From: Halobaculum roseum
GTDB taxonomy: Archaea > Halobacteriota > Halobacteria > Halobacteriales > Haloferacaceae
Assembly (NCBI RefSeq): GCF_019880245.1
Contig: NZ_CP082288.1
Span: 124,001 to 188,000 of the forward strand
DNA: 64,000 nucleotides
Reading direction: 5' to 3'
The notes below the pieces were generated by a model. The model made no database searches and was not told the origin of the DNA. It saw only the letters and a program-made list of their open reading frames with translations. A program made the translations under genes and the position numbers. This document shows, piece after piece, positions 1-64,000 of this stretch (position 1 is the first letter of the stretch; every line of letters starts with the position of its first letter).

Positions 1-194
1 CGCTGGACAGCGCGGTAGGCGGTCGAGCGCTCCCGGTCGACGCGCTCGGCGATCTCGTCGATAGTCAGCGGGGAGTCGGCCGACACCAACGTCTGGAAGC
101 AGTCCTTGTCGAGTTGTTTCAGGCCGTGAAAGCACTCGAGCAGCCCCTCGCACTCCATGTCCCGTCGGAGTTGTTCGGACATCGAATCGGGCAT
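1..194 (-). CDS. HTH transcriptional regulator (TrmB/MarR-like), 3' truncated
   Basis: The first 64 codons of a gene that runs off the left edge. The N-terminus (MPDSMSEQLRRDMEC) leads into a winged-helix DNA-binding segment with the pattern LTIDEIAERVDRERSTAYRA, typical of haloarchaeal TrmB/MarR-like regulators. A second in-frame Met lies four codons downstream. The first ATG is preferred because a TATA-like box lies about 33 nt upstream, which suits a leaderless transcript. Such regulators often control neighbouring metabolic genes, but the rest of the gene and its partner lie outside the window, so the target is unknown. Confidence 0.75.
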   Translation of the reverse strand, partial: MPDSMSEQLRRDMECEGLLECFHGLKQLDKDCFQTLVSADSPLTIDEIAERVDRERSTAYRAVQ

Positions 195-545
195 TTGTAC
201 GGTAATACCAACGATCTCCGTCGACATAAGGGTTGTGTGTGCAATATACAATCTCGTCTCTCCGGTTGTCGGCGGGAACGACGCCCGAAACCGAGCAACC
301 GACCGGTTCGCCTGTCGGGTACCCTCTCGCCGAAAAACGTTCGATGCACCCGAAGGAAGTCACGGATGGACGGTGCCGTGGGGTCCATCGAGGCCGGACA
401 CAACCAATAAACCGCTCGGGATAGTATTGGGCATTATGATACATACTGCTGCCGGACTTGTCGCCGTCGGATCGGGTGGGTTCCCAGGGCGAATTGGCTC
501 GGTGGCGACGACGGCTCCGACTGAGTCCGCGCGGATCGACCGACG
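195..545. other. Intergenic region between diverging genes
   Basis: Holds the promoter of the minus-strand regulator and the upstream region of the plus-strand DUF2270 gene. Open frames cross it in several phases but none has a convincing start, family resemblance or codon pattern. A short AT-rich patch (atagtattgggcattatgat) about 110 nt before the DUF2270 ATG may be its promoter. Confidence 0.4.
224..232 (-). promoter_or_regulatory. TATA-like box of the left-edge HTH gene
   Basis: Read on the minus strand this is CCTTATGTC, centred about 33 nt before the ATG of the regulator. That spacing fits an archaeal TATA element with a leaderless or very short-leader transcript. Inferred by inspection only. 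Confidence 0.35.
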
Positions 546-1382
546 ATGACGGCCGACCCTGACAGCGATCCCGAGACCGCCGACACCGCCGCCGCCGACG
601 AGACCGGGGCCGCTCCGGCCGACGACAGCGGCGGGAACACCGTCGACTCCGAACGTAGTCCGACCGGAGCCGGGACGCCGACGGAGGGATCACGGCCGGG
701 AGCGACCCCGGGTGACGATGTATCCCCCCACATCGGTGGGGGACTGCTCGACGAGAACATGGGACCGAGCTCGGCGATGGCGCACCTGTACCGGGGTGAG
801 CTCCACCGGATGAAGCTGTGGCGTGAGCGCCTCGACCGGACCACGAACTGGGGCGTCGTCGTCATCGCCGCGTTGCTCACGTGGGCGTTCACGAGCCCGG
901 ACAACCCCCACTACATCATCCTCGTCGGCGTCGCGACGCTGTCGGTGTTCCTGGTGATCGAGTCGCGTCGCTACCGCGGCTACGACATCTGGCGTACGCG
1001 CGTCCGCACCATCCAGGAGAACGTCTGGGCCTACGGGCTCGACCCCGAGGGCGGCCTCGCCGACCGAGACTGGCGCGAACGCCTCGGCGACGACTACCGG
1101 ACGCCGACGCTGAAGATCACGGCCGAGGAGGCGATCGCCCACCGGCTTCGCCGGGTGTACCTCCCGCTGTTCGCCGTCCTCCTGGCTGCCTGGCTGATCC
1201 GAACTACGGCCTTCTCGTCCGAGCCGTGGCCGGACGCCGCGGCGATCGGGATGGTCCCGGGAACTGTCGTTCTCCTCACCGTCGGCGCCTTCTACGCCGC
1301 CGCGATCGGGATCGCATGTCGACCCCGAACCTGGCACGCGAAGGGCGAACTTCGGTCGGAGGACCTCCGGAAACGGCGCTAA
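546..1382 (+). CDS. DUF2270 family membrane protein
   Basis: A 278-residue protein with an acidic, Pro/Gly/Asp-rich disordered N-terminus of about 75 residues. The conserved DUF2270 core follows (HLYRGELHRMKLWRERLDRT) and carries four predicted membrane segments in two pairs: two after residue 95 and two after residue 205. This family is common in haloarchaea and has no assigned biochemical role. The basic loop between the pairs (RRYRGYDIWRTRVRTIQENV) is typical of the family. It stands alone: the upstream neighbour diverges and a transposon-end relic lies downstream. The family call is secure; the function is unknown. Confidence 0.85.
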   Translation: MTADPDSDPETADTAAADETGAAPADDSGGNTVDSERSPTGAGTPTEGSRPGATPGDDVSPHIGGGLLDENMGPSSAMAHLYRGELHRMKLWRERLDRTTNWGVVVIAALLTWAFTSPDNPHYIILVGVATLSVFLVIESRRYRGYDIWRTRVRTIQENVWAYGLDPEGGLADRDWRERLGDDYRTPTLKITAEEAIAHRLRRVYLPLFAVLLAAWLIRTTAFSSEPWPDAAAIGMVPGTVVLLTVGAFYAAAIGIACRPRTWHAKGELRSEDLRKRR

Positions 1383-1742
1383 CAGCGTCGATCGACTCCG
1401 CGGCGACGACGATCATGCGACTGGGACACAGTTCGCACAGTGGAGGAACTGGTCTTTGGTCTGATGGAGGTCGTCGCACCGCCCGTCAGGTACGTCGAGT
1501 TTGACTTTGACAGTGCGAATCACGTCCCCCATCCGTATTTCACAAGTTGACTATTTCTTTATATCTACGGCTGATGTTGGGGAGTCGGACTGCTATCGCT
1601 CGTGGATTGATTCGAGGATTGTCGGATTCCTCCCACGGCTCAAGCCGTGGGCTTCCTCCTTGCATTTCTGTGAACCCGCCACCGCTTACGGGAGTAGGGC
1701 GGGTCAGTAGCTACACTCAGGTCCTCAAACCGGAGGAGGATG
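1383..1742. other. Intergenic region carrying the transposon relic
   Basis: The left part (to about 1630) has no convincing gene. An AT-rich patch (tatttctttatatc) occurs around 1551-1564. The right part is the IS200/IS605-type end described separately. Confidence 0.4.
1632..1739 (-). mobile_element. Solitary right-end hairpin (putative omega-RNA region) of an IS200/IS605-type element
   Basis: A perfect 9-bp stem (CCCACGGCT / AGCCGTGGG, 2-nt loop) lies at 1632-1651, followed by a 7-bp stem ACCCGCC / GGCGGGT at 1674-1704. On the minus strand the order is GGAAGCCCACGGCTTGAGCC then GTGGGAGGA, which I recognise as the usual 3' end of haloarchaeal tnpB elements, where the structured guide (omega) RNA is encoded. 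No tnpA or tnpB reading frame is attached: the PrpF-like gene begins its stop codon a few bases away. It is most likely a deletion relic or a stand-alone terminal element. The sequence differs from the right end of the intact element near 50.3 kb. Confidence 0.65.
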
Positions 1743-2894
1743 TCAATCCGTGCTGTTCCGGTAGTATACGTGTCCGTCAAAGAGCAGTCGTGCAGTGCGA
1801 CCGACGCGGACCCGGTCGATCGTCGTTCCCCCGTCACGCGTCGCTCCCTCGACACCGATCGTGATCCTCCCCTTGGGATGGCCGATGACCACGTTGGGGC
1901 CCCCGGCGTCCCGAGCAAGCTCCGCCGGGATCGTCCCATCGATCTGGGTCGCCGCGGCGAGACACATGGCGCCGGTCGTCGCGTACGAGTGGTGGGGTGT
2001 CTGGGTCGTCACGATCCTGGCCGTGATATCGATATCGTCGTCGTTGACACGTTCGCCCGAGGCGGTGCTGAACGATTTCGGTTCGGATACCACCGCGATC
2101 TGGGGGATCGCCGGGCATTCGTCGACGGCGTCGCGCCGGTCATCGACGAGACCGAGCCGTTCGCAGGCTGCCCCCCTGAGGAGTTCGAGTCGGTCGAGGA
2201 GGTCCGGGTCGTTCAGCGTGTCGGGGAGCTCCGTTCCCTCGAGCCCGAGGTCACGGGCACGGAGGAACACGTTGGGGTTCGCGATATCGACGATCAAGAC
2301 GGTGTAGTCCTCACCGGCGACCGAGAGTGTCTCACGGACCGCACCGGTCGGCAACGTCTGGCCGGTGACCGAGCCGCCCGGGTCCCGGAAGTACGAGTCG
2401 ATCCGGGCACCCGTCCCCGGGATCCCGTCGACATGGTACTCGCCGTGTACCGCCGGTTCCCCGTCGGCGATCGGGACGACCTGGTCGATATACGTGTCCG
2501 TATTCGTGTTGTAGAGGACCAGTTCCGTCTCCGGGTCCCGAGCGTCGACGAGTCCGGTCGCCGCGGCGAACACGCCGATACCGCTCGTCAGGTTCCCACA
2601 GTTCCCCGACCAATCGACGGTCGCGTTGTCGATCCCGACCTGCCCGAACGTGTATTCGATGTCGGCGTCCGGCCGGTCCGCCTCGTCGACGATCATCACC
2701 TTGCTCGTGTGGGAGTTTCCTCCACCGATGCCGTCGATCTGTAGCGGGTCCGGGGTTCCGAAGAGCTCGATGAGGATCTCGTCCCGCAGCTCGCCGGCCG
2801 GCGGCAACTGCTCGGGTGTCACGTACAGTCCCCGGCTCGTTCCGCCGCGGATCAGGGTCCCCCGAACGGAGCCCTGGATCGATTGGTCGACCAT
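1743..2894 (-). CDS. prpF: PrpF family protein (2-methylaconitate isomerase-like)
   Basis: A 383-residue member of the PrpF family (diaminopimelate-epimerase fold), close to the usual 390. Family members isomerise double bonds in unsaturated tricarboxylates or dicarboxylates: 2-methylaconitate, methylitaconate and 4-oxalomesaconate. The active-site region DWSGNCGNLTSGIG, with its Cys, and the SHTSKVMIVDE segment with its Lys are present, as is the opening RGTLIRGGTSRGLYV. It is followed on the same strand by a PrpB-like lyase after about 100 nt, and an aconitase lies about 20 kb on. PrpC and PrpD are not in the window, so the physiological substrate is open. Confidence 0.85.
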   Translation of the reverse strand: MVDQSIQGSVRGTLIRGGTSRGLYVTPEQLPPAGELRDEILIELFGTPDPLQIDGIGGGNSHTSKVMIVDEADRPDADIEYTFGQVGIDNATVDWSGNCGNLTSGIGVFAAATGLVDARDPETELVLYNTNTDTYIDQVVPIADGEPAVHGEYHVDGIPGTGARIDSYFRDPGGSVTGQTLPTGAVRETLSVAGEDYTVLIVDIANPNVFLRARDLGLEGTELPDTLNDPDLLDRLELLRGAACERLGLVDDRRDAVDECPAIPQIAVVSEPKSFSTASGERVNDDDIDITARIVTTQTPHHSYATTGAMCLAAATQIDGTIPAELARDAGGPNVVIGHPKGRITIGVEGATRDGGTTIDRVRVGRTARLLFDGHVYYRNSTD

Positions 2895-2999
2895 GCCGTC
2901 GGGCTCGTGTTCCTCCGGCGTAGGTGTTGTGTCGTCGGGGGTTCACACCACAGGTCACCGTCACCGGGGATCCGTTCATCGCTCTCCCCGAGCGGGGGT

Positions 3000-3899
3000 T
3001 CAGCCGTCGTCGGTCGCGAACCGCTCTTCGAGGTCGTCGACCGCCGGCTTCCCCACGAGGTCGGTGTAGTACTCCCAGTCGACGACGGCGTCGGGTGCCT
3101 CGTACTCGTCGGACGTCCCGACTGCCGTCGAGAGTTCCTCCAGCCCGCGTTTCATCCCCGCGGTCGCCGCGGCGGTGATGAGCCGCGGGTAGATGACGAC
3201 GTCGACCCCCATCTCGTCGAGTCGTGCGGCCGGGATCAGCGGCGTCGTCGGGCGGCTACGCACGCCGAACCCCATGTTGACGGAGAGCGGCGCGTCGACC
3301 TCGGCCGCGACGCGACGGATGTCGTCCGCCGAGCGCAGCGCGTCCGCGAAGACGACGTCGGCGCCGGCGTCCGCGAACGCGTTCAGCCGCCGGATCGCCT
3401 CGTCGAGTCCGTCCGGCTCGGTCGCGTCGGTCCGCGCCTTCAGGAGCATGTCCGGGGCGTGCGAATCGCGTGCGTCCGCTGCCGCCTCGATCTTCGCGAC
3501 GGCCTCCTCGAACGCGACGACGGACTTACCCGCCATGTGGCCGCACCGCTTCGGCCACTCCTGGTCCTCGATCATGACGGCAGCCGCCCCCGCGTCGGCC
3601 AGCCTCCGGATCGTGCGATGGACGGAGACCGCGTTCCCGTAGCCGGTGTCGGCGTCGACCCAGACCGGGATCTCGACCGCATCCGTGATCTCGCGCGACT
3701 GGTCGGCGATATCCGGCAGCGTGAGGAAGCCGACATCCGGCTGCGCCAGGCGACTGTTGGAGACGCCGGCACCGGAGAGGAACCCGCTCTCGAAGCCCTG
3801 TTGCTCGACGAGCCGCGCACTGATGCCGTCGTATACGCCCGGAACGACCGTGATCTCCGATCCGGCGATCGTCTCCGCCAACCGCTCGCGCCCGTACAT
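3000..3899 (-). CDS. Isocitrate lyase/PEP mutase family lyase (2-methylisocitrate lyase-like)
   Basis: A 299-residue alpha/beta barrel of the ICL/PEP-mutase superfamily. The signature PKRCGH (K117-H121) and the Mg-binding VDADTGYGN (D82, D84) mark it as a C-C lyase rather than a PEP mutase. Relatives include 2-methylisocitrate lyase, 2,3-dimethylmalate lyase and oxaloacetate hydrolase. Each releases pyruvate, glyoxylate or a related oxoacid from a substituted malate or isocitrate. The gene starts with a clear ATG and lies between the MFS carrier and the PrpF-like gene, all on one strand. The exact substrate cannot be read from motifs; pairing with PrpF favours a methyl-branched acid. Confidence 0.85.
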   Translation of the reverse strand: MYGRERLAETIAGSEITVVPGVYDGISARLVEQQGFESGFLSGAGVSNSRLAQPDVGFLTLPDIADQSREITDAVEIPVWVDADTGYGNAVSVHRTIRRLADAGAAAVMIEDQEWPKRCGHMAGKSVVAFEEAVAKIEAAADARDSHAPDMLLKARTDATEPDGLDEAIRRLNAFADAGADVVFADALRSADDIRRVAAEVDAPLSVNMGFGVRSRPTTPLIPAARLDEMGVDVVIYPRLITAAATAGMKRGLEELSTAVGTSDEYEAPDAVVDWEYYTDLVGKPAVDDLEERFATDDG

Positions 3900-3959
3900 A
3901 CGAGACAGACGACACCCGAGGGGTAAAGTACCGATCGGCCGAGTCGTCGGAGCGCGCCG

Positions 3960-5189
3960 TCAGGGCGAGTCGAACACCCACAGGAGGACGGACAACCCCG
4001 TCGCGACGAGAAGCGCGGCGGTGAGTACCCAGAACGCCGGCCGAAGTCCGGCCGTCTCCGAGACGACGCCGACGAGGGCGGGTGAGGACGCTCCGGCGAC
4101 CATCTGAATCGTCCGCACCGCGCCGAGGCTCCCGCCGGCGACGGAGGTCGGAATGACCGACATGAGGTACGCCCCCCGTACTGGACGGTAGCCGTGTGCG
4201 CCGAGTCCGAGACACACGACAGCCCCACCCAGCATCAGGGGTCCAGCGACGTCCGACAGGAGGAGTATCGCTCCGAGGCCCGCCGTCGCCAGCCCGACAG
4301 TGAGCGCGATGAGCGGGAGCGCCCCCGTTCGATCGCTTATCTCCCCGGTGAGCAACTGAACGAGGCTGACCGCGAACAGGACGCTGAACAGCAGGCTCGC
4401 TGTGGTGGTAGTGAGGCCGGCCTCCCGCGTGAAGTACAACGGGAGGAACGCGAGCGTGGCGTTGTAGGCGAACGAGAACAGGGTCGTGACGAGGACGAAC
4501 ACGGAGAAGCGCCACTCCCGAAACAGCGCCCCGTACTCGCGGATCGGAACGGTCGTCTCGGTGTCGGCCCGGTCCGGCTCGGGATCCGGAAGCCGCCGGG
4601 GGACCCGGGCAACAAACCCGACCGTGACGCAGATCCCGACGATCCCGGCGACGAGGAAGGTCGTTCGCCAGCCGGCACCGACCACCCCGGGTGCGTTCGC
4701 GAAGAGCACGACTGCGGCGGGCGCCGCCGCGCCGCCGAGGGTCCCGAACGTGTCGAACACGCCGAGGGCACGCCCGGTCTGTCTAGGATACGTCCGCGAG
4801 AGCACCCGAATGCCGACCGTCTTGACCGGGCCGGTACCGGCGCCGATCGTCAGCATGGCCCCGACGAGGACGACCAGCGGACTGTCGACCGCCAGCGCGA
4901 GCGCCCCGACCGCCGCGAGTACGGTCCCCGCACCGATGACGGCCACGGAACTAACCCTGTCAGCGATGAGTCCCGACGGGAACTGCATCGCCGCGTAGAC
5001 CATGAGCAGGCCGCTGAACGCCCCACCGAGGACCGCCGGTGAAACGCCGTACACGCGGGAGAGCCGTTCGAACAACGGCGGGAACGCGAAGCGAACGAAC
5101 TTGCTCAGGAACCACAGTCCGGAGGTAAGCACGATCGCGTCAAAGCGGCCGATCCGGCCGACTAGCGATCGGATCTCCGCGGTCACCAC
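3960..5189 (-). CDS. MFS transporter
   Basis: A 409-residue major facilitator with about 12 hydrophobic helices in two halves. The N-half loop PSGLIADRVSS and C-half loop TGEISDRTGALPL resemble MFS motif A (GxLaDRxGrr). The start is GTG, with a second GTG directly after it. It lies 60 nt before the PrpB-like lyase, consistent with one transcript: carrier, lyase, isomerase. Such carriers usually move organic anions or drugs. The context suggests import of the organic acid degraded by the neighbours, which is inference. Confidence 0.85.
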   Translation of the reverse strand: MVTAEIRSLVGRIGRFDAIVLTSGLWFLSKFVRFAFPPLFERLSRVYGVSPAVLGGAFSGLLMVYAAMQFPSGLIADRVSSVAVIGAGTVLAAVGALALAVDSPLVVLVGAMLTIGAGTGPVKTVGIRVLSRTYPRQTGRALGVFDTFGTLGGAAAPAAVVLFANAPGVVGAGWRTTFLVAGIVGICVTVGFVARVPRRLPDPEPDRADTETTVPIREYGALFREWRFSVFVLVTTLFSFAYNATLAFLPLYFTREAGLTTTTASLLFSVLFAVSLVQLLTGEISDRTGALPLIALTVGLATAGLGAILLLSDVAGPLMLGGAVVCLGLGAHGYRPVRGAYLMSVIPTSVAGGSLGAVRTIQMVAGASSPALVGVVSETAGLRPAFWVLTAALLVATGLSVLLWVFDSP

Positions 5190-5461
5190 GTGCGCTCTCG
5201 GACGCCGTGTCCGGTGGATATCATTACTCTGGTTCTGTCTGGGGCGACCTGTGATCTCTCCCGACGCGTGGCCGATAGCGGACGGGACGAGCGCCCTCCT
5301 GTCGTGTCGAGTCTCAGTGCTATCCGAGGGTTCTTAACTTGTGTCATGCTACGCTGTGCCAGGATGACTCGGCGTGAACGCATCGGTTCGTCTTCGGACT
5401 GTCTCGATGCCTCTCGGATCGGTTTGATCGACCTCCGGGCGTCGTCGGCGACGGGACGACG

Positions 5462-7618
5462 ATGACGCTCCTCGATGTCGACGACCTAGCGGTCCGGTAC
5501 GACACGCGCGAAGGGCCGCTCCACAGCGTGAACGGGATCTCGTTCAGTATCGACGACGGCATCAACTACGCGCTCTCGGGTGAGTCGGCCTCGGGAAAGT
5601 CCACGACCGCGAAGGCCATCCTGGGGCTGTTGCCGGACCACGCGGAGATCGAGTCGGGAGCGATCGAGTTCGAGGGACGGGACCTGCGCTCGCTGACGCC
5701 GTCGGAGCGGCAGGATCTACTCTGGGAGGAGATCGCGTTCATTCCACAGACGGCCATCGACGCGCTCGACCCGGTGATGACGGCCGGCGCACAGATCAGG
5801 CAGGCGATCCAGACGCACCGGGAGCTCTCGGAACGCAACGCCCGTCGGCGCGCACGCGAACTGTTCGAGATGGTCGGGCTGGACCCCGACCGCGTCGACG
5901 ACTATCCCCACCAGTTCTCGGGCGGGATGCGCCAACGTGTCGTCATCGCGATGGCGCTCGCGCTCGATCCGAAGCTCGTCATCGCCGACGAGCCGACGAC
6001 CGGCTTGGACGTGGTCGTTCAAGACAAGATCATCGACAACATCCTCCAGATACAGGAGGAGACCGACAGCTCGCTCCTGTTGATCACGCACGACTTGAGC
6101 GTCATCGCCGAGACCTGCGACGAGATGTCGGTCATGTACGGCGGGAAGATCATGGAGCAGGGCTGCGTGGAGAACCTCCTGCTCAACCCCACGAATCCGT
6201 ACACGATGGGGTTGAAGAACGCGTTTCCGGCGCTCGATGACGACGCCGACGACCTCGTCTCCGTCCCGGGAAAGCCGCCGAGCCTCGGCACCGAGCCGAC
6301 GGGCTGCGTCTTCGAGCCGCGGTGTCCGTTCTCGAGCGAGGGGTGTGCGACAACGGAACCGGACGTGGAGACGATCCCGTACCGGAACCAGCGAGTCGCC
6401 TGCCACAACGCGGATCGAGCCGCACGGATACGCCAAGAGGCCGACGACGCCTCCACGTGGGGCGGCGCCACGGAAGGGTCACGATCCCGTGACGGTGAGG
6501 TGTTGCTCGAAGTCACCGACCTCTGCAAGTGGTACGAGCGTTCGGAGTCGCTGTTGGGGCGCTTCCCCATCGACGGCCTCTCGCCGACGGTAACCGGCAT
6601 CTCGAACAGCGTCCGCCGGTGGTACGAACAGCGCGGCGAGATCCTCAACGAGGTGCTCAGGGACGGCGGATCACACGTTCGCGCCGTCGACGGCGTTTCG
6701 TTGTCCGTCGCACGTGGAGAGATCCTGGGCGTCGTCGGCGAGTCGGGCTGTGGGAAGACGACGCTCGGCCAAACGCTCGCGCTTCTTGAGGATCCGACTG
6801 ACGGCGGGTTCGAATTCGACGGTCACTCACACGAGTACTATCAAGACGGGAACCTCCAGTCGTTCCGACAACGGTTACAGATCGTCTTCCAGAACCCGTA
6901 CGACTCGCTGAACCCACGGCTGACCGTCGAACAGTTGGTCAAGGAGCCGCTGACGATTCACGACTACCGGACGGACGAGAAGGCCGAGGCCGTCCGGGAG
7001 ACGCTCGAGCAGGTCGGGATGGCTCCCGCCGAGAACTATCTCGAGAAGTATCCCAACGAGCTGTCCGGCGGGCAGCGACAGCGTGTCGCGATCGCTCGTG
7101 CGCTGGTTATCGACCCGGACTTCTTCATCTGCGACGAGCCGGCGTCGATGCTCGACGTGTCGCTCCAGGCGGAGGTGCTCAACCTGCTTCGGACGCTCGC
7201 GAACACGCGGGGTATCGGCGTGTTGTACATCTCTCACGACCTCGCGAGCCTCACACAGATCGCCGACAGGCTCTCGATCATGTACCTCGGACAGTTCGTC
7301 GAACAGGGACGGACCGAGCGCGTCGTGAACGACCCGAAGCACCCCTACACGGAGGCATTACTCTCGGCCGTCCCCGAAACGGACCCGCGAGGGAGCCGCG
7401 AGCGTGTCTTCCTCGACGGGAAACCGTCCGACCCGGTGGGGGAACCGCAGGGGTGCCGGTTCGCCCCCCGCTGTCCGAAGGTAACCGACGAGTGTCTGGA
7501 CGCGGAGCCCGAGCTCGACGAGTGGACGGGACCGGACCACTCGGCCGCGTGTTTCCGGCCGGCGGAGCGACCGGAGCCGGACGAGCCCGCACGGGTCAGC
7601 GGGTCCGTCGACGACTGA
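5462..7618 (+). CDS. Oligopeptide/dipeptide-type ABC transporter, fused double ATPase (DppD-DppF-like)
   Basis: A 718-residue fusion of two ABC ATPases of the peptide/opine/nickel class. The first half has Walker [10 protein letters not shown] (40-48), signature FSGGMRQR and Walker [12 protein letters not shown]. The second has [17 protein letters not shown] and [11 protein letters not shown]. Each half ends with the oligopeptide-type C-terminal domain containing a CxxxxRCPF or CrfApRCPk cluster, associated with metal in this class. No permease or binding protein adjoins it, although a closely similar fusion completes the Dpp operon at 14.1-20.1 kb. It may share those permeases or be the remnant of a second operon. 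Confidence 0.9.
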
Positions 7619-7868
7619 CCGGGTGAACGGTCGCACTCGTCGAGCGCCCAAAGGCGCACACGCACGAACGACTCACGTCGGTCGCCCCGCGACGGTTGAC
7701 TTCCCTACTACGGCGGACGAAACTGTGTAGACGGCGACGGATGTCCGCGTTTCACAGCCAAATCGAGGCGGATGCCCCGAGACTTGACCCCGAGGCAATT
7801 TACAGTCGACCACGTCACTCCTCGTAATCGCCCATTGATCTTATCCAATGACGGTGTGAGTCTCCGGC

Positions 7869-8723
7869 ATGGTTCAGCGCTCGCTGCTATACTCGCCCGG
7901 GGACGACCGTGAGATGTTGAAGAAGGCAGTCGAGACCGAAGCGGACACGGTCGTCTTCGATCTGGAGGACGCCGTCGCGCCCGCCGCGAAGGAGGGGGCG
8001 CGGGCGACCGTCCGGTCGATGCTCGATGACCTGGACGACCCTACCCCGAACGTCGCCGTCCGCATCAATCCGTACGACCTATCGGGGCCGGCTGATGTCG
8101 CCGCAGTCGTCGGCGAGCCGGAACGGCCGCCCGACAGTATCCTCCTCCCGAAAGTGAACGACGCCGAGCCCGTCGAGTCTCTCCGCGACCAACTCACGGA
8201 ACTCGGCGCTGCAGCCGTCGGCATCGTCCCGCTGATCGAGACAGCGGCGGGTGTCATCGCCGCCAACGAGATCGCGGCCGCACCGGGCGTCACGGCTGTC
8301 GCGTACGGCGACCAGGACTTCACCGCCGATATCGGTGCGACCGTCACCGACGACAAGACCGAGTCGCTGTACGCCCGCCAGCGGACGGTCGTCGCCGCTG
8401 CCGCCGCCGGCGTCGACGCGCTCGACACCGTCCACACCGACATCAGTGACACGGAGGGACTCCGCGAACAGACCGAGTTCGTCGTCGAACTCGGCTTCGA
8501 CGGGAAGCTCGCGATCCACCCTGACCAGATCGCCGTCATCAACGAGGCGTTCACGCCGGGGGAAGACGAACTCGAGTGGGCCGAGACGGTGCTCGCCGGG
8601 CAAGAACGGGCGAGCGATGAGGGCGACGGCGTGTTCACCGTCGACGGGCAGATGATCGACCCGCCGCTGGTCGAGCGCGCCCGGACGATCGTCCGGCGGG
8701 CAGAAGCTGCCGGGATCCGGTAG
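7869..8723 (+). CDS. HpcH/HpaI aldolase/citrate lyase family protein (CitE-like)
   Basis: A 284-residue TIM barrel of the CitE / malyl-CoA lyase class, which cleaves or condenses (S)-malyl-, citramalyl- or beta-methylmalyl-CoA thioesters. Visible hallmarks are RSLLYSPGDD at the start, FDLEDAVAP with the metal acid, PLIETAAGV, YGDQDFTADIG and the C-terminal GFDGKLAIHPDQ. Its ATG follows a TATA-like TTATCC by about 25 nt, so a short leader is likely. The ADP-forming acyl-CoA synthetase 3 kb away could provide the thioester substrate. A stand-alone CitE homologue without CitD/CitF is not citrate lyase. Confidence 0.85.
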   Translation: MVQRSLLYSPGDDREMLKKAVETEADTVVFDLEDAVAPAAKEGARATVRSMLDDLDDPTPNVAVRINPYDLSGPADVAAVVGEPERPPDSILLPKVNDAEPVESLRDQLTELGAAAVGIVPLIETAAGVIAANEIAAAPGVTAVAYGDQDFTADIGATVTDDKTESLYARQRTVVAAAAAGVDALDTVHTDISDTEGLREQTEFVVELGFDGKLAIHPDQIAVINEAFTPGEDELEWAETVLAGQERASDEGDGVFTVDGQMIDPPLVERARTIVRRAEAAGIR

Positions 8724-8755
8724 CCACGGCGCCTACCGACCCCGAGATCGACGGA

Positions 8756-9496
8756 CTACGCGACCGAGTGCTCCGAGGCGATCCGCTCGATCGACTCGCG
8801 GAGTCGCTCGCGATAGGTGTCGAGGTCGTCGCCCACGATGGGGTTGCCATGGATCGGCGCGACGGCGTTCACGTCGTACGACGCGAAGATGTCGTCGAGC
8901 GTCCGGTCGACTTTCTCCGGGGCGACGTAGCGGAGCCAGACGAGGTTGTCGCGATGGTACTCGTAGATCCGATCCGTCGGGGTCGACTCCGGGAAGTCGT
9001 CCGAGAGGTAGTCGCATCGCCCGGGGTCGTGGTAGTTACCGAACCCGTCGGCGGTGAAGAGGACGCCGTCGCCGTGGTCGTAGATCCACGTCGTGTGTGA
9101 CCGGTCGGCCAGCGGCGGGTCGATGAAGCTGAACTCCCGGCCCTCGATCGTAAGCGAGCCGCCGATGTCGCACTTGCGGGCGTCCGGGAGCCCCTGCTGG
9201 GCCGGCGACGCCGACGAGGCGACGAGTTCGACGTCCTCCGTGTCGCCGCCCAGCGGCGAGACGTTCGCCGCGTGGGGATAGTCCGAGTGTGAGAGGACGA
9301 TGGCGTCCGGACCGTCGCCGTCGGTCGCCTCGTCGACGGCGGCGGTGATCTCCTCGCGGTGGTAGAACGACCCCGAGTCGACGAGGACCGTCCCCTCCGG
9401 CGCGCGAAGGAGGTACAGCGAGACGTGTTCGTGGTCCCCCTCGTGTTCGTAACACTGGTTGATCCACTCGACGCTGGGGGTGACCTGGACCGTCAT
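8756..9496 (-). CDS. MBL-fold metallohydrolase with variant metal motif
   Basis: A 246-residue metallo-beta-lactamase-fold protein. The strand-loop normally bearing HxHxDH reads SHSDYPHAAN: the second ligand position is Asp and the usual Asp is Pro. Downstream, LFTADGFGNYH and APIHGNP supply the later Asp and His ligands. The same HxDxPH pattern occurs in the next gene, so the two are paralogues. The variant recalls HxExDH of flavodiiron-type MBL domains but no flavodoxin domain is attached. Its ATG overlaps (ATGA) the stop of a 31-codon reading frame, implying translational coupling in an operon read leftward. Confidence 0.85.
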   Translation of the reverse strand: MTVQVTPSVEWINQCYEHEGDHEHVSLYLLRAPEGTVLVDSGSFYHREEITAAVDEATDGDGPDAIVLSHSDYPHAANVSPLGGDTEDVELVASSASPAQQGLPDARKCDIGGSLTIEGREFSFIDPPLADRSHTTWIYDHGDGVLFTADGFGNYHDPGRCDYLSDDFPESTPTDRIYEYHRDNLVWLRYVAPEKVDRTLDDIFASYDVNAVAPIHGNPIVGDDLDTYRERLRESIERIASEHSVA

Positions 9497-9588
9497 GCGT
9501 GTCCCTCCGCGCTGGCGTGTGCGCTCGTCTCCTCGCTCGTGGTGGTGTGTGCGCTCACCTGCTTGCTCGTGTAGGTGTGTCCCGTCAT
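9493..9588 (-). CDS. Candidate 31-residue His/Thr/Ser-rich small protein
   Basis: Between the two MBL genes lies a 31-codon frame with ATG four bases after the upstream stop and a TGA that overlaps the next ATG as ATGA. It holds two decapeptide repeats, TYTSKQVSAH and TTTSEETSAH, then ASAEGHA. The DNA repeat is exactly 30 nt (9515-9544 and 9545-9574, 23 of 30 bases equal), a multiple of three. The spacing on both sides fits a coupled cistron. The protein contains four His and could bind metal. It could also be only a duplicated spacer with a chance open frame. No family is recognised. Confidence 0.4.
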   Translation of the reverse strand: MTGHTYTSKQVSAHTTTSEETSAHASAEGHA

Positions 9589-9592
9589 CCGT

Positions 9593-10399
9593 TCACCCGA
9601 GGGTTCCCACCCGGCCCTGTTCGTCGATCGTGCGCGTCACGTCCTTCATGAGTTCCATGTACTCGGTGGCGTCCTCGCGGATGACGAGCCCGTGTGCCGG
9701 CGCGACGATCTCCGGGTCGAACTTCTCGATCAGGGCGTCTATCTCCGCGTTCGTCTTCTCGACGTCGACGTACTGGTACCAGAACAGCACCCGTCCGTGG
9801 AATTCGACGAGCCGACTGACGTCGAACTCCCCGTCGAGTTCGTCCACGAAGACCAGCCGCTCGTTGTCGAGGTGCGTGAACCCCATCCAGTCGACCGGGA
9901 ACAGCGTCCCCGTCTCCCGTTCGGTCATCCACACCGAGACGGGCGCGTCGAGGAAGGTCGCCTCGTGGAACTCGACGATGCGGTTCCCGAGGGCGATCTC
10001 GTCGCCCTCGGTGACGTGGACCCCGTCGTCGAGCCGGTAGAGTTCGTGGTCGTTCCCGTAGCCGGGAGCGACGAGCGTCGTCTCCGGGTGCTCATCGAGG
10101 ATCGCGAGCGCGTTCCCCGCGTGGGGGACGTCGGGGTGGGAGACGACGAGGTAATCGAGCCCGCGGTCGCCGACGAGCTCGTCGATAGCCGCGAGGATCT
10201 CGTCGGTGCTCGCGGGCGACAGCGTGTCGAACAGCAGCGTCTCGTCCCCGCCGTCGACGAGGTACGCACACTGGGGCACGTACGCCTCCTGCCCCTCCTC
10301 GTACCATTCCGGGTCACGGTCCGCCAAGTCCCACGACTCAGTCCTGTCCGGCCCGGCTTCGTAGATCCAGTGAATACCGGGCTCGATCTCGCGTGGCAT
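9593..10399 (-). CDS. MBL-fold metallohydrolase (FprA/ODP-like domain only)
   Basis: A 268-residue MBL-fold paralogue of the gene downstream of it. Motif SHPDVPHAGN again shows HxDxPH in place of HxHxDH. FPVDWMGF and APAHGLVI carry the later ligand positions. The start MPREIEPGIHWIYE matches the usual opening of this family; an upstream in-frame start would add 16 residues with no family resemblance. It is the first gene of a leftward run with the small ORF and the second MBL gene. Possible roles include hydrolysis of a thioester or lactone in the island pathway, or O2/NO-related chemistry if di-iron. Neither can be read directly. Confidence 0.8.
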   Translation of the reverse strand: MPREIEPGIHWIYEAGPDRTESWDLADRDPEWYEEGQEAYVPQCAYLVDGGDETLLFDTLSPASTDEILAAIDELVGDRGLDYLVVSHPDVPHAGNALAILDEHPETTLVAPGYGNDHELYRLDDGVHVTEGDEIALGNRIVEFHEATFLDAPVSVWMTERETGTLFPVDWMGFTHLDNERLVFVDELDGEFDVSRLVEFHGRVLFWYQYVDVEKTNAEIDALIEKFDPEIVAPAHGLVIREDATEYMELMKDVTRTIDEQGRVGTLG

Positions 10400-10557
10400 G
10401 CGTTCACACCTGAACTGGCCGGCACAAAAGCCGTGGTGACCGTTCACTCCCCCCTATTTGAACGCCGGCGAGCATCGACGGCTATCGGGTACGGGTCGCC
10501 GCCGCCATCGAACACTCCGGGATGGCGTCCGGGACGTGAGAGACCAACGTTCGCGGA

Positions 10558-11694
10558 TCAGTCGACCCGGAATTCCGCGAGGGTCTCGGGGTCGACCTCG
10601 ATGCCGAGGCCCGGCCCGTCCGGCACGGGAACCGCTGTCCCCTCGTTCCGGATCGGGTCGACCGCGAGTTCCTCGCGGATCGGGTTCGGCGTCCGGTCGA
10701 ACTCGAGGCGCGGCGATCCCGGGAGCGTCGCGAGCAACTGCAGGCTCGCCGCGAGCGCGACGGCGCTCCCGAAGACGTGCGGGTACGTCGCCAGCCCGGC
10801 GGCGTGGGCGATCTCGGCGGCCCGGCGCGACGACGTGAGCCCGCCGGCGCTGGTTACGTCCGGCTGGAGTACGTCGACCGCACCCGCGTTCGCCACGCGC
10901 CGGAACTCGGGCGCGAACGCCCAGCATTCCCCGCCGGCGATCGGCACGTCGCTGTCCTCGGCGAGTCGTGCGTACGCGTCGATCCGGTCGGGAGGGAGCG
11001 GCTCCTCGAAGAACTCGATGTCCAGATCCGCGAGACCGTCGGCCACGCGGCGGGCCGCCGGGAGATCGTAGGCGTGGTTCGCGTCCGCCATCAACGCGAT
11101 GTCGTCGCCCACCGCCTCCCGGACGGCCCGGACGAGTTCGATGTCGTACTCCGGCCCCCAGCCGAAGTGTCGCTGCATGCCGATCTTCATCTTGAGTGCG
11201 CCGAATCCGGCGTCGACGTGGGACTTCGCCTCCGAGACGACCGACTCCCTGACCGTCTCGAACTCGTCGGCTGGCGGCCAGAAGTGTCCCGTCGCGTACG
11301 CGGGAACCGCGCCGCGCCGGCGCCCCCCGCGCAGCGTCGCGGCCGACGCCCCGGCCGCTTTGCCGCGGAGGTCCCAGAGCGCGAGGTCGACACCGCTGAC
11401 GGCGCCCGCCGGGATCGTCGAGTGGTACGCCGACCGGAGGTCGTGAACGAGGTCCCCGTGGACCGACTCGACGCGTTCGGCGTCCCGTCCCCGAAGAACC
11501 GCCGCGATCCGGTCGTCGATCAGTTCGCGCGTTCCCGCTATCGGCCCCCAGCACTCGCCCCAGCCGACGGCGCCGTCCGCGGTCTCGATCCGAACCAAAC
11601 AGTACTCGCGGGAGTCGATCCACTTCTGTGCGTTCGCGAACCGCTCGTCGAGCTCTCGACGTAACGGAACCGCGTCGACGTGTCGGATCTCCAT
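10558..11694 (-). CDS. Enolase-superfamily enzyme, mandelate racemase subgroup
   Basis: A 378-residue enolase-superfamily protein. It shows the KMKIG (KxK) base motif, metal ligands in MADANHAYD, EFFEEPL and AGGECWAF, then QPDVTSAGG and YPHVFGSAV, which fit the Asp-His dyad of the mandelate racemase subgroup. This subgroup racemises or dehydrates alpha-hydroxy acids and acid sugars. It points away from the acyl-CoA synthetase gene, with about 100 nt between the two starts, so both probably use one divergent promoter region. The substrate is unknown; an acid-sugar dehydratase or 2-hydroxy-acid racemase feeding the island is plausible. Confidence 0.85.
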   Translation of the reverse strand: MEIRHVDAVPLRRELDERFANAQKWIDSREYCLVRIETADGAVGWGECWGPIAGTRELIDDRIAAVLRGRDAERVESVHGDLVHDLRSAYHSTIPAGAVSGVDLALWDLRGKAAGASAATLRGGRRRGAVPAYATGHFWPPADEFETVRESVVSEAKSHVDAGFGALKMKIGMQRHFGWGPEYDIELVRAVREAVGDDIALMADANHAYDLPAARRVADGLADLDIEFFEEPLPPDRIDAYARLAEDSDVPIAGGECWAFAPEFRRVANAGAVDVLQPDVTSAGGLTSSRRAAEIAHAAGLATYPHVFGSAVALAASLQLLATLPGSPRLEFDRTPNPIREELAVDPIRNEGTAVPVPDGPGLGIEVDPETLAEFRVD

Positions 11695-11792
11695 CTCGTT
11701 GTGGGCCGATCGGTGCGATCCCTGATAAAGAATGATTACTATGGCGTCGCTTCGGGGGCAGGTACAGGCCAGTCTACGGAGTAGCGAACCGC

Positions 11793-13940
11793 ATGGAAGA
11801 AACCGACCCGTCGCTATCGAGCGCCGATCTCACGGTCCCGGAACTGGGCCCGCTGTTCGACCCGGACTCGGTCGCCGTCATCGGCGCCAGTCCCGACTCG
11901 TTCTACTCCGGGAACCTCGTGGACAACCTCCTCGGATACGGGTTCGACGGAACGTTGTACCCCGTCAATCCCGGACGGGACGAGGTCTGGGGGCGGGAGT
12001 GTTACGACGACATCGCCGACGTGCCCGAGACGGTCGACCTCGCCGTCGTGAGCGTTCCGCGAGAGTACGTCGTCGATGTGGTCGCGACGGCCGGCGAGCG
12101 GGGCGTCCCGGTTGCGCTCGTCCTCACCGCCGGGTTCTCGGAGGCCGACGAGGAGGGCCGCGACTTGGAGTCGCAACTCGCCGAGGCGGCCGCCGACGCC
12201 GGCATCCGCGTCGTCGGACCGAACTGCATCGGCGTGATGTCGGCCAGGGGCGCGACGCTCACGTCGACCTGTTCACGCGAACCGGAGCCCGGTCGGATCG
12301 GCCTCGTCAGTCAGTCCGGCGCGCTGGCGTTCACCACCTTTTTCGAGCGTGCGGCGGACAGGGACCTCCATTTCAGCCACATCGTCTCGACCGGCAACGA
12401 GACCGACCTGACGCTCACGGACTATGTCGCCTATCTCGCCGAGCGGGACACCGTCGACGTGATCTGTACCTACGTCGAGGGGATCGAGGACCCCGAGCGG
12501 TTCATGCGCGTCGCCGAGCGGGCGACCCGCGACGGTACCCCGGTCATGACGGTGAAGATCGGACAGTCCGACCTCGCCGAGGCGGCGACGCTCTCACACA
12601 CCGGCTCTCTCACCGGAGGGGACGACGCGTGGCAGGCGGCGTTCGATCAAAGCGGCGTCCAGCGGGTGCCCGACATTCCCGACCTGCTCTCGCGGGCGAC
12701 CGCCCACACCGCCTACGACCACGTCGACGGCGACCGGATCTGTATCGCCTCGACCAGCGGCGGCCTCGCGAGCCTCCTCGCGGACATGGCGGACGAACGG
12801 GACCTCGCGTTGCCCGACATCGACGGTGGAACCGAACGAACGCTGCTGGACATCGACGAGCTACTGACCTACGGCGGCTTCCATAATCCCGCGGACATCC
12901 GCGGGTACGGCGCCGAGGTGCTCCCGGACATCGCCGACGCGCTGCTGGCCGACGACGCATTCGACGCCTACCTCTTCGCGATCGGTCTTCCGGGGGTCGA
13001 CGAGCGCGCCGAGACGATCGCCGAGGATCTAGAGTCGATCGTCGCGGGTGCCGACGACCCGGTGTACGTGCTCTGGACGGGGCGGAAGGAACCGGACGAC
13101 CCGACCGTGACCCCGCCATATGCGCGCCTCCGGGAGTCCGTGCCGGTGTACGAGGACCCGGGGCGCTGTCTGGACGCGATCGCGTCGACGACCGCGTACG
13201 TCGCGGACCGCGACCGCGTCGCCGGGCGACCGTCCAGGCGCGATCTCGCGGAGGATCTCGACGCTCCCGACCTCGACCTCCCTCGAGGGCGAGTCCTCGC
13301 GTGGGACGAGGCGGAACCCCTCCTGGACGCCTTCGACGTCCCCGTCGTCGAGACGCGCGTCGCGACCGACCCCGAGGAGGCGGTCGCGGCCGCCGAGGCC
13401 GTCGGCTACCCGGTCGTCCTGAAGGTCGACTCGCCGGCGCTCCCCCACCGGACGGACGCCGGCGCCGTCGCGCTCGGCCTCGACTCGCCGGAGGCGGTCC
13501 GCGGGGCGTACCGAGACGTGCGGGAGGCGGCGCTGGCACACGTCGATGAGTCGGACGTAACAGGCGTATTAGTCCAGCCGATGGTGGACAACGGCGTCGA
13601 GGCCATTCTGGGAGTCGCCCCCGGCGACGTGTTCGACTCGGTCGTCACCGTCGGTCCCGGCGGTGTCTTGGTGGAGGCGCTCGACGAGAGCGCGGCACTC
13701 GTTCCGCCGTTCTCGCCTACCGACGCCCGGCGCGCCGTGGAGGGAACCGCGCTCGCGGACCTGTTGACCGACCGCCGCGGCGGGGAGGCGCTGTCCGTCG
13801 ACGCCGTCGTCGATCTCCTGGTGAACGTCGGGGAGTTGGCGGCGTCGGTGGACGCCGTCGCCGAACTCGACCTCAACCCGGTCGTGGTCACGGAGGACGG
13901 ACCGATGGCCGTCGACGTGTTAGTCCGGACGCACGAATAG
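11793..13940 (+). CDS. ADP-forming acyl-CoA synthetase (fused alpha and beta domains)
   Basis: A 715-residue NDP-forming acyl-CoA synthetase (acetate-CoA ligase, ADP-forming, class). The N-terminal CoA-binding domain begins VAVIGASPDS (28-37). The phosphohistidine loop is LSHTGSLTG with H269. The ATP-grasp beta-like part occupies about residues 490-715 (GYPVVLKVDSPALPHRTDAG, and LDLNPVVV near the end). It interconverts an acyl-CoA plus ADP and Pi with the free acid plus ATP, or activates acids. In archaea this family replaces AMP-forming acetate activation, but substrate range varies. Next to a CitE-like lyase it could activate the organic acid catabolised here. Confidence 0.88.
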   Translation: MEETDPSLSSADLTVPELGPLFDPDSVAVIGASPDSFYSGNLVDNLLGYGFDGTLYPVNPGRDEVWGRECYDDIADVPETVDLAVVSVPREYVVDVVATAGERGVPVALVLTAGFSEADEEGRDLESQLAEAAADAGIRVVGPNCIGVMSARGATLTSTCSREPEPGRIGLVSQSGALAFTTFFERAADRDLHFSHIVSTGNETDLTLTDYVAYLAERDTVDVICTYVEGIEDPERFMRVAERATRDGTPVMTVKIGQSDLAEAATLSHTGSLTGGDDAWQAAFDQSGVQRVPDIPDLLSRATAHTAYDHVDGDRICIASTSGGLASLLADMADERDLALPDIDGGTERTLLDIDELLTYGGFHNPADIRGYGAEVLPDIADALLADDAFDAYLFAIGLPGVDERAETIAEDLESIVAGADDPVYVLWTGRKEPDDPTVTPPYARLRESVPVYEDPGRCLDAIASTTAYVADRDRVAGRPSRRDLAEDLDAPDLDLPRGRVLAWDEAEPLLDAFDVPVVETRVATDPEEAVAAAEAVGYPVVLKVDSPALPHRTDAGAVALGLDSPEAVRGAYRDVREAALAHVDESDVTGVLVQPMVDNGVEAILGVAPGDVFDSVVTVGPGGVLVEALDESAALVPPFSPTDARRAVEGTALADLLTDRRGGEALSVDAVVDLLVNVGELAASVDAVAELDLNPVVVTEDGPMAVDVLVRTHE

Positions 13941-14143
13941 CCGGCGTCCCCTTCGAGACTGACCGTCTTCGACTGACAGGGGTCGCCCTCGACCGTCGGT
14001 ACCGTCCAGTCCGGCCCCGATTCGGTCTCTTTGCTCCGGCTCCGTCGTTCGTGGAGCGTACGACGATCGCTAACTTCGAGAACGGACGAACGCGAAAACG
14101 AGCTGATCGTGAGCGGAGGACGAACGAGGGGAACCGCTGTCGG

Positions 14144-16249
14144 CTACAGCGTCATCTCCTCGCCGATCGCGTTCGAGACCTCGTCCTCGTGTTCCTCGGC
14201 GTAGCGTTCCAGCAGTTCCGTCTCGACGTCGTCGACCGGGAAGTAGCAGGCGGCTTCGTGTCCATCGTCGGCGAACGCGGACCGCGACGGGTCCTCGCCG
14301 CGACACTCCTCGGTCGCCTTCGGACACCGGGGTGCGAAGTTGCACCCGTTCGGCAGATCGACCGGGTTCGGCGGCTCGCCGGGCAACAGCACCCGCTGAC
14401 GGTCGATGTCGGGGTCAGTCCGGGGTGAGGCGGACAGGAGCGACGCCGTGTAGGGGTGTTTGGGCGTCCGAACCACGTCCTCCGTGTCCCCGAGCTCCGC
14501 GATCCGCCCGAGGTACATCACTGCGAGCCGATCGGCGATCTGGGTGAGGCTCGCGAGGTCGTGCGAGATGTAGATGATACCGATGTCCCGCTCGTCGGCC
14601 ATCTCCCGCAGAATGTTGAGGATATTGGCCTTCAGGGAGACGTCGAGCATCGACGCCGGCTCGTCGCAGATGAGCAATCGCGGCTCGAGCACCAGCGCCT
14701 GCGCGATGGCGACCCGCTGGCGCTCTCCGCCCGACAGCTGCGCAGGCAGCTTGTCGAGGTACTTCTCGGCCGGCTTCAGGCCGACGTCCTCGACCGTCTG
14801 TCTGACCCGACGATCGATGGTTTCGCGGTCGACCCCCTGGATCTTCAGGGGTTCGGAGACGGCCGCCTCGACCCGCTGGCGCGGGTTGAGCGAGTCGAAC
14901 GGGTCCTGGAAGATGAACTGTACCTGCGAACGGAACTTCTTCGTGCTCTCCTCGAGCAGGTCGTCGACCGACGTGCCGTCGACGTGGATCTCCCCGCCGG
15001 TTCGTTCCTGCAGCGCGGCGATCACCTCCGCGAGGGTCGATTTCCCACATCCCGACTCGCCGGCGACGCCGACGATCTCGCCCTCGTGGACGGTGAGATC
15101 GACATCGTTGACGGCCTTCACGTAATCGGGGTCTTTCCCGCGAAAGTCCTCGAGGATCCCCTGTGGCTGCTCGAACCACTTCTCGAGTCCGCTGGTTTCG
15201 AGGATGACGTCACCGGTGTCGCCCGTCCTCCCGCTTTCGTCCCGGGGCTCTATCCCCCACGTCTCGGGGTCGGCGGCCTGCTCCCGCATCTCGTCGGCCC
15301 GGTCCGTGTAGTGACAGGCCGACAGTTGCCCGTCCGTCTCGACAAGTGGGGGATGGCTCTCCCCACATTCCTCCGTGGCGAAGGGACACCGGTTACGGAA
15401 CACGCAGCCGGTCGGCTCGCGGGTGAGATCCGGCAGCGACCCGGGGATCGAAATCGCCTGCTCGTCGAACTCGTCGACCTCAGGGAAGGCGTTCTTGAGC
15501 CCCATCGAGTACGGGTTCGTCGGCGCCCGGAACACCTCGTCGGTGTTGCCCTGCTCCATCACCTTCCCGCCGTACAGGACCGACACCTCGTCGCACGTCT
15601 CGGCGACCACGCCCACGTCGTGAGTGATGAGCAGGAGCGAACTCCCCGTCTTCTCTTGGATCTCGAGCAGCTTGTCGATGATCTTGTCCTGGACGATCAC
15701 GTCCAGCCCGGTCGTCGGCTCGTCGGCGATAATGAGATCCGGGTCCAGGGCGAGCGCCATCGCGATCGTGACTCGCTGACGCATCCCGCCCGAGAACTGG
15801 TGCGGGTAGTCGCCAGTCCGTGCCGGATCGAGCCCGACCATCTCGAACACCTCATCGACACGCTCGTTCGCGGTCGCCTTCGAGACGTTCCTGTGTTTGC
15901 GGATGGCCTGCCGGATCTGTGCGCCGACCGTCATCACCGGATCCAGCGAGTCCATCGCGCTCTGTGGGATGTAGGAGATCTCCTCCCAGCGGACAGACTT
16001 CCAGTCGCGCTCGGAGAGATCGATCAGCTCCCGACCGTCGAACCGGATGCTTCCCGAGCGGATCTCCCCGTTGTCGTCGAGGAGTCCGAGGACCGCCTTG
16101 GCGACGGTCGATTTGCCGGAGCCGGACTCGCCGACGAGTCCGTAGTTGTCCCCCTCGTCGATCGAGAAGGAGACGTTGTTGACGGCGTGGACGTCCCTGT
16201 TCGGCATCCGATACGTGATCTTCACGTCGTCGACTTCGAGCAGACTCAT
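14144..16249 (-). CDS. Oligopeptide/dipeptide ABC transporter, fused double ATPase
   Basis: A 701-residue fusion of DppD- and DppF-like ATPases, parallel to the lone gene at 5.5 kb. The first domain has [17 protein letters not shown] and [10 protein letters not shown]; the second has GESGCGKST, LSGGERQR and CDEPASMLD. Both halves end in the RCP-containing oligopeptide C-terminal domain. The start MSLLEVDDVKITY overlaps the upstream permease stop as ATGA. The open frame continues far upstream inside the permease gene, but that part is antiphase and not coding. Last gene of the Dpp-type operon. Confidence 0.92.
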   Translation of the reverse strand: MSLLEVDDVKITYRMPNRDVHAVNNVSFSIDEGDNYGLVGESGSGKSTVAKAVLGLLDDNGEIRSGSIRFDGRELIDLSERDWKSVRWEEISYIPQSAMDSLDPVMTVGAQIRQAIRKHRNVSKATANERVDEVFEMVGLDPARTGDYPHQFSGGMRQRVTIAMALALDPDLIIADEPTTGLDVIVQDKIIDKLLEIQEKTGSSLLLITHDVGVVAETCDEVSVLYGGKVMEQGNTDEVFRAPTNPYSMGLKNAFPEVDEFDEQAISIPGSLPDLTREPTGCVFRNRCPFATEECGESHPPLVETDGQLSACHYTDRADEMREQAADPETWGIEPRDESGRTGDTGDVILETSGLEKWFEQPQGILEDFRGKDPDYVKAVNDVDLTVHEGEIVGVAGESGCGKSTLAEVIAALQERTGGEIHVDGTSVDDLLEESTKKFRSQVQFIFQDPFDSLNPRQRVEAAVSEPLKIQGVDRETIDRRVRQTVEDVGLKPAEKYLDKLPAQLSGGERQRVAIAQALVLEPRLLICDEPASMLDVSLKANILNILREMADERDIGIIYISHDLASLTQIADRLAVMYLGRIAELGDTEDVVRTPKHPYTASLLSASPRTDPDIDRQRVLLPGEPPNPVDLPNGCNFAPRCPKATEECRGEDPSRSAFADDGHEAACYFPVDDVETELLERYAEEHEDEVSNAIGEEMTL

Positions 16250-17166
16250 TCTTGCTCCGTTTGTAGGTCGGGATTGACTATCTCCTCGAACGCCCGGCCG
16301 ACCAGGAAGACGGACGTCGTGACGGCACCGATACCGATCGCGGGCGGGAGTACCCACCACCACGCCACACGGATGGCGCCCGAGCGGAACACCTGCTGGA
16401 GCATCCGGCCCCAGGACGTGGTCGTCGGGTCGCCGAAGCCGAGGAACGCGAGCGACGCGCCGGCGACGATCGACCAGCCGACGGCGTACGCGGTGTAGAG
16501 GAAGCCGATCCCCAGCACATTCGGGGCGACGTGCAGGAACATCGTCCGCATGTGGCCGGCGCCCCGCGCTCTGGCGGACTTGACGAACGTCCGCTCTTTG
16601 ACCGTCATCACTTCCGAACGGATGACCCGCGCGGGCATCTTCCAGAGGAAGACGACCAGCACAGCAGTGATCAGCCAGACGCTCGGGGTGACGAACGAGA
16701 GGATGACGAGCGCCATCGGCAGAAACGGCAACGCGAACGTCAAGTCGGTCATCCGCATCAGGAACTCGTCGACACGGCCGCCGAAGTAGCCGCTCGTGAG
16801 ACCGACGAGGAATCCTAACACGCCGGTCCCGACGCCGCCGAACAGGCCGACGATGAGTGTCGGCCGTGCGCCGGCGAGGAACTGGCTCAATACGTCCTTG
16901 CCGAAGGAGGTCGTCCCCAGCATCGCCTTCCCTCCCGGTTCCTGAAGCCGCATCATCGACCCGCCCTGTTGGAGCGTGTCCTGGATGGGCTGATATGGGG
17001 CGATGTACGGCCCGAAGAGGCCGAGGAACACGAACACGGCGAGCGTCACGAAGCCAACTTTCGCAGCGGTGTCCTCGAGGACGTAACTGAGCGTCCGCTT
17101 GGCTCGTCCGAACTCCGAGCGCAATCTGTCGACCGCGGTGTCGGTATCGAGTGTGTATCCCGACAT
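16246..17166 (-). CDS. ABC transporter permease, DppC-like
   Basis: A 306-residue inner-membrane permease of the DppC/OppC type. A cytoplasmic N-terminus, first helix (VGFVTLAVFVFLGLFGPYIA) and periplasmic-type loop are followed by five further helices. The EAA-type coupling loop reads VKSARARGAGHMRTMFLHVAPN. It overlaps the upstream permease stop by one base (TGATG) and the downstream ATPase by four, so the three are translationally coupled. Confidence 0.92.
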   Translation of the reverse strand: MSGYTLDTDTAVDRLRSEFGRAKRTLSYVLEDTAAKVGFVTLAVFVFLGLFGPYIAPYQPIQDTLQQGGSMMRLQEPGGKAMLGTTSFGKDVLSQFLAGARPTLIVGLFGGVGTGVLGFLVGLTSGYFGGRVDEFLMRMTDLTFALPFLPMALVILSFVTPSVWLITAVLVVFLWKMPARVIRSEVMTVKERTFVKSARARGAGHMRTMFLHVAPNVLGIGFLYTAYAVGWSIVAGASLAFLGFGDPTTTSWGRMLQQVFRSGAIRVAWWWVLPPAIGIGAVTTSVFLVGRAFEEIVNPDLQTEQE

Positions 17167-18149
17167 CAGACGTCACCTGCCTCGACAGTCGGATCCAGTT
17201 TCGCGTACGCTACGTCGGCGGTGAGGTTCATCACGATGACCGCAAGCGCCATGATAAACACGGCCGCCTGTACCGTCGGGTAATCCTGATTGAGGATCGC
17301 TTGAACGAGCGCGCGACCGATACCCGGCCACGCGAAGACGACCTCCAGCGTGATGACTCCCTGAAAGAGCATCCCCGTCCGAAGCGCGAAGTACGTGACC
17401 AGCGGCAACAGCGAGTTACGACCAGCCCGCCCGAGTTGTTCCATCTCGGACAGTCCCTTCGCACGGTGGAGCATGAGGAACTCCGAGCCTTTCCGTTCGA
17501 CGACGGAGTTGCGGGCGAGCATCAGGAAGTCGCCGCTGTAGAACAACACCGTCGCCGTGAAGGGGAGCGTGTAGTGTTTCAGGAAGTCTACTGAGAGATA
17601 CGTCTCCAGATAGCCGTCCGGGTTCGCGAGCGGACTCCGCATCCCGAACGCCGGCAGCCAGCCCAGCCCGTACGAGAAGATGATGAGCAGGAAGATCCCC
17701 GTCACGAAGATCGGGACCGCGCGAAAGACCGTGGTCACGACGATGCTCGACTGCTCGAACCACGATCCTCGGTTCCACCCTGCGTACATGCCGGCGGCCG
17801 AACTGACGATCGCCGTCACGACGAGCGCGGGCAACAGCAGGACCATGGTGTTCACCAGCGCGGGAACGATGATCTCGCCGACCGGCCGTTGCTGGGTGAG
17901 CGAGATCCCGAACTGGAACGTGAACAGGTTCTGGATGTATCTCAGGTACTGGATGTAGATCGGTTCGTCCAGTCCGTACATTGCGCGCACCTGTGCCACT
18001 TGTTCGGCTGTGAGGGCCCCGGACGCGACAAGTCCGCTGAACGGGTCCGACGGTAACAGCCGCAGCGTCACGAAGATGATACTGACGGCTATCAGTGTCA
18101 GCATCACCGCGATCGCTGTCCGCTTTATCAGGAAGCGTCGAAAGCTCAT
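17166..18149 (-). CDS. ABC transporter permease, DppB-like
   Basis: A 327-residue permease of the DppB/OppB type with the N-terminal helix FLIKRTAIAVMLTLIAVSII and six membrane segments in all. The coupling loop is HRAKGLSEMEQLGRAGRNSL. It begins 18 nt after the binding-protein stop. Pairs with the DppC-like subunit to form the channel for peptides or a peptide-like solute. Confidence 0.92.
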   Translation of the reverse strand: MSFRRFLIKRTAIAVMLTLIAVSIIFVTLRLLPSDPFSGLVASGALTAEQVAQVRAMYGLDEPIYIQYLRYIQNLFTFQFGISLTQQRPVGEIIVPALVNTMVLLLPALVVTAIVSSAAGMYAGWNRGSWFEQSSIVVTTVFRAVPIFVTGIFLLIIFSYGLGWLPAFGMRSPLANPDGYLETYLSVDFLKHYTLPFTATVLFYSGDFLMLARNSVVERKGSEFLMLHRAKGLSEMEQLGRAGRNSLLPLVTYFALRTGMLFQGVITLEVVFAWPGIGRALVQAILNQDYPTVQAAVFIMALAVIVMNLTADVAYAKLDPTVEAGDV

Positions 18150-18167
18150 TTTAAATCGTGATGCTAG

Positions 18168-20144
18168 TTACGAGAATTCGGATTGATCGAGTTCGGAACG
18201 GGAGGCGTGTCCGTTCTCGACACGCTCGGCGAACGCGTCCCAGGCGTCGCCCTGGGGCCACACCAGCATGTCTTGGTCGTCGAAGGTGTACCCCGCCTGG
18301 CGGAGCATTTGACGGGCACCCTCAACGTCGTACTCGTACGGCTCGGTCTCCCCGTGGAACGGCGTCAGGAGTGGTGTGAGGAGGTTCTGTCCCTCGATCA
18401 CCTCACCACGCCCACCGAGCGTGTTCTGGACGAATCCTTCCTTATCGAAGGCGTGACACAGCGCGACGCGGAACGTTTTGTCCCGGAACAGCGGAACGAG
18501 GTGGCTGAGGTGGACGTCCGTGGGGACGTAGTTGCGCGCGGTCTGTTTCTCGACGCCGCTCGCGCTCGCTGCGCGTTCGGCCTGCTGGTTCGAGACAGTC
18601 GTCCCGATAGCGTCGATGTCACCGGACTGCATGGCGCCGATGAGCGTCGAGACGTTGCCGACATTGGCGTGAACCATCTCGTCGATCCCGTCGCCGGGGA
18701 CGAAGTAGTCGCCGAGGAGTTCCTCCCGAACGTCGTCGTCCCACATCCAGTTGTTCTCGTGTTTCTCGAGCCTGAGCTCGGAGCCCTGCTCCCAGTTGAC
18801 GAACGAGAACGGGCCGGTTCCGACCGGGTTGTCGGGGTTGTACTCGGCGGGACTGTCGACGTCCTCCCAGCGGTGTTTCGGCACGATGGCGCTGCGGGCC
18901 ACCCGCTGGGTGAGGAACGCCGCGTCGGGTTCGGTGAGGTTGAACCTGACGCGACCGCCGCCGCTCTCCGACAGGATTTCGACGCTGTCGATCGTCCGGA
19001 CGAACGCCCCCTGCTGGGGTGCGTTGTACTCTTTGTACATCTCGACGCTGAACTTGACGTCGTCCGGACCGAACGACTCCCCGTCGTGCCACTCGACCCC
19101 TTCGCGGAGATCCATCTCGACGGTCGTGTCATCGACGACATCGGCGTTCGTCGCCAGCGCCGGGACGATCTCGAGCTCCGGCGAGGCGTCGAACAATCCG
19201 TCATAGACGTTGAGGAGGCGTTTCTCCTCCTGGCCACCGCTGGAGAACGGGAGGTTCGTCCCCTGCATCCCTGACGTGACGCCCTTGACCCAGGTGGTCG
19301 AGTCGCCCTGCGGCTGGAGGTTCACCTGCGTCCAGATGAACGAGTCTCGGGTCGTTCCGTTGCCCGGCGTCGGGACGTACCCCTCCCAGTCGGCGGTGTT
19401 GGCCACCGTGATGACCTCCGGGAAGTTCGCCGCGATGAGGTAGGCGTCCTCACTGAGTTTGCGCTGGATCTCGTGGCAGATCTCGGCGCGTGCCTCCACG
19501 TCACCGATCGTCTGCGCCTGCTCGTCGAGCAGTTCCGTGATCTCGTCGTTCTTGTAGTTGTAGTAGTTCCCGCCCGTCTCCGGGTGCGCGCGCATGAGGA
19601 ACGGGTTCGGATCCAGGCCACGCTGAGGGTCCGGACCGTGGAGGTTCATCGTCACCGGCACTGGGTGCCCGATATCTGCCCGCCAGAACTCGCCGTACCG
19701 AGTACTGGGTTGGACGGTGATCAGGTTCACCGGGACGCCGATGTCGTTGAATGATTGCTGAACCTGCAGCGCGAACTCGCGCATCCACGGTGTCTCCGCC
19801 TGCGCGAAGTGCGTATCGACCTCCGGCACGGACTGTCCTTCGACGGCCGTGTACTCGAACTGGATCGCCTCGTCGTTGACATCGACACCTTTCGTCTCGA
19901 CGGGCCACTCCTCCCAGAACCGTGTCTCGATGGATTCACCGCCTCCGTTACCACCACCGCCGCCGCCACCGCCACCGCCACCGTTGCCACCACCGCCACC
20001 GGTGTCGGTACCGTCACCGGATTGGTTCCCACCACATCCAGCCAGCCCGGCCATTCCCGCTGCACCCGCGATCCGCATGAATCGCCGGCGCGATGCGTTT
20101 CCAGTCGTCCCCGATTCGATCTCGAACGGCTTGTCCTGCGACAT
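18168..20144 (-). CDS. ABC transporter substrate-binding lipoprotein, family 5 (DppA/OppA-like)
   Basis: A 658-residue extracytoplasmic binding protein. A twin-arginine signal (ASRRRFMRIAGAAGMAG) runs into the lipobox LAGCGG. An extreme glycine-rich linker (about 20 Gly among a few Asn) follows before the family-5 solute-binding fold. The start MSQDKPFEIESG is preferred over an upstream in-frame ATG because it directly precedes a normal Tat signal and has AGGTGG just upstream. First gene of the operon SBP, DppB, DppC, fused ATPase. Family 5 proteins bind peptides, but also nickel, opines and oligosaccharides, so the ligand may be the island's substrate. Confidence 0.92.
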   Translation of the reverse strand: MSQDKPFEIESGTTGNASRRRFMRIAGAAGMAGLAGCGGNQSGDGTDTGGGGGNGGGGGGGGGGGNGGGESIETRFWEEWPVETKGVDVNDEAIQFEYTAVEGQSVPEVDTHFAQAETPWMREFALQVQQSFNDIGVPVNLITVQPSTRYGEFWRADIGHPVPVTMNLHGPDPQRGLDPNPFLMRAHPETGGNYYNYKNDEITELLDEQAQTIGDVEARAEICHEIQRKLSEDAYLIAANFPEVITVANTADWEGYVPTPGNGTTRDSFIWTQVNLQPQGDSTTWVKGVTSGMQGTNLPFSSGGQEEKRLLNVYDGLFDASPELEIVPALATNADVVDDTTVEMDLREGVEWHDGESFGPDDVKFSVEMYKEYNAPQQGAFVRTIDSVEILSESGGGRVRFNLTEPDAAFLTQRVARSAIVPKHRWEDVDSPAEYNPDNPVGTGPFSFVNWEQGSELRLEKHENNWMWDDDVREELLGDYFVPGDGIDEMVHANVGNVSTLIGAMQSGDIDAIGTTVSNQQAERAASASGVEKQTARNYVPTDVHLSHLVPLFRDKTFRVALCHAFDKEGFVQNTLGGRGEVIEGQNLLTPLLTPFHGETEPYEYDVEGARQMLRQAGYTFDDQDMLVWPQGDAWDAFAERVENGHASRSELDQSEFS

Positions 20145-20208
20145 ACCACCTGATCGAATAGGCGGTATCTGCCTCAACCTATTCCCGATGGCCTCCAATA
20201 TGCATCAT

Positions 20209-20219
20209 CCTTTATTAGG
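20209..20219 (-). promoter_or_regulatory. TATA-like box of the Dpp-type operon
   Basis: CCTAATAAAGG on the minus strand lies about 65-75 nt before the binding-protein ATG, leaving a leader of about 40 nt that carries AGGTGG close to the start. Identified by inspection. Confidence 0.4.
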
Positions 20220-20366
20220 CATGCCGGGAGCGACGGGAGTGACTCGTTTGGTTCCGCCGAGCTAACCGTCATATGGAAACTCAGAATCACAATGGAAATG
20301 TAACATGAAGTAGCGGGGCTCTACACCGATACCGATCACTACTCGGTCGATCAGATCTCGGACCGA

Positions 20367-21035
20367 TTAGTTCTCCTTCGTGTTCCCTGCTGATTCACTT
20401 CCCGACCCCGAGAAGACGAGGTCGAACAGCCGCTGCTCCGCGAGCCGGAGCCGTTCGCTGAGTGTCGACTGTGCGATATCGAGTTCCGCGGCGATGTCAT
20501 CCGCCGACGCCTTTCGCGGAACGTCGAAGTAGCCGAGCCTGTGAGCGGTTTGTAGGACAGTAAGCTGTTCCTGCGAGAGTTCGTTCCGCAGGACGCGCCC
20601 GAGTTGCCCGCTGCCGAACGGTTCGCCGGTGGTTTCGACTTGATTGACGCTTAACAGCTCGAACCGTCCGAACTGTTCCTCGATTTGCTCCGCGAGCGCT
20701 CGAAACGATTCCCACTCCTTGACGGTGACAACTCCCTCGAACGAGTCGTGGTGGAGCTGGAGTCGATTGGGGATCGCCCTTCCACGTAAGATTACTCCGA
20801 GGAGGAACGGATAGGGTTCCTGGGCGACGACGGTCAGTCGATAGCTCGCGTTGTCGACGGTCGGGCCCGATACTCGTTCGTGGTGAAACAGCTCCACCCG
20901 CGAGAGTTCCCCCGTCACCGATTCCGGATCGAATTGAGACCGTGACGTGACGAGTAGCGACTCGATCCAGTTGCCTTCGTCCGCGTAGAACGCGTTCTCG
21001 AACTCGATCCGTTCTCCGTCCGGGATCCGTTCCAT
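20367..21035 (-). CDS. Bat-type HTH transcriptional regulator
   Basis: A 222-residue regulator with the C-terminal HTH of bacterio-opsin-activator type: ELSQEQLTVLQTAHRLGYFD then ASADDIAAELDIAQSTLSERLRLAEQRL. It lies upstream of and in the same direction as the Dpp operon and is the obvious candidate regulator for the island. The conserved-looking N-terminal frame (IEFRTDASGVVRDL) continues about 19 codons upstream of the first ATG to an in-frame TGA, with no ATG, GTG or TTG, so the true start may be atypical. Confidence 0.85.
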   Translation of the reverse strand: MERIPDGERIEFENAFYADEGNWIESLLVTSRSQFDPESVTGELSRVELFHHERVSGPTVDNASYRLTVVAQEPYPFLLGVILRGRAIPNRLQLHHDSFEGVVTVKEWESFRALAEQIEEQFGRFELLSVNQVETTGEPFGSGQLGRVLRNELSQEQLTVLQTAHRLGYFDVPRKASADDIAAELDIAQSTLSERLRLAEQRLFDLVFSGSGSESAGNTKEN

Positions 21036-21355
21036 GAGATCCCGGACGACCCCGGACGCATCTGTCCGAAACTCGATTCGAAGGATACCAGATCACCACC
21101 CAGGGTGTATTGAGCCTTCCCACGACCTATATATAAAATTTGGTTAGAGGTCTAATATTGGCGGAGCGCGGCGCTGAGCCTCCGTTCCCAGCGAGTGACG
21201 ACTGAACGGGCGGCGAGAACAGCACGGAATCCGGAGTCATGTCATTCTGATGTCTGTTTCGGTGGCAGGCGGATGAACCAATCGAAGGTACAGTCCTTCT
21301 CTCACTCAGGGGCGGAGTACTGTTATTGTGTAGCACTGTGCAAACACTGGTAGTT
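21036..21355. other. Divergent promoter region between the Bat-type regulator and aconitase
   Basis: AT-rich in the left third (ctatatataaaatttggtta), with a TATA-like TGTTATTG about 30 nt before the aconitase ATG. No gene is convincing apart from the possible N-terminal extension of the regulator. Confidence 0.45.
21127..21138 (-). promoter_or_regulatory. TATA-like box upstream of the Bat-type regulator
   Basis: On the minus strand the sequence reads TTTTATATATAG. Transcription would be expected to start near 21105, about 70 nt before the first ATG of the regulator but close to the point where its extended reading frame opens. This supports a start upstream of that ATG. Confidence 0.45.
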
Positions 21356-23323
21356 ATGGACGGGACACTGACGGAGAAAGTGTTAGAAGACCACCTCGTT
21401 GACGGCGAGATAGCGACGGGCGAGGAGATCGGTATCACGGTCGACCAAACCATCGCTCACGACCTGACCGGGACGATGGCGTGGCTTCAGTTCGAGGCGC
21501 TCGGCCTCGACGAGGTACAGGTCGAGGTCGCTGGCCAACACTGCGACCACCAGACCTACCAACCGGATTTCAAGGTGTCCGACGATCATCGGTTCCTCCG
21601 TTCCGCGGCGGGCACCTTCGGCGCCTACTTTGCGAGACCGGGGACCGGGATCCTCCATCAAGTTCACAAAGAGAACTTCACGGCGCCCGGGAAGACCCTT
21701 ATCGGCGCCGATTCGCACACGCCGACCGCTGGTGGTCTCGGTTGTCTCGGGATCGGCACCGGCGGACTCGACGTAGCCACCGCGATGGGCGGCGCACCGT
21801 ATTATCTCGACGTGCCCGAAGTTGTCAACGTTCGCCTACAGGGCGAGCTTCCCGAGTGGTCGACGGCGAAAGACGTCATCCTCGAACTCCTCCGCCGGTT
21901 CTCGGTCAAACACGGCGTCGGTAAAGTGTTCGAATACACCGGTCCGGGCGTCAAGGCCCTCTCAGCCCACGAGCGCACCGTTATCGCCAATATGGGCACG
22001 GAACTCGGTGCGACCAGCTCCGTTTTCCCGACGGACGAGCGAACGAAGGAGTTCTTCGAGCGCCTCGGCCGGCCCGAAGACTACGTAGAACTGACCCCTG
22101 ACGACGACGCGGAGTACGACGACGAGGTCGTGGTTGATCTCTCGGAGATCGAACCCTTGATCGCCTGCCCGTCCATGCCCGATAACGTCGTGCCGGTCCG
22201 GGACGTTGCGGGGAAAGAGACCGAACAGGTACTCGTCGGCTCCTGCACCAACGGCGCATACGAAGACATCCTTCCCGTCGCGAAGATGTTCCAGGACCGC
22301 GAGGTCGCCAAGCGGACGGAGACGATCATCGCGCCTGGCTCGAAACAGGCCGCAGAGATGCTGGCACGGAACGGCTTCACGGCCGAGTTGATGGCCGCAG
22401 GCGTCAATTTCTCCGAGGCGACGTGTGGAGCCTGTATCGGGGCCGGCCATGTCCCCGCTTCCGACACCGTGAGCGTACGTACGTTCAATCGCAACTTCGA
22501 GGGGCGGTCCGGGATGGAAGACGACGTGGTCTACCTCTGCTCGCCCGAGGTGGCCGCGGCGACGGCTCTCAGAGGGGAGATCACGGATCCGCGTGACTTG
22601 GCTGACGACCTCGACGACTTGGAGGCACCGGGATTCGAGTACCCTGAGCGCTATATCGGCGCCAGCGAGTCGGACATCATCATGCCCGAGCAGGCCGTTG
22701 ACGACGGGCTCGTCAAGGGGCCGAACATCGACGAGGTCCCCTTGAAGGACCCGCTCGGCAGCGATCTGGCGGGACCGGCGCTCCTGAAAATGCCGGACAA
22801 TATCACGACCGACCACATCATCCCGGCGACACAGGAGGTGTCGGTATACCGCTCGAACGTGCCCAAGCTTTCGGAGTTCACGCTCAAGCGGGTTGACGAG
22901 ACGTTTGCTGCCCGCGCCGCGGAGGCCGACGGCGGCTTCCTCGTTGCCGGGGAGAACTATGGCCAAGGGTCATCGCGGGAGCACGCCGCGCTCTGTCCGA
23001 TGTATCTCGGAATTCACGGAGTCCTCGCACGGTCGTTCGCCCGCATTCACAAGTCGAACCTGATCAACTTCGGCCTACTCCCGTTGACCATCGACGAGGA
23101 GACGTATGAGAATATCGAGCAGGGCGACGACATCGAACTCGTCGATGACGCGCTTGCGGTGGTCGAGAGCGGTCAGCAGACGTTCACGGTCCGAGTGAAC
23201 AACAGCTGGGAAGCGAACGCCCATCTGGACGCCAACGAGCGTGAACGCGAACTGCTCGCTGCGGGCGGGAAACTTCCGCACACGCGGCGAGAGTTCGCCG
23301 ACGGCGTTGACGAGGAGTCGTAG
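21356..23323 (+). CDS. Aconitate hydratase family protein
   Basis: A 655-residue monomeric aconitase of the archaeal type. It interconverts citrate and isocitrate, or homologous 2-methyl-branched acids. The three Fe-S cysteines are seen in VGSCTNGAYED and EATCGACIGAG. Also present are the substrate-loop SHTPTAGGLGCLGIG and the swivelling-domain motif ENYGQGSSREHAALCP. The start MDGTLTEKV fits the family; an upstream ATG would add ten unrelated residues. Haloarchaea already need one TCA-cycle aconitase. Its place here, with PrpF-like and PrpB-like enzymes, suggests a paralogue working on a branched acid, but it could be the housekeeping enzyme. Confidence 0.93.
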   Translation: MDGTLTEKVLEDHLVDGEIATGEEIGITVDQTIAHDLTGTMAWLQFEALGLDEVQVEVAGQHCDHQTYQPDFKVSDDHRFLRSAAGTFGAYFARPGTGILHQVHKENFTAPGKTLIGADSHTPTAGGLGCLGIGTGGLDVATAMGGAPYYLDVPEVVNVRLQGELPEWSTAKDVILELLRRFSVKHGVGKVFEYTGPGVKALSAHERTVIANMGTELGATSSVFPTDERTKEFFERLGRPEDYVELTPDDDAEYDDEVVVDLSEIEPLIACPSMPDNVVPVRDVAGKETEQVLVGSCTNGAYEDILPVAKMFQDREVAKRTETIIAPGSKQAAEMLARNGFTAELMAAGVNFSEATCGACIGAGHVPASDTVSVRTFNRNFEGRSGMEDDVVYLCSPEVAAATALRGEITDPRDLADDLDDLEAPGFEYPERYIGASESDIIMPEQAVDDGLVKGPNIDEVPLKDPLGSDLAGPALLKMPDNITTDHIIPATQEVSVYRSNVPKLSEFTLKRVDETFAARAAEADGGFLVAGENYGQGSSREHAALCPMYLGIHGVLARSFARIHKSNLINFGLLPLTIDEETYENIEQGDDIELVDDALAVVESGQQTFTVRVNNSWEANAHLDANERERELLAAGGKLPHTRREFADGVDEES

Positions 23324-23741
23324 GGTACCCTCCGGCAGACGGCGCCGGATGGTTTTACTCCCGGTTCGCCATTACCGTGCTCACGTGTACACTACCCCAC
23401 GCTACTCCCTCGGCGCTACCCGCCTGGATTGAGGCCGGAAACTCTCCCTCGTAAACGCTGAATTCGTCGCGTACCCCGGATATTGGAAGTCGGTGTCCAT
23501 GTTGCTTCACCGAGGGCGGCGACCACCCTGGATCCACTTGCGCTTAGTATATTAAGCAAAAGTGGATTAAGATAGCGGCTACATTGCCCATTTTCGACGG
23601 TATACGGCTTGAATCCGTGAATATCTGGGTCACCCCGCACATATAAACCATATATCGTTATACCAAATTTGACTTATTCCGGCGAGCACGCTGGAGATGG
23701 GGTCGCCGTCGTGAGACACTGTGATAGGGCCCCGCGCCGGA
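23324..23741. other. AT-rich intergenic region
   Basis: A 418-nt gap between convergent genes, containing the 34-bp palindrome and a run of AT-rich sequence (acatataaaccatatatcgt) at about 23639-23658. It stands out from the GC-rich surroundings. No coding sequence is supported. Confidence 0.4.
23533..23566. repeat. 34-bp interrupted palindrome
   Basis: Outer arms TCCACTT (23533-23539) and AAGTGGA (23560-23566), inner arms GCTTA and TAAGC, with a 6-nt loop and a 2-nt mismatch between arm pairs. It sits in an AT-rich gap about 210 nt after the aconitase stop. It could be an operator, a processed RNA hairpin or a transposon end; nothing nearby identifies which. Confidence 0.7.
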
Positions 23742-24740
23742 TCAGCGGAGATCGACCGCACAGCCCTCGTCAGCGCTCTCGTACAGCGCGTCGATCACTC
23801 GCATCGTCGCGATCGCGTTCTCGCCGTCGGTCAGCGGCGTCGTGTCGTTGGCGACACAGTCGGCGAAGTGTTCCACCTCGAGTCGGTACTGATCCGTCGG
23901 GTCGAACGTCTCCACGGCGTGCCTGCCGTCTATCTCGTACTCGAGTGACACCGACTCGTCGACGGGCGCGTCGAACGCTCGCTCGACCGCGATCCAGCCG
24001 TTCGTCGCGTCGATCCGATATCGCTGGACGAGCTGGGTGTCGAACCCGGAGGCGACGCGCGCCGAGCGGCCGTCGTCGTATTCGAGCACCCCCGCCAACT
24101 CCGTGTCGACGCCGGCGTCCCTGGTATCGTTGGTGTGGGCGTACGCCCGGTCGGGATCGCCGAGGACCGCTCTCGTGAGTGATACGGGGTAACAACCGAC
24201 GTCCATCAGCGATCCCCCGGCGAGATCCGGACGCAGACGGACGTCGTTCGGCCGGTCGTACAGCGGGAACCGGAACGTCGAGGTCACCGTACGAACGTCC
24301 GCGAGGTCGTCGACGACGAGATCGAGCACCCGTTCGGTCCGCGGGTGGTACCGGTACATGAATCCCTCCATGAGGGTGACGTCTCGTTGCTCACAGTGGT
24401 CGACGACCGCACGCGCCTCCGACGTGTCGACCGCCAGCGGCTTCTCACAGAGCACGTCGAGCCCGGCGTCGGCCGCGCGCTTCGTCCACTCGGCGTGGAG
24501 TCCGTTGGGAAGCGGGACGTACACTGCATCGAGATCCTCGTCGGCCAGCAGTTCCTCGTACGAACCGTAACTCCGCGGGATCGATTCCTCCGCCGCGAAC
24601 TCGCGGGCGCGCTCGCAGTCCCGGGACGCGACCGCCTCGACCGTGTGCTCGCTCCCCCGGATTCCCGGTATTACCGCCGTTCGGGCGATCCCGGCGGTGC
24701 CGAGCACGCCGAACGCGAGTCGGCGCGAGGAGTCCGTCAT
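23742..24740 (-). CDS. Gfo/Idh/MocA family oxidoreductase
   Basis: A 332-residue NAD(P)-dependent sugar-type dehydrogenase. The Rossmann motif is GVLGTAGIART near the N-terminus. The family's CEKPLAVDTSEA contains the catalytic-site Lys, and the DVGCYPVSLTR segment leads into the C-terminal alpha/beta domain. Relatives act on xylose, inositol, glucose and scyllo-inosose, and MEGFMYRYHPR resembles D-xylose dehydrogenase-like members. The ATG chosen directly precedes the Rossmann strand; the longer frame upstream is made from tandem repeats. No sugar-pathway neighbour indicates the substrate. Confidence 0.87.
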   Translation of the reverse strand: MTDSSRRLAFGVLGTAGIARTAVIPGIRGSEHTVEAVASRDCERAREFAAEESIPRSYGSYEELLADEDLDAVYVPLPNGLHAEWTKRAADAGLDVLCEKPLAVDTSEARAVVDHCEQRDVTLMEGFMYRYHPRTERVLDLVVDDLADVRTVTSTFRFPLYDRPNDVRLRPDLAGGSLMDVGCYPVSLTRAVLGDPDRAYAHTNDTRDAGVDTELAGVLEYDDGRSARVASGFDTQLVQRYRIDATNGWIAVERAFDAPVDESVSLEYEIDGRHAVETFDPTDQYRLEVEHFADCVANDTTPLTDGENAIATMRVIDALYESADEGCAVDLR

Positions 24741-24760
24741 CCCCGAGTCACCTCCAGCGG

Positions 24761-24829
24761 ACGCGACGAGTCCCGGCGCGCGAACGCGACGAGTCCCGGC
24801 GCGCGAACGCGACGGTTCCCGCGCTCGCA
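24761..24829. repeat. Three tandem 23-bp repeats upstream of the Gfo/Idh gene
   Basis: Two identical copies of ACGCGACGAGTCCCGGCGCG plus CGA (24761-24783 and 24784-24806) are followed by a diverged third copy (24807-24829). The period of 23 is not a multiple of three, so it is not a protein repeat. The array ends 20 bp before the start codon, where regulatory sites or slippage products are both possible. Confidence 0.8.
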
Positions 24830-25195
24830 ACGCGGTCACCTCCGCCCCGCCCCGCCGTTTCGGCCGTGTCGCACTCCGTATCGGCCCGTGATGTGCATCC
24901 GCTCGTGGAACCGGTTGTGAGAACCATTATCGAGATCACTTCTCGGTAGCGTATCGTACCGATCATCGTGATAAGATGTTTGTGGAACCGTTAAGCCGAG
25001 CCGTTCGGTCGTCGAGCGGTTCCTGGGTCGTTCGGGCGATTCAACGGATGGATACAGCAGTGTAACCAATGGATATGTCTTCTCTGAACTGATATCCAAA
25101 CCGATCTCTCTCGGAGGTTTGCTCCGGGTACGCTTTCGAACTATCACGGATGTCGCGCTCCCCGTCCGGTAAAACGCATTCCCACGAGGTTGGTT

Positions 25196-25536
25196 TCAGT
25201 TTCGTCCGTTGGGACGGTCGACGCCTTCTGCGGCCTCGATCTCGCCTGTTTTCTCGACCTCGTCGAACAGCTCTCGGTATGCATCGGGTTCGAAGAGGTT
25301 GTTCCGATCGAACAGTTCGCGGGCAGCGTCGGTCAGCTGAACGAATCGGTATGGTTGGCCCCGTTCGAGACCACCTCGCGAACGATGCCGCAGCCTCGAA
25401 CTCCGATGACGGGGTCGATACGTTCCTGATGGACGATATTCTGGATGTATCGGAGTTCTTCACGACGAAATTCAAGTTGCTGGTCAGCTACGCGGACCAT
25501 ATCGTGGGGGTGTACGAACACTTCCTTGGCGGGCAC
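25196..25536 (-). pseudogene. Frameshifted winged-helix regulator remnant
   Basis: The C-terminal frame reads GQPYRFVQLTDAARELFDRN, continuing NLFEPDAYRELFDEVEK, and ends at TGA. This is the typical tail of a haloarchaeal winged-helix regulator. Upstream, the plausible continuation (REELRYIQNIVHQERIDPVI) lies in another phase, so at least one frameshift separates them, around 25335-25350. No full HTH domain can be assembled. The upstream part overlaps a competing plus-strand frame, so only the tail is well supported. Confidence 0.45.
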
Positions 25537-25750
25537 GCGTGGGAAGGAGGCTACATCGATCAGCCGACCTATCGGGACCGGACACGAGCGTTTTATCGTG
25601 CCTACGAGACTGAGGAGGGACAGTACTCTGCGTACGACGGGATGTTTTGCACACTATCTCCTCTCGATGGAGCGGGTGGACCGTGCGTACACGTGGACGA
25701 CGCCCGCGGAACTTCGTGACCATGTCGAGGACGCCTACGCGTCAGACTGA
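25429..25750 (+). pseudogene. Decayed gene of unknown family
   Basis: One frame reads ADHIVGVYEHFLGGHAWEGG, then YIDQPTYRDRTRAFYRAYET. After a shift near 25640-25650 a second frame continues as FAHYLLSMERVDRAYTWTTP and ends in TGA. Both pieces have ordinary amino-acid composition, which suggests one former protein interrupted by a frameshift. I do not recognise the family. The first 100 nt overlap the minus-strand regulator remnant; at most one of the two can be genuine there. Confidence 0.35.
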
Positions 25751-25819
25751 TCGCGGGAGTGACCGAGAGCGGAGCCGGACCGCGGTAGCGACGGCCCACC
25801 GCACCCGCTGTGTGTGCCG

Positions 25820-25963
25820 CTACGCGCCTTCCTGGAGGAACCGGCCCTCCTGTTCGTATATCGAGACCAACTCCTGGAGAAATTCCTCGATGGTCTCGTC
25901 CTCCTCGCAGTGCTCCTCGATGCGCTCCACGAGGTCGTCGTTGAGTTCGATCGTCTTACCCAT
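25820..25963 (-). CDS. Small acidic haloarchaeal protein (DUF7557-like)
   Basis: A 47-residue protein, MGKTIELNDDLVERIEEHCE and onward, ending in LVSIYEQEGRFLQEGA. The short strand, then helix-helix pattern resembles the ribbon-helix-helix-like haloarchaeal small proteins often found as antitoxin-like or regulatory partners. The ATG begins the conserved part; a longer upstream frame is not convincing. No toxin-like neighbour is visible: the next genes are the decayed locus and an acidic protein of unknown role. Confidence 0.7.
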   Translation of the reverse strand: MGKTIELNDDLVERIEEHCEEDETIEEFLQELVSIYEQEGRFLQEGA

Positions 25964-26091
25964 GGATAGTTGTTCGCGCGGCAAGATGTTAAACCCCGTT
26001 CCGAATCCGGACCGTCGAGAGACGACGGCCAACGGTCCCGGCGACTGACCATGAGCGGCCGATATTCGCCTTGCGATGGTCCACCCTCCGG

Positions 26092-26556
26092 TCACTCCTC
26101 GGGCGACTCGTCGTCGAACGTCTCATCGGTCCACGGTTCCTCGACGCCGCTGTCGGCGTCCCAGTCGAGATACGCGTCGTCGAGCGTCTCGACCACCAGA
26201 TCGCACAGCTCCGCGAGTTCGGTTTCCGCGCTGTCGGCCAGATCGGCGTCGATATCCCGGGTTGGAGCGATCGTCGGAACCTCGTGTCGGATCCGCCCCT
26301 CGGTCGGGTCCCAGAAGAAGTCTACCTCCTCGAAGCAACCGGCATCCGCGAGCAAGGTGATCTCCGATTCGGTCAGGTCCGTGTACTCGGTCCACTCGTG
26401 GAACGCATCCGACCACGCGCCGTCGGCGAGCGCCCCCTCCAGTTCGGCCCGACGGAGGTCGCCGTCCGAGTCGCTCACCTCGTCGGCGCCGAGGACGCTC
26501 GGCACCGGTCGGTTCGTCAGATCGGGCTGAGCGGGCGTCTCGACATCGAGCACCAT
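26092..26556 (-). CDS. Acidic haloarchaeal protein of unknown function
   Basis: A 154-residue, strongly acidic protein with no membrane segment. It contains AWSDAFHEWTEYTDLTESEI, FFWDPTEGRIRHEVPTIAPT and a Glu/Asp-rich C-terminus. Codon use matches neighbours, which supports real coding. No family is recognised. It may be cytosolic. Confidence 0.65.
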   Translation of the reverse strand: MVLDVETPAQPDLTNRPVPSVLGADEVSDSDGDLRRAELEGALADGAWSDAFHEWTEYTDLTESEITLLADAGCFEEVDFFWDPTEGRIRHEVPTIAPTRDIDADLADSAETELAELCDLVVETLDDAYLDWDADSGVEEPWTDETFDDESPEE

Positions 26557-26709
26557 ACCGGAGGGTACGTCGACATCGCTGATAAATGTCGACGTAGTAT
26601 CACGGAGACACGCGGCCGTCGGTGTGAATTCTTCAGTGGTACCGAGGCTGTTTCGGCCGACGCGAACGATCGGGCCGCTTGATCGACGCTCCTGACGCGA
26701 GATCGGAGC

Positions 26710-27369
26710 TCACGCGGGATCTGGCGCGTCGGCCTCGAGAGTGTCGGCGAGTAGGTTCTGCAGACCGCGTCGCAGCCGCTGTGAGGCTGCCGTATCGGAG
26801 ATCCCGAGCCGGTCGGCCAACTCCGCGAGCGTCACCTCCCGCGGCACCGCGAAGTACCCCGCATCGAAGGCGGTCGCGAGCGCCTCACGTTGAGCGGACG
26901 TGAGCGCCCGCGATGCCGACTGTCGGAGGCCTTCCCCCTCGTGCACGCGATCGACGGAGAGTCGGACGTCGCGATCGAGACACCGGTGGTAGCAGTCGGT
27001 GAGTTGCTCGTGGCTGTCGAACCGGAGCGTCAGGTGCCACGTTCCGCGGGTCGCAACCGCCTCGACGCAGACAGCGTCGGCGTCACGAAGTGCCGTCAAC
27101 ACCGGCGATCGGGGGCCCGTCCACCGAACGCGCACGAGCCACTCGTCGTCGCCGCGGCGGAGCGGGTCGACCCGATCGACGGACGGCTCCGCGGCGACGA
27201 GATCACACACCGTCTTCGGGTCGTCGGCCGCGATGGTGAGGTACGGCGCGAACCGATCCCCCAGCGGGACCGCGCATTCGAGCTCGATCCGTGCGTCGCC
27301 GGCGACGGCGAGTGTCCTCCCGAGGAGGAACTCGCGAGGGGCAACCGCGACCGTCGCGTGAACGACCAT
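26710..27369 (-). CDS. Bat-type HTH transcriptional regulator
   Basis: A 219-residue regulator opening MVVHATVAVAPREFLLGRTL, a common N-terminal strand in this family. It ends with the Bat-type HTH: LTSAQREALATAFDAGYFAV then VTLAELADRLGISDTAASQR. An ATG 17 codons upstream in frame is possible, but the family-like segment starts here. No obvious target gene adjoins. Confidence 0.85.
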   Translation of the reverse strand: MVVHATVAVAPREFLLGRTLAVAGDARIELECAVPLGDRFAPYLTIAADDPKTVCDLVAAEPSVDRVDPLRRGDDEWLVRVRWTGPRSPVLTALRDADAVCVEAVATRGTWHLTLRFDSHEQLTDCYHRCLDRDVRLSVDRVHEGEGLRQSASRALTSAQREALATAFDAGYFAVPREVTLAELADRLGISDTAASQRLRRGLQNLLADTLEADAPDPA

Positions 27370-27647
27370 TCGGGCGACCAGAGATCCGCCAAGGACGTGA
27401 ATCGCGCCAGTCTTTTCCATAGCGTGGAATCACGGGGGCCACCGGGAACCGATGACCGGACCGATACCCGCCCCCTCTTGAACTCGTTTGAGGCCGATAG
27501 TCAGCGTTCATACGGAGGTACGGCGAGGATCCGAGCGGGGATCTGGTCGACGAACGACAAGTCGTCGACCGCCCCGTGCGGGACCGACGCGACCGCGACG
27601 GATGGCGACCGCAGGACGCGCGAACGAACACGAGAGCTACAGCATCC

Positions 27648-27890
27648 ATGGTACGAAACTTCAGGGCCGAAGACGAGGGGAAGCGCGTGATAACCGCCGA
27701 CGGCGACGAGATCGGAACGATCGAGAAAACGTCGGGATCGATGGCGCACGTCAAACCGACATCGAACCTGTCACAGAGCGTACGACGCCGCCTCGGCTGG
27801 GCCGAGGAGGGGGAGGATACGTACGAGCTGCGAACGTCCAAGGTCGACGACATCGGATCCAACGAGATCAAACTCAAGAAGAACCTCTGA
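27648..27890 (+). CDS. Small PRC-barrel-like protein
   Basis: An 80-residue protein, MVRNFRAEDEGKRVITADGD then EIGTIEKTSGSMAHVKPTSN. It resembles the single PRC-barrel/DUF2171-like small proteins of haloarchaea. The upstream frame is Arg-rich and unlikely to be coding. A palindrome plus T-tract follows the stop. Likely cytosolic; role unknown. Confidence 0.7.
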   Translation: MVRNFRAEDEGKRVITADGDEIGTIEKTSGSMAHVKPTSNLSQSVRRRLGWAEEGEDTYELRTSKVDDIGSNEIKLKKNL

Positions 27891-27914
27891 GCGGCGTCGA
27901 ACGCCACGGAGGGA

Positions 27915-27938
27915 CCGTTCGAACGGCGAAATTTTTTT
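27915..27938 (+). terminator. Palindrome and T-tract terminator
   Basis: The perfect 12-bp palindrome CCGTTCGAACGG (27915-27926) is followed by GCGAAA and seven Ts (27932-27938), about 25-48 nt after the stop of the small PRC-barrel gene. T-runs are the main archaeal termination signal, so this is a good terminator candidate. Confidence 0.65.
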
Positions 27939-28015
27939 CGGCGCCTCACCGCGAGAGCGTTCGAACTATCGTGACTGACATGCGGCGGGCTGCTATGCGG
28001 GTGACTGACGACGGT

Positions 28016-28402
28016 TCACCGACGTGAGCGGTGAGGCTTGTCGTGTTCCGATCCGGATCGATCGTCCGCCACGCCCCGACCCTCCGTGCCCCGATCGTCC
28101 GTCCCCCGCGCGCCTTCGAGGATCGAGTCCGTGTCCGAATCGACGGCGAGCACGACGGTCGCCTCTCCCTCGCCGACCACCGCGTCCGGGTCGAGCGTGT
28201 ACCGCCCGCCCTCGTGCCACGAGGGAGCGATCCACGAGTCGCACCCGCGCAACAACCCCGGGTTGGGTTTGGCGTGCCACTCGTCGGGGTCTCCCTCGCC
28301 GTCACCGTCCGCTCCATCGCCGCGACGCGCCCAGCCGACCGGCTGCCCCTCGGCCGTCACGAGCCGCTTCCACCCCGTCGTGTCCGCGTGTGTCGGTCCC
28401 AT
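28016..28402 (-). CDS. Hypothetical haloarchaeal protein
   Basis: A 128-residue frame starting MGPTHADTTGWKRLVTAEGQ with a Trp/Asp/Gly-rich middle (WHAKPNPGLLRGCDSWIAPS and TLDPDAVVGEGEATVVLAVD) and a polar C-terminus. The middle has the composition of a real haloarchaeal protein; the last 30 residues are low-complexity. No family recognised. A longer start 32 codons upstream exists but looks noncoding. Confidence 0.5.
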   Translation of the reverse strand: MGPTHADTTGWKRLVTAEGQPVGWARRGDGADGDGEGDPDEWHAKPNPGLLRGCDSWIAPSWHEGGRYTLDPDAVVGEGEATVVLAVDSDTDSILEGARGTDDRGTEGRGVADDRSGSEHDKPHRSRR

Positions 28403-28519
28403 CTGGGTTCCTCCGTGATCGGCGCGTCGACCGCGGCCGCCGGGAGTCGGTGCGCCTGACCATGACATACACACGCCAGGGGCATAGCCGACGGCCATGG
28501 ACAGTGCTACCGTTTATCG

Positions 28520-29311
28520 CTATTCGAGGGGTTCGCCGTTATCGTCGTTATCACTCTCGAGGGCGACGAGTCTGCGCTCCAGTTCCTCGAGGTGGCTCAT
28601 CCCGACGACGACGGCGACGTCCCCCTCGCTTCGAAGCGCCGCGAGCCTCGCCACCATCACGTCCTCACGGGTCCGATCGACGAGCGCCGTTTCGGGCGGC
28701 GGCTCGACCACGCCGACGAACGCACGGTGTTGCGCGAGGTGACTCGCCTCGTGCTCGGCTTGCACGTCGGGATCGTCGAGCAGCGTCGCGTCGTACTGGA
28801 TATGCGCGTACACCCGCGGCGTGTACGGCGTGAAGGCGGCGACGATCGCCCCGAGCCGGCAGGCAACGGCCTGCCCGAGCCCGCGGGCGAGATCGGAGAC
28901 GACCGGCCGTGTGAGCGTTCGTGCGGCGGAGTCGTTCCGGAACCGATCGAAGAGCGCCGTGAGGTAGCGGCGGTTCGGCGCGTCGACGCCGACGACGCGG
29001 GCCCCCTCGGCCGCCCGGATGGCCGCGCTCATCTCCCCGCCCAGCCGCGGCGGCACGTGCGAGTCGCGCGCGTACCGGCGAAACAACGGGACCGAAAGCG
29101 GCGGCAACTCGACCGCGAGAACGTCCGGCGGGAACGATTCGAGCAGGTGTGAGACCCGGAACACGCTCGCCGGGTGATCGTGTACGACGCCGAGGAGGAG
29201 TACCGAGCCCGAGCCGTCGGAGCCACGAAGACAGCGCACGTGCCCCGAGTCGAGTCGGGGATCGGCCGTCTCCGCGTTCGCCGCGGCCAGCACCTCGTCA
29301 CAGTCGATCAT
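28520..29311 (-). CDS. TraB-family-like protein
   Basis: A 263-residue protein with hallmarks of the TraB/PrgY family: LLLGVVHDHPAS near residue 38, DVLAVELPPL, and a C-terminal AVVVGMSHLEELERRL. In this metalloprotease-like (Tiki/TraB) fold the two GxxH and a Glu bind the metal. Archaeal members often carry membrane helices after the domain; none is clear here, so this is a short soluble form. Role in archaea unknown. Confidence 0.7.
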   Translation of the reverse strand: MIDCDEVLAAANAETADPRLDSGHVRCLRGSDGSGSVLLLGVVHDHPASVFRVSHLLESFPPDVLAVELPPLSVPLFRRYARDSHVPPRLGGEMSAAIRAAEGARVVGVDAPNRRYLTALFDRFRNDSAARTLTRPVVSDLARGLGQAVACRLGAIVAAFTPYTPRVYAHIQYDATLLDDPDVQAEHEASHLAQHRAFVGVVEPPPETALVDRTREDVMVARLAALRSEGDVAVVVGMSHLEELERRLVALESDNDDNGEPLE

Positions 29312-29523
29312 GGAATCTCGGGCGTATGGCGGCTCGTGAACACGGCGAACGCGACTCCTCGAAACTCACAGGAGATCCGACGTGCCGCCGGTCGCTACGT
29401 CCCATCACGAACCGTACATACCTTTAGCTGTCGGCGAAAAGGACCCGGCGGTCGTTTCCACGTCGGTCCGATCGACGGAGCGTATTTTGTGTCGGTCGGC
29501 GAACTGCGAACGAGGGAGCACCG

Positions 29524-29970
29524 ATGCCGACACGAAGGGATCCGTTCTCCGAGGTGGAACAGCTCATCGAACGGATGAACCGTCAACTCGAAGCCGCGAC
29601 AGGGTCGAGGTCCGGCGAGGAGTTCGCCGACGAAGAGGAGTACGCGCCGGTCGACCTGGTGGAGTACGACGACGAGTTCGTCGCGACCGTCGATCTGCCG
29701 GGGTTCGATCGATCCGAGGTGTCGGTCGAAGTGACGGACAACACGCTCCGGATCGCCGGCGAGCGCGAGGAGGAGACCGAGGAACGCGAGGAGGGAGAAG
29801 AAGAACGCGTCCTGCGGCGCGAACGACGTCACGAGTCGGTGCAACGGTCGCTCAGTCTCCCCGACGAGATCGACACGGACGGCGTCACGGCCGAGATGAA
29901 AAACGGCGTGTTGACCGTGACGCTCCCGCGCCTGGACGTCGAGTCGTCCCGTGAGATCGAGATCGAGTGA
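29524..29970 (+). CDS. Hsp20/alpha-crystallin family chaperone
   Basis: A 148-residue small heat-shock protein. The alpha-crystallin domain runs from about residue 40 (APVDLVEYDDEFVATVDLPG) to the conserved end AEMKNGVLTVTLPRL. It holds unfolding proteins in solution as an oligomer. An acidic insertion (EREEETEEREEGEEE) in the loop is typical of halophiles. A possible TATA (GTATTTT) lies about 40 nt upstream, with GGGAG before the ATG. Confidence 0.93.
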   Translation: MPTRRDPFSEVEQLIERMNRQLEAATGSRSGEEFADEEEYAPVDLVEYDDEFVATVDLPGFDRSEVSVEVTDNTLRIAGEREEETEEREEGEEERVLRRERRHESVQRSLSLPDEIDTDGVTAEMKNGVLTVTLPRLDVESSREIEIE

Positions 29971-30111
29971 CTGACGCCGTTCAGGTCCGGAATCACCGCG
30001 AGCGACGAGGACCGGTCGGCTCGTCCCGACAGACCGCTCAGCGCCGGCCGTGCCGTCGGAGACGGGCCGAGATCGGAGCGTATCGGGTCGGCAGCGGTCG
30101 TCGTGGACTCA

Positions 30112-30744
30112 TCAGGGTGTATCAGTGGTGAGATACGAACGGGCGTCGTCGTCGGTGACCTGATCGAAGGTTCGGTAGAACTGCCCGACCGCGCCGAAAG
30201 ATGACGGGATCTCCACGCAGACAACGTCGTCGACCTCGGCGGCCAGACGGGCGAGGGTGTCCGGGGGCGCGACCGGGACCGCCAACACGATCCGGTCGGC
30301 GTCCGCGGCGACGATCTGCCGGAGGCACGCGTGCATCGTCGCGCCGGTCGCGACGCCATCGTCCACGACGACGACGCGTTTGCCGGCCAACTCCAACGGC
30401 GGACGGTCACCGCGGTATCGGTCCACCTTCTCACGGGCGACCTCGCGTTCGTGCTCGCGACGCTCGGAGACGTACTCGTCGCCGATCCCGGCCTCCGCGA
30501 TGAGTTCCTCGTTGAGCCAGACGCTGCCGTCGCCGGCGACGGCGCCGATCGCGAGCTCGGGGTTCCACGGCGCGCCGATCTTTCGAGCGGAGACGATGTC
30601 GAGCGGTACCTCCAGGCGGTCGGCCACCGCGCGACCGACCGGGAGCCCGCCACGCGGCACCGCGAGCACGATGTCGGCTTCGACGCCGCGCTCCGCGAGG
30701 AGGTCGGCCACCCGGTCGCCGGCGTCGTTCCTGTCCTCGAACAT
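30112..30744 (-). CDS. Phosphoribosyltransferase family protein
   Basis: A 210-residue PRTase-fold protein. The PRPP loop is VVVVDDGVATGATM; DIVLAVPRGGLPVGRAVADR and the WNPELAIGAVA hood segment resemble the stand-alone PRTases annotated as predicted phosphoribosyltransferases. The start MFEDRNDAGDRVADLL is the family N-terminus; the earlier in-frame start adds a basic tail. The base acceptor is unknown, and members can be regulators or nucleotide-salvage enzymes. Confidence 0.85.
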   Translation of the reverse strand: MFEDRNDAGDRVADLLAERGVEADIVLAVPRGGLPVGRAVADRLEVPLDIVSARKIGAPWNPELAIGAVAGDGSVWLNEELIAEAGIGDEYVSERREHEREVAREKVDRYRGDRPPLELAGKRVVVVDDGVATGATMHACLRQIVAADADRIVLAVPVAPPDTLARLAAEVDDVVCVEIPSSFGAVGQFYRTFDQVTDDDARSYLTTDTP

Positions 30745-30861
30745 CCGTCGCCCTCTCACGCGTCGTGACGCACGCGTCTTCGTCGCCCGACACATTGAAC
30801 GGTTCGACCATGCGGTCCACAGGCGACGAACCGGCTTACCCGGACGCCGAGTCCACCCCGG

Positions 30862-31272
30862 TCAGGCGTCGTGCGGCAGCGACAGCACCGTCGCCTCCCC
30901 CTCGATCACCGGCTCGCCGTCGACCGACGCGACCGTCTCGACGCGGATCCGGTCGCCGCCGAGCTCCTCCTCGACGCTCGCGCGTGCCTCGATCGTGTCA
31001 CCGGGTCGTACCGGGGCCTCGAACGAACAGTCCTGATCGAGGTAGACGATATCGCCGGGGAGGGACGCGAGCGCGGCGCTGACGACGCCGGCGCCGAGCA
31101 TTCCGTGGGCGATCCGCCCGCCGAACATCGTCTCGCTCGCGTACGATTCGTCGAGGTGTATCGGGTTCTCATCGCCCGTGAGGGCGGCGTACTCGTCGAT
31201 CCTCTCGGTCGTCACGTCGATGCTCGCGGTCGCGGCGTCGCCGACGGTTGCGACTGGCATGGTCGTGCTCAT
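30862..31272 (-). CDS. MaoC-like (R)-hydratase / hotdog dehydratase
   Basis: A 136-residue single hotdog domain of the MaoC type, which hydrates enoyl-CoA. The hydratase motif reads ALTGDENPIHLDESYASETM followed by FGGRIAHGMLGAGVVS, with catalytic Asp and His in DxNPxH. It faces the alpha/beta hydrolase gene and its acyl-CoA ligase, sharing a promoter region of under 80 nt. A second Met at residue 5 is an alternative start. Confidence 0.88.
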   Translation of the reverse strand: MSTTMPVATVGDAATASIDVTTERIDEYAALTGDENPIHLDESYASETMFGGRIAHGMLGAGVVSAALASLPGDIVYLDQDCSFEAPVRPGDTIEARASVEEELGGDRIRVETVASVDGEPVIEGEATVLSLPHDA

Positions 31273-31347
31273 TGCGGGTCGGGGAAAGCGTCGCGGGTTA
31301 ACATGTGAAGCGCCCGCTTGAAGGTGACGCGAGCGCTGGGATCCCTC

Positions 31348-32157
31348 GTGCAAACCGCGGATCACGACGGCGTCGCGATCGCCTACGAGGAGCGCGGTCT
31401 CGACCCCGCCGAGGCGGAGACGGTCGTCCTGTGTGAGGGGCTCGGCTACGGGCGCTGGATGTGGAACTGGCAGGCCGACGCGCTGACGGACGCCTATCAC
31501 GTGGTGCTGTGGGACAACCGCGGGACGGGCGAGTCGGACGTTCCGGAGGGGCCGTACACGATAGATCAACTCGCCGGCGACCTGGAGACGGTGCTCGCCG
31601 ACGCCGGGATCGAGGAGGCACACGTCGTCGGCGCGTCAATGGGCGGGATGGTCGCCCAGCGGTACGCCCTGTCGTACGACCGTGCCCGGTCGTTGGCGCT
31701 GCTGTGCACCTCCCCGGGCGGCCCCGACGCGGTGCCGACGCCGGACGCGACGCTCGCGCGGATGTTCTCTGTCCCCGACGACGCAGACGAGCGCGAGGCG
31801 ATCCGCTACAAGATGGCGCCGGCCGTCACCGACGGGTTCATCGAGGGGAATCCAGAACTTATCGAGCGGATCGTCGACTGGCGCCTCGAGTCGGATGCGC
31901 CGCCGAGCGCCCGGGAGGCCCAGGCGGCGGCGGTGCAGGCGTTCGACGCCGGCGACGAACTCGACGAGCTGGACGTTCCGACGCTCGTCGCCCACGGGAC
32001 CGACGATCGGGTGCTCCCCGTCGAGAACGGCGAGTTGCTCGCGGAGGCGATCCCGAACGCGGACGCGGAGTTCATCGAGGGGGGCTCGCACCTGTTCTTC
32101 ATCGAGGAGTCCGAACGCGTGAACGACCTGCTCGTCCAGTTCCTGGCCGATGTCTGA
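31348..32157 (+). CDS. Alpha/beta-fold hydrolase
   Basis: A 269-residue hydrolase. Nucleophile elbow GASMGG (Ser97 in this numbering), acid in HGTDDRVLP and His in GGSHLFFIEE complete the triad. The start is uncertain: GTG at 31348 gives the family-like MQTADHDGVAIAYEERG, but GTG 31324 and TTG 31318 are in frame, and a TATA-like GGTTAAC near 31295 would suit 31324. It overlaps the following acyl-CoA ligase by 8 nt. It probably cleaves an ester or C-C bond in the small-acid pathway with that ligase and the MaoC-like hydratase. Confidence 0.85.
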   Translation: MQTADHDGVAIAYEERGLDPAEAETVVLCEGLGYGRWMWNWQADALTDAYHVVLWDNRGTGESDVPEGPYTIDQLAGDLETVLADAGIEEAHVVGASMGGMVAQRYALSYDRARSLALLCTSPGGPDAVPTPDATLARMFSVPDDADEREAIRYKMAPAVTDGFIEGNPELIERIVDWRLESDAPPSAREAQAAAVQAFDAGDELDELDVPTLVAHGTDDRVLPVENGELLAEAIPNADAEFIEGGSHLFFIEESERVNDLLVQFLADV

Positions 32158-33793
32158 GGGGGACGGGGGCGCCCCGGACGAGAACGGAACGACGAGCCCG
32201 CCCTCCTCCGGTCCCGACTGGGTCGGCGACTGGTCCGGTCGTCGCGCGTCGCTGTCGCCCGACCGCGTGGGGCTCGTCGACGGGACCACCGGCCGGGAGT
32301 ACACCTACGCCGAGTTGGACGATCGCGCGGTCCGGACCGCACGAGTCCTCCAGTCCGCGGGCGTGGAGAAGGGCGACCGGGTGGTGTCGCTCTCTCGGAA
32401 CCGGCCGGCGCTGGTCGACCTGTTCTTCGCGACCGGGAAAGTCGGCGCCGTGCTCGCGCCGCTGTCCCACCGGCTGGCGCCGCCGGAGCTGGCCGAGCTC
32501 GTCGGCGACACCGACCCCGCCGCGGTCGTCGTCGAGGCGGCGTTCGCGGACCTCGCGGCCGAGGCGCTCGACGAGGGAGCCATCGACCGCACCGACGTTC
32601 CGGTGTTCGTCGTCGGCGACGACACCGACGCCGTCGCGACCGCGGCCGACGACCTCGGAGGAGAGTCGTTCGAGGCCGCTCGGCAGTCCGACGAGACCAA
32701 CCCCCACCCGAACGCCGACAGCGGGCCGGAGCGACCCGAGGTGTCGCTGTCGGACCCCCACCTGTTCCTCCACACCGGCGGGTCGACCGGGACGCCGAAG
32801 CAGACGGTGATCACCCACCGGGCGGTGTACTGGAACTCGATGACGACGATCGCCGCGTGGAACCTCCGCGGCGACGACGTGACGCCGATGCCGTTCCCGA
32901 TGTTCCACACCGGCGGGTGGAACGTGCTCACGGTACCGTTGTTCCACACCGGCGGGACCGTCGTGATCGCCCGCGGGTTCGACCCCGGGCAGGTGTTGGG
33001 CGTCGTCGACGACCGCGACGCGACGGTGCTGGTCGCGGTGCCGGCGGTGTTGCGGATGATGAGCGACCACGACGACTGGGCCGACACGGATCTGTCGTCG
33101 CTGCGGTTCGCCAAGTCCGGCGGCGGCCCCTGCCGACGCTCGGTGCTGGAGGCGTGGTGGGACCGCGGCGTCGACCTCTCGCAGGGGTACGGCCTCACCG
33201 AGTGCGGCCCGAACAACTTCGCGATGCCCGACGACTGGCCCCGCGAGAAGGCCGACGCGGTCGGCGTTCCCGCACCGCACGTTTCCGCTCGAGTCGTCGA
33301 CGGCGAGGGCGACCCCGTCGAGCGCGGGACCGTCGGCGAGCTCGAACTGTCCAGCCCCGCGGCAGCCGACGGCTACTGGAACGCCCCCGAGGAGTCCGCA
33401 GAGACGTTCGGCGGCGGGTGGGTGTCGACCGGCGACCTCGCGCGCGTCGACGACGACGGCTACTACCACATCGAGGGGCGCAAGAAGAACATGTACGTCA
33501 GCGGCGGCGAGAACGTCTTTCCGCCCGAGGTCGAGGACGCGCTCACCGATCACCCGGACGTCAGGGAGGCGGTCGTCATCGGCGTCCCCGACGACACGTG
33601 GGGGACCGTCGGGAAGGCCGTCATCGACGGCGACGAGTCGCTGACGCTGGAGGACGTGACGGCGTTCCTCGACGGCCGGCTCGCGCGGTTCAAACACCCG
33701 AAACACCTCGCGTTCGTCGAGGAGGTCCCGTACTCGGGCCCCTCGAAGATCGACCGCGAGGCGGTGCGCGAGCGGTTCGGCGAGGACGAGTGA
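32150..33793 (+). CDS. AMP-forming acyl-CoA synthetase (class I adenylate-forming)
   Basis: A 547-residue ANL-superfamily ligase. The P-loop is TGGSTGTPKQ, then QGYGLTECGPNN (A5 region), TGDLARVDDDGYYHIEGRKK with the hinge Asp, and GPSKIDREAV with the C-terminal catalytic Lys. It makes acyl-CoA from a free acid, ATP and CoA. The translational overlap with the hydrolase suggests the two are produced together. Acyl specificity, perhaps medium-chain or aromatic, cannot be read from sequence by eye. Confidence 0.9.
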   Translation: MSEGDGGAPDENGTTSPPSSGPDWVGDWSGRRASLSPDRVGLVDGTTGREYTYAELDDRAVRTARVLQSAGVEKGDRVVSLSRNRPALVDLFFATGKVGAVLAPLSHRLAPPELAELVGDTDPAAVVVEAAFADLAAEALDEGAIDRTDVPVFVVGDDTDAVATAADDLGGESFEAARQSDETNPHPNADSGPERPEVSLSDPHLFLHTGGSTGTPKQTVITHRAVYWNSMTTIAAWNLRGDDVTPMPFPMFHTGGWNVLTVPLFHTGGTVVIARGFDPGQVLGVVDDRDATVLVAVPAVLRMMSDHDDWADTDLSSLRFAKSGGGPCRRSVLEAWWDRGVDLSQGYGLTECGPNNFAMPDDWPREKADAVGVPAPHVSARVVDGEGDPVERGTVGELELSSPAAADGYWNAPEESAETFGGGWVSTGDLARVDDDGYYHIEGRKKNMYVSGGENVFPPEVEDALTDHPDVREAVVIGVPDDTWGTVGKAVIDGDESLTLEDVTAFLDGRLARFKHPKHLAFVEEVPYSGPSKIDREAVRERFGEDE

Positions 33794-33799
33794 CGAACC

Positions 33800-34438
33800 C
33801 TACTCCGCCTCCTCGACGAACCGCGCGGTTCCACGGTCCACGAGCGAGGGGAAGCGCCGCGAGAGCGCGATCCCCAACCGCGTTCGCCAGTCCGCGTAGA
33901 TGACGGCGTCGGTGCGGTCGACCTTCCGGGCCAGTTTCCGCCCGACCTCGTCGGGGTCGGCGAGCAACGACTCGGGATACCCGATCTCGGCAGCCGAGCG
34001 CGTGTTCGTCAGCGGCGGATGCATCAGCGTGACCGCGACGTTCGTGTGGCGCAGTTCCGAGCGGACGGAGCGGACGAGCGCCTCGAGGGCCCCCTTCGTC
34101 GAGGCGTACCCCGAGAGCAGCGGGTGGCCGACGATCCCGGCACCGGAACTGACGGTGTGGACCGTCCCGGCATCGCGCTTCAGCATCTCGGGGAGGACCG
34201 CCCGCATCGTACGGACGGCGCCGATCGCCGACAACACCGAGTCGTCGTCCGTCACGTCGCACTCGTGGTACCGGACGGCGTCGCCGTGAATCGCCTGAAG
34301 GGCGTCGACGCCGGCGCCGTTCACTTCGAGGACGGCGACGCGGTCGCCGTCGGCGAGCAGCGCGGCCGCGATGCCGTGGCCGATCCCCTCGTTCGCCCCG
34401 GTCACCGCGACGACCCGTGAGCGGTCAGTTCGTGTCAT
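33800..34438 (-). CDS. Short-chain dehydrogenase/reductase lacking the NNAG region
   Basis: A 212-residue SDR, shorter than the usual 250. The Rossmann motif TGANEGIG (13-20), the catalytic Ser in TVSSGAG and YASTK (Y111, K115) are present. But the stretch between DVTDDDSVLSAI and GAVRTMRAVLPEM, normally about 40 residues with the NNAG motif, is missing with the frame intact. This looks like an in-frame deletion removing beta-4 and its helix, which would damage the cofactor fold. It may be dead despite an open frame. It converges on the acyl-CoA ligase, with six bases between stops. Confidence 0.75.
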   Translation of the reverse strand: MTRTDRSRVVAVTGANEGIGHGIAAALLADGDRVAVLEVNGAGVDALQAIHGDAVRYHECDVTDDDSVLSAIGAVRTMRAVLPEMLKRDAGTVHTVSSGAGIVGHPLLSGYASTKGALEALVRSVRSELRHTNVAVTLMHPPLTNTRSAAEIGYPESLLADPDEVGRKLARKVDRTDAVIYADWRTRLGIALSRRFPSLVDRGTARFVEEAE

Positions 34439-34567
34439 CCTGCCGTCCCGGAGGCCGTCGGCGACAAAGACTGTGTCCTCGACCGCGGGGGCCGGACCGA
34501 CCGGGGAGTCACTACACAAACAATTATGTAGTTCGTCCCGAATTTCCCACGAAGGTCGGGGAGCACC

Positions 34568-35272
34568 ATGATCGACGTCACCTTGGACATGGAGCAGTAC
34601 GACTGTCCGTTCATCCACGCCACCGAGGAGCACGATCTGGCGTTCTCCGCGGTGCACTGGGAGTTCGACACCGCGACCGACTCCCTCGAGACGCGCATGG
34701 TCGTCGAGGGTGACGACCGCGAGTCGCTCGGGCGGGGACTGACGGAGCTACGCGAGCACGACGGCCTGCGCGAGTACACTCTCCTCTCGAAGACCGGCGG
34801 CGTCGGCCACATCCGAACCGTCATCGACGAGACGGCCGCGATGTCGACCGTCCGCGACGGCGGCGGCTACATCACGGGACCCTTCTACATCGCCGACGGC
34901 TCCGAGCTATGGCACGTCGGCTTCGACGATCGCGGCGAGGCCGACGGCACCCTCTCGCGGCTCGATCGCGACAACGAGTACGAAGTGCTCGAACGCGACG
35001 AGCCGGATCTGCCGGAGCTGCAGGGGTTCATCCAGAACGCCGGCGCCGCGATGACGCTCATCGAGGGCTGCAAGGACCTCTCGGACGTGGAGCGCGAGAC
35101 GCTGCAGACGGCGGCCTCGGAGGGGTACTTCGAGAGCCCGCGCTCGGCCACGCTCGGGACGCTCGCCGAGGAGTTCGACGTGTCCAAGCCGGCCGTCTCG
35201 AAGAACCTCCGGCGCGGCCAGCGGAAGATGCTCCAGCGTGTCGTCGACGCGATGGGCGAATTGGAGGAGTGA
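34568..35272 (+). CDS. Bat-type HTH transcriptional regulator
   Basis: A 234-residue regulator. The N-terminal sensor-like part (MIDVTLDMEQYDCPFIHATE) precedes the Bat-type HTH: LSDVERETLQTAASEGYFES then LGTLAEEFDVSKPAVSKNLR. It diverges from the truncated SDR. An AT-rich CAATTATGTAG at 34519-34529 is a likely promoter, with GGGGAGC before the ATG. Target unknown. Confidence 0.87.
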   Translation: MIDVTLDMEQYDCPFIHATEEHDLAFSAVHWEFDTATDSLETRMVVEGDDRESLGRGLTELREHDGLREYTLLSKTGGVGHIRTVIDETAAMSTVRDGGGYITGPFYIADGSELWHVGFDDRGEADGTLSRLDRDNEYEVLERDEPDLPELQGFIQNAGAAMTLIEGCKDLSDVERETLQTAASEGYFESPRSATLGTLAEEFDVSKPAVSKNLRRGQRKMLQRVVDAMGELEE

Positions 35273-35357
35273 CCCGCCTCGGAAGCTCGTTCCGGGCCAC
35301 AATCGCTCGATTCGCCGTCTCGTTCACGCTACCCGATAACTCGTGTGCGGTCCGGGC

Positions 35358-35993
35358 TCACTGGCCGGCGTGGGACGCCACGAGGTCCGCGAAGTTGGCG
35401 AGCGTTCGGGTGGCGGTGGACTCCGCGAAGGAGCGGTCGGACTCCTCCCAGTCGTCGTACTCGTCGACGATCCGCGGCGTGAACTCCGGGTGATACTGGA
35501 CGGACCACACCGGGCTGTCGCGGTGCCGGGTGGCGAAGTACTCGTAGTAGTCCGCGCGACCGATGATCTCCATCCCCTCGCCGAGTTCGGTAACCACATC
35601 GGAGTGAAGGACGGGCACGGTCGGTTCGACCCCCTCGAAGAGAGGATCGTCGTCGAACTCGGCGTCACGGAGGTGGAGCCGGGAGGTTCCGCTGTCCTCG
35701 ACCTCCCCGCCGAGGGCGGCGTTCAGGATCTGGTGGCCGAAACAGATGCCGAGCGTCGGCACGCCGTCCTCGACGAGGCGGCGCGCGAACCGCTTCTGCT
35801 CGGTGATCCACGGCTGGTCCGGCTCGTCGTACACGCCGGTGCCGCTCCCGCCGATGACGACGCCGTCCACGTCCTCGAGGCTCGGGTCGCCGTCCTCGTT
35901 CGGGTAGTTGTACGCACGAGCGTCGGGGAGGAAGTGCACGATCTCGCCGGCCATGTAGCCGCCGTCGACCGCGTTGTCGAGTACCAGTATCAT
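35358..35993 (-). CDS. Class I glutamine amidotransferase-like protein
   Basis: A 211-residue class I GATase domain. The nucleophile elbow GICFGHQIL gives Cys84, and VQYHPEF gives the His and Glu of the triad. It resembles the stand-alone GMP-synthase/anthranilate-synthase type amidotransferase in haloarchaea. MILVLDNAVDGGYMAG is the expected first strand; an upstream ATG adds 14 unrelated residues. The synthase partner, if any, is not adjacent. Confidence 0.88.
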   Translation of the reverse strand: MILVLDNAVDGGYMAGEIVHFLPDARAYNYPNEDGDPSLEDVDGVVIGGSGTGVYDEPDQPWITEQKRFARRLVEDGVPTLGICFGHQILNAALGGEVEDSGTSRLHLRDAEFDDDPLFEGVEPTVPVLHSDVVTELGEGMEIIGRADYYEYFATRHRDSPVWSVQYHPEFTPRIVDEYDDWEESDRSFAESTATRTLANFADLVASHAGQ

Positions 35994-36283
35994 ATCCGCG
36001 TTCGTTGAGAGGAATTGATATCTTGGCGGTAACATGACTTTCGATGCTGTGGCGGACGGGGGGGACGTTCACGTGCTCGACTGCTACGTCGCCCACGAGC
36101 TTGCGGGCCAGTATCTCGATACCCGACGCGTGCGTCGAAGACTCCGAGGACCTCATCCGGGAAGCCGCTCGCGAATACGTCGCGGATGAGCACCGTGCAG
36201 GATCTTCAGCCCGACGGTCGCTCGAGGGGACTGTCCGCTATGTACAGGGAGTTCAGCTATCTCTGTCGAATCCGATGCCGGCC

Positions 36284-36718
36284 TCACGCGTCTCCGGCGC
36301 CCGCACCCCCGACCACGAGTGTCGGGATGTCCGTCAGTCTGACCACACGTTCTGTCGTGCTTCCGGCGGTGGCAATGCGTGAGAACCCGGTCCGGCCCTG
36401 CGTCCCCATGACGATGAGGTCGACCTCGTAGTCGGCGGCGGCGTCGACGATCTCCTCGCTGGGCGTCCCACGTCGAACGTGGCGCTCGACGCGTACGCCG
36501 CGCTCGTCGCCCAGTGCGGCTACCGTGTCCAGCACCTCCTCGCCGATCTCCTCCTGTTTCTCGACCACGAAATCCCAGTGGCCGCTCGGCCCTGTCTGTT
36601 CGACGACGAACAGCGCGTGGACCATCGCGCCGAACTGCTCAGCGAGATTCATCGCGTGTTCGGCTGCTAGGTCGCTGTGGTCGCTCCCGTCGATCGGAAC
36701 GAGGATACGCTCGTACAT
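36284..36718 (-). CDS. Universal stress protein (UspA family)
   Basis: A 144-residue UspA-fold protein. The N-terminal strand ERILVPIDGSDHSD and the ATP-binding motif VMGTQGRTGFSRIATAGSTT (GxxGxxxxxxxGS/T pattern) are present. One-domain form, probably a homodimer and ATP-binding. The ATG chosen begins at the usual family start. Confidence 0.92.
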   Translation of the reverse strand: MYERILVPIDGSDHSDLAAEHAMNLAEQFGAMVHALFVVEQTGPSGHWDFVVEKQEEIGEEVLDTVAALGDERGVRVERHVRRGTPSEEIVDAAADYEVDLIVMGTQGRTGFSRIATAGSTTERVVRLTDIPTLVVGGAGAGDA

Positions 36719-36846
36719 GCGGCCATCAGCGCGCGGCACGAGAATAAACGGTGGGGGTCGGTCACTAGTCGGTACGCAGGATCGTCCTATCGAGTTTTTC
36801 GATCGGGAAGAGGTGAGAAAATAAAGACCCCGATCGTGTCGCAGGT

Positions 36847-37083
36847 TCAGTACGTGATGACCGCTAGTTCGTCGACGCTCCGAGAGTCGGAGCCGTTCGA
36901 AACGACCGGTTCATCGAGGAGGAGACCATGAACGGTGACAGCTGGATCATTGGTGCGTGGACGGTGTTGCGCCCACGGCTCGGTCTGTCGCCTCCTCGAC
37001 GCTGAAATCACGGTCGAGTTCGGCGGCGGCGTCCGCAAAGTCGGTCGCTGATCCGGATCTGTTTCGCCCTCATACAGGTTCAT
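36847..37083 (-). pseudogene. Possible frameshifted gene remnant
   Basis: One frame begins MNLYEGETDPDQ, the middle reads sensibly in another phase as ATDFADAAAELDRDFSVEEA followed by TDRAVGATPSTHQ and a stop, and the end, AVTVHGLLLDEPVVSNGSDS, is back in the first phase. The alternation suggests a decayed gene. No family recognised; low confidence. Confidence 0.3.
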
Positions 37084-37280
37084 TGATAGTTCAACCCAAC
37101 GCCGCGGGTTCAGGTCCGTTCTCGATCGGCCGAAAACAGCCGTCGAGCGATGCGACCAAGGCCGACGGAACGGCGAGCAACCGCTGTCCGCGAACGACCG
37201 GTCGATCTCTGAGGGCCGTCGAGCGGTTCAACGGATCCGAACCGGTCGAAACCGTCCCGGCAAACGCCGCCTCGTTCACA

Positions 37281-37326
37281 TGTTAACCCCGCAGTTCTTG
37301 CCGGATACGTCACAGTACAGCACTGT
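37281..37326 (+). promoter_or_regulatory. Promoter and inverted repeat upstream of the branched-chain-type ABC operon
   Basis: A TATA-like TGTTAACC at 37281-37288 is followed by an inverted repeat ACAGT-N5-ACTGT at 37312-37326 that abuts the ATG. A repressor bound there would block initiation. Inferred from position only. Confidence 0.3.
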
Positions 37327-38760
37327 ATGAGTGAGCGTATCACACGACGCCGGACGCTGGCCGCGCTGGGTGCGACGGGCATCGCGGGTTTGGCCGGCTG
37401 TGCCGGCGGGAACGGCGGCGACGGAACCGAAACCGACGGAGATACCGCGGCGGCGGACACGGAGACGACCGACGACATGGACGGGACAACGACGGGGAGT
37501 TCGAGCGGGGCGTCCGGGACGGTGAAGATCGGCGTGCTGCAGCCCATCTCGGGCGACCTCCAGTACTACGGGCAACAGGCGCTGTGGGGCTTCTCGTCCG
37601 GGCTCGGGTACAAAGCGGGTGCCGAGCCGTCGGTGACCGCGGAGACCGGCAGCCAGACTGTCACCGTCGGCGACGTGGACTACGAGCTGTACATCCGTGA
37701 CACGCAGTTCTCGGCGGACACCGCCCAGACGCTCGCGACGAACCTGGTCACCGACGAGGAGGTCGACATGCTGTTCGGCTGCGCCTCCTCGGGGGCCGCC
37801 ACCCGCGTGAGCACGACCGTCGCCCAGCAGGCCGGCGTCCCGTACATGGCCGGTCCCGCGGCGTCGGCGTCGCTCACGTCCGGGTCGGAGGCGTGCGCCG
37901 ACAACGTGTTCCGCGCCTCCGAGAACACGGCGATGGACGCGCGCTCGGGCGGGAAGTACGTCGCTCAGGAGTCGGACGTGTCGAGGGTGTTCCTGTTCGG
38001 CGCCGACTACTCGTTCGGCCGCGCCGTCGTCAACAACTACGAGCAGGTGCTCACGAACGAGGGCGTCGAGATCGTCGGCAAGCGGTTCGTCCCGCAGGGC
38101 TACAGCGAGTGGGAGGGGTTGCTCGACAACGCCGTCGAGGCCGGCGCCGAGGGCATCGTCGGCGGGTTCACCGTCGCGACCCTCCCGAACCTGTTCACGA
38201 CGTACCTCCAGGGCGACTACGACTTCACCGTGTTCGGCGGCTTCGCGACCTCGATCACGAACAACGTCGTCGGCGGCCTGCTCCAGAACCAGCTGGGCGA
38301 GCCGCTCACCGAGGAGAAGCTCGACGGCCTCGGCGTCGGTCCGTTCACCACCCGCTACCACTGGAACCAGTACGACAACGAGATCAACTCGGCGTTCGTC
38401 GACGGCTACGTGAACGCCTACGGGCGGGTGCCGGATCTCTTCACCTCGGGGACGTTCACCGCGGCCTCAGCGATCGTGCAGGGCGTCGAGGAGGGCGGCT
38501 CCACCGAGGGCGCCGACATCGCCGAGGCGTTGCGCGGGATGACCGTCGCGGACACGCCGAAGGGGACGGACGCGTACACCTTCCAGGAGTACAACAACCA
38601 GGCCCGATCGGAGATGACCGTCGCGAACGTCGTCCCCACGGCCGACGAGTGGAGCGACGCCTGGGGCGCGGCCGTCCAGCCGAGCGAGCCCGTCGCGCGC
38701 ATCGCGGCCGAGGAGACGACGATCCCGGCCGACAGCGACGACATGAACTGCTCGCTGTAG
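37327..38760 (+). CDS. ABC transporter substrate-binding lipoprotein (branched-chain amino acid/amide type)
   Basis: A 477-residue extracytoplasmic binding protein of the LivJ/UrtA/AmiC class. The Tat signal ITRRRTLAALGATGIAG leads to the lipobox LAGCAGG, then a Thr/Asp/Gly-rich linker of about 40 residues. The periplasmic-binding fold starts at VKIGVLQPISGDLQYYG. Its stop abuts the ATG of the first ATPase with no gap. The ligand could be an amino acid, short-chain amide or urea; the KAS III-like gene at the operon's end hints at a carboxylic acid. Confidence 0.92.
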   Translation: MSERITRRRTLAALGATGIAGLAGCAGGNGGDGTETDGDTAAADTETTDDMDGTTTGSSSGASGTVKIGVLQPISGDLQYYGQQALWGFSSGLGYKAGAEPSVTAETGSQTVTVGDVDYELYIRDTQFSADTAQTLATNLVTDEEVDMLFGCASSGAATRVSTTVAQQAGVPYMAGPAASASLTSGSEACADNVFRASENTAMDARSGGKYVAQESDVSRVFLFGADYSFGRAVVNNYEQVLTNEGVEIVGKRFVPQGYSEWEGLLDNAVEAGAEGIVGGFTVATLPNLFTTYLQGDYDFTVFGGFATSITNNVVGGLLQNQLGEPLTEEKLDGLGVGPFTTRYHWNQYDNEINSAFVDGYVNAYGRVPDLFTSGTFTAASAIVQGVEEGGSTEGADIAEALRGMTVADTPKGTDAYTFQEYNNQARSEMTVANVVPTADEWSDAWGAAVQPSEPVARIAAEETTIPADSDDMNCSL

Positions 38761-39654
38761 ATGCTTCGCACGAGCGGCCTCACGAAGCGGTTCGGCGGGC
38801 TCACCGCCGTCGATGACGTGGACTTCGCGCTCGACGGTGACGAGCTGTGCTCGCTGATCGGCCCCAACGGCGCCGGCAAGACGACGTTCTTCAACCTCCT
38901 CACGGGGGTGCTCGAACCGACCGAGGGCGCCGTCGAATTCCGAGCCGGGAACGGCGGGAGCGTCGACACCGGCAGCGATGAAGCCGACGCGGCGAACGGT
39001 GACACGGACGACACCGACGGCTGGCGCGACATCACCGGCGACGCGCCACACGAGATCGCGTCGCTCGGCGTCCACCGGTCGTACCAGGTGACGAACGTGT
39101 TCCCGAACTCGACCGTGCTGGAGAACGTCCGCGTCGCCGCGCAGGCCGCCGGCGGCGAGGGCACCAACTTCTGGCGAAACGCCGGCCAGCTCGACCGGTA
39201 CATCGAGGAGGCGTACGCGATCCTCGATCGCGTCGACTTGGCGGACAGCGCCGAGGTACCCGCCAGCGCGCTGTCGCACGGGGCGAAGCGCCAACTGGAG
39301 GTCGGGATCGCGCTCGCCGGCGACCCGGACGTGCTCCTGCTCGACGAGCCGAACGCCGGCGTCTCCTCCGAGAGCGTCGACCGCGTCGTCGACCTCATCG
39401 AGGACGTGGCGACGGATCACGCCGTGCTGCTCGTCGAGCACAACATGGACATCGTGATGGAGGTGTCCGACCGCGTCGTCGTGCTCAACCAAGGTGCGGT
39501 TATCGCCGACGACGAACCGGCCGCCGTCAGGGACGATCCCGCCGTCCAGAAGGCGTATCTCGGCGGCTACGAGCCCGGAAGCGCGACCAACGCCGCATCG
39601 TCCGACGCCGGCGACGACGCGGACACGGGAACGAACGGGGGTGAACCGGCGTGA
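38761..39654 (+). CDS. ABC transporter ATPase, LivG-like
   Basis: A 297-residue ATPase. Walker A GPNGAGKTT, signature LSHGAKRQLEVGIAL and Walker B VLLLDEPNAGV are intact, with the LivG-type GYEPG end. An acidic insertion of about 25 residues (around SVDTGSDEADAANGDTDDTD) sits between Walker A and the Q-loop strand, and the C-terminus adds a polar tail. Starts directly after the binding protein and overlaps the next ATPase by four bases. Confidence 0.92.
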   Translation: MLRTSGLTKRFGGLTAVDDVDFALDGDELCSLIGPNGAGKTTFFNLLTGVLEPTEGAVEFRAGNGGSVDTGSDEADAANGDTDDTDGWRDITGDAPHEIASLGVHRSYQVTNVFPNSTVLENVRVAAQAAGGEGTNFWRNAGQLDRYIEEAYAILDRVDLADSAEVPASALSHGAKRQLEVGIALAGDPDVLLLDEPNAGVSSESVDRVVDLIEDVATDHAVLLVEHNMDIVMEVSDRVVVLNQGAVIADDEPAAVRDDPAVQKAYLGGYEPGSATNAASSDAGDDADTGTNGGEPA

Positions 39655-40448
39655 GCGCGGACGCGAGCGCTGAGTCGAACGCGAGTACGGATGCGAGCAC
39701 TGACGCGGACGACCGCGTCGCCGACGAGTCCACGAGCGACGACCGCGGCGACCCGCTGCTCTCGCTGTCGGGCGTCGAGACGTACTACGGCGACAGCCAC
39801 GTGCTCGAGGGCGTCGACCTGGAGGTGTACGAGGGCGAGGTCGTCGCGCTGATGGGGCGAAACGGCGTCGGGAAGACGACGACGCTGCGCTCGGTGTTGC
39901 AGCTCACGCCCCCGCGCGAGGGATCGATCCGATACCGCGGCGAGGAACTCGTGGGGCGAGAGACTCACGAGGTCGCCGCCCGCGGCCTGGGGTGGATCCC
40001 CGAGAACAGGCGTATGTTCGGACAGCTCACCGTCGAGGAGAACGTCCGCGTGGCCGTCCCGGCCGCCGACGACGCCGACGAGGCGCTGGATCTGGCATTC
40101 GACACGTTCCCGGACCTCCGGGAGCGATGCGACGCGAAGGCGGGCGACCTCTCGGGCGGGCAACAGCAGATGCTCTCCATCGCCCGCGGGCTCGTCGGCG
40201 AGAACGACCTGTTGCTCGTCGACGAGCCCAGCGAGGGGCTGGCGCCGCTCATCGTCGAGGCCGTCGCGGAGGCGCTGACTGAGGCGGCCAGCGACACGAC
40301 GATGCTGCTGGTCGAACAGAACCTCCCGCTCGCGCTCGACGTGGCCGACCGGTTCTACGTGCTCGATCACGGCACCGTCGTCGACGAGGGCGACACCGAC
40401 GCCGTCAGCGCCGACGGCGACCGACTCCGGAGGTACCTCTCGGCATGA
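39651..40448 (+). CDS. ABC transporter ATPase, LivF-like
   Basis: A 265-residue ATPase started by GTG in a GTGA overlap with the preceding stop. A Ser/Asp-rich leader of about 35 residues precedes LLSLSGVETYYGDSHVLEGV. Walker A GRNGVGKTT, LSGGQQQML and LLLVDEPSEGLAP are complete. Partner of the LivG-like subunit. Confidence 0.92.
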   Translation: MSADASAESNASTDASTDADDRVADESTSDDRGDPLLSLSGVETYYGDSHVLEGVDLEVYEGEVVALMGRNGVGKTTTLRSVLQLTPPREGSIRYRGEELVGRETHEVAARGLGWIPENRRMFGQLTVEENVRVAVPAADDADEALDLAFDTFPDLRERCDAKAGDLSGGQQQMLSIARGLVGENDLLLVDEPSEGLAPLIVEAVAEALTEAASDTTMLLVEQNLPLALDVADRFYVLDHGTVVDEGDTDAVSADGDRLRRYLSA

Positions 40449-41503
40449 GCGCGATCGCTCACGCGGCGGCGTCGCTGGCCTCGCTCGCGCCCGCCGGAGC
40501 CGCGCTCCCCCTGCAGTTCACGGACGCGTTGATCGAGTTCCTCTCGCCGACGACGCTCGCGGACGTGATCGTTCGCGGGATCGCCGAGGCGAGCCTCTAC
40601 GTGATGATCGCCGCCGGCCTGACGCTGGTGTTCGGGCTGATGGGCGTGCTCAACTTCGCCCACGGGTCGCTGACGATGCTGGGCGCGTACCTCGGCGGGC
40701 TGGTGCTCGTGACCGTAGTCGCGCAGTCGACCGGCGGGGCCGGGCGACTGCTCGCGTTCGGCGTCGCCGTCGTCGTCGCCTTCGGCGCGCTCGCAGCGCT
40801 CGGCGGCGGGCTGGAGATCGGGCTCGTGCGGCCGATCTACGACCGGCCACCGCTGTATCAGATCCTGCTCACCTTCGGCGTGACGCTGGTGCTCGACGAG
40901 CTGGCGCGCATCGTCGTGCTGTTCTACGGCCTGCAGCCGACGACCGTCTGGCAGGACGTGCTCGGGACGAAGCCGGCGTTCCTCGCCGACTCGCTCGGCG
41001 TCGCCGGCGTCTCCGCGAGCGGGCTGGAGCTGTTCCACATCCTGTTCGGCGTCGCGACCGTCGTCGGCGTCCACCTGTTTCTCACCCGGACGCGCTACGG
41101 GCTGTTCGTGCGCGCCGGCGGCGAGGACAGCGAGATGCTGTCGGCGCTCGGCGTCGACGTGAACCGGGTGTTCACCGTCGTGTTCGCGCTCGGGACCGGC
41201 ATCGCCGGCGCCGCAGGCGTGCTGCTCGCGTGGGACCCCTCGTGGGGCGCGTCGGTACCGCTGGCTGCTGAAACGCTGCTCCCGGCGTTCGTCGTCGTGA
41301 TCGTCGGCGGACTGGGAACCTTCCGCGGCACCGTCGTCGCGGCGCTGATCGTCGGCCTGGTCGACTCGTCGATGACGTGGTGGTTCCAGAACTTCGTCGA
41401 CTTCACCGGCCTGCCGGAGATGGTGGTGTTCCTCGTGCTCGTGATCACGCTGATCGTGAAGCCGCAGGGCCTCTACGGCGTCTCGGAGGTGGGGGGCCAT
41501 TAG
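40445..41503 (+). CDS. ABC transporter permease, LivH-like
   Basis: A 352-residue permease with about eight hydrophobic segments. LTLVFGLMGVLNFAHGSLTM is the characteristic LivH opening; the coupling loop EDSEMLSALGVDVNRVF lies in the C-half. ATGA overlap with the second ATPase gene. Its TAG stop lies inside the sequence ATTAG, which may start the next gene. Confidence 0.92.
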   Translation: MSAIAHAAASLASLAPAGAALPLQFTDALIEFLSPTTLADVIVRGIAEASLYVMIAAGLTLVFGLMGVLNFAHGSLTMLGAYLGGLVLVTVVAQSTGGAGRLLAFGVAVVVAFGALAALGGGLEIGLVRPIYDRPPLYQILLTFGVTLVLDELARIVVLFYGLQPTTVWQDVLGTKPAFLADSLGVAGVSASGLELFHILFGVATVVGVHLFLTRTRYGLFVRAGGEDSEMLSALGVDVNRVFTVVFALGTGIAGAAGVLLAWDPSWGASVPLAAETLLPAFVVVIVGGLGTFRGTVVAALIVGLVDSSMTWWFQNFVDFTGLPEMVVFLVLVITLIVKPQGLYGVSEVGGH

Positions 41504-41744
41504 CTCACCCGACGACGGCTCCGCGGACGGAGCCGACTCCGAAGCACGCGCCGACACGGGCGACGCGGACTCCGGATCCGCCGGGACGACCGTCGGCGAC
41601 GGCGGGGAGTCCGTCGACGCGACGGCGGACACCGACGCCGTCGACGGCGCCGTCGACGCCGCGACCGCGATCGAGCGGTACGGGGGCGGGACGGACACCG
41701 CGTGGTACCGGCAGTACGCCGAGGACCATCTGGTCCACCTGGTC

Positions 41745-42944
41745 GTGATACTCGCGTTCGCCGCGTACCCCGGCGTATACGCCCTGCTCGTGAACTCCGG
41801 GCTCTCGGCGGAAGTCACCGCCCTGTTGCCCCGGATCGAGACGCTCGTCGTCGTGTTGTTCTTCGCGCTGTTCGCGATGTCGTTCGACTTCATCAGCGGC
41901 TACACCGGCTATCTCTCCTTCGGGCACGCGGCGTTCTACGGCACCGGCGCCTACCTCGTCGCGCTCGCGGCCAACGGGAAGATCCCGCTGTTGGGTCCGG
42001 AGACACCGTTCATGCTGCTGCTCGTGCTCGCTGGCGTCGCCGCCGCGGTGCTGGCGCTCGCCATCGGGAGCGTGTCGTTCCGCCTGTCGGGCGTCTACTT
42101 CGCGATGATCACCCTCGGGTTCTCGCAAGTGTTGTACGTGTTCATGCGAGACTGGGACTTCGTCTCCTCGGCGCCGCGAGACGGCGTCGCGGTGACGGGC
42201 ACGTTCGAGGGGTTCCGGATCGGCGTCCCCGGCGTCGACGGGCTCTCGGTCGCGATCGGGCAGCTCACGGGCGACTCGATCGAGGGGCTGTTCGGCTTCA
42301 TCAATCTCTCGCCGACCGAGGTGTCGTTCTACGCCATCGGGGCGGTGGTGCTCGTGTGTTACCTCGCGATGCAGCGGCTCGTCCACTCGCCGTTCGGGCG
42401 GACGCTGATCGCGATCCGCGAGAACGAGGAGCGTGCCCGGGCGATCGGGTACAACACCTACGCGTACAAGCTCGGGGCCTTCGTCGTCTCCGGCTTCTTC
42501 GCCGGGATCGCCGGCGCGCTGTTCGTCGGGTTCCGGCGCTCGGTGACGCCCGAGAACGGGTTCTACTTCCTCGTCGCCGGCGACGCGCTGTTGGTGTCGA
42601 TCATCGGCGGGTTCGGCACGCTGGCCGGGCCGCTGTACGGCGAGCTGTTCGACGCGACCGTCCGCGAGTTCCTCTCGAAGGAGGGCGGCGGCGGCGGTTT
42701 GCTGCCGTATCTGCGCGCGAACGTCGGCGACGCGACGCTCGCGACCGAGATATACAATGGACTCACGGTCGCCGAGGCCATCGACACGTTCCTGAACGGC
42801 CACGCCGCGCTGTACGTCGGCCTGCTGTTCGTCCTGTTCGTGTTGTACGTCCCGAACGGCCTGCTCGGCACCGCCCGCGACCGCATGGGTGGCAGGCTGG
42901 CGAAGGCCGTCCCGCGTCACCTCCGGCGGTGGTTCGATGGCTGA
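41745..42944 (+). CDS. ABC transporter permease, LivM-like (true start probably upstream)
   Basis: From the GTG given here, 399 residues, with the LivM signature FDFISGYTGYLSFGHAAFYG and coupling loop ENEERARAIGYNTYAYKLGA. The frame is open upstream for 82 codons to ATT at 41499, which overlaps the LivH stop (ATTAG). That stretch reads as a haloarchaeal acidic leader followed by AIERYGGGTDTAWYRQYAED, which looks coding. It contains no ATG, GTG or TTG. The protein may therefore start at a non-canonical ATT, with about 480 residues. Its stop overlaps the next gene by 8 nt. Confidence 0.88.
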   Translation: MILAFAAYPGVYALLVNSGLSAEVTALLPRIETLVVVLFFALFAMSFDFISGYTGYLSFGHAAFYGTGAYLVALAANGKIPLLGPETPFMLLLVLAGVAAAVLALAIGSVSFRLSGVYFAMITLGFSQVLYVFMRDWDFVSSAPRDGVAVTGTFEGFRIGVPGVDGLSVAIGQLTGDSIEGLFGFINLSPTEVSFYAIGAVVLVCYLAMQRLVHSPFGRTLIAIRENEERARAIGYNTYAYKLGAFVVSGFFAGIAGALFVGFRRSVTPENGFYFLVAGDALLVSIIGGFGTLAGPLYGELFDATVREFLSKEGGGGGLLPYLRANVGDATLATEIYNGLTVAEAIDTFLNGHAALYVGLLFVLFVLYVPNGLLGTARDRMGGRLAKAVPRHLRRWFDG

Positions 42945-44001
42945 GGGGCGGACCGTCGGCCTCACCGGCCTCGGCACGTACGTGCCCGACGAGGTGTTGA
43001 CCGGGGAGGAGATCGGGGAGATCAGTGGGATCCCCGAGGAGATCGTCATCGAGAAGATGGGCATGCGCGAGAAGCGCGTCTGCCCGCCCGACGACGACCA
43101 CGTGAGCGACATGTGCGTCGCGGCGGGTCGCGAGGCGCTGGCGGACGCCGGCGTCGACCCGGGTTCCCTCGATCTGGTGCTGTATCACGGCAGCGAGTAC
43201 AAGGACCACGTCGTCTGGTCGGCCGCCGCGGACGTGGCCGAGCGCCTCGGCGCGGACGACGCCTACGCCCACGAGTCGTACGCGCTGTGTGCGGGCGCGC
43301 CGATCGCGATCCGGCACACGGCCGCCCAGCTCCGCGTCGGCGACATCGACCGCGCGCTGCTGGTCGCCGCGAGTCGCGAGGAGGACCTGGTCGACTACGC
43401 CGACGGGGACGCGAGCTTCATGTTTAACTTCGGTTCGGGCGCGGCCGCGACGGTTCTGGAGGCCGACCCCGGGGACGACCGGACGCGGGCAGTCGTCCGC
43501 GAGTCGGCGGCGACGACCGACGGGGGCTTCTCCCGCGACGTGGTGATGCCCGCGGGCGGGTCGGCGAAGCCGCCGAGCCGCGAGACCGTCGAGACGGGCG
43601 AGCACACGCTGACGGTTCCCGACCCGGATGACATGAAGGAACGACTCGCGGACGTGTCGGCGCCGTCGTTCCTGTCGGTCGCCGACGAGGCGCTAACCGG
43701 CTCCGGATACGAGCGCGACGACATCGACTTCCTGGCGCTCACCCACATGAAGCGGTCGTTCCACGGGTACCTGTGTGACGAACTCGGCGTCGACGACGGC
43801 GGCCAGTACTACCTGGACGACTACGGCCACGTCCAGAGCGCCGATCAGGCGCTCGCACTCCGGGAGGGACTCGACCTGGGACGCGTCGCCGACGGCGACG
43901 TGGTCCTCTTTCTCGCGGCGGGGACCGGCTACACGTGGGCGGCGACCGTGTTGGAGTGGACCGTCGCTGAGTCGTCGGCCCCGTCGAAACCTCCGGAGTG
44001 A
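42937..44001 (+). CDS. KAS III-like (3-oxoacyl-ACP synthase III family) enzyme
   Basis: A 354-residue thiolase-fold protein of the FabH class, starting MAEGRTVGLTGLGTYVPDEV. The nucleophile is Cys118 in SYALCAGAP and the His is H270 in FLALTHMKRSF. The position normally Asn reads YGHVQSADQ, so a second His (H298) replaces it. Archaeal lipids are isoprenoid and need no FabH, so the enzyme probably transfers or condenses an acyl group in another pathway. It overlaps the LivM-like gene by 8 nt and is thus expressed with the importer, suggesting it acts on the imported acid after activation. Confidence 0.85.
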   Translation: MAEGRTVGLTGLGTYVPDEVLTGEEIGEISGIPEEIVIEKMGMREKRVCPPDDDHVSDMCVAAGREALADAGVDPGSLDLVLYHGSEYKDHVVWSAAADVAERLGADDAYAHESYALCAGAPIAIRHTAAQLRVGDIDRALLVAASREEDLVDYADGDASFMFNFGSGAAATVLEADPGDDRTRAVVRESAATTDGGFSRDVVMPAGGSAKPPSRETVETGEHTLTVPDPDDMKERLADVSAPSFLSVADEALTGSGYERDDIDFLALTHMKRSFHGYLCDELGVDDGGQYYLDDYGHVQSADQALALREGLDLGRVADGDVVLFLAAGTGYTWAATVLEWTVAESSAPSKPPE

Positions 44002-44096
44002 CGATCGTGGGACCAACGCGTTCTCCTGTCCGCCGTGAGACGCCGACCGGAGGACGGTGCAGAAGAGATATTGTTCCACGTACGGACGTGTAAACG

Positions 44097-45290
44097 ATGC
44101 CCTCCAGACGCGCGGTACTTGCCGGACTCGCCGGCGGAGCCGTCGGCTCCCTCGCGGGGTGTGTGAACACCGCCGGAACCTCAGCGGAGCCGGGAACGGA
44201 CTCGAATACGGACTGGCCGATGTTCGGCGCGGATCGTCTGCGGTCGGGATACGTTCCCTCGGCGGCCGCTCCACGGTCCGCGCCCGGTGAGCGATTCACG
44301 GCCTCGCTCGAGGGAACGCCCATCGGCCAACCCATCGTTGCCGACGGAACCGTCCTCCAGTCGACGTGGTACGGTATCGAGGCGTTCGACGCGGCCGACG
44401 GCGAGTCGCTGTGGCGGTTCCGGGACGAGGAACCGGAAGACACGGCCGTCCAGTACCAGCCGCCGGCCGTTCACGACGGGGTCGCATACGTGGGAACGGA
44501 ATCGGGCCTCGTCGCGCTCGATGCGGGATCGGGCGAGGTGCGATGGCGCGTGGAAACGGACAGTCGGGTCTCGGCACCGCCGGTAGCGGGGTACGACTGG
44601 ACCCACCTCTACGTCGGGACGGTCGAGGGAACCCTCCTCGACGTGGTGCTCGAGGGAGGGAGTTCCGAACCCCCGGGGACGGTCCAGTGGACGAAATCCG
44701 TGTACGGGGAGATCGTCAGGCTCGTCGCTTCGAACGTTGCCGGTGTGACCGCGGGGACGAGTGGCGGGGAGGTGTTCATGGTGTACGACGGCCGTGGGCT
44801 CTGGCGCACGAAAGTTCCCGGCGGCGTCACCGCGATGACGGCCGAACGGGGCAACTCGCTGTACGTCGCGACCTTCGGCGGGGGCGTCCTCAAGCTACGA
44901 ACCGCCGCCCACGCCGGCCGTGTGAGCTGGCACGCCGAGGAGGGACCGGTCGCACAGGGGCTACTCGTTCGTGCCGCCGGCGGGGTCCACGGTGCCGATG
45001 GCGGCGGCCTCACGTCGCTGCGTACCGATGACGGAGGCGAACGCTGGACGTTCGACGACGCCGCGAGCAGCGTTCCCGCAGCCGCCGGCGACACGCTGTA
45101 TATCGGCGGGGAGGACAGAATCCTCGCGTACAAACTCGACGGCGGGACCGGCGTCGGCGGAGCACGGATCGACCCACTGCGGTGGCAGTACACGCACGAG
45201 GGCGGGTACGTCTCGGGCGTGAGTGTCGCGGACGGTGCCGTCTTCGCGGCCGTCGGTGACGACGATCGGCGGATCCTCGCGCTGGAGTGA
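44097..45290 (+). CDS. Secreted PQQ-like beta-propeller lipoprotein
   Basis: A 397-residue protein. The signal MPSRRAVLAGLAGGAVGSLA with lipobox LAGCVN marks a Tat-exported lipoprotein. The remainder is a propeller of PQQ/WD-like blades (GIEAFDAADGESLWRF, GLVALDAGSGEVRWRV, SLRTDDGGERWTF). Such proteins may scaffold or, with cofactor, act as dehydrogenases; the catalytic residues of PQQ enzymes are not evident. A TATA-like GATATTG about 30 nt before the ATG implies its own leaderless promoter. Confidence 0.85.
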   Translation: MPSRRAVLAGLAGGAVGSLAGCVNTAGTSAEPGTDSNTDWPMFGADRLRSGYVPSAAAPRSAPGERFTASLEGTPIGQPIVADGTVLQSTWYGIEAFDAADGESLWRFRDEEPEDTAVQYQPPAVHDGVAYVGTESGLVALDAGSGEVRWRVETDSRVSAPPVAGYDWTHLYVGTVEGTLLDVVLEGGSSEPPGTVQWTKSVYGEIVRLVASNVAGVTAGTSGGEVFMVYDGRGLWRTKVPGGVTAMTAERGNSLYVATFGGGVLKLRTAAHAGRVSWHAEEGPVAQGLLVRAAGGVHGADGGGLTSLRTDDGGERWTFDDAASSVPAAAGDTLYIGGEDRILAYKLDGGTGVGGARIDPLRWQYTHEGGYVSGVSVADGAVFAAVGDDDRRILALE

Positions 45291-45444
45291 TCCGGCGCGA
45301 TTCGTGAGTGCCCCCTGTATTTGACAGGCCGACTCCTCGAGCTTAGATCCCCGGCAGTCTTCATCGGAGCGGCTCGGGACGTCTCGGACGCGGGGAAACC
45401 CGTCAGTCGGAACGATGAACCGGTAATCGGCCACGGTCAAGCCA

Positions 45445-45453
45445 ATACTTATC
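45445..45453 (+). promoter_or_regulatory. TATA-like box of the acyl-CoA dehydrogenase gene
   Basis: ATACTTATC lies about 29 nt before the ATG, the spacing expected for a leaderless haloarchaeal transcript of the run acyl-CoA dehydrogenase, ApgM-like, SelD-like, NadM. Confidence 0.45.
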
Positions 45454-45477
45454 CACCGGAGTGCGAATCGGTATCAT

Positions 45478-46746
45478 ATGACGACGTTCCCAGAGGACGA
45501 CGCGCTCGCCGGCGAGTTCACGGTTCCCGACGACGTTCGGCCGGTCGTCGATCGCGTCATCGAGTTCATCGAGGAGGAGGTGCTGCCGTACGAGGAGGAA
45601 CACGCCGAGCACGTCGGCGGCCCCCTGGACTACCTCGACGACGACGGCCTCATGAAGCCCGAGACGCGTGCGATGCAGGAGGAGATCCGGAAGCGCAGCG
45701 CCGACGCGGGGCTGTACGCGCTGCATCTCCCCGAGGAGGTCGGCGGCGGCGGCCTCTCGAACCGCGAGCACTTCTACGTCCAGGAGGCGGTGTTCCGCTA
45801 CGGCACCGGACACGGGTCCAGCGTCGCCCGGGCGATGATGGCGTGGACCGAGGGACCCTCGCCCGCGCTGTTGCATCTCGACGAGGACCAGCGCGAGGAG
45901 TGGCTCCGACCGCTCGTCGAGGGGCGGAAGACTGCCTGCATCGGCATCACCGAGCCGGGCGCCGGATCGGACGTGACGGCCATCTCGACGACCGCCGAGC
46001 GCGACGGCGACGGGTGGGTGCTCAACGGCGACAAGCGCTACATCACCAATGGACCGTTCGCCGACACCGCCCAGATCCTCGCGAAGGTGGAGGGGGCGGA
46101 TGGGCCGGCCCACGAGACGATGGGGATGTTCCTCGTCGACACCGACAACCCCGGCTTCGAGGTGGGGCAGCCGAACCTGAACATCATGATGGACGGCATC
46201 ACCTCCGACGTGCATCTCCGCGACTGCCGGGTCGCCGACGACCAACTCGTCGGCGAGGTGGGCGACGGCCTGCCGCTGGCGCTGTCGTGGGTGAACTGGC
46301 GCCGCGCCGGACGGGCCGGGATGTGTGCCGGGATGGGGCGGTACCTCCTCGACCGGATGCTCACGTACGCGAAAGAGCGCGAGACGTTCGGCGAGCCCAT
46401 CGGCACCAATCAGGCCGTGCAGTGGCCCATCGTCGAGACGGCGACGGAGATCCACGCCGTCCGCGAGTTCGGGACGGCACTGCTGGGCGCCTACGACGCG
46501 GAGGCGAACCTCCACGACCTCAGCCAGCCGGCGACCGCCCGGCGGAAGCTCTCGATGCTGAAGTACTACCCCGAGGACCGGCTGTTCGACTGGGCCGACC
46601 GCGCGATCCAGGTGCTCGGCGGCTACGGCCTCATGCGAGCCGGCGGGGTCGAGCGCGTGTTCCGGGTGGCGCGCAACCTCCGGATCCCCGCGGGGACGAC
46701 GGAGGTACAGAAACGAACCATCGCGAAGACGCTCGGCCTGGAGTGA
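45478..46746 (+). CDS. Acyl-CoA dehydrogenase family protein
   Basis: A 422-residue FAD-dependent acyl-CoA dehydrogenase-fold protein. FAD/substrate motifs ACIGITEPGAGSDVTAISTT and RYITNGPF, and the C-terminal QVLGGYGLMRAGGVERVFRV plus PAGTTEVQ, are clear. The usual catalytic Glu of the YEGT motif is replaced (PAGT). The alternative isovaleryl-type Glu is also not obvious, where RRAGRAG appears. It may use another base or have lost dehydrogenase activity. Expected electron acceptor is ETF. Its TGA overlaps the next ATG (TGATG). Confidence 0.88.
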   Translation: MTTFPEDDALAGEFTVPDDVRPVVDRVIEFIEEEVLPYEEEHAEHVGGPLDYLDDDGLMKPETRAMQEEIRKRSADAGLYALHLPEEVGGGGLSNREHFYVQEAVFRYGTGHGSSVARAMMAWTEGPSPALLHLDEDQREEWLRPLVEGRKTACIGITEPGAGSDVTAISTTAERDGDGWVLNGDKRYITNGPFADTAQILAKVEGADGPAHETMGMFLVDTDNPGFEVGQPNLNIMMDGITSDVHLRDCRVADDQLVGEVGDGLPLALSWVNWRRAGRAGMCAGMGRYLLDRMLTYAKERETFGEPIGTNQAVQWPIVETATEIHAVREFGTALLGAYDAEANLHDLSQPATARRKLSMLKYYPEDRLFDWADRAIQVLGGYGLMRAGGVERVFRVARNLRIPAGTTEVQKRTIAKTLGLE

Positions 46747-48041
46747 TGCGCGGGAGGGATCGCTCCATCCTGCTGCTCCTGCTCGACGGCGCGGCCGACC
46801 GGCCGGCCCCCGAACTGGACGGGCGGACGCCGCTTGAGGCCGCGGAGACGCCGAACCTCGACCGGCTCGCGACCGCCGGGATCAACGGGACGATGCACGT
46901 CGCCGACCCGGGCGTCCCGCTGTCGAGCGATCTCGCACACACCCGACTGTTCGGCTACGACCCCGAGGAGGTACCGGGGCGAGGCGTGCTTGAGGCACGA
47001 GGCTTCGGCCGCGACCCCCCCGCCGGCAGCGTCGTCTGCTCGGCGTCGTTCGCGTCGCTGGATCCCGAGACCGGAACGCGTGTCTCGGACCGCCATCTCG
47101 CGAGCGACGCCGCCGATTTCCCCGCGCTCGCGGACCGGGCCGGCGTCGCCACCGTCGACGTGCCGGTGGTCGAGGGCTGCACCGCGAGCTTCGAATACAC
47201 GTGGAAGAACCGGGGACTGGTGACGATTACTGCGGACACGGTGGTGTCGCCGGCGGTCACCGATGTCGACCCGTTCGAGGAGGGGCTTCCGGTCGTCGCC
47301 AGCGAGCCGACACGCGACGCGGAGCACCGGGCCGCCGCCCGGCGGACCGCCGACGCGCTGCGGACGTACACGCGCTCGACACGGTCGGCGCTTGCGGACG
47401 CGCCGGGGCCGGCGGACGTGGTGCTCTCGAAGTGGGCCGGCACGGCGACGCGTGTCGAGTCGTTCCGGCGGCGCCACGGCTTGGAGGCCGCGAGCGTGAC
47501 GCCCAAGCCGGTGTTGACGGGGCTGGCTCGGACCCTCGGGATGACCCACGTCGACCCGCCGGAGGGGTACGACGACCGGGCGGACCTCGCGCTCGACACG
47601 CTCGCCGACCACGAGTTCGTCCACGTCCACTATCCGGAGCCCGACGAGGTGTCCCACGCCGCCGGTCCCGAGGAGAAGCGCGACGAGTTGGCGTCCATCG
47701 ACGCGTCGCTCGCGCCGGTGGTCGAGCGCGCGCTGGAGGACCCGGAGCTGGTCACCGTCGTCACCGCCGACCACACCACGCCGAGCACGGAGGACGTGGT
47801 CCACTCCGGGGAGCCTGTGCCCGTGACGATGGTCGCCGAGCCCGTTCGCGTCGACGACGTGGACGCGGTCGGGGAGCGTCCGGCCGCCAATGGCGGGTTC
47901 CGGGACGTGCGCGGTCGGGAGCTGTTGAAGACCGCGCGGGCGGCCGCCGACCGTGTCATGCTCGACGGGCTGCGTCGGACGCCGGCGGTCCGTGACTACC
48001 CGACGACGGAGGTGACGCCGCTGTGGCCGCGCGAGGAGTGA
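46746..48041 (+). CDS. apgM: ApgM-like cofactor-independent phosphoglycerate mutase / alkaline-phosphatase superfamily protein
   Basis: A 431-residue member of the archaeal 2,3-BPG-independent phosphoglycerate mutase family. ILLLLLDGAADRP (metal Asp), TPNLDRLATAG, PGVPLSSDLAHTRLFGYDPE with the Ser nucleophile region and VTVVTADHTTPSTEDVVHSG match the family. ApgM interconverts 3- and 2-phosphoglycerate, but relatives act on other phosphoesters or phosphonates. Its start overlaps the acyl-CoA dehydrogenase stop and its own stop overlaps the next GTG. An identical role in glycolysis is possible; the neighbours allow another. Confidence 0.85.
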   Translation: MRGRDRSILLLLLDGAADRPAPELDGRTPLEAAETPNLDRLATAGINGTMHVADPGVPLSSDLAHTRLFGYDPEEVPGRGVLEARGFGRDPPAGSVVCSASFASLDPETGTRVSDRHLASDAADFPALADRAGVATVDVPVVEGCTASFEYTWKNRGLVTITADTVVSPAVTDVDPFEEGLPVVASEPTRDAEHRAAARRTADALRTYTRSTRSALADAPGPADVVLSKWAGTATRVESFRRRHGLEAASVTPKPVLTGLARTLGMTHVDPPEGYDDRADLALDTLADHEFVHVHYPEPDEVSHAAGPEEKRDELASIDASLAPVVERALEDPELVTVVTADHTTPSTEDVVHSGEPVPVTMVAEPVRVDDVDAVGERPAANGGFRDVRGRELLKTARAAADRVMLDGLRRTPAVRDYPTTEVTPLWPREE

Positions 48042-49510
48042 GCTGGAGCCGGGCCGTCGCCGACGGTGGACGGGACCGCGACCGATCGGCCGGAGCACCC
48101 AGCGTCACGCCGGCTGCCGGGGCAGATCCGCGGCGATGCGGCTGTGCCGGCAAGACTCCACTCGACCGGGTGGTGTTGCCGGCACGCGACCGCATCCGCG
48201 ACGCGCTCAACGAGACGAGCGTCCGGCTGGGAACAGACTCCGACGCGGCGATCCTCCGGAATCCGACCGCCATCGACCCGACCGACCGGGCGGTCGACAC
48301 GGTCGCGCTCGGTGAGGAACAGCCCACAGCCCCGTTATCAGGCGACGCGGGGGGCGGTCCCGTCGTGACGCTCGCGTGTGCGTTCGTCGGCGACGACCTC
48401 GCGGACCCGGACGCCCTCGGCGACGCGCTGGCGACCGCCTACGCCGGCCTCGACGGGCCGGTCGTGACGATCGGGAAGGGCCACGCCGTGCAGATCCCCG
48501 ACCTCGATGGCGGCCTCCTCTGGCTCGAACACCTCCGGCAGGGAGGCGACAGTGGCAGCGACCGCGACGGCGACAACGACGGCGATAGAGGCAACGTCGG
48601 AAGGGCCGACGCCGGATTCGGTACCGAGTCCGCGGGGTTCGTCGCGGCGAACGTCGACGCGATCCACGCGTTTCCGGAGCTGTCGCCGCCGGAGCAGGCT
48701 CGGATCGCCGCCCTCAACGCCTGCAACGACGTGTACGCCGCCGGGGCGACTGCCGACCGCGTCGTCCGGCCGATGGTCGCCGTACCCGCCGGCGTCGACC
48801 TGCCGCCGTCGCGGGCGACCGACTGGTACCGCGCCGGGGTTCCGAACGAGGTGTCGGTGCTGCCTGCGTCGGTGCTCACCCACGGCGGCGAGAGCTGGCT
48901 CTTCGGCGCGAGTGTCACCGCCGGCGGCAACGTCGACCCGACCGGGTCGCCGCTCCCCGACGACTGCGATGTACTCTTGACGCGTCCGCTCGGGGGTTTG
49001 GCGGCGTTCGCACTCGGTCAGATCGACGGCGGCCGGGGCCTCCGCGAGTTGGGGCGGGACCGACTCACGCGGGACGCCCGACCCGTCGCCGAGGTGCTAG
49101 CCGCGTGTCGACCGGAGCCCGACGAGCCGTTCGATCCAGCGCGACACCTCGCTCGCGTCACCGACGTGTCCGGGGAGGGGATCGGCGGCGTCGGCCGCCT
49201 GGTCGCCGGCGAGGGACGGTCGCTTCGGCTCGACCGACTTCCGCTCCTGCCGGGAGTCGCCGACGCGGCAGCGGGAGGATGGACGATCCCCGACGCGACC
49301 GTGGAGACGAACGGCCCGTTCGCGGCGATCGGAACGCCGAGCGCCCTGGCGCGAGCGAGCGAGCGACTTCGGAGCGTCGAGGGCGCCGACCCCGTCCGGG
49401 TCGGTACGCTCGACCGCGGCGACGCGCCGATCCGCGACGCCACCGGCGGCGACCCGGCGCGGTTCATCGAGGCGGCCGCGCGCTGGCCGGCCGCGGGGGA
49501 GGACCGGTGA
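48038..49510 (+). CDS. SelD-like PurM-superfamily protein
   Basis: A 490-residue protein resembling selenophosphate synthase (SelD) in fold order. A Cys/Lys motif CGCAGK (C36, K39, like SelD CxxK) is followed by an LGTDSDAAIL segment, ALNACNDVYAAGATADRVVR, VTAGGNVDPTGSPLPDDCDV, LLTRPLGGLAAFALG and VTDVSGEGIGG. It is longer than the usual 340-350, owing to an Asp/Gly-rich insertion and a long N-terminus. GTG at 48038 is preferred because it gives a GTGA overlap; GTG at 48023 is also in frame. SelD uses ATP and selenide to make selenophosphate. A different PurM-type ATP-dependent step remains possible. Confidence 0.7.
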   Translation: MSWSRAVADGGRDRDRSAGAPSVTPAAGADPRRCGCAGKTPLDRVVLPARDRIRDALNETSVRLGTDSDAAILRNPTAIDPTDRAVDTVALGEEQPTAPLSGDAGGGPVVTLACAFVGDDLADPDALGDALATAYAGLDGPVVTIGKGHAVQIPDLDGGLLWLEHLRQGGDSGSDRDGDNDGDRGNVGRADAGFGTESAGFVAANVDAIHAFPELSPPEQARIAALNACNDVYAAGATADRVVRPMVAVPAGVDLPPSRATDWYRAGVPNEVSVLPASVLTHGGESWLFGASVTAGGNVDPTGSPLPDDCDVLLTRPLGGLAAFALGQIDGGRGLRELGRDRLTRDARPVAEVLAACRPEPDEPFDPARHLARVTDVSGEGIGGVGRLVAGEGRSLRLDRLPLLPGVADAAAGGWTIPDATVETNGPFAAIGTPSALARASERLRSVEGADPVRVGTLDRGDAPIRDATGGDPARFIEAAARWPAAGEDR

Positions 49511-50106
49511 CCGTCGGCCACGTCCACGGCCGCTTCCAGCCGTTCCACGACGGCCACCTCGCGTACTGCGAGTGGGCCGCCGAGGAGTGTGACGAGCTGA
49601 TCGTCGGGATCACGAACGCCGACCCCGCACACGTCGCCCACGAGACGGCCGACCCGGAGCGCGACGACCCGCGGAACAACCCGTTCCGCTACCACGAGCG
49701 CCACCGGATGGTGAGCGACGCGCTGGCGGCCGCGGATCTGGGCGTCCCCGTTCGCGTGCTCCCGTTCCCGATCAACCGCCCGGAGCTGTGGGAGCACTAC
49801 GCGCCGCCGGACGCGCTGCACCTCCTCCGGGTGCTCGAACCGTGGCACGAGGTGAAGGCGGACCGTCTGCGCGAGCACGGGCGAGCCGTGCGGACGATCG
49901 AGGCCGAGCGCACGGTGAGCGGAACGGCGATCCGCGAGTCGATGGCCGCCGAGGACGACGGACGCGGTGCACGGGACAGCAACCGACAGGATGCCACGTC
50001 CGACGCCAGCGCCGGTCGCTGGCGTGAGTCGGTGCCGCCGCCCGTGGAGGCCGTGATCGACGACATCGACGGCGCGGCGCGCGTGCGGTCGTTAGTCGAC
50101 GAGTGA
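49507..50106 (+). CDS. Nicotinamide-nucleotide adenylyltransferase-like (NadM)
   Basis: A 199-residue nucleotidyltransferase of the archaeal NadM type. HGRFQPFHDGHLAY (GxFxPxHxGH) opens the protein and TVSGTAIRESM supplies the second motif. It is 25-30 residues longer than usual because of a polar insertion (ARDSNRQDATSDASAG) before the last helix. It makes NAD from NMN and ATP in family members. GTG start in a GTGA overlap with the SelD-like gene, so the three enzymes are translationally linked. Confidence 0.85.
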   Translation: MTVGHVHGRFQPFHDGHLAYCEWAAEECDELIVGITNADPAHVAHETADPERDDPRNNPFRYHERHRMVSDALAAADLGVPVRVLPFPINRPELWEHYAPPDALHLLRVLEPWHEVKADRLREHGRAVRTIEAERTVSGTAIRESMAAEDDGRGARDSNRQDATSDASAGRWRESVPPPVEAVIDDIDGAARVRSLVDE

Positions 50107-50286
50107 CCGGCGGTGACGTTCGACAGGTGAGCGCCGGCTACGGCGTTCCCGACTCGGATCCCGCTCGGTACTACCGAAGACTGTCGGGAAAGATGTCGGA
50201 TGGAATGTCGTCAGTCAGCACGATGTTCGGTTCGATGAGGTCGGCGTTCGCCTCGGTGAGAAACTGTTCGAGACACCCCTCGCACA

Positions 50287-50420
50287 GTTGTGAACTACCC
50301 TACCCTACTCGCTCACGGCTGACGCCGTTCGCTCCTTGAGGGAAGGGCTTCCTGTTTCCACGACGCGCTTTGCAGATACAGGTGTATCCACAGGGAGCGC
50401 AGTCTCCACAGGCGTTGATT
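50287..50420 (-). ncRNA. Putative omega RNA (guide RNA) of the IS200/IS605 element
   Basis: The 3' end of tnpB plus the right end forms the hairpin described for the element, ending in a GTAGGG-rich run. TnpB systems transcribe their guide RNA from this position, with the guide taken from the flank beyond the element (here leftward of about 50290). Extent is inferred; no direct evidence of transcription. Confidence 0.3.
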
Positions 50421-51546
50421 CGGAGTATCCCACTCCTATATCTTCGAGGCCACGAGAAAGAATGTTCCACGCCGCGTTTGCGTCCCTATCCGCTGCAAAC
50501 CCGCAGGCGGGACAGGAGTGTTCACGGACCCACAGCGGCTTGTCCGTCGAGACACCGCACGACGCACACTCCTTGGTTGTCCCTCTCGGGTTGACCGCTA
50601 CGAAGTGCGTTCCTTCGCGTTCGCACTTGTATTCGAGCAACGAGAGGAACGTCCGCCATGCGGCAGACGCGGTGTTGCGGCTGTTCGACGACGACTCCAC
50701 CATCCCCTTCACGTTCAGATCTTCGACTGCCACGAGGTCGTACTCCCGAGCGTAGTAGTTCGAGAGCTTGTGCAAGAAGTCGCGGCGCTTCCGTCGGAGG
50801 GCCGCGTGACACTCTGCAACGCGCCGTCGTTGCTTCTCGTAGTTGACAGAGCCGTGTTGCTTCCGCGAGAGCGTCCGTTGCTCGCGTTCCAAGCGTTCTC
50901 GTTCGGCGGAGAGGTCGAGCGACCCGACTGCCGTGCCGTCGGTGTCGTGGGCGTACGTGAGAATCCCTACGTCGATGCCGACGCACCGCTCGGGATTCTC
51001 GGGAGTCTCAGGCGGTTCGCGATCCATTTGGACGCCGAAGGTGGCGAACCACTCGCCCGTCGGTTCCTTCTTGACCGTGACCTGTTTGAGCGCCGCCTCG
51101 TCGGGGATGGTACGGTGGAGTCGAATCGGAATATCCGCGAGTTTCGAGAGCGACAGCACAGTCTGACCGCCCTTCTTGTCAAGCTTGAAGCCAGACTGAC
51201 TGTACGTGAAACTGCGGAACTCCCGTGGCGGCTTCCACTTGAGTTGACCGACGCCGTAGCCGTTCTTCTTGAGCGCGGAGAGGCCTTTCAGGTTGTCGAA
51301 CAGGCGTTCCACGACGGTTTGGAGAACCTTCGAGTACACGTCCGAGAGGCCATCCCACCACGTCTTGAGGTCGGGTAGTTCCGACCGCAGGGTGGTCATG
51401 GACGGCAATTCGCCGTGTTCGTCTTGGTACTCGTTGAGGCGGTAGCGCGTGTGGTTGTACAGTTGCCGACAAATGTCTCGGTGGCGGTCCAACTCCTCAC
51501 GGTGGGCGTCGGACGGCTTGAGGCGGTACTTGTAGGCGTAGTACAT
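50305..51546 (-). CDS. tnpB: RNA-guided endonuclease TnpB family protein
   Basis: A 413-residue TnpB (IS1341-type). The RuvC residues are all present: D192 in VGIDVG, E275 in VAVEDLNVKGM and D355 in ADRDANAAWN. The zinc ribbon has CASC (327-330) and CPAC (345-348). The N-terminal half has the usual KYRLKPSDAHREEL opening. The end AKRVVETGSPSLKERTASAV overlaps the structured right end. Looks intact and probably active as an omega-RNA-guided nuclease that favours element retention. Confidence 0.93.
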   Translation of the reverse strand: MYYAYKYRLKPSDAHREELDRHRDICRQLYNHTRYRLNEYQDEHGELPSMTTLRSELPDLKTWWDGLSDVYSKVLQTVVERLFDNLKGLSALKKNGYGVGQLKWKPPREFRSFTYSQSGFKLDKKGGQTVLSLSKLADIPIRLHRTIPDEAALKQVTVKKEPTGEWFATFGVQMDREPPETPENPERCVGIDVGILTYAHDTDGTAVGSLDLSAERERLEREQRTLSRKQHGSVNYEKQRRRVAECHAALRRKRRDFLHKLSNYYAREYDLVAVEDLNVKGMVESSSNSRNTASAAWRTFLSLLEYKCEREGTHFVAVNPRGTTKECASCGVSTDKPLWVREHSCPACGFAADRDANAAWNILSRGLEDIGVGYSESTPVETALPVDTPVSAKRVVETGSPSLKERTASAVSE

Positions 51547-51547
51547 T

Positions 51548-51952
51548 CTACTCGCGTTGGTTCTCGACGTACTGGTTCAGCACATCCAGCGACACCTGCC
51601 CCGTCGAGATGAGGCAATACGAATCGTTCCAGAACGAGTCGCCCCACAGGTCGGTCTTCAGTTCGTCCGCGTACTCGTTGCGGATACGGCGGGCGGTCGC
51701 GCCCTTGACCGTGTTGATGAACTTCACGAGGTCTGTGGTGGGTTTCGCTCGGAACAAGATGTGTACGTGGTCGTCCTCGCCGTCGAGGTTCGTCAGTTCG
51801 ACGCCGTAGTTGTCCGTGAACCCGCTGATGACCTCGTGAATGAATTGGGTTCGCTCCTCGGTGAGCACTCCGCGCCGATACTTCGTGGTGAGTACCAGGT
51901 GATAGTGCAGGGAATACGTCGAGTGCGCTCCCGAGTCGAGGTCGTATTCCAT
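51548..51952 (-). CDS. tnpA: IS200-type Y1 transposase TnpA
   Basis: A 134-residue HUH single-strand transposase. The HUH motif is H62-V-H64 in EDDHVHILF, and the catalytic Tyr is Y128 in LNQYVENQ. Length is normal (130-150). Starts with ATG and is followed by tnpB after one base. Confidence 0.93.
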   Translation of the reverse strand: MEYDLDSGAHSTYSLHYHLVLTTKYRRGVLTEERTQFIHEVISGFTDNYGVELTNLDGEDDHVHILFRAKPTTDLVKFINTVKGATARRIRNEYADELKTDLWGDSFWNDSYCLISTGQVSLDVLNQYVENQRE

Positions 51953-52373
51953 TGGGTTCAGTTAAGACTATACTATCCTACTGCAAAAACATAGCGACTG
52001 CGTGGGCCTGTAGGTCTGTAACCGTAGTCTGTATGAAAATTGTGCGGTGCTGTATCCCCTCCCTGCTCGCGTCTCCCATTCGGTCGGCGCTCGCTGAGGA
52101 AGGGGGCTTAGCGCCTCAATCCAGCAAACTCCGTCGTCCGCTCCTCCCCGCCCTCAGGAGAAAACCGCAGCGTGTAGTGGTCGCAGTCTCCGATTCCACA
52201 GTGAACACATGTCATCTCAACCGGATAGGAGGCATATAGTATAAATAATTTTATATTAGTTCATATACCCATCATTTATCCCTAGATACGGATCGTCCCC
52301 AGTGCCGTCTGATAGCCTGAAAGTTGTCTGGAGAAAATGATAGTATTGAGGCGGTACGGCCCCCCGTCCGTGG
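51953..52373. other. Intergenic region between IS element and dehydrogenase operon
   Basis: Contains the left end of the element, the candidate small zinc-finger ORF and a strongly AT-rich patch (ataaataattttatattagt at 52240-52259) that provides its promoter. Nothing else is supported. Confidence 0.4.
52108..52215 (-). CDS. Candidate 35-residue Cys/His zinc-finger-like protein
   Basis: MTCVHCGIGDCDHYTLRF and on to FAGLRR, 35 residues. C3, C6, C11 and H13 could bind one metal. A TATA-like TTTATACTAT ends about 20 nt before the ATG, suiting a leaderless transcript. The 2-oxoacid dehydrogenase E2 gene lies upstream on the same strand and the IS downstream; the gene could once have been longer and been truncated near the element. 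No family assigned. Confidence 0.45.
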   Translation of the reverse strand: MTCVHCGIGDCDHYTLRFSPEGGEERTTEFAGLRR

Positions 52374-53153
52374 TCATCCCTCGAACAGCTCGTCCGGCTC
52401 CTCGATCACGGTCGCGAGCGTCCGCAGGAACCGTCCCGCGTCGGCGCCGTCGACGACGCGGTGGTCGAAGCTCAGGTCCAGGGGGAGCTGCCGGCGGAAC
52501 ACGACGGCGTCGCCGTCGTCGTCCGGACGAACCGCCCGCTCCCGCACGGCGTTCACCCCCAGGATCGCGACCTGCGGGGGGTTGATGATCGGCGTGAACG
52601 AGTCGACCCCGAGCGGGCCGAGGTTCGAGACGGTGAACGTCCCGCCGCGGAGGTCGGCCGTGTCGTAGTCGCCGGCGCGCACGCGATCGACCAGCGCCGT
52701 CCGTCGGCGGTGGATCTCAGCGATCGACAGCGACCCCACGTCGGCGAGGACGGGCGCGACGAGCCCCTGGTCGAGGTCGACGCCGTATCCGAGGTTGTGC
52801 TCCTCGTACACGCGATGGGTGCCGTCCTCGAACGTGGCGTTGAACGAGGGATGTCGCTCCAGCGTCGCCGAGACCGCCGCCAGCACCGCGTCCGAGGGCG
52901 AGAGGTCGACGCCGTGGCGGTCGCCGGCGGCGTCGGCCGCCTCGAACAGCGCCTCCGCGTCGACGACGCGCGTCGCCGTGACGTGAACCGCCTCGCTGTA
53001 GCTCTCGTGAAGCCGACGCGCGATCGTCCGCCGCATCGGGCTCGGCGTGTGCTCCTCGGCGACGGTGCGAGGCGCCGGCTCGTCTCGCGGAGCGTCGGCC
53101 GCGTCGCCGCCGTCCGTACGGACGGGCGGTGAACTCCGGCTGTCCGATGGCAT
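52374..53153 (-). CDS. 2-oxoacid dehydrogenase E2, catalytic acyltransferase domain only
   Basis: A 259-residue protein with a 35-residue disordered N-terminus then the acyltransferase catalytic domain (SPMRRTIARRLHESYSEAVH). The active site FDHRVVDGADAGRFL has His and Asp, with FTVSNLGPLG also present. No lipoyl domain and no peripheral-subunit-binding domain are attached. The lipoyl domain is a separate gene ending six bases upstream. Forms the E2 core that moves the acyl group from lipoate to CoA. Confidence 0.9.
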   Translation of the reverse strand: MPSDSRSSPPVRTDGGDAADAPRDEPAPRTVAEEHTPSPMRRTIARRLHESYSEAVHVTATRVVDAEALFEAADAAGDRHGVDLSPSDAVLAAVSATLERHPSFNATFEDGTHRVYEEHNLGYGVDLDQGLVAPVLADVGSLSIAEIHRRRTALVDRVRAGDYDTADLRGGTFTVSNLGPLGVDSFTPIINPPQVAILGVNAVRERAVRPDDDGDAVVFRRQLPLDLSFDHRVVDGADAGRFLRTLATVIEEPDELFEG

Positions 53154-53159
53154 CCGCGA

Positions 53160-53471
53160 TCACCCCTCCGGTTCCACGTATCCGAGCACGTCCCCGCGGT
53201 CGAACTCGCCGTCCTCGTCGACGACGACCTCCGCGAGCGTCCCCGACGCGGGTGCGGGGACGTCCACGTCGACCTTCTCGACCTGGAACTCGGCGATCCG
53301 GTCGCCCTCCGACACCCGGCTCCCCTCCGAGACGAACCAGTTGAGCAGCAGTCCCACGTCGTCGTCCGTGTCGCCGGGCCACAGCGCCCCGCTGTCAACG
53401 GGGACACGGTCGGCGCCGCCGTCGGTGGCCGTGGGGTGAGCCCAGTCGGCGTGCGGATCGCTCCGGCTCAT
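53160..53471 (-). CDS. Stand-alone lipoyl-domain protein (E2 lipoyl part)
   Basis: A 103-residue protein. About 30 disordered residues precede a biotinyl/lipoyl domain: GLLLNWFVSEGSRVSEGDRI, lipoyl-Lys K66 in QVEKVDVDVPAPASG, and VVVDEDGEFDRGDVLGYVEP. The start is in an ATGA overlap with the E1-beta gene. The swinging arm is therefore made as a separate subunit, so the complex must hold it noncovalently. Confidence 0.88.
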   Translation of the reverse strand: MSRSDPHADWAHPTATDGGADRVPVDSGALWPGDTDDDVGLLLNWFVSEGSRVSEGDRIAEFQVEKVDVDVPAPASGTLAEVVVDEDGEFDRGDVLGYVEPEG

Positions 53472-54493
53472 TCGCCGACCGAGCGGACCGCCTCGGCCAC
53501 GTCCTCGGCGCCGGGGATCACCGCGTTCTCCATCGGCCGCGAGTACGGGATGGGCACGTCGGGAACGGCGACGCGCTCGACGGCTTCGAGCGCCTCGATG
53601 TCCGACTCGGCGACGCTGGAGATGATCTCGCCCGTGACGCCGTACGACTGGTAGTCCTCGTCGACCACGACGAGGCTGCCCGTCTTCCGCACGGACTCCA
53701 CCACCGTCTCGCGGTCCAGGGGCTTCAGCGTCCGGAGGTCGATCACCTCCGCGTCGATCCCCTCGTCGGCGAGGGTCTCGGCGGCCTCCAGCGCGCGATG
53801 GACGTGCAGGCCGAGCGTGACGACCGTCACGTCGTCGCCCTCGCGTTTCACGTCGGCCTTGCCGAAGGGGATGGTGTACTCCTCCTCGGGGACGGGCGTC
53901 TTCGGCCCGTCGGGGGCGGGCATCCAGCCGATCCCCATGAGCCGCTTGTGGAACATGTAGACGACCGGGTCGTCGTCGCGGATGGCGTTGTGCATGAGGC
54001 CCTTGGCGTCGTACGCCGTCGAGGGGACGACCACCTTCATGCCGGGGAGGTGCGCGAACGTCCCGTACAGCGTCTGGGAGTGCTGGGCGGCGTCGTTGTA
54101 CGTGCCGCCGACGGCGGTGGTGAGCACCATCGGGACGCTGAACGACCCCCCGCTCATGTAGGTGTTCTTCGCCATCTGGTTGTAGATCTGGTCCATCGCG
54201 ACGCCGAAGAAGTCGACGAACATCAGCTCGGCGATGGGGCGCATGCCCGCCTGTGCGGCGCCGACGGCCGCGCCGAGGTACGCCGTCTCGCTGATGGGTA
54301 CGTCCATCACGCGGTCGCGCCCGAACTCGTCGAGCAGCCCCGTGGTGGAGTCGAAGATGCCGCCGTAGTCGGCGACGTCCTCGCCCATGTAGAACACCTC
54401 CTCGTCGGCGCGCATCTCGCTGGCGATCGCCTCGACCATCGCGTCGCTCATCGTCGCGGTACGTCCAGTCTGCTGTTGTTCCTGGGAACTCAT
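53468..54493 (-). CDS. 2-oxoacid dehydrogenase E1 component, beta subunit
   Basis: A 341-residue TPP-enzyme beta subunit of the pyruvate/branched-chain dehydrogenase type. It has EVFYMGEDVADYGG (TPP Glu region), FVDFFGVAMDQIYNQMAKNT and the C-terminal IDLRTLKPLDRETVVESVRK. It overlaps the alpha-subunit stop (TGATG) and the lipoyl gene. The natural 2-oxoacid, for example pyruvate, branched-chain oxoacid or acetoin, is not readable. Confidence 0.92.
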   Translation of the reverse strand: MSSQEQQQTGRTATMSDAMVEAIASEMRADEEVFYMGEDVADYGGIFDSTTGLLDEFGRDRVMDVPISETAYLGAAVGAAQAGMRPIAELMFVDFFGVAMDQIYNQMAKNTYMSGGSFSVPMVLTTAVGGTYNDAAQHSQTLYGTFAHLPGMKVVVPSTAYDAKGLMHNAIRDDDPVVYMFHKRLMGIGWMPAPDGPKTPVPEEEYTIPFGKADVKREGDDVTVVTLGLHVHRALEAAETLADEGIDAEVIDLRTLKPLDRETVVESVRKTGSLVVVDEDYQSYGVTGEIISSVAESDIEALEAVERVAVPDVPIPYSRPMENAVIPGAEDVAEAVRSVGE

Positions 54494-55551
54494 CAGTCGT
54501 CACCTCCTGCGGCCGCGCCGGCGTCGGAGAACTCCGGCTCCTCGTCGGTCACGCCCGATGGCGGGTTCGTGAACACGTGGTCGTGGGCCGCCTCCGGCTC
54601 GGGCAGCGGCTGTTGTTTCGCCCACGTGACCGCCTCGTCGACCCGCTCGGCCGCCCGGTCGCGGATCTCCTCCAGCTCCTCGTCGTCGATGCCGAACTCG
54701 CGCATGTCGGCCGCGAGGCGCTCGATGGAGTCGCGTTCGGCCGCACGCTCCTGATCCTCCTCGGGGCGATACGTCTCCGGGTCGCCCATGAAGTGACCCA
54801 TCCGGCGGTGGACCTGCACCTCCAGCACGGTGGGTCCGTTGCCGTCGCGGGCCCGCCCGACCGCCTCGGCGCCGGCTTCGTACACCGCGCGGGCGTCGTC
54901 GCTGTCGACGCGGACGCCGTGCATGTCGAAGCCGTCAGCGCGAGCGGAGCCGTCCTGCGGGCTCGTGACGCGCTCCTTCGGCATGCTGATCGCCCAGTCG
55001 TTGTCCTCGATGACGAACACGACCGGCAGGTCGTGGACGCTCGCCATGTTGAGCGATTCCAGGAACCCGCCCTGGTCGATCGCGCCCTCGCCGAGGTACG
55101 CGACGGCGACGCTGTCGGTGTTTCGCTTCTTCGCGGCCATCCCCGCGCCGACGGCGGGCGGGCACCCCTGCGCGATGATCCCGCTGCACGCGAAGTTCAC
55201 GTCCGGGTCGAACAGGTGCATGTGCCCGCCCTTCCCGTGGCACAGCCCCGTCTCCCGGCCGAAGATCTCCGCGGTCATTCGCTTCAGGTCGACCCCCTTC
55301 GCGATGGCGACGTGGTGCGGTCGGTGCGGGGCCGTCACCGTGTCGTCGTCGCGGAGGTGGTGGCACACCCCCACCGCGGCCGCCTCCTGTCCGGCCGCGA
55401 GGTGGAGTTCGCCGGGAATGTCGCCGGCGCTGATGTCGAACCCCGGCCGTTTCCCCTCCATGTACTCCTCCTGGAGGCGTTCCTCGTAGAGGCGCGCCGT
55501 TACCATGTCCTCGTACATCCGCCGCAGTTGGTCCGGGCTAGCTGTTGGCAT
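54493..55551 (-). CDS. 2-oxoacid dehydrogenase E1 component, alpha subunit
   Basis: A 352-residue alpha subunit. The TPP/Mg motif runs from YLGEGAIDQGGFLESLNMAS to VIEDNDWAIS, with the usual NMASVH. HRPHHVAIAKG and the FGRETGLCHGKGGHMHLFD loop are typical. The ATG of MPTASPDQL is preferred over a TTG four codons upstream. First gene of the operon alpha, beta, lipoyl, E2; E3 is missing from the window. Confidence 0.92.
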   Translation of the reverse strand: MPTASPDQLRRMYEDMVTARLYEERLQEEYMEGKRPGFDISAGDIPGELHLAAGQEAAAVGVCHHLRDDDTVTAPHRPHHVAIAKGVDLKRMTAEIFGRETGLCHGKGGHMHLFDPDVNFACSGIIAQGCPPAVGAGMAAKKRNTDSVAVAYLGEGAIDQGGFLESLNMASVHDLPVVFVIEDNDWAISMPKERVTSPQDGSARADGFDMHGVRVDSDDARAVYEAGAEAVGRARDGNGPTVLEVQVHRRMGHFMGDPETYRPEEDQERAAERDSIERLAADMREFGIDDEELEEIRDRAAERVDEAVTWAKQQPLPEPEAAHDHVFTNPPSGVTDEEPEFSDAGAAAGGDD

Positions 55552-55837
55552 GCTCCGCGTCAACTATCCACGTATCACCATATCAAGGTGACCCCAGATT
55601 GCCACGTGCGGGCACGTTTGCCCCGAATGGCGTCATCTCGCGGGCGTCAGCGGTTCCGATGCGTTCCGGGTGCCAACGCACAGCAACTCGTAGCCGCCCG
55701 AAACGAATCGGGGAGGCGAACGGACGGAATCGCCAACTACCCTTTTCGGCGCTCACGTCGGTGTGTAACGTGTCACACAGTTATCGTGTGTGACGCGACG
55801 CGATGCGACCCGAACGAGGTCACGGAGTGACGACACC
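55552..55837. other. Divergent promoter region, dehydrogenase operon / exported isomerase
   Basis: AT-containing patches (atcaccatatcaagg) occur near 55575-55590 for the minus-strand operon. An inverted segment acacagttatcgtgtgt at 55775-55791 precedes the plus-strand gene and might be an operator. No gene seen. Confidence 0.35.
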
Positions 55838-57085
55838 ATGCCACCGAAACGACGAGACGTACTCAAGGCGACGGGTGGAACAGTCGCGCTCGGCGCGGGC
55901 GCCGCGGGAATGGACGAGGCGCTTGCGGAGGACGTCGACCGAGCGCAGGAAGTGAGACAGCAACAACAACAGCCCGATGTCGACGTGCTCGCGTCCTACT
56001 GGGCACACGCCGGCGACGTGAAGCCGTTCACGGGACGCCAGTGGAGTCCCTGGGATCTGGAGAACCGCGTGGAGATGCTCGCGGAGGTCGGCTTCACGGG
56101 GATCGGCCTGTTCCACGACGACATCCAGCACATGGTCGAGGAGGAGGGTCGGACGCTCGAAGGGATCGGGGAGACGATACGCGACGCCGGGATCGACACG
56201 ATCGAGTTGGAGTTCCTCGTGAACTGGCTCCTCCCGGAGGACGACCCGCGACGGCAAGCCGAGGAGGAGACGAGACAGCTCCTCCTCGATGCAGCGGAGG
56301 CGATGGACGCGCGCCACATCAAGATCGGGAACATCAACGGCTACCCGGTGGAGACGGACGACCTCGCCGACCGATTCGCGGCGTTCTGCGAGGAGGCGGC
56401 CGAAGTCGACACGCTCGTCGGGATGGAGATCCTGCCGCCGGACCCGAACTCGCAGACCCTCGACCAAGCGCTGGAGTGGGTGAGCGGTCCGGAGAACGGC
56501 GGCCTGTTCCTCGACACCTGGCACATCACGACCATCGAGACGATCGACTACGACGACGTGGCGGCGCTGTCGGCCGAGGACATCACCGCCGTCGAGATCG
56601 ACGACGGCTTCACCGACACCGGCCGCGGCGGCTTCGTCGAGAACACCGTCAACATGCGTCGGGTGCCCGGCTACGGCGACTTCGACGTGCAGGGGTTCGT
56701 CGACGCCTGTCGCGAGGCCGGCTTCGCGGGGCCGTGGGGCAACGAGATCCTCTCGGAGGAGTACCGCCGGCGCGGGATGGAGAGCGCGTACACCCACACC
56801 TACGAGGGCGCGCTCTCGGTTCTCGGCGACGCGGCCGACGGAACGGACGACGAGGACGACGAGACGGAGGAGCCGACCGACACCCCCGAGGAGACGCCCG
56901 AGGGGACCGAGACGCCGAACGGTACCGAAACGGGAACGCCCGAGGGGACAGGGACGCCGAACGGAACCGAGACGGGAACACCCGAGGGAACCCCGACGGG
57001 AACGCCGGACGGAACGCCGACCGGGACCGAGAACGGGACGCCGACGGGGACGCCCGACGGCACTCCGACCGGAACGCCGGAGTAG
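55838..57085 (+). CDS. Tat-exported sugar phosphate isomerase/epimerase-like protein with TGP-rich tail
   Basis: A 415-residue protein. Tat signal KRRDVLKATGGTVALGAG; then QQQQQP and a TIM-barrel AP-endonuclease-2-like domain (ASYWAHAGDVKPFTGRQWSP, HIKIGNINGYPVETDD, VGMEILPPDPNSQTLDQALE, FLDTWH). The last 75 residues are a Thr/Gly/Pro repeat (GTPTGTPDGTPTGTENG). It looks like a wall-spanning linker, yet no PGF-CTERM or membrane anchor follows. The family usually isomerises sugars or binds metal; export is unusual. A lipobox is absent. Confidence 0.82.
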   Translation: MPPKRRDVLKATGGTVALGAGAAGMDEALAEDVDRAQEVRQQQQQPDVDVLASYWAHAGDVKPFTGRQWSPWDLENRVEMLAEVGFTGIGLFHDDIQHMVEEEGRTLEGIGETIRDAGIDTIELEFLVNWLLPEDDPRRQAEEETRQLLLDAAEAMDARHIKIGNINGYPVETDDLADRFAAFCEEAAEVDTLVGMEILPPDPNSQTLDQALEWVSGPENGGLFLDTWHITTIETIDYDDVAALSAEDITAVEIDDGFTDTGRGGFVENTVNMRRVPGYGDFDVQGFVDACREAGFAGPWGNEILSEEYRRRGMESAYTHTYEGALSVLGDAADGTDDEDDETEEPTDTPEETPEGTETPNGTETGTPEGTGTPNGTETGTPEGTPTGTPDGTPTGTENGTPTGTPDGTPTGTPE

Positions 57086-57547
57086 ACCGTCGACCGGATC
57101 GGGCCGAGCGCCGACTGCGGGCGGAAGCGACCGCCGCCGGTCGGTGCCGGCCCTCGACACGTCGGGCTCGTCCGCCGACCGAACACCGAGTAGAAACCGC
57201 CTACCGAGGCACGAACGACGTGCACTCGCTGCCGTGACCGGGTTTCCTCCTGTCGACCTCGCGTACAGTCTTGCTCCACGTCGTCGGCGTCCGCTGGGAG
57301 GTGATCTCGACCGTCGAGTCGTCGAGCGGCGACGGATTGGCGGTGGTCGACGACGACGCGCCGTTCACAACTGCCGGGAACGCGCGGGAACCGGGGACCT
57401 CTGACAGTTCCATCCCGACCACTCCCGGGTTCCCGCGCGTAGTAGTGCGCGAGTCGACATATTCTCGCGGTGGTCGTGCGTCGGCTGCGTCCACGACGGG
57501 TCGCCGCGGGGAACGGCGTTATATGTCCCTCGTTCCTACCAAGTGGC
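57086..57547. other. Intergenic region with weak open frames
   Basis: A 462-nt gap. A minus-strand frame (57201-57413, 70 codons, MELSEVPGSRAFPAVVNG) and a plus-strand frame at 57271 both have reasonable composition, but neither resembles a family and each lies in the other's shadow. No gene called. Confidence 0.35.
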
Positions 57548-58294
57548 GTGGATTCTCCGTACGACGTACTGGGGCTCGACGCCGACGCCGACGATACGGA
57601 GATCGAACGCGCCTATCGACGGCGAGTGAAGGAGGCGCATCCGGACCGGGGCGGCTCGTTCGAGGAGTTCCAGCGCGTCCGCGAGGCGTACGAGGCAGCG
57701 ATCTCGGGAACTGCGGTCCCGGCCACAGACGCCGTCCCCGAGAGTAACGGGGCGGAACCGCCCCGGGAGGAACCGGGGGTGGCGGAGTCGGGGGGCAACA
57801 AGAGTACCGACCCGGCCGATCGAACCGGCGGGGAGCGCGGAAACGGCACCGCGAACGGGTCCGAGGCGACGACCACCCGCGTGGAGTATCTGAACTACGA
57901 GGTCATCGCCGATCACGGGTGGGAGATCGACGACGACGACCTCTTCGAGACGGCGTCGGACGCCGACCTCGACACGGACGACTACGGGATGTTCCTCGCG
58001 GAGCCGGGCGAGACCCTCCTCGAAGCGGCCGAACAGCGCGGGTTCGCGTGGCCGTTCGCCTGCCGCGGCGGCGCCTGCGCGAACTGCGCCGTCGCGGTCG
58101 TGGAGGGCGAACTCGACAGCACCGTCGACAACGTGCTCACCGACGACCTCCTCGACCGTGGGTTCCGGCTCTCGTGTATCGGGCGGCCGGTTTCCGAGAC
58201 GCTTCGCGTCGTCTACAACGTCAAGCACCTCCCCGGGCTCGAGGACCTGCGCCTGCCGGCCGACCGGTTCGAGCGCGCGCGTGCCGACGACTGA
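57548..58294 (+). CDS. J-domain / 2Fe-2S ferredoxin fusion protein
   Basis: A 248-residue protein (GTG start, MDSPYDVLGLDADADDTEIE). Residues 1-52 are a DnaJ J-domain with HPD at 31-33, which stimulates Hsp70 ATPase. A disordered Gly/Asp/Glu/Thr linker covers about 55-110. Residues 112-248 are the haloarchaeal plant-type ferredoxin with its N-terminal extension (VEYLNYEVIADHGWEIDDDD) and cluster Cys172, 177, 180 and 210 in ACRGGACANC and SCIGRP. It could guide Hsp70 in Fe-S assembly or act as an electron carrier tethered to chaperone. The longer upstream frame is Arg-rich and not coding. Confidence 0.88.
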   Translation: MDSPYDVLGLDADADDTEIERAYRRRVKEAHPDRGGSFEEFQRVREAYEAAISGTAVPATDAVPESNGAEPPREEPGVAESGGNKSTDPADRTGGERGNGTANGSEATTTRVEYLNYEVIADHGWEIDDDDLFETASDADLDTDDYGMFLAEPGETLLEAAEQRGFAWPFACRGGACANCAVAVVEGELDSTVDNVLTDDLLDRGFRLSCIGRPVSETLRVVYNVKHLPGLEDLRLPADRFERARADD

Positions 58295-58316
58295 CCGGTC
58301 GACGCGGGGAGCCGCC

Positions 58317-58688
58317 TCACAGAGTCAGCTTGAGAACGGGCGCGTCGACGGCGTGCATCGTCGGCTCCGCGCCGAAGCTGACGACCAGCGTTTCGACGGG
58401 GCGCGAGTACTCGCTGGCGTGATGGCCGCCCTCGCTGACGCGAGTCGTCTCCTCGACGAGCGGGGTGTCGACCAGTTCGTTCACGCAGCGGTACACCGTC
58501 GAGAGCGGGATGTCTCCGGCCGCCTGGAGCTCCTTCGCGGTCAGCGGGCCGTCCTCCAGCGCCCGGACCACCGTGCGGCACGCCTCGCTATCGAGGGCGT
58601 CGAACAGCCGGGCCGTCTCCGCGGGCGACGCGTGGACCACCGGCGTCTCGATGCCGGTCGCCGGATCCGACGCCGTCGAACGGGTCAC
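58317..58688 (-). CDS. ArsR-like winged-helix regulator
   Basis: A 123-residue protein. The HTH is LFDALDSEACRTVVRALEDG then LTAKELQAAGDIPLSTVYRC and VNELVDTPLVEETTRVSEGG. ArsR-type fold; no metal-binding Cys cluster. Faces the J-ferredoxin gene tail to tail with 22 nt between. Target unknown. Confidence 0.87.
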   Translation of the reverse strand: MTRSTASDPATGIETPVVHASPAETARLFDALDSEACRTVVRALEDGPLTAKELQAAGDIPLSTVYRCVNELVDTPLVEETTRVSEGGHHASEYSRPVETLVVSFGAEPTMHAVDAPVLKLTL

Positions 58689-59122
58689 TGCCCACCCCGC
58701 TGGAGCACGTGCTCAACGCCGGTACGTGGGGCCGGTGTCGGTCGACGACGGGTCGTGACCTGGGTGACACGCCACATACAACGGAATCGACCAAGCGCCC
58801 CGTTAGTTATACACCCGTACAATCGCGGTATTGTGTCGTTTCGACCCGTACGACGGCGGATCCGGTCGCCGGCGACTGGGCGACCGTCACCACGGTCTCC
58901 GATCGATGGCGCGCCGGCGTCCTCTACGACGACACGAAAAAAGCGGTCTCTGGTACGCGACCGCGACCCTGGCCGGTTCGACGGTCGATTCGACACGTCG
59001 ATCGATTCGCCCGCTCGGGAGGGCGGTGTCACGGAGACACACCGGTTAGCGACGATGGCGTCGGTCAACCGCGTGTGGGTGCCCCGTTCCCGTTGTAGCG
59101 AGTTCCCGCCCCTGTCACGTAG
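58689..59122. other. Intergenic region between regulator and small-protein gene
   Basis: A 434-nt gap with a TATA-like TTAGTTATACAC at 58803-58814. A plus-strand stretch with GC-rich third positions (VSTRTTADPVAGDWATVTTV) at about 58842-58901 may be a decayed gene, as a frame change follows near 58945. No intact gene. Confidence 0.35.
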
Positions 59123-59284
59123 TTAGCGCCGCGTGGGCGCCTCCTCTTGCTCGTCGGAGTCCTCCTCGGACTCCGGCTCGAGGAAGTGCGGTCCGCGCTG
59201 GTAGCGCGGCGTCGCGGCGAACTTACGAATCCGTTCCTGCTCTTCGTCCGTGATCCAGTTCGGCACGGACCGTGATACCACCAT
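59123..59284 (-). CDS. Small haloarchaeal protein of 53 residues
   Basis: MVVSRSVPNWITDEEQERIR, then KFAATPRYQRGPHFLEPESE and an acidic tail. The N-terminal half looks like a conserved short haloarchaeal family. The ATG is close (about 12-20 nt) to the TATA-like ATTACTTTATCC, so a leaderless mRNA is likely. The GTG one codon later is an alternative start. Cytosolic; unknown role. Confidence 0.6.
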   Translation of the reverse strand: MVVSRSVPNWITDEEQERIRKFAATPRYQRGPHFLEPESEEDSDEQEEAPTRR

Positions 59285-59532
59285 ATAGGATAAAGTAATA
59301 GTCAGGGTAGCCGAGAGTAGCGCGTCGTTAAACAGGGGGTAGAAACCCGAGATCGCCGGTACACGTCTGTTCCACGGCCGCGAGAACGATTCCAGTGGTA
59401 TGGTTGAGCCTCGTCGAGGACGGATGTCGCCGGGATCGGAGCTGCGGGTCGTAGCACCCGCCTACCGATCCTCCGGACGACGGGTCGATACCGTTCGTGT
59501 CCGGACGCCGCGTCGGGGCTTTCGTCGGCCGT
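59285..59532. other. Intergenic region, no gene seen
   Basis: The gap between the two small-protein genes on the minus strand. Frames are Arg/Pro-rich shadows. Confidence 0.3.
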
Positions 59533-59643
59533 TCAGCTCCCGTACTCGTCGGCCAACTCCGGTCGGGTGCGTCGCTCGACGACGCGAGCAATAACCAGGA
59601 CGATCGCTGCGATGACCGCGAACGCGAGGGGTTTCTTCGACAT
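59533..59643 (-). CDS. Small single-span membrane protein
   Basis: MSKKPLAFAVIAAIVLVIAR then VVERRTRPELADEYGS, 36 residues. One hydrophobic helix preceded by Lys-Lys and followed by basic residues. A TATA-like GTATAACG lies about 35 nt upstream, which supports this ATG over an in-frame ATG ten codons upstream. Unknown function. Confidence 0.55.
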   Translation of the reverse strand: MSKKPLAFAVIAAIVLVIARVVERRTRPELADEYGS

Positions 59644-59760
59644 TGCGGTCGGTTCCAGGACGACGCCACCCATCGTTATACACCCGATAGCGGGGACGAC
59701 CCCTGTCGGGCTGCGTCGCCGATCGGCATCCCTTGTAGCCGCCGGTCGACGGTCGACCGA

Positions 59761-59919
59761 TCACTCGGGATGGACGACCTCGTCGCACTCCCGACAGGTC
59801 GCGAATAGCAGCGGCCAATCGCCCTTCCGGTAACTGATCAGGTGGCTTGCGCGCGGAATCGACCGCCCGCACAGCGGGCACGCGCCGAGCGCGTCGTCGC
59901 CGGGAGCACGGAGCGCCAT
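59761..59919 (-). CDS. Small zinc-ribbon protein (DUF7837-like)
   Basis: MALRAPGDDALGACPLCGRS then IPRASHLISYRKGDWPLLFA and TCRECDEVVHPE, 52 residues. Two Cys pairs, CPLC and CREC, form a zinc ribbon of the haloarchaeal small family ending VVHPE. A longer upstream frame is not coding. The role may be DNA/RNA binding or redox. Confidence 0.75.
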   Translation of the reverse strand: MALRAPGDDALGACPLCGRSIPRASHLISYRKGDWPLLFATCRECDEVVHPE

Positions 59920-60054
59920 GGCGGTAGACTGCTCGGGGTGTCCTTTGTTAGTACACGACAACCGCCTCTGACGGACCCTGGGAACCGGTTCGGTCGTGGC
60001 GGGACCACGAACAGGCCTCATAACGAACGGCCACGGTCGCGTAGTTCGGAACGA

Positions 60055-60495
60055 ATGCGCCGAACCGGCCGGGGCGATCAGGTCGCACCGGGGGTGAAGG
60101 ATGCGGACGCGATCGTCGAGACCGACCGCAGCGTCGGGGCGGTCACGACGGCCGGCGTGCTGGGACTGACCGTAACGAAATCCCTCGACCTCGGCACGAC
60201 GGTGATCGGCCTCGGTGTGTCTCCGGCGATCGGCGAGCGCAACCCGATCGCGGCGGCGGCGATCGTCCAGTGGGGCGTCGTGCCCGGGCTGCTCGCGGTC
60301 GGACTGCTCACGGTCGGTCTCACGGTCCTCCTCGTCGAGGGAGGGTTCGGGCTGGCGACCGGCCATGCCCGGGGCGACGGCGGATCGTCCGCCCGAACCG
60401 GACGGCTCATCTGTTACTGGGTCGGCTGCGCATGCAACCTCGCGATCGCGGCGCACAACGTCGTGGTCATTCTGGCCGTCGCGTTCCCACCGTGA
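60055..60495 (+). CDS. DUF5658-like membrane protein
   Basis: A 146-residue protein with about four hydrophobic segments. The motif DLGTTVIGLGVSPAIGERNP resembles DUF5658. The end is YWVGCACNLAIAAHNVVVIL. The ATG fits the family; the longer upstream frame is Arg-rich shadow. Role unknown. Confidence 0.7.
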   Translation: MRRTGRGDQVAPGVKDADAIVETDRSVGAVTTAGVLGLTVTKSLDLGTTVIGLGVSPAIGERNPIAAAAIVQWGVVPGLLAVGLLTVGLTVLLVEGGFGLATGHARGDGGSSARTGRLICYWVGCACNLAIAAHNVVVILAVAFPP

Positions 60496-60705
60496 ATGGG
60501 TCTGTGAGGCCGTCTATCCGACCCGTACGCCGTCCGGTAAGATCGGCGTGAATTCTGTCGGTCCTCGCGATACGTCCGACTAACAAAGCCGCCGGAGGAA
60601 ATACACATGCTCGGGGGAGACACAGCACGGCCCCATTCCCATTCCCCTGGCATCCAACACCTGCTCCTCTCCTCCCCCGTTTTTACCCGAGCCGCGAGCG
60701 CGCGG

Positions 60706-60984
60706 TCACTCCGCGAGGTCCTTCGTACTGATGTCGGCCCACACCTCCTCCCCGGCGGAGGTGATGCCGTAGACGCGCCCCTTTCGGCGCTCCTCCGGGA
60801 CGAGCAGCTCGACGAGCCCCTTCTCTCGCAGCGACCCGAGCGCCCGGGAGACGTGCGACACGGACAGCTCCACGTCCTCGGCGATCCGCGTCGGCGTCGC
60901 CGGACCCTCCGCGAGGCGTCCCAGGACGACCACACGGTGGTCGGAGCTGATGACGTAGCCGATGACGTCCCAGTCGGTGGTCAC
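60706..60984 (-). CDS. Winged-helix regulator (MarR/ArsR-like)
   Basis: A 92-residue winged helix: MTTDWDVIGYVISSDHRVVV, then LAEGPATPTRIAEDVELSVS, HVSRALGSLREKGLVELLVP and a wing ending in VYGITSAGEEVW. Probably binds DNA as a dimer. Lies about 100 nt from the DUF7344 gene on the same strand. Confidence 0.87.
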   Translation of the reverse strand: MTTDWDVIGYVISSDHRVVVLGRLAEGPATPTRIAEDVELSVSHVSRALGSLREKGLVELLVPEERRKGRVYGITSAGEEVWADISTKDLAE

Positions 60985-61089
60985 GGGCGATCACCCGTGT
61001 GCGATACTTCGGGGGCGGTCTTCGACGCGAGTGCGGCCGTCGTCGAACGGACGGCGGCGGGAGCGTGTGTATTCACGGTTTGATGGTGG

Positions 61090-61608
61090 TTATCCGCGGG
61101 AGCGTTCATACAGGTACTGTGCGGCGACGACGGCGCCGAACGCCGCGAACACGAGCAGGCCGACGACGTTGAGTGTCGTCTGTGGGATCGTTCCGGCGGC
61201 CATGGTCGCGACGCCGTAGACCACGAGACCGACGACGGCGAGCCCCAGGTAGATCGCCTGCCACGGGATCTCGCGCCGGTCTTCCTCCGGGAGATAGGCG
61301 TCGAGCGAGGAGACGTTCGAGGTGAGCGACACCAACCCCGACTCCTTGTCGTACTCGACGATACCCGACTCCTCGAGCTTCGGGATGTGCGTCTGGTACA
61401 GCGAGACGTACACCCGCTTGATCTGCTGGTCGGTCAGCTCCTCCACGGGGAGATCGTTCTCCCAGGCCGCGACGCGGTCGGAAAGCTCGCTGAGCGGAAT
61501 CGGCTCCCCCTCCTCCCGGAGCAAGTAGATGACGAACCGGCGCCTGCCGTTGCTCAGGATGTCGTAGACCTCGTCCCTGCTGAGTGCGTCTGTGTTTGTG
61601 CTCGACAT
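61090..61608 (-). CDS. DUF7344 membrane-anchored HTH protein
   Basis: A 172-residue protein. The N-terminal DUF7344 winged-helix (DEVYDILSNGRRRFVIYLLR, KRVYVSLYQTHIPKLEESGI) is followed by two membrane helices (AIYLGLAVVGLVVYGVATMA and TTLNVVGLLVFAAFGAVVAA). This family is frequent in haloarchaea and is thought to be regulatory. Located between the winged-helix gene and glmS, all on one strand. Confidence 0.88.
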   Translation of the reverse strand: MSSTNTDALSRDEVYDILSNGRRRFVIYLLREEGEPIPLSELSDRVAAWENDLPVEELTDQQIKRVYVSLYQTHIPKLEESGIVEYDKESGLVSLTSNVSSLDAYLPEEDRREIPWQAIYLGLAVVGLVVYGVATMAAGTIPQTTLNVVGLLVFAAFGAVVAAQYLYERSRG

Positions 61609-61772
61609 CTACTCGGGGGTCTCCGCGGTTCACCACCTCGGCCCGCCCGGGCTGTCGGCGCCGGGGAGCCGCGACGGAACGCGCCCGACGGCGGTCGGGG
61701 GCTGCGATCGCGTTCGTCGTCGCTCGCGGGGGTCGATACGTACCGTGTTCGGACATCCGCGGTCTCCTCCCG

Positions 61773-63587
61773 TCACTCTACCGTCACACTCTTTGCCAGA
61801 TTGCGGGGTTTGTCGATCGACCGATTCAGGACGTTCGCCACGTAGTACGAGACGAGTTGCAGCTGGACGTTCGCGAGGATTCCCGCGACGTCCGGATGTG
61901 TCTCCGGGACGGCCAGGAACTCGTCGACGGCGGCGGCGACGTTGTCGGCCGACTCGGGGGCGACGCCGATCACCGGCGCACCGCGCGAGCGGACCTCCTC
62001 GACGTTGTTGAGCGTCTTCCTGTCGTGTTTTCCGGAGAACACCGCGACGACGGGCGTCTCCGATGTCACCAGTGCGAGCGGGCCGTGTTTCAGCTCGCCC
62101 GCGGAGAACCCCTCGGCGTGCTCGTAGGAGATCTCTTTGAGCTTCAGCGCCCCCTCACGCGCGACCGGGTACGCGACGCCGCGGCCGATGAAGAAGTGCC
62201 CGTCGCTGCCGGCGTACCTGTTCGCCAGCGACGACGCCGTCGAGTCCCGGATCACCCGATTGACCAGGTCCGGGAGCTCCTGCAACGCCGACAGGACCGC
62301 CTCGCTGTCCTCGCTCGGTGTTCCCGTGACGTCGGCCACGAGCCGCTCGATGACGAGCGCCAGCGTGGCGACCTGCGAGGAGAACGTCTTGGTCGCGGCG
62401 ACGCCGATCTCCGGGCCCGCCCGGATGAACAGCGCCTCGTCTGCCTCGCGGGCGGCCGTCGATCCGACGACGTTCGTCACCGCGAGCGTCCGCGCCCCGC
62501 GCGCGTTCGCGCTCCGCAACGACGCGAGCGTGTCAGCCGTCTCGCCGCTTTGGGTGACTGCGATGACGAGCGTGTCCTCCGAGACCGGCGCCGGCGTCGT
62601 GGCGTACTCCCCTGCCGTGAACGCGTGCGCGGGGATGCCGCGGTCCCGGAGGAGCTGTTGTGCGTACATCGAGGCGTGATGTGAGGTTCCACACGAGAGG
62701 AAGTGGACTTCCGAAACGCCGTCGAAGGCTCCCGCCGGGAACTCCTCGAGGTCGACGCGACCGTCGTCGGTGATCCGGCCGTTGATCGTTCGCTCCAGCG
62801 CCTCCGGCTGCTCGTTGATCTCCTTGAGCATGTAGTGGTCGTAGCCGCCGCGCTCGGCGTCCTCCGACCCCCAATCGACGGTGTCTATCGGCCGGGAGAC
62901 GGGGTCGCCGTCCACGTCGGTGATCGAGTGTTCGCCGGGGGTGAGCCGGACGACGTCGCCGTCGTGGAGATACACCACGCGTGACGTGAACTCGATGAAC
63001 GACGGCACGTCGCTGGCGAGGAATCGACGCCCGTCGTCGACGCCGAGCACCAGGGGCGAACCCTGCCGGGTCGCGAAGATCGCCTCGGTCCCGTCGATCA
63101 GGGCCGCGATGGCGTAGCTCCCCTCCAGGCGGTCGACAGCTGCCCGAAACGCCGCCTCGGGGGGCTTGCCAGCGGCCAACTCGCTCTCGATGAGATGGGG
63201 GATCACCTCCGTGTCGGTCTCGCTGGTGAACAGGTGTCCGGCCGCCGAGAGTTCGCCGCGGAGCTCGGCGTAGTTCTCGATGATCCCGTTGTGCACGACC
63301 GCGACGGATGCGGTACAGTCGGTGTGCGGGTGAGCGTTCTCGTCGGTCGGCGCTCCGTGCGTGCTCCACCGTGTGTGGCCGACGCCGAACTCCCCGCGGA
63401 GGTCGACGCCGTCGACCTCCGCGACAAGCTCGTCGATGCCGCCCTCGCGCTTGTGGACGCGAACGCCGGCGCCGTTGAGCGTGGCGATCCCGGCGGAGTC
63501 GTAACCTCGGTATTCGAGGTTCTTCAGCCCGGTAAGCACGGTATCGACGACATCGTCGTCGCCGACGCAGGCGGTAATCCCGCACAT
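61773..63587 (-). CDS. glmS: Glutamine-fructose-6-phosphate transaminase (isomerising)
   Basis: A 604-residue GlmS, normal length. N-terminal Ntn glutaminase with Cys2 (MCGITACVGDDDVVDTVLTG) and RGYDSAGIATL, GHTRWSTHGAP. Two SIS domains follow (FLSCGTSHHASMYAQQLLRD, TQSGETADTLASLRSANARG; FFIGRGVAYPVAREGALKLK). It makes glucosamine-6-phosphate from fructose-6-phosphate and glutamine for UDP-GlcNAc and glycan synthesis. The C-terminal PRNLAKSVTVE is the expected end. Confidence 0.95.
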   Translation of the reverse strand: MCGITACVGDDDVVDTVLTGLKNLEYRGYDSAGIATLNGAGVRVHKREGGIDELVAEVDGVDLRGEFGVGHTRWSTHGAPTDENAHPHTDCTASVAVVHNGIIENYAELRGELSAAGHLFTSETDTEVIPHLIESELAAGKPPEAAFRAAVDRLEGSYAIAALIDGTEAIFATRQGSPLVLGVDDGRRFLASDVPSFIEFTSRVVYLHDGDVVRLTPGEHSITDVDGDPVSRPIDTVDWGSEDAERGGYDHYMLKEINEQPEALERTINGRITDDGRVDLEEFPAGAFDGVSEVHFLSCGTSHHASMYAQQLLRDRGIPAHAFTAGEYATTPAPVSEDTLVIAVTQSGETADTLASLRSANARGARTLAVTNVVGSTAAREADEALFIRAGPEIGVAATKTFSSQVATLALVIERLVADVTGTPSEDSEAVLSALQELPDLVNRVIRDSTASSLANRYAGSDGHFFIGRGVAYPVAREGALKLKEISYEHAEGFSAGELKHGPLALVTSETPVVAVFSGKHDRKTLNNVEEVRSRGAPVIGVAPESADNVAAAVDEFLAVPETHPDVAGILANVQLQLVSYYVANVLNRSIDKPRNLAKSVTVE

Positions 63588-63941
63588 CAGCGATCGCCCG
63601 CTCCCCGGCGACGTACTCCGGTATTCCCGTGATTACTCGGCGCGTGTTCCTCCTGGCGTCGTGCCGTCAGTCCGGCGCGGTGGCGTGTACAGATCATGGT
63701 CAGGCCGAACGGATAGCGTCCGGGGTAACATGCGCCAATCCCGGCAGTCGGGCATTGTTATTAGGCTGTTACGTCCAAATAGCGGCGGTTGCGCGTCTCT
63801 AACGCCGAAATACGACCGATCTCGTTCGGGACCGGATCCGGCGAGGAACGAGCGAGTGATCGAAATGGGCAGTGGGCTGGTACCTAACCGCACATATAAT
63901 CTCTATAACAATACAAGTAGGTCCGACAGTAACAGCCGGGT
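63588..63941. other. Divergent promoter region of glmS and the right-edge gene
   Basis: AT-rich near 63890-63915 with TATA-like CATATAATC (63893-63901) and CTATAAC for the plus-strand gene. No other gene supported. Confidence 0.4.
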
Positions 63942-64000
63942 ATGCTCGGGGTACTTGCGTCGGGAGGGGAGATCGGAACCGCGTACGCGCCGTCGACATC
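63942..64000 (+). CDS. Start of an unidentified gene, cut by the right edge
   Basis: ATG followed by 19 in-frame codons (MLGVLASGGEIGTAYAPSTS) up to the edge. A TATA-like box lies about 40 nt before the ATG and the frame has G/C third positions. Product cannot be recognised from so little. Confidence 0.4.
   Translation, partial: MLGVLASGGEIGTAYAPST

Follow-up and report, generated by a model that had tools for sequence, protein, structure and literature searches.

A four-gene module with a SelD-type enzyme in Halobacteria and Rhodococcus plasmids may serve a selenium- or sulfur-containing small molecule

Introduction

Prokaryotes put selenium to few uses, namely selenocysteine, selenouridine, the cofactor of Mo enzymes, selenoneine and ovoselenol (PMC13188914); these traits are described or reviewed in the available parts of PMC13188914, PMC9312934 and PMC5029168. 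The selenoneine cluster, SenA/SenB/SenC, was discovered through genes overlapping selD, and resembles the locus studied here in that a selD-type gene overlaps genes for small-molecule enzymes (PMC9814287). The partner enzyme families are, however, unrelated. In addition, SelD occurs in at least 26 bacteria, several of them Actinobacteria, that show none of the known selenium traits, and it was proposed to serve some unknown trait (PMC5029168, available text). The candidate partners named there differ from ours (isochorismatase-like, ABC ATPase and cysteine desulfurase-like proteins), and the main text of that article, in its available part, contains no mention of phosphoglycerate, nucleotidyltransferase, adenylyltransferase, acyl-CoA or Rhodococcus.

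The crenarchaeal SelD-like family (NF038049) is likewise a distant archaeal relative of SelD that has kept the catalytic Cys and has no known selenium trait, but its gene neighbours are SirA-like, Prx-like and sulfur genes, whereas those of the module are of the NadM, ApgM and acyl-CoA dehydrogenase (ACAD) types (PMC4210487, available text). Haloarcula marismortui provides a haloarchaeal SelD without Sec or SeU systems; according to the available part of that report (PMC2276186), this orphan SelD goes with selenium-dependent molybdenum hydroxylases, whereas no YqeB-type factor exceeded the cut-off in 14 genomes here.

The phosphinothricin enzymes PhpF, a PF01467 nucleotidyltransferase, and PhpG, an ApgM-family transferase, recall two of the module proteins, but the score with the PhpG model was low and no PEP mutase was over the cut-off in 14 genomes. 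To our knowledge, phosphinothricin biosynthesis has no SelD. Archaeal NadM and ApgM represent the fold families of these same two module proteins; however, the NadM-like protein has its site motifs replaced, and the ApgM-like protein falls under the cut-off. Literature searches on this combination or on haloarchaeal or Rhodococcus selenium brought up no published description of the four-gene module.

Results

Four overlapping genes form a conserved unit

The window, a stretch of 64,000 nucleotides of the Halobaculum roseum contig NZ_CP082288.1, carries four overlapping genes (45478-50106) for ACAD, ApgM-like, SelD-like and NadM-like proteins (Table 1). The TGA of the ACAD gene (46744-46746) shares one base with the ATG of the ApgM-like gene (46746), and a stop codon overlaps a GTG start at 48038-48041 (ApgM-like/SelD-like) and at 49507-49510 (SelD-like/NadM-like). 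The junctions at all three boundaries bear out the preliminary description, which saw an overlapping, translationally coupled run from the ACAD gene onward; the interval given there, 46746-50106, is right for three genes, but the conserved unit begins earlier, with the ACAD gene. The start of the SelD-like gene was taken as the GTG at 48038, another in-frame GTG being present at 48023; in H. magnesiiphilum the RefSeq start of this gene is 15 bases 5' of the aligned start. As the ApgM-like, SelD-like and NadM-like proteins all score below the specific equivalog or subfamily cut-offs, '-like' is the right naming.

Table 1. Position of the module genes and of conserved motifs in the window
Feature	Position	Strand	Basis
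ACAD-family flavoprotein, first module gene, 422 aa	45478..46746	+	Pfam Acyl-CoA_dh domains, conserved context
ApgM-like alkaline-phosphatase-superfamily enzyme, 431 aa	46746..48041	+	TIGR00306 251.2 bits
SelD-like dikinase (putative), PurM/AIRS superfamily, 490 aa	48038..49510	+	AlphaFold model nearest SelD
Cys36-x-x-Lys39 of SelD-like protein, in CGC(A/G/S)GK	48143..48154	+	motif correspondence to SelD Cys-x-x-Lys
SelD-like ATP/metal aspartates D69, D207, D231, D376, first-to-last span	48242..49165	+	alignment
NadM-like nucleotidyltransferase, NMN adenylyltransferase paralog, 199 aa	49507..50106	+	tree, adjacency
NadM-like His14-x-x-His17 nucleotidyltransferase motif	49546..49557	+	invariant His pair
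NadM-like Trp113-x-x-x-Lys117, replacing canonical NNPLV	49843..49857	+	invariant W/K

Transporter, KAS III and PQQ genes lie upstream (37327-45290). A branched-chain-type ABC transporter and KAS III are found ahead of the module in 6 of the 8 sampled Halobaculum loci (window counted), and PQQ genes are near it in whole form in 3 and partial form in 1 of these 8. Transporter and KAS III were not seen adjoining the module in G294, G109, G311 or H. lipolyticum. The upstream genes were not counted as module members.

The SelD-like gene was found in 11 of 391 Halobacteria genomes, and the same 11 carry the close NadM paralog (E < 1e-50), adjoining it. The ApgM-like gene (E 1e-10), which at this threshold is the sole ApgM-type match in the 391-genome sample, was present in 9 genomes, in every one beside the SelD-like gene. 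The ACAD gene is part of the module at 11 of 14 distinct haloarchaeal loci. Two Haladaptataceae loci have a SelD-NadM pair without ApgM or ACAD; locus L045, which begins 66 bases before the SelD-like match, gives no verdict on these two genes. A separate scan of genome contigs with one module query returned four haloarchaeal loci, two of them already in the 391-genome sample, and one scan of viral contigs with one module query returned no relative. Failure of the ApgM-like, SelD-like and NadM-like genes to co-occur had been named beforehand as grounds for abandoning the unit; in Halobacteria they both co-occur and adjoin. Other genomes show the same gene order and direction, so that the arrangement is beyond chance, and the conclusion that the four genes form one conserved module is well supported.

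The module is also present on Rhodococcus plasmids

The bacterial occurrence of the module is known from PLSDB plasmids: five Rhodococcus plasmids carry ACAD-SelD-NadM-ApgM in that order, and each junction overlaps by four bases in the four plasmids opened. Within about 8 kb of the module there is a gene for an aromatic ring-cleavage dioxygenase. The Rhodococcus module SelD is canonical (TIGR00476, 378.5 bits compared with a cut-off of 125; motif GGGCACKLP), which speaks for selenium. This match across domains is the most informative pointer to function.

The gene order in Halobacteria is ACAD-ApgM-SelD-NadM, in contrast to that of Rhodococcus, and in the NadM tree the Rhodococcus copy joins relatives from another gene setting (support 0.905). 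Given these two differences, the module may have come together on more than one occasion.

The SelD-like protein is predicted to have a SelD-like fold

The haloarchaeal SelD-like protein did not reach the cut-offs of Pfam AIRS (15.8 bits, cut-off 24) or TIGR00476 (27.5 bits, cut-off 125). Its best curated match was NF038049, a SelD-related putative sulfur metabolism protein, with 87.7 bits, short of the cut-off of 250. C34, C36 and K39 are nevertheless invariant in all 13 aligned haloarchaeal sequences, and Cys-x-x-Lys is essential in SelD (PMC4210487, available text); Cys36-x-x-Lys39 was assigned by motif, in a region of low confidence in the AlphaFold model. D207, D231 and D376 are present in 13/13 sequences and D69 in 12/13 (Glu in L032). 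D231 and D376 pair with E. coli SelD D91 and D227 by hhalign, and D69 and D207 were assigned as ATP/metal aspartates by eye. At the position of E. coli SelD Asn87, Asn is found in 9 of 13 sequences and His in 4.

The top Foldseek matches of the AlphaFold model were SelD (E 2.2e-10). Compared with the SelD structure 3u0o_B, the model gave a Z score of 19.1 and 3.8 A over 290 residues; HypE was close behind (Z 17.9). The haloarchaeal protein, as modelled, has a SelD-like fold and is nearest to SelD among the structures compared. The preliminary description had regarded loss of the ATP-binding residues as fatal to a SelD assignment; the Asp residues and Cys-x-x-Lys are present on this predicted fold. 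On the other hand, the near-equal structural match to HypE and the score far under the SelD cut-off speak against a chalcogen pathway.

The NadM-like and ACAD proteins have altered sites, and the ApgM-like protein keeps its own

The NadM-like protein passes the general models CTP_transf_like and TIGR00125 and is homologous to the NMN adenylyltransferase 1f9a (E 8.1e-21), but with the archaeal NadM model TIGR01527 it reached 58.6 bits (Rhodococcus copy, 69.2) for a cut-off of 181.2. H14 and H17 are invariant both in the 13 haloarchaeal sequences and in a mixed set of 10 with Rhodococcus and other bacteria among them, as are W113 and K117, which occur in 0 of 11 canonical haloarchaeal NadMs aligned. 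NNPLV has become W-x-x-x-K and N-x-x-W has become P-x-L-W, whereas the 11 canonical NadMs keep both; we take these to be the NMN-site motifs of NadM. An insertion of some 12 residues is common to the NadM-like group, which splits from the 11 canonical proteins with a support of 1.000. Some relatives of the NadM-like protein adjoin PEP/pyruvate-binding dikinase-like proteins, SelD being absent there. A NadM-type match is present in 391/391 Halobacteria, and each of the 11 carriers has one or more in addition to the copy in the module, counted as matches rather than inspected one by one.

The ACAD protein exceeds the cut-offs of the N, M and C domains of Pfam Acyl-CoA_dh. The Glu of the YEGT-type motif is catalytic in acyl-CoA dehydrogenases, the base being elsewhere in some subfamilies; in the window protein it is replaced by Ala405 (IPAGT). 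All 12 aligned module ACADs have the same change (8 of 11 haloarchaeal and 4 of 5 Rhodococcus, 16 being known), whereas the readable outgroups and paralogs have Glu (8/9) or Asp (1/9). Paralogs L069, L071 and L072 are wrong-frame reads, which were kept in the ACAD tree and left out of the residue counts. Module ACADs of archaea and bacteria share both this change and the motif NWRR..R.GMC, and they split together from the nearest outgroups and paralogs (support 0.999). When a Rhodococcus module ACAD was searched against the window genome, the module ACAD was the best of 10 matches (318 vs 164 bits). In the plasmid search, the Rhodococcus module ACADs scored 255-259 bits, ordinary haloarchaeal ACADs 253 and 250, and one Natrinema ACAD 281. 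This narrow lead over ordinary ACADs, the NadM tree and the gene order count against a chalcogen pathway.

The general Pfam models Metalloenzyme and PhosphMutase both match the ApgM-like protein above cut-off. The protein does not reach the cut-off of 320 for TIGR00306 (ApgM), and neither does the Rhodococcus copy (240.2 bits); with the PhpG model NF038358 the two scored 168.4 and 186.9 bits, respectively, for a cut-off of 545. D14, S61, D300, H304, D342, H343 and H353, presumably the catalytic Ser and the metal ligands, are invariant in 10 sequences, and all seven are kept in Rhodococcus.

The module fits none of the known selenium uses checked

The selenium traits covered were Sec, SeU, SDMH and selenoneine. 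Classical SelD (TIGR00476), SelB, SelU, YqeB and TIGR04348, which we take to be the SenB family, were each over the cut-off in 0 of 14 genomes, the last result adding to the difference from the selenoneine cluster. The control passed in 2 of 14 named genomes for SelB, in 1 of 14 for SelU and for YqeB, and in 0 of 14 for TIGR04348, which was the weakest test. SelU had been proposed as support for SelD, and the search for it gave no such support. Among the genes annotated in the flanks opened, which for the plasmids come from incomplete tables, there was neither a selenium transporter nor a selenocysteine lyase, nor any sulfur-transfer gene adjoining the module; no YqeB-type maturation factor was annotated beside it in these flanks. 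The lack of an annotated transporter or lyase and the Haladaptataceae pairs without ApgM or ACAD are points against a chalcogen pathway. In conclusion, the module fits none of the known selenium uses that were checked.

Discussion

We propose that the four genes encode a coupled module for a chalcogen-phosphate metabolite, most likely one of selenium, and give this reading a probability of about 0.48. It is drawn from the co-occurrence of the genes, the canonical SelD of Rhodococcus, the SelD-like fold, the shared changes in ACAD and NadM, the PhpF/PhpG enzyme families and the lack of a fit to known selenium uses. From the same evidence we infer the substrates, the order of steps, the preference for selenium over sulfur and the product. 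The SelD-type enzyme would use ATP and selenide (or sulfide) to form selenophosphate (or thiophosphate). The NadM-like enzyme would join an NTP-derived nucleoside monophosphate to the seleno- or thiophosphate, or to an organic derivative of it. The ApgM-like enzyme would then use its active-site Ser and metals to pass the activated group on to an alcohol acceptor with release of NMP, a step modelled on PhpG (role by family name) acting on nucleotide-activated phosphonoformate from PhpF. The ACAD-derived flavoenzyme might carry out a redox or bond-breaking step without the usual catalytic Glu. More specifically, and tentatively, this could be an undescribed selenium-utilization trait of Halobacteria and Actinomycetes, in which a NadM paralog converts selenophosphate to a nucleotide-activated form (e.g. 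a nucleoside 5'-selenodiphosphate), an ApgM-type enzyme delivers it into a selenometabolite and the flavoenzyme completes the product.

Of the other explanations, one keeps the chemistry and changes the element: the SelD-like protein would make thiophosphate from sulfide, and the module would build a thio-metabolite. NF038049 is the best curated match of the haloarchaeal protein, thiophosphate was proposed for the crenarchaeal family (PMC4210487, available text) and no selenium trait was over the cut-off in 14 genomes; however, the 250-bit cut-off of NF038049 was missed, the Rhodococcus module has a canonical SelD and the flanks opened, with their incomplete tables, show no annotated sulfur-transfer gene beside the module. 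We consider the sulfur version doubtful. It is unlikely, and slightly more so, that no chalcogen is involved, SelD and SelD-like proteins having been co-opted as dikinases acting on a different acceptor while the module makes or degrades an ordinary phosphorylated or nucleotide-linked acid. The PurM/AIRS superfamily acts on many substrates, NadM-like relatives adjoin dikinase-like proteins rather than SelD, and the ABC transporter and KAS III of Halobaculum loci, like the Rhodococcus dioxygenase, could mean catabolism; yet 13/13 haloarchaeal proteins keep Cys-x-x-Lys, and so does the Rhodococcus SelD, which scores above the SelD cut-off.

A phosphonate or phosphinate pathway of the phosphinothricin type has in its favour the same pair of enzyme families, PhpF and PhpG. 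It leaves no place for SelD, the ApgM-like scores are far from the PhpG cut-off and PEP mutase was over the cut-off in 0 of 14 genomes (weaker matches in 11/14; a weak test, as no control passed either). It was rejected as the main reading and appears very improbable. Poorer still are the prospects of selenium metabolism with NAD supply, suggested in the preliminary description: the NadM-like protein is homologous to NMN adenylyltransferase, but it is an extra copy in genomes with further NadM-type matches, and its NMN-site motifs are changed, for which reasons NAD supply was rejected. The other suggestion made there, a pathway for a phosphorylated or nucleotide-linked product, stands as the best frame, with the genes acting as one unit.

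The module of these salt-loving archaea and some soil bacteria may represent a new pathway to a small molecule containing selenium or sulfur. An operon of SelD, nucleotidyltransferase and phosphotransferase in Halobacteria and Rhodococcus provides concrete genes for the orphan-SelD question. If the module uses sulfur, it would offer a test of the idea that SelD relatives make thiophosphate. If the selenium trait proposed here is real, it would be a further SelD-dependent small-molecule pathway beside those of selenoneine and ovoselenol, and a new route of selenium activation.

Results

Layout of the module and family assignment

The window lies within contig C3 (336,694 bases) of a haloarchaeal genome of 3.72 Mb. 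The preliminary description, made from sequence alone, reported an overlapping run of ApgM-like, SelD-like and NadM-like genes; this run and its overlaps at 46746-50106 were confirmed, and an acyl-CoA dehydrogenase relative (ACAD) is joined to it as well. The proposed families of the three proteins agree with Pfam and NCBIfam results at a general level, none of the three reaching a specific family cut-off. As the haloarchaeal module proteins score below the curated cut-offs for SelD, NadM, ApgM, PhpG and NF038049 (a crenarchaeal SelD-like model), they were not filed as members of these families.

Genes of the module in the window, and bacterial loci in which a NadM-like relative precedes a dikinase-like protein
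Feature	Locus or organism	Coordinates	Strand	Remark
ACAD	window	45478-46746	+	overlaps next gene
ApgM-like	window	46746-48041	+	overlaps both neighbours
SelD-like	window	48038-49510	+	overlaps both neighbours
NadM-like	window	49507-50106	+	overlaps preceding gene
NadM-like relative + dikinase-like	L060, Rhodococcus opacus	2436-4818		radical SAM protein adjoining
NadM-like relative + dikinase-like	L061, Treponema saccharophilum	9983-12410		cysteine desulfurase and viperin-family protein adjoining
NadM-like relative + dikinase-like	L062, Enterococcus gilvus	9989-12499
NadM-like relative + dikinase-like	L063, R. pyridinivorans pRJH2	5801-8205		DHH phosphoesterase adjoining

Upstream of the module (37327-45290) are a branched-chain-type ABC transporter, a KAS III-like gene and a PQQ-like beta-propeller gene, which also precede it in some Halobaculum relatives; in Halobaculum lipolyticum (L050, 4255-7062), a divergent gene for a PEP/pyruvate-binding domain protein lies just upstream. 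Two minus-strand ORFs resembling, by eye, IS200/IS605 TnpB and TnpA directly follow the module (50305-51952). Elsewhere in the window (3129-3869, minus strand), an isocitrate lyase/PEP mutase-type match scored 98.8 bits, the PEP mutase cut-off being 319.55 bits.

Distribution in Halobacteria

The SelD-like gene was present in 11 of 391 Halobacteria genomes. Some NadM match was found in all 391, and a close NadM paralog (E < 1e-50; next match 5e-13) adjoins the SelD-like gene in the same 11 genomes; the ApgM-like gene was present in nine, always beside the SelD-like gene, and no further ApgM-like relatives were detected at E 1e-10 in this sample. The proposed adjacency thus holds for SelD-NadM in 11/391 genomes and includes ApgM in 9/391; because 8 of the 11 carriers belong to the window's genus, these counts are not independent. 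Three other genomes of this genus lack all three genes. Carrier loci outside the genus are G311 (same family as the window), G176 (Halorussus salilacus), G123, L046 (Halorientalis marina) and L045 (a Halobacteriales MAG). The four genes occur together in 11 of 14 distinct haloarchaeal loci, H. lipolyticum included; the exceptions are G176 and G123, with SelD-NadM but neither ApgM nor ACAD, and L045, which ends at a contig edge. Six PLSDB plasmid records carry the SelD-like gene; other copies are on chromosome-sized contigs.

On a Halorussus salilacus plasmid (L047, 2139-19050), the SelD-NadM pair, again without ApgM or ACAD, neighbours genes for a nucleoside monophosphate kinase, a methyltransferase, a glycosyltransferase, a DHHA2 protein, methionine adenosyltransferase and a MATE exporter. 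In G123, adenylate-kinase-like stretches flank the pair (L032, 6619-7209 and 10316-10951).

The SelD-like protein

C34, C36 and K39 are invariant in 13/13 SelD-like sequences, and the C36-x-x-K39 spacing equals that of Cys-x-x-Lys, the essential SelD motif according to PMC4210487. The ATP-binding residues expected of a SelD relative were recovered in part: in a profile alignment covering only region 216-411 (probability 95%), D231 and D376 match E. coli SelD D91 and D227; D69 and D207 were assigned by eye in the 13-sequence alignment. The position of E. coli Asn87 is Asn in 9/13 proteins and His in 4/13. SelD was the closest structural match to the AlphaFold model (Foldseek E 2.2e-10; VIA Z 19.1), followed by HypE (Z 17.9) and, with Z of about 14-15, by ThiL and PurM; the model has a mean pLDDT of 69.7, and its first 38 residues lie below 50. 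Two sequences came out of a PDB profile search run to E 1; each is selenide, water dikinase 1 (E ~0.3).

A canonical SelD in Rhodococcus modules

When 72,556 plasmids were searched at the protein level for ApgM-like and NadM-like relatives, Rhodococcus plasmids carrying both genes side by side came to light. In R. pyridinivorans the order is TetR regulator, ACAD, selD, nucleotidyltransferase and alkaline-phosphatase-family protein, with a 4-base overlap at every junction of the last four genes. The Rhodococcus NadM-like query matched seven Rhodococcus records: in each of the five with ≥96% identity, the matched gene is surrounded by selD, ACAD and an ApgM-like gene, and the other two present a different gene setting. 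Three more of these five modules were opened and showed the same order and overlaps. In one of these three, R. rhodochrous GD02 (L075, 10794-13208), the ApgM-like gene is shortened and continues into an IS3 transposase gene; in R. rhodochrous NZ_CP032676, the ApgM-like protein was matched over 51 residues only.

The Rhodococcus module SelD (motif GGGCACKLP) is canonical: it scores 378.5 bits with the SelD model TIGR00476 (cut-off 125 bits) and is ~45% identical to two SelDs adjoining selA elsewhere. The same three partner families therefore accompany a SelD that is canonical in bacteria and only remotely related in archaea. Gene order differs, being ACAD-SelD-NadM-ApgM in Rhodococcus and ACAD-ApgM-SelD-NadM in archaea.

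With the Rhodococcus module ACAD as query, ten matches were obtained in this genome, the window ACAD ranking first (318 bits, 164 for the next). Of the 1,786 records in the reverse plasmid search, the five Rhodococcus module ACADs all fell within the top six outside Halobaculum, with a small lead (255-259 bits; Halostagnicola 253, Natrinema halophilum 250); a Natrinema gelatinilyticum ACAD outscored them (281 bits), and none of ten other window genes searched was found within 5 kb of it. The archaeal and bacterial module ACADs are set apart from outgroups and paralogs in an unrooted tree (support 0.999). Each of the 12 that were aligned has Ala at a position which is Glu (8/9) or Asp (1/9) in the readable outgroup and paralog sequences, and they also carry NWRR..R.GMC. 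NadM-like proteins of both domains have W-x-x-x-K and a ~12-residue insertion in common and split from 11 canonical haloarchaeal NadMs (support 1.000). Within this clade, the Rhodococcus copies join relatives from another gene setting (support 0.905), so that a single inherited module is not favoured. Archaeal and bacterial ApgM-like proteins are 33-34% identical, compared with 23-30% to two outgroup mutases.

In four bacterial loci (L060-L063), the gene immediately following a W-x-x-x-K NadM-like relative encodes a PEP/pyruvate-binding dikinase-like protein; these loci look like a second system with another dikinase in SelD's place.

Known selenium traits

Selenium genes elsewhere, suggested as support for the SelD assignment, did not provide it: across 14 genomes, comprising the 11 carriers plus the three same-genus genomes without the module, SelU had no match whatever, SelB, classical SelD, YqeB and TIGR04348 had none above cut-off, and no known consumer for selenophosphate was found.

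Discussion

The initial observation was right and understated: the unit is a four-gene module occurring in two domains. A literature search of partial coverage found no description of the ACAD/ApgM-like/SelD/NadM-like combination. PMC5029168 describes orphan SelD in at least 26 bacteria, from which an unknown SelD-based trait was proposed; the candidate partner genes there are isochorismatase-like, ABC ATPase and cysteine desulfurase-like, and the module genes were not found named in its main text by the terms tried. The sen cluster was discovered through a search for genes that overlap selD, and more pathways are expected by its authors (PMC9814287).

The module appears to work like parts of known systems. 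In phosphinothricin biosynthesis, phosphonoformate is cytidylylated by the PF01467 enzyme PhpF (PMC6697681), and PhpG, an ApgM relative, moves the phosphonoformyl group to 3-phosphoglycerate according to its NCBIfam family name. The NadM-like and ApgM-like proteins parallel this pair; the difference is that the SelD product would stand in place of phosphonoformate. By this analogy, a SelD-type enzyme would make a chalcogen phosphate, which would undergo nucleotidyl activation before transfer of the activated group. Since the Rhodococcus module SelD is canonical, selenium is favoured over sulfur as the probable chalcogen. The best-supported reading is that SelD-type chalcogen activation feeds a nucleotide-dependent pathway.
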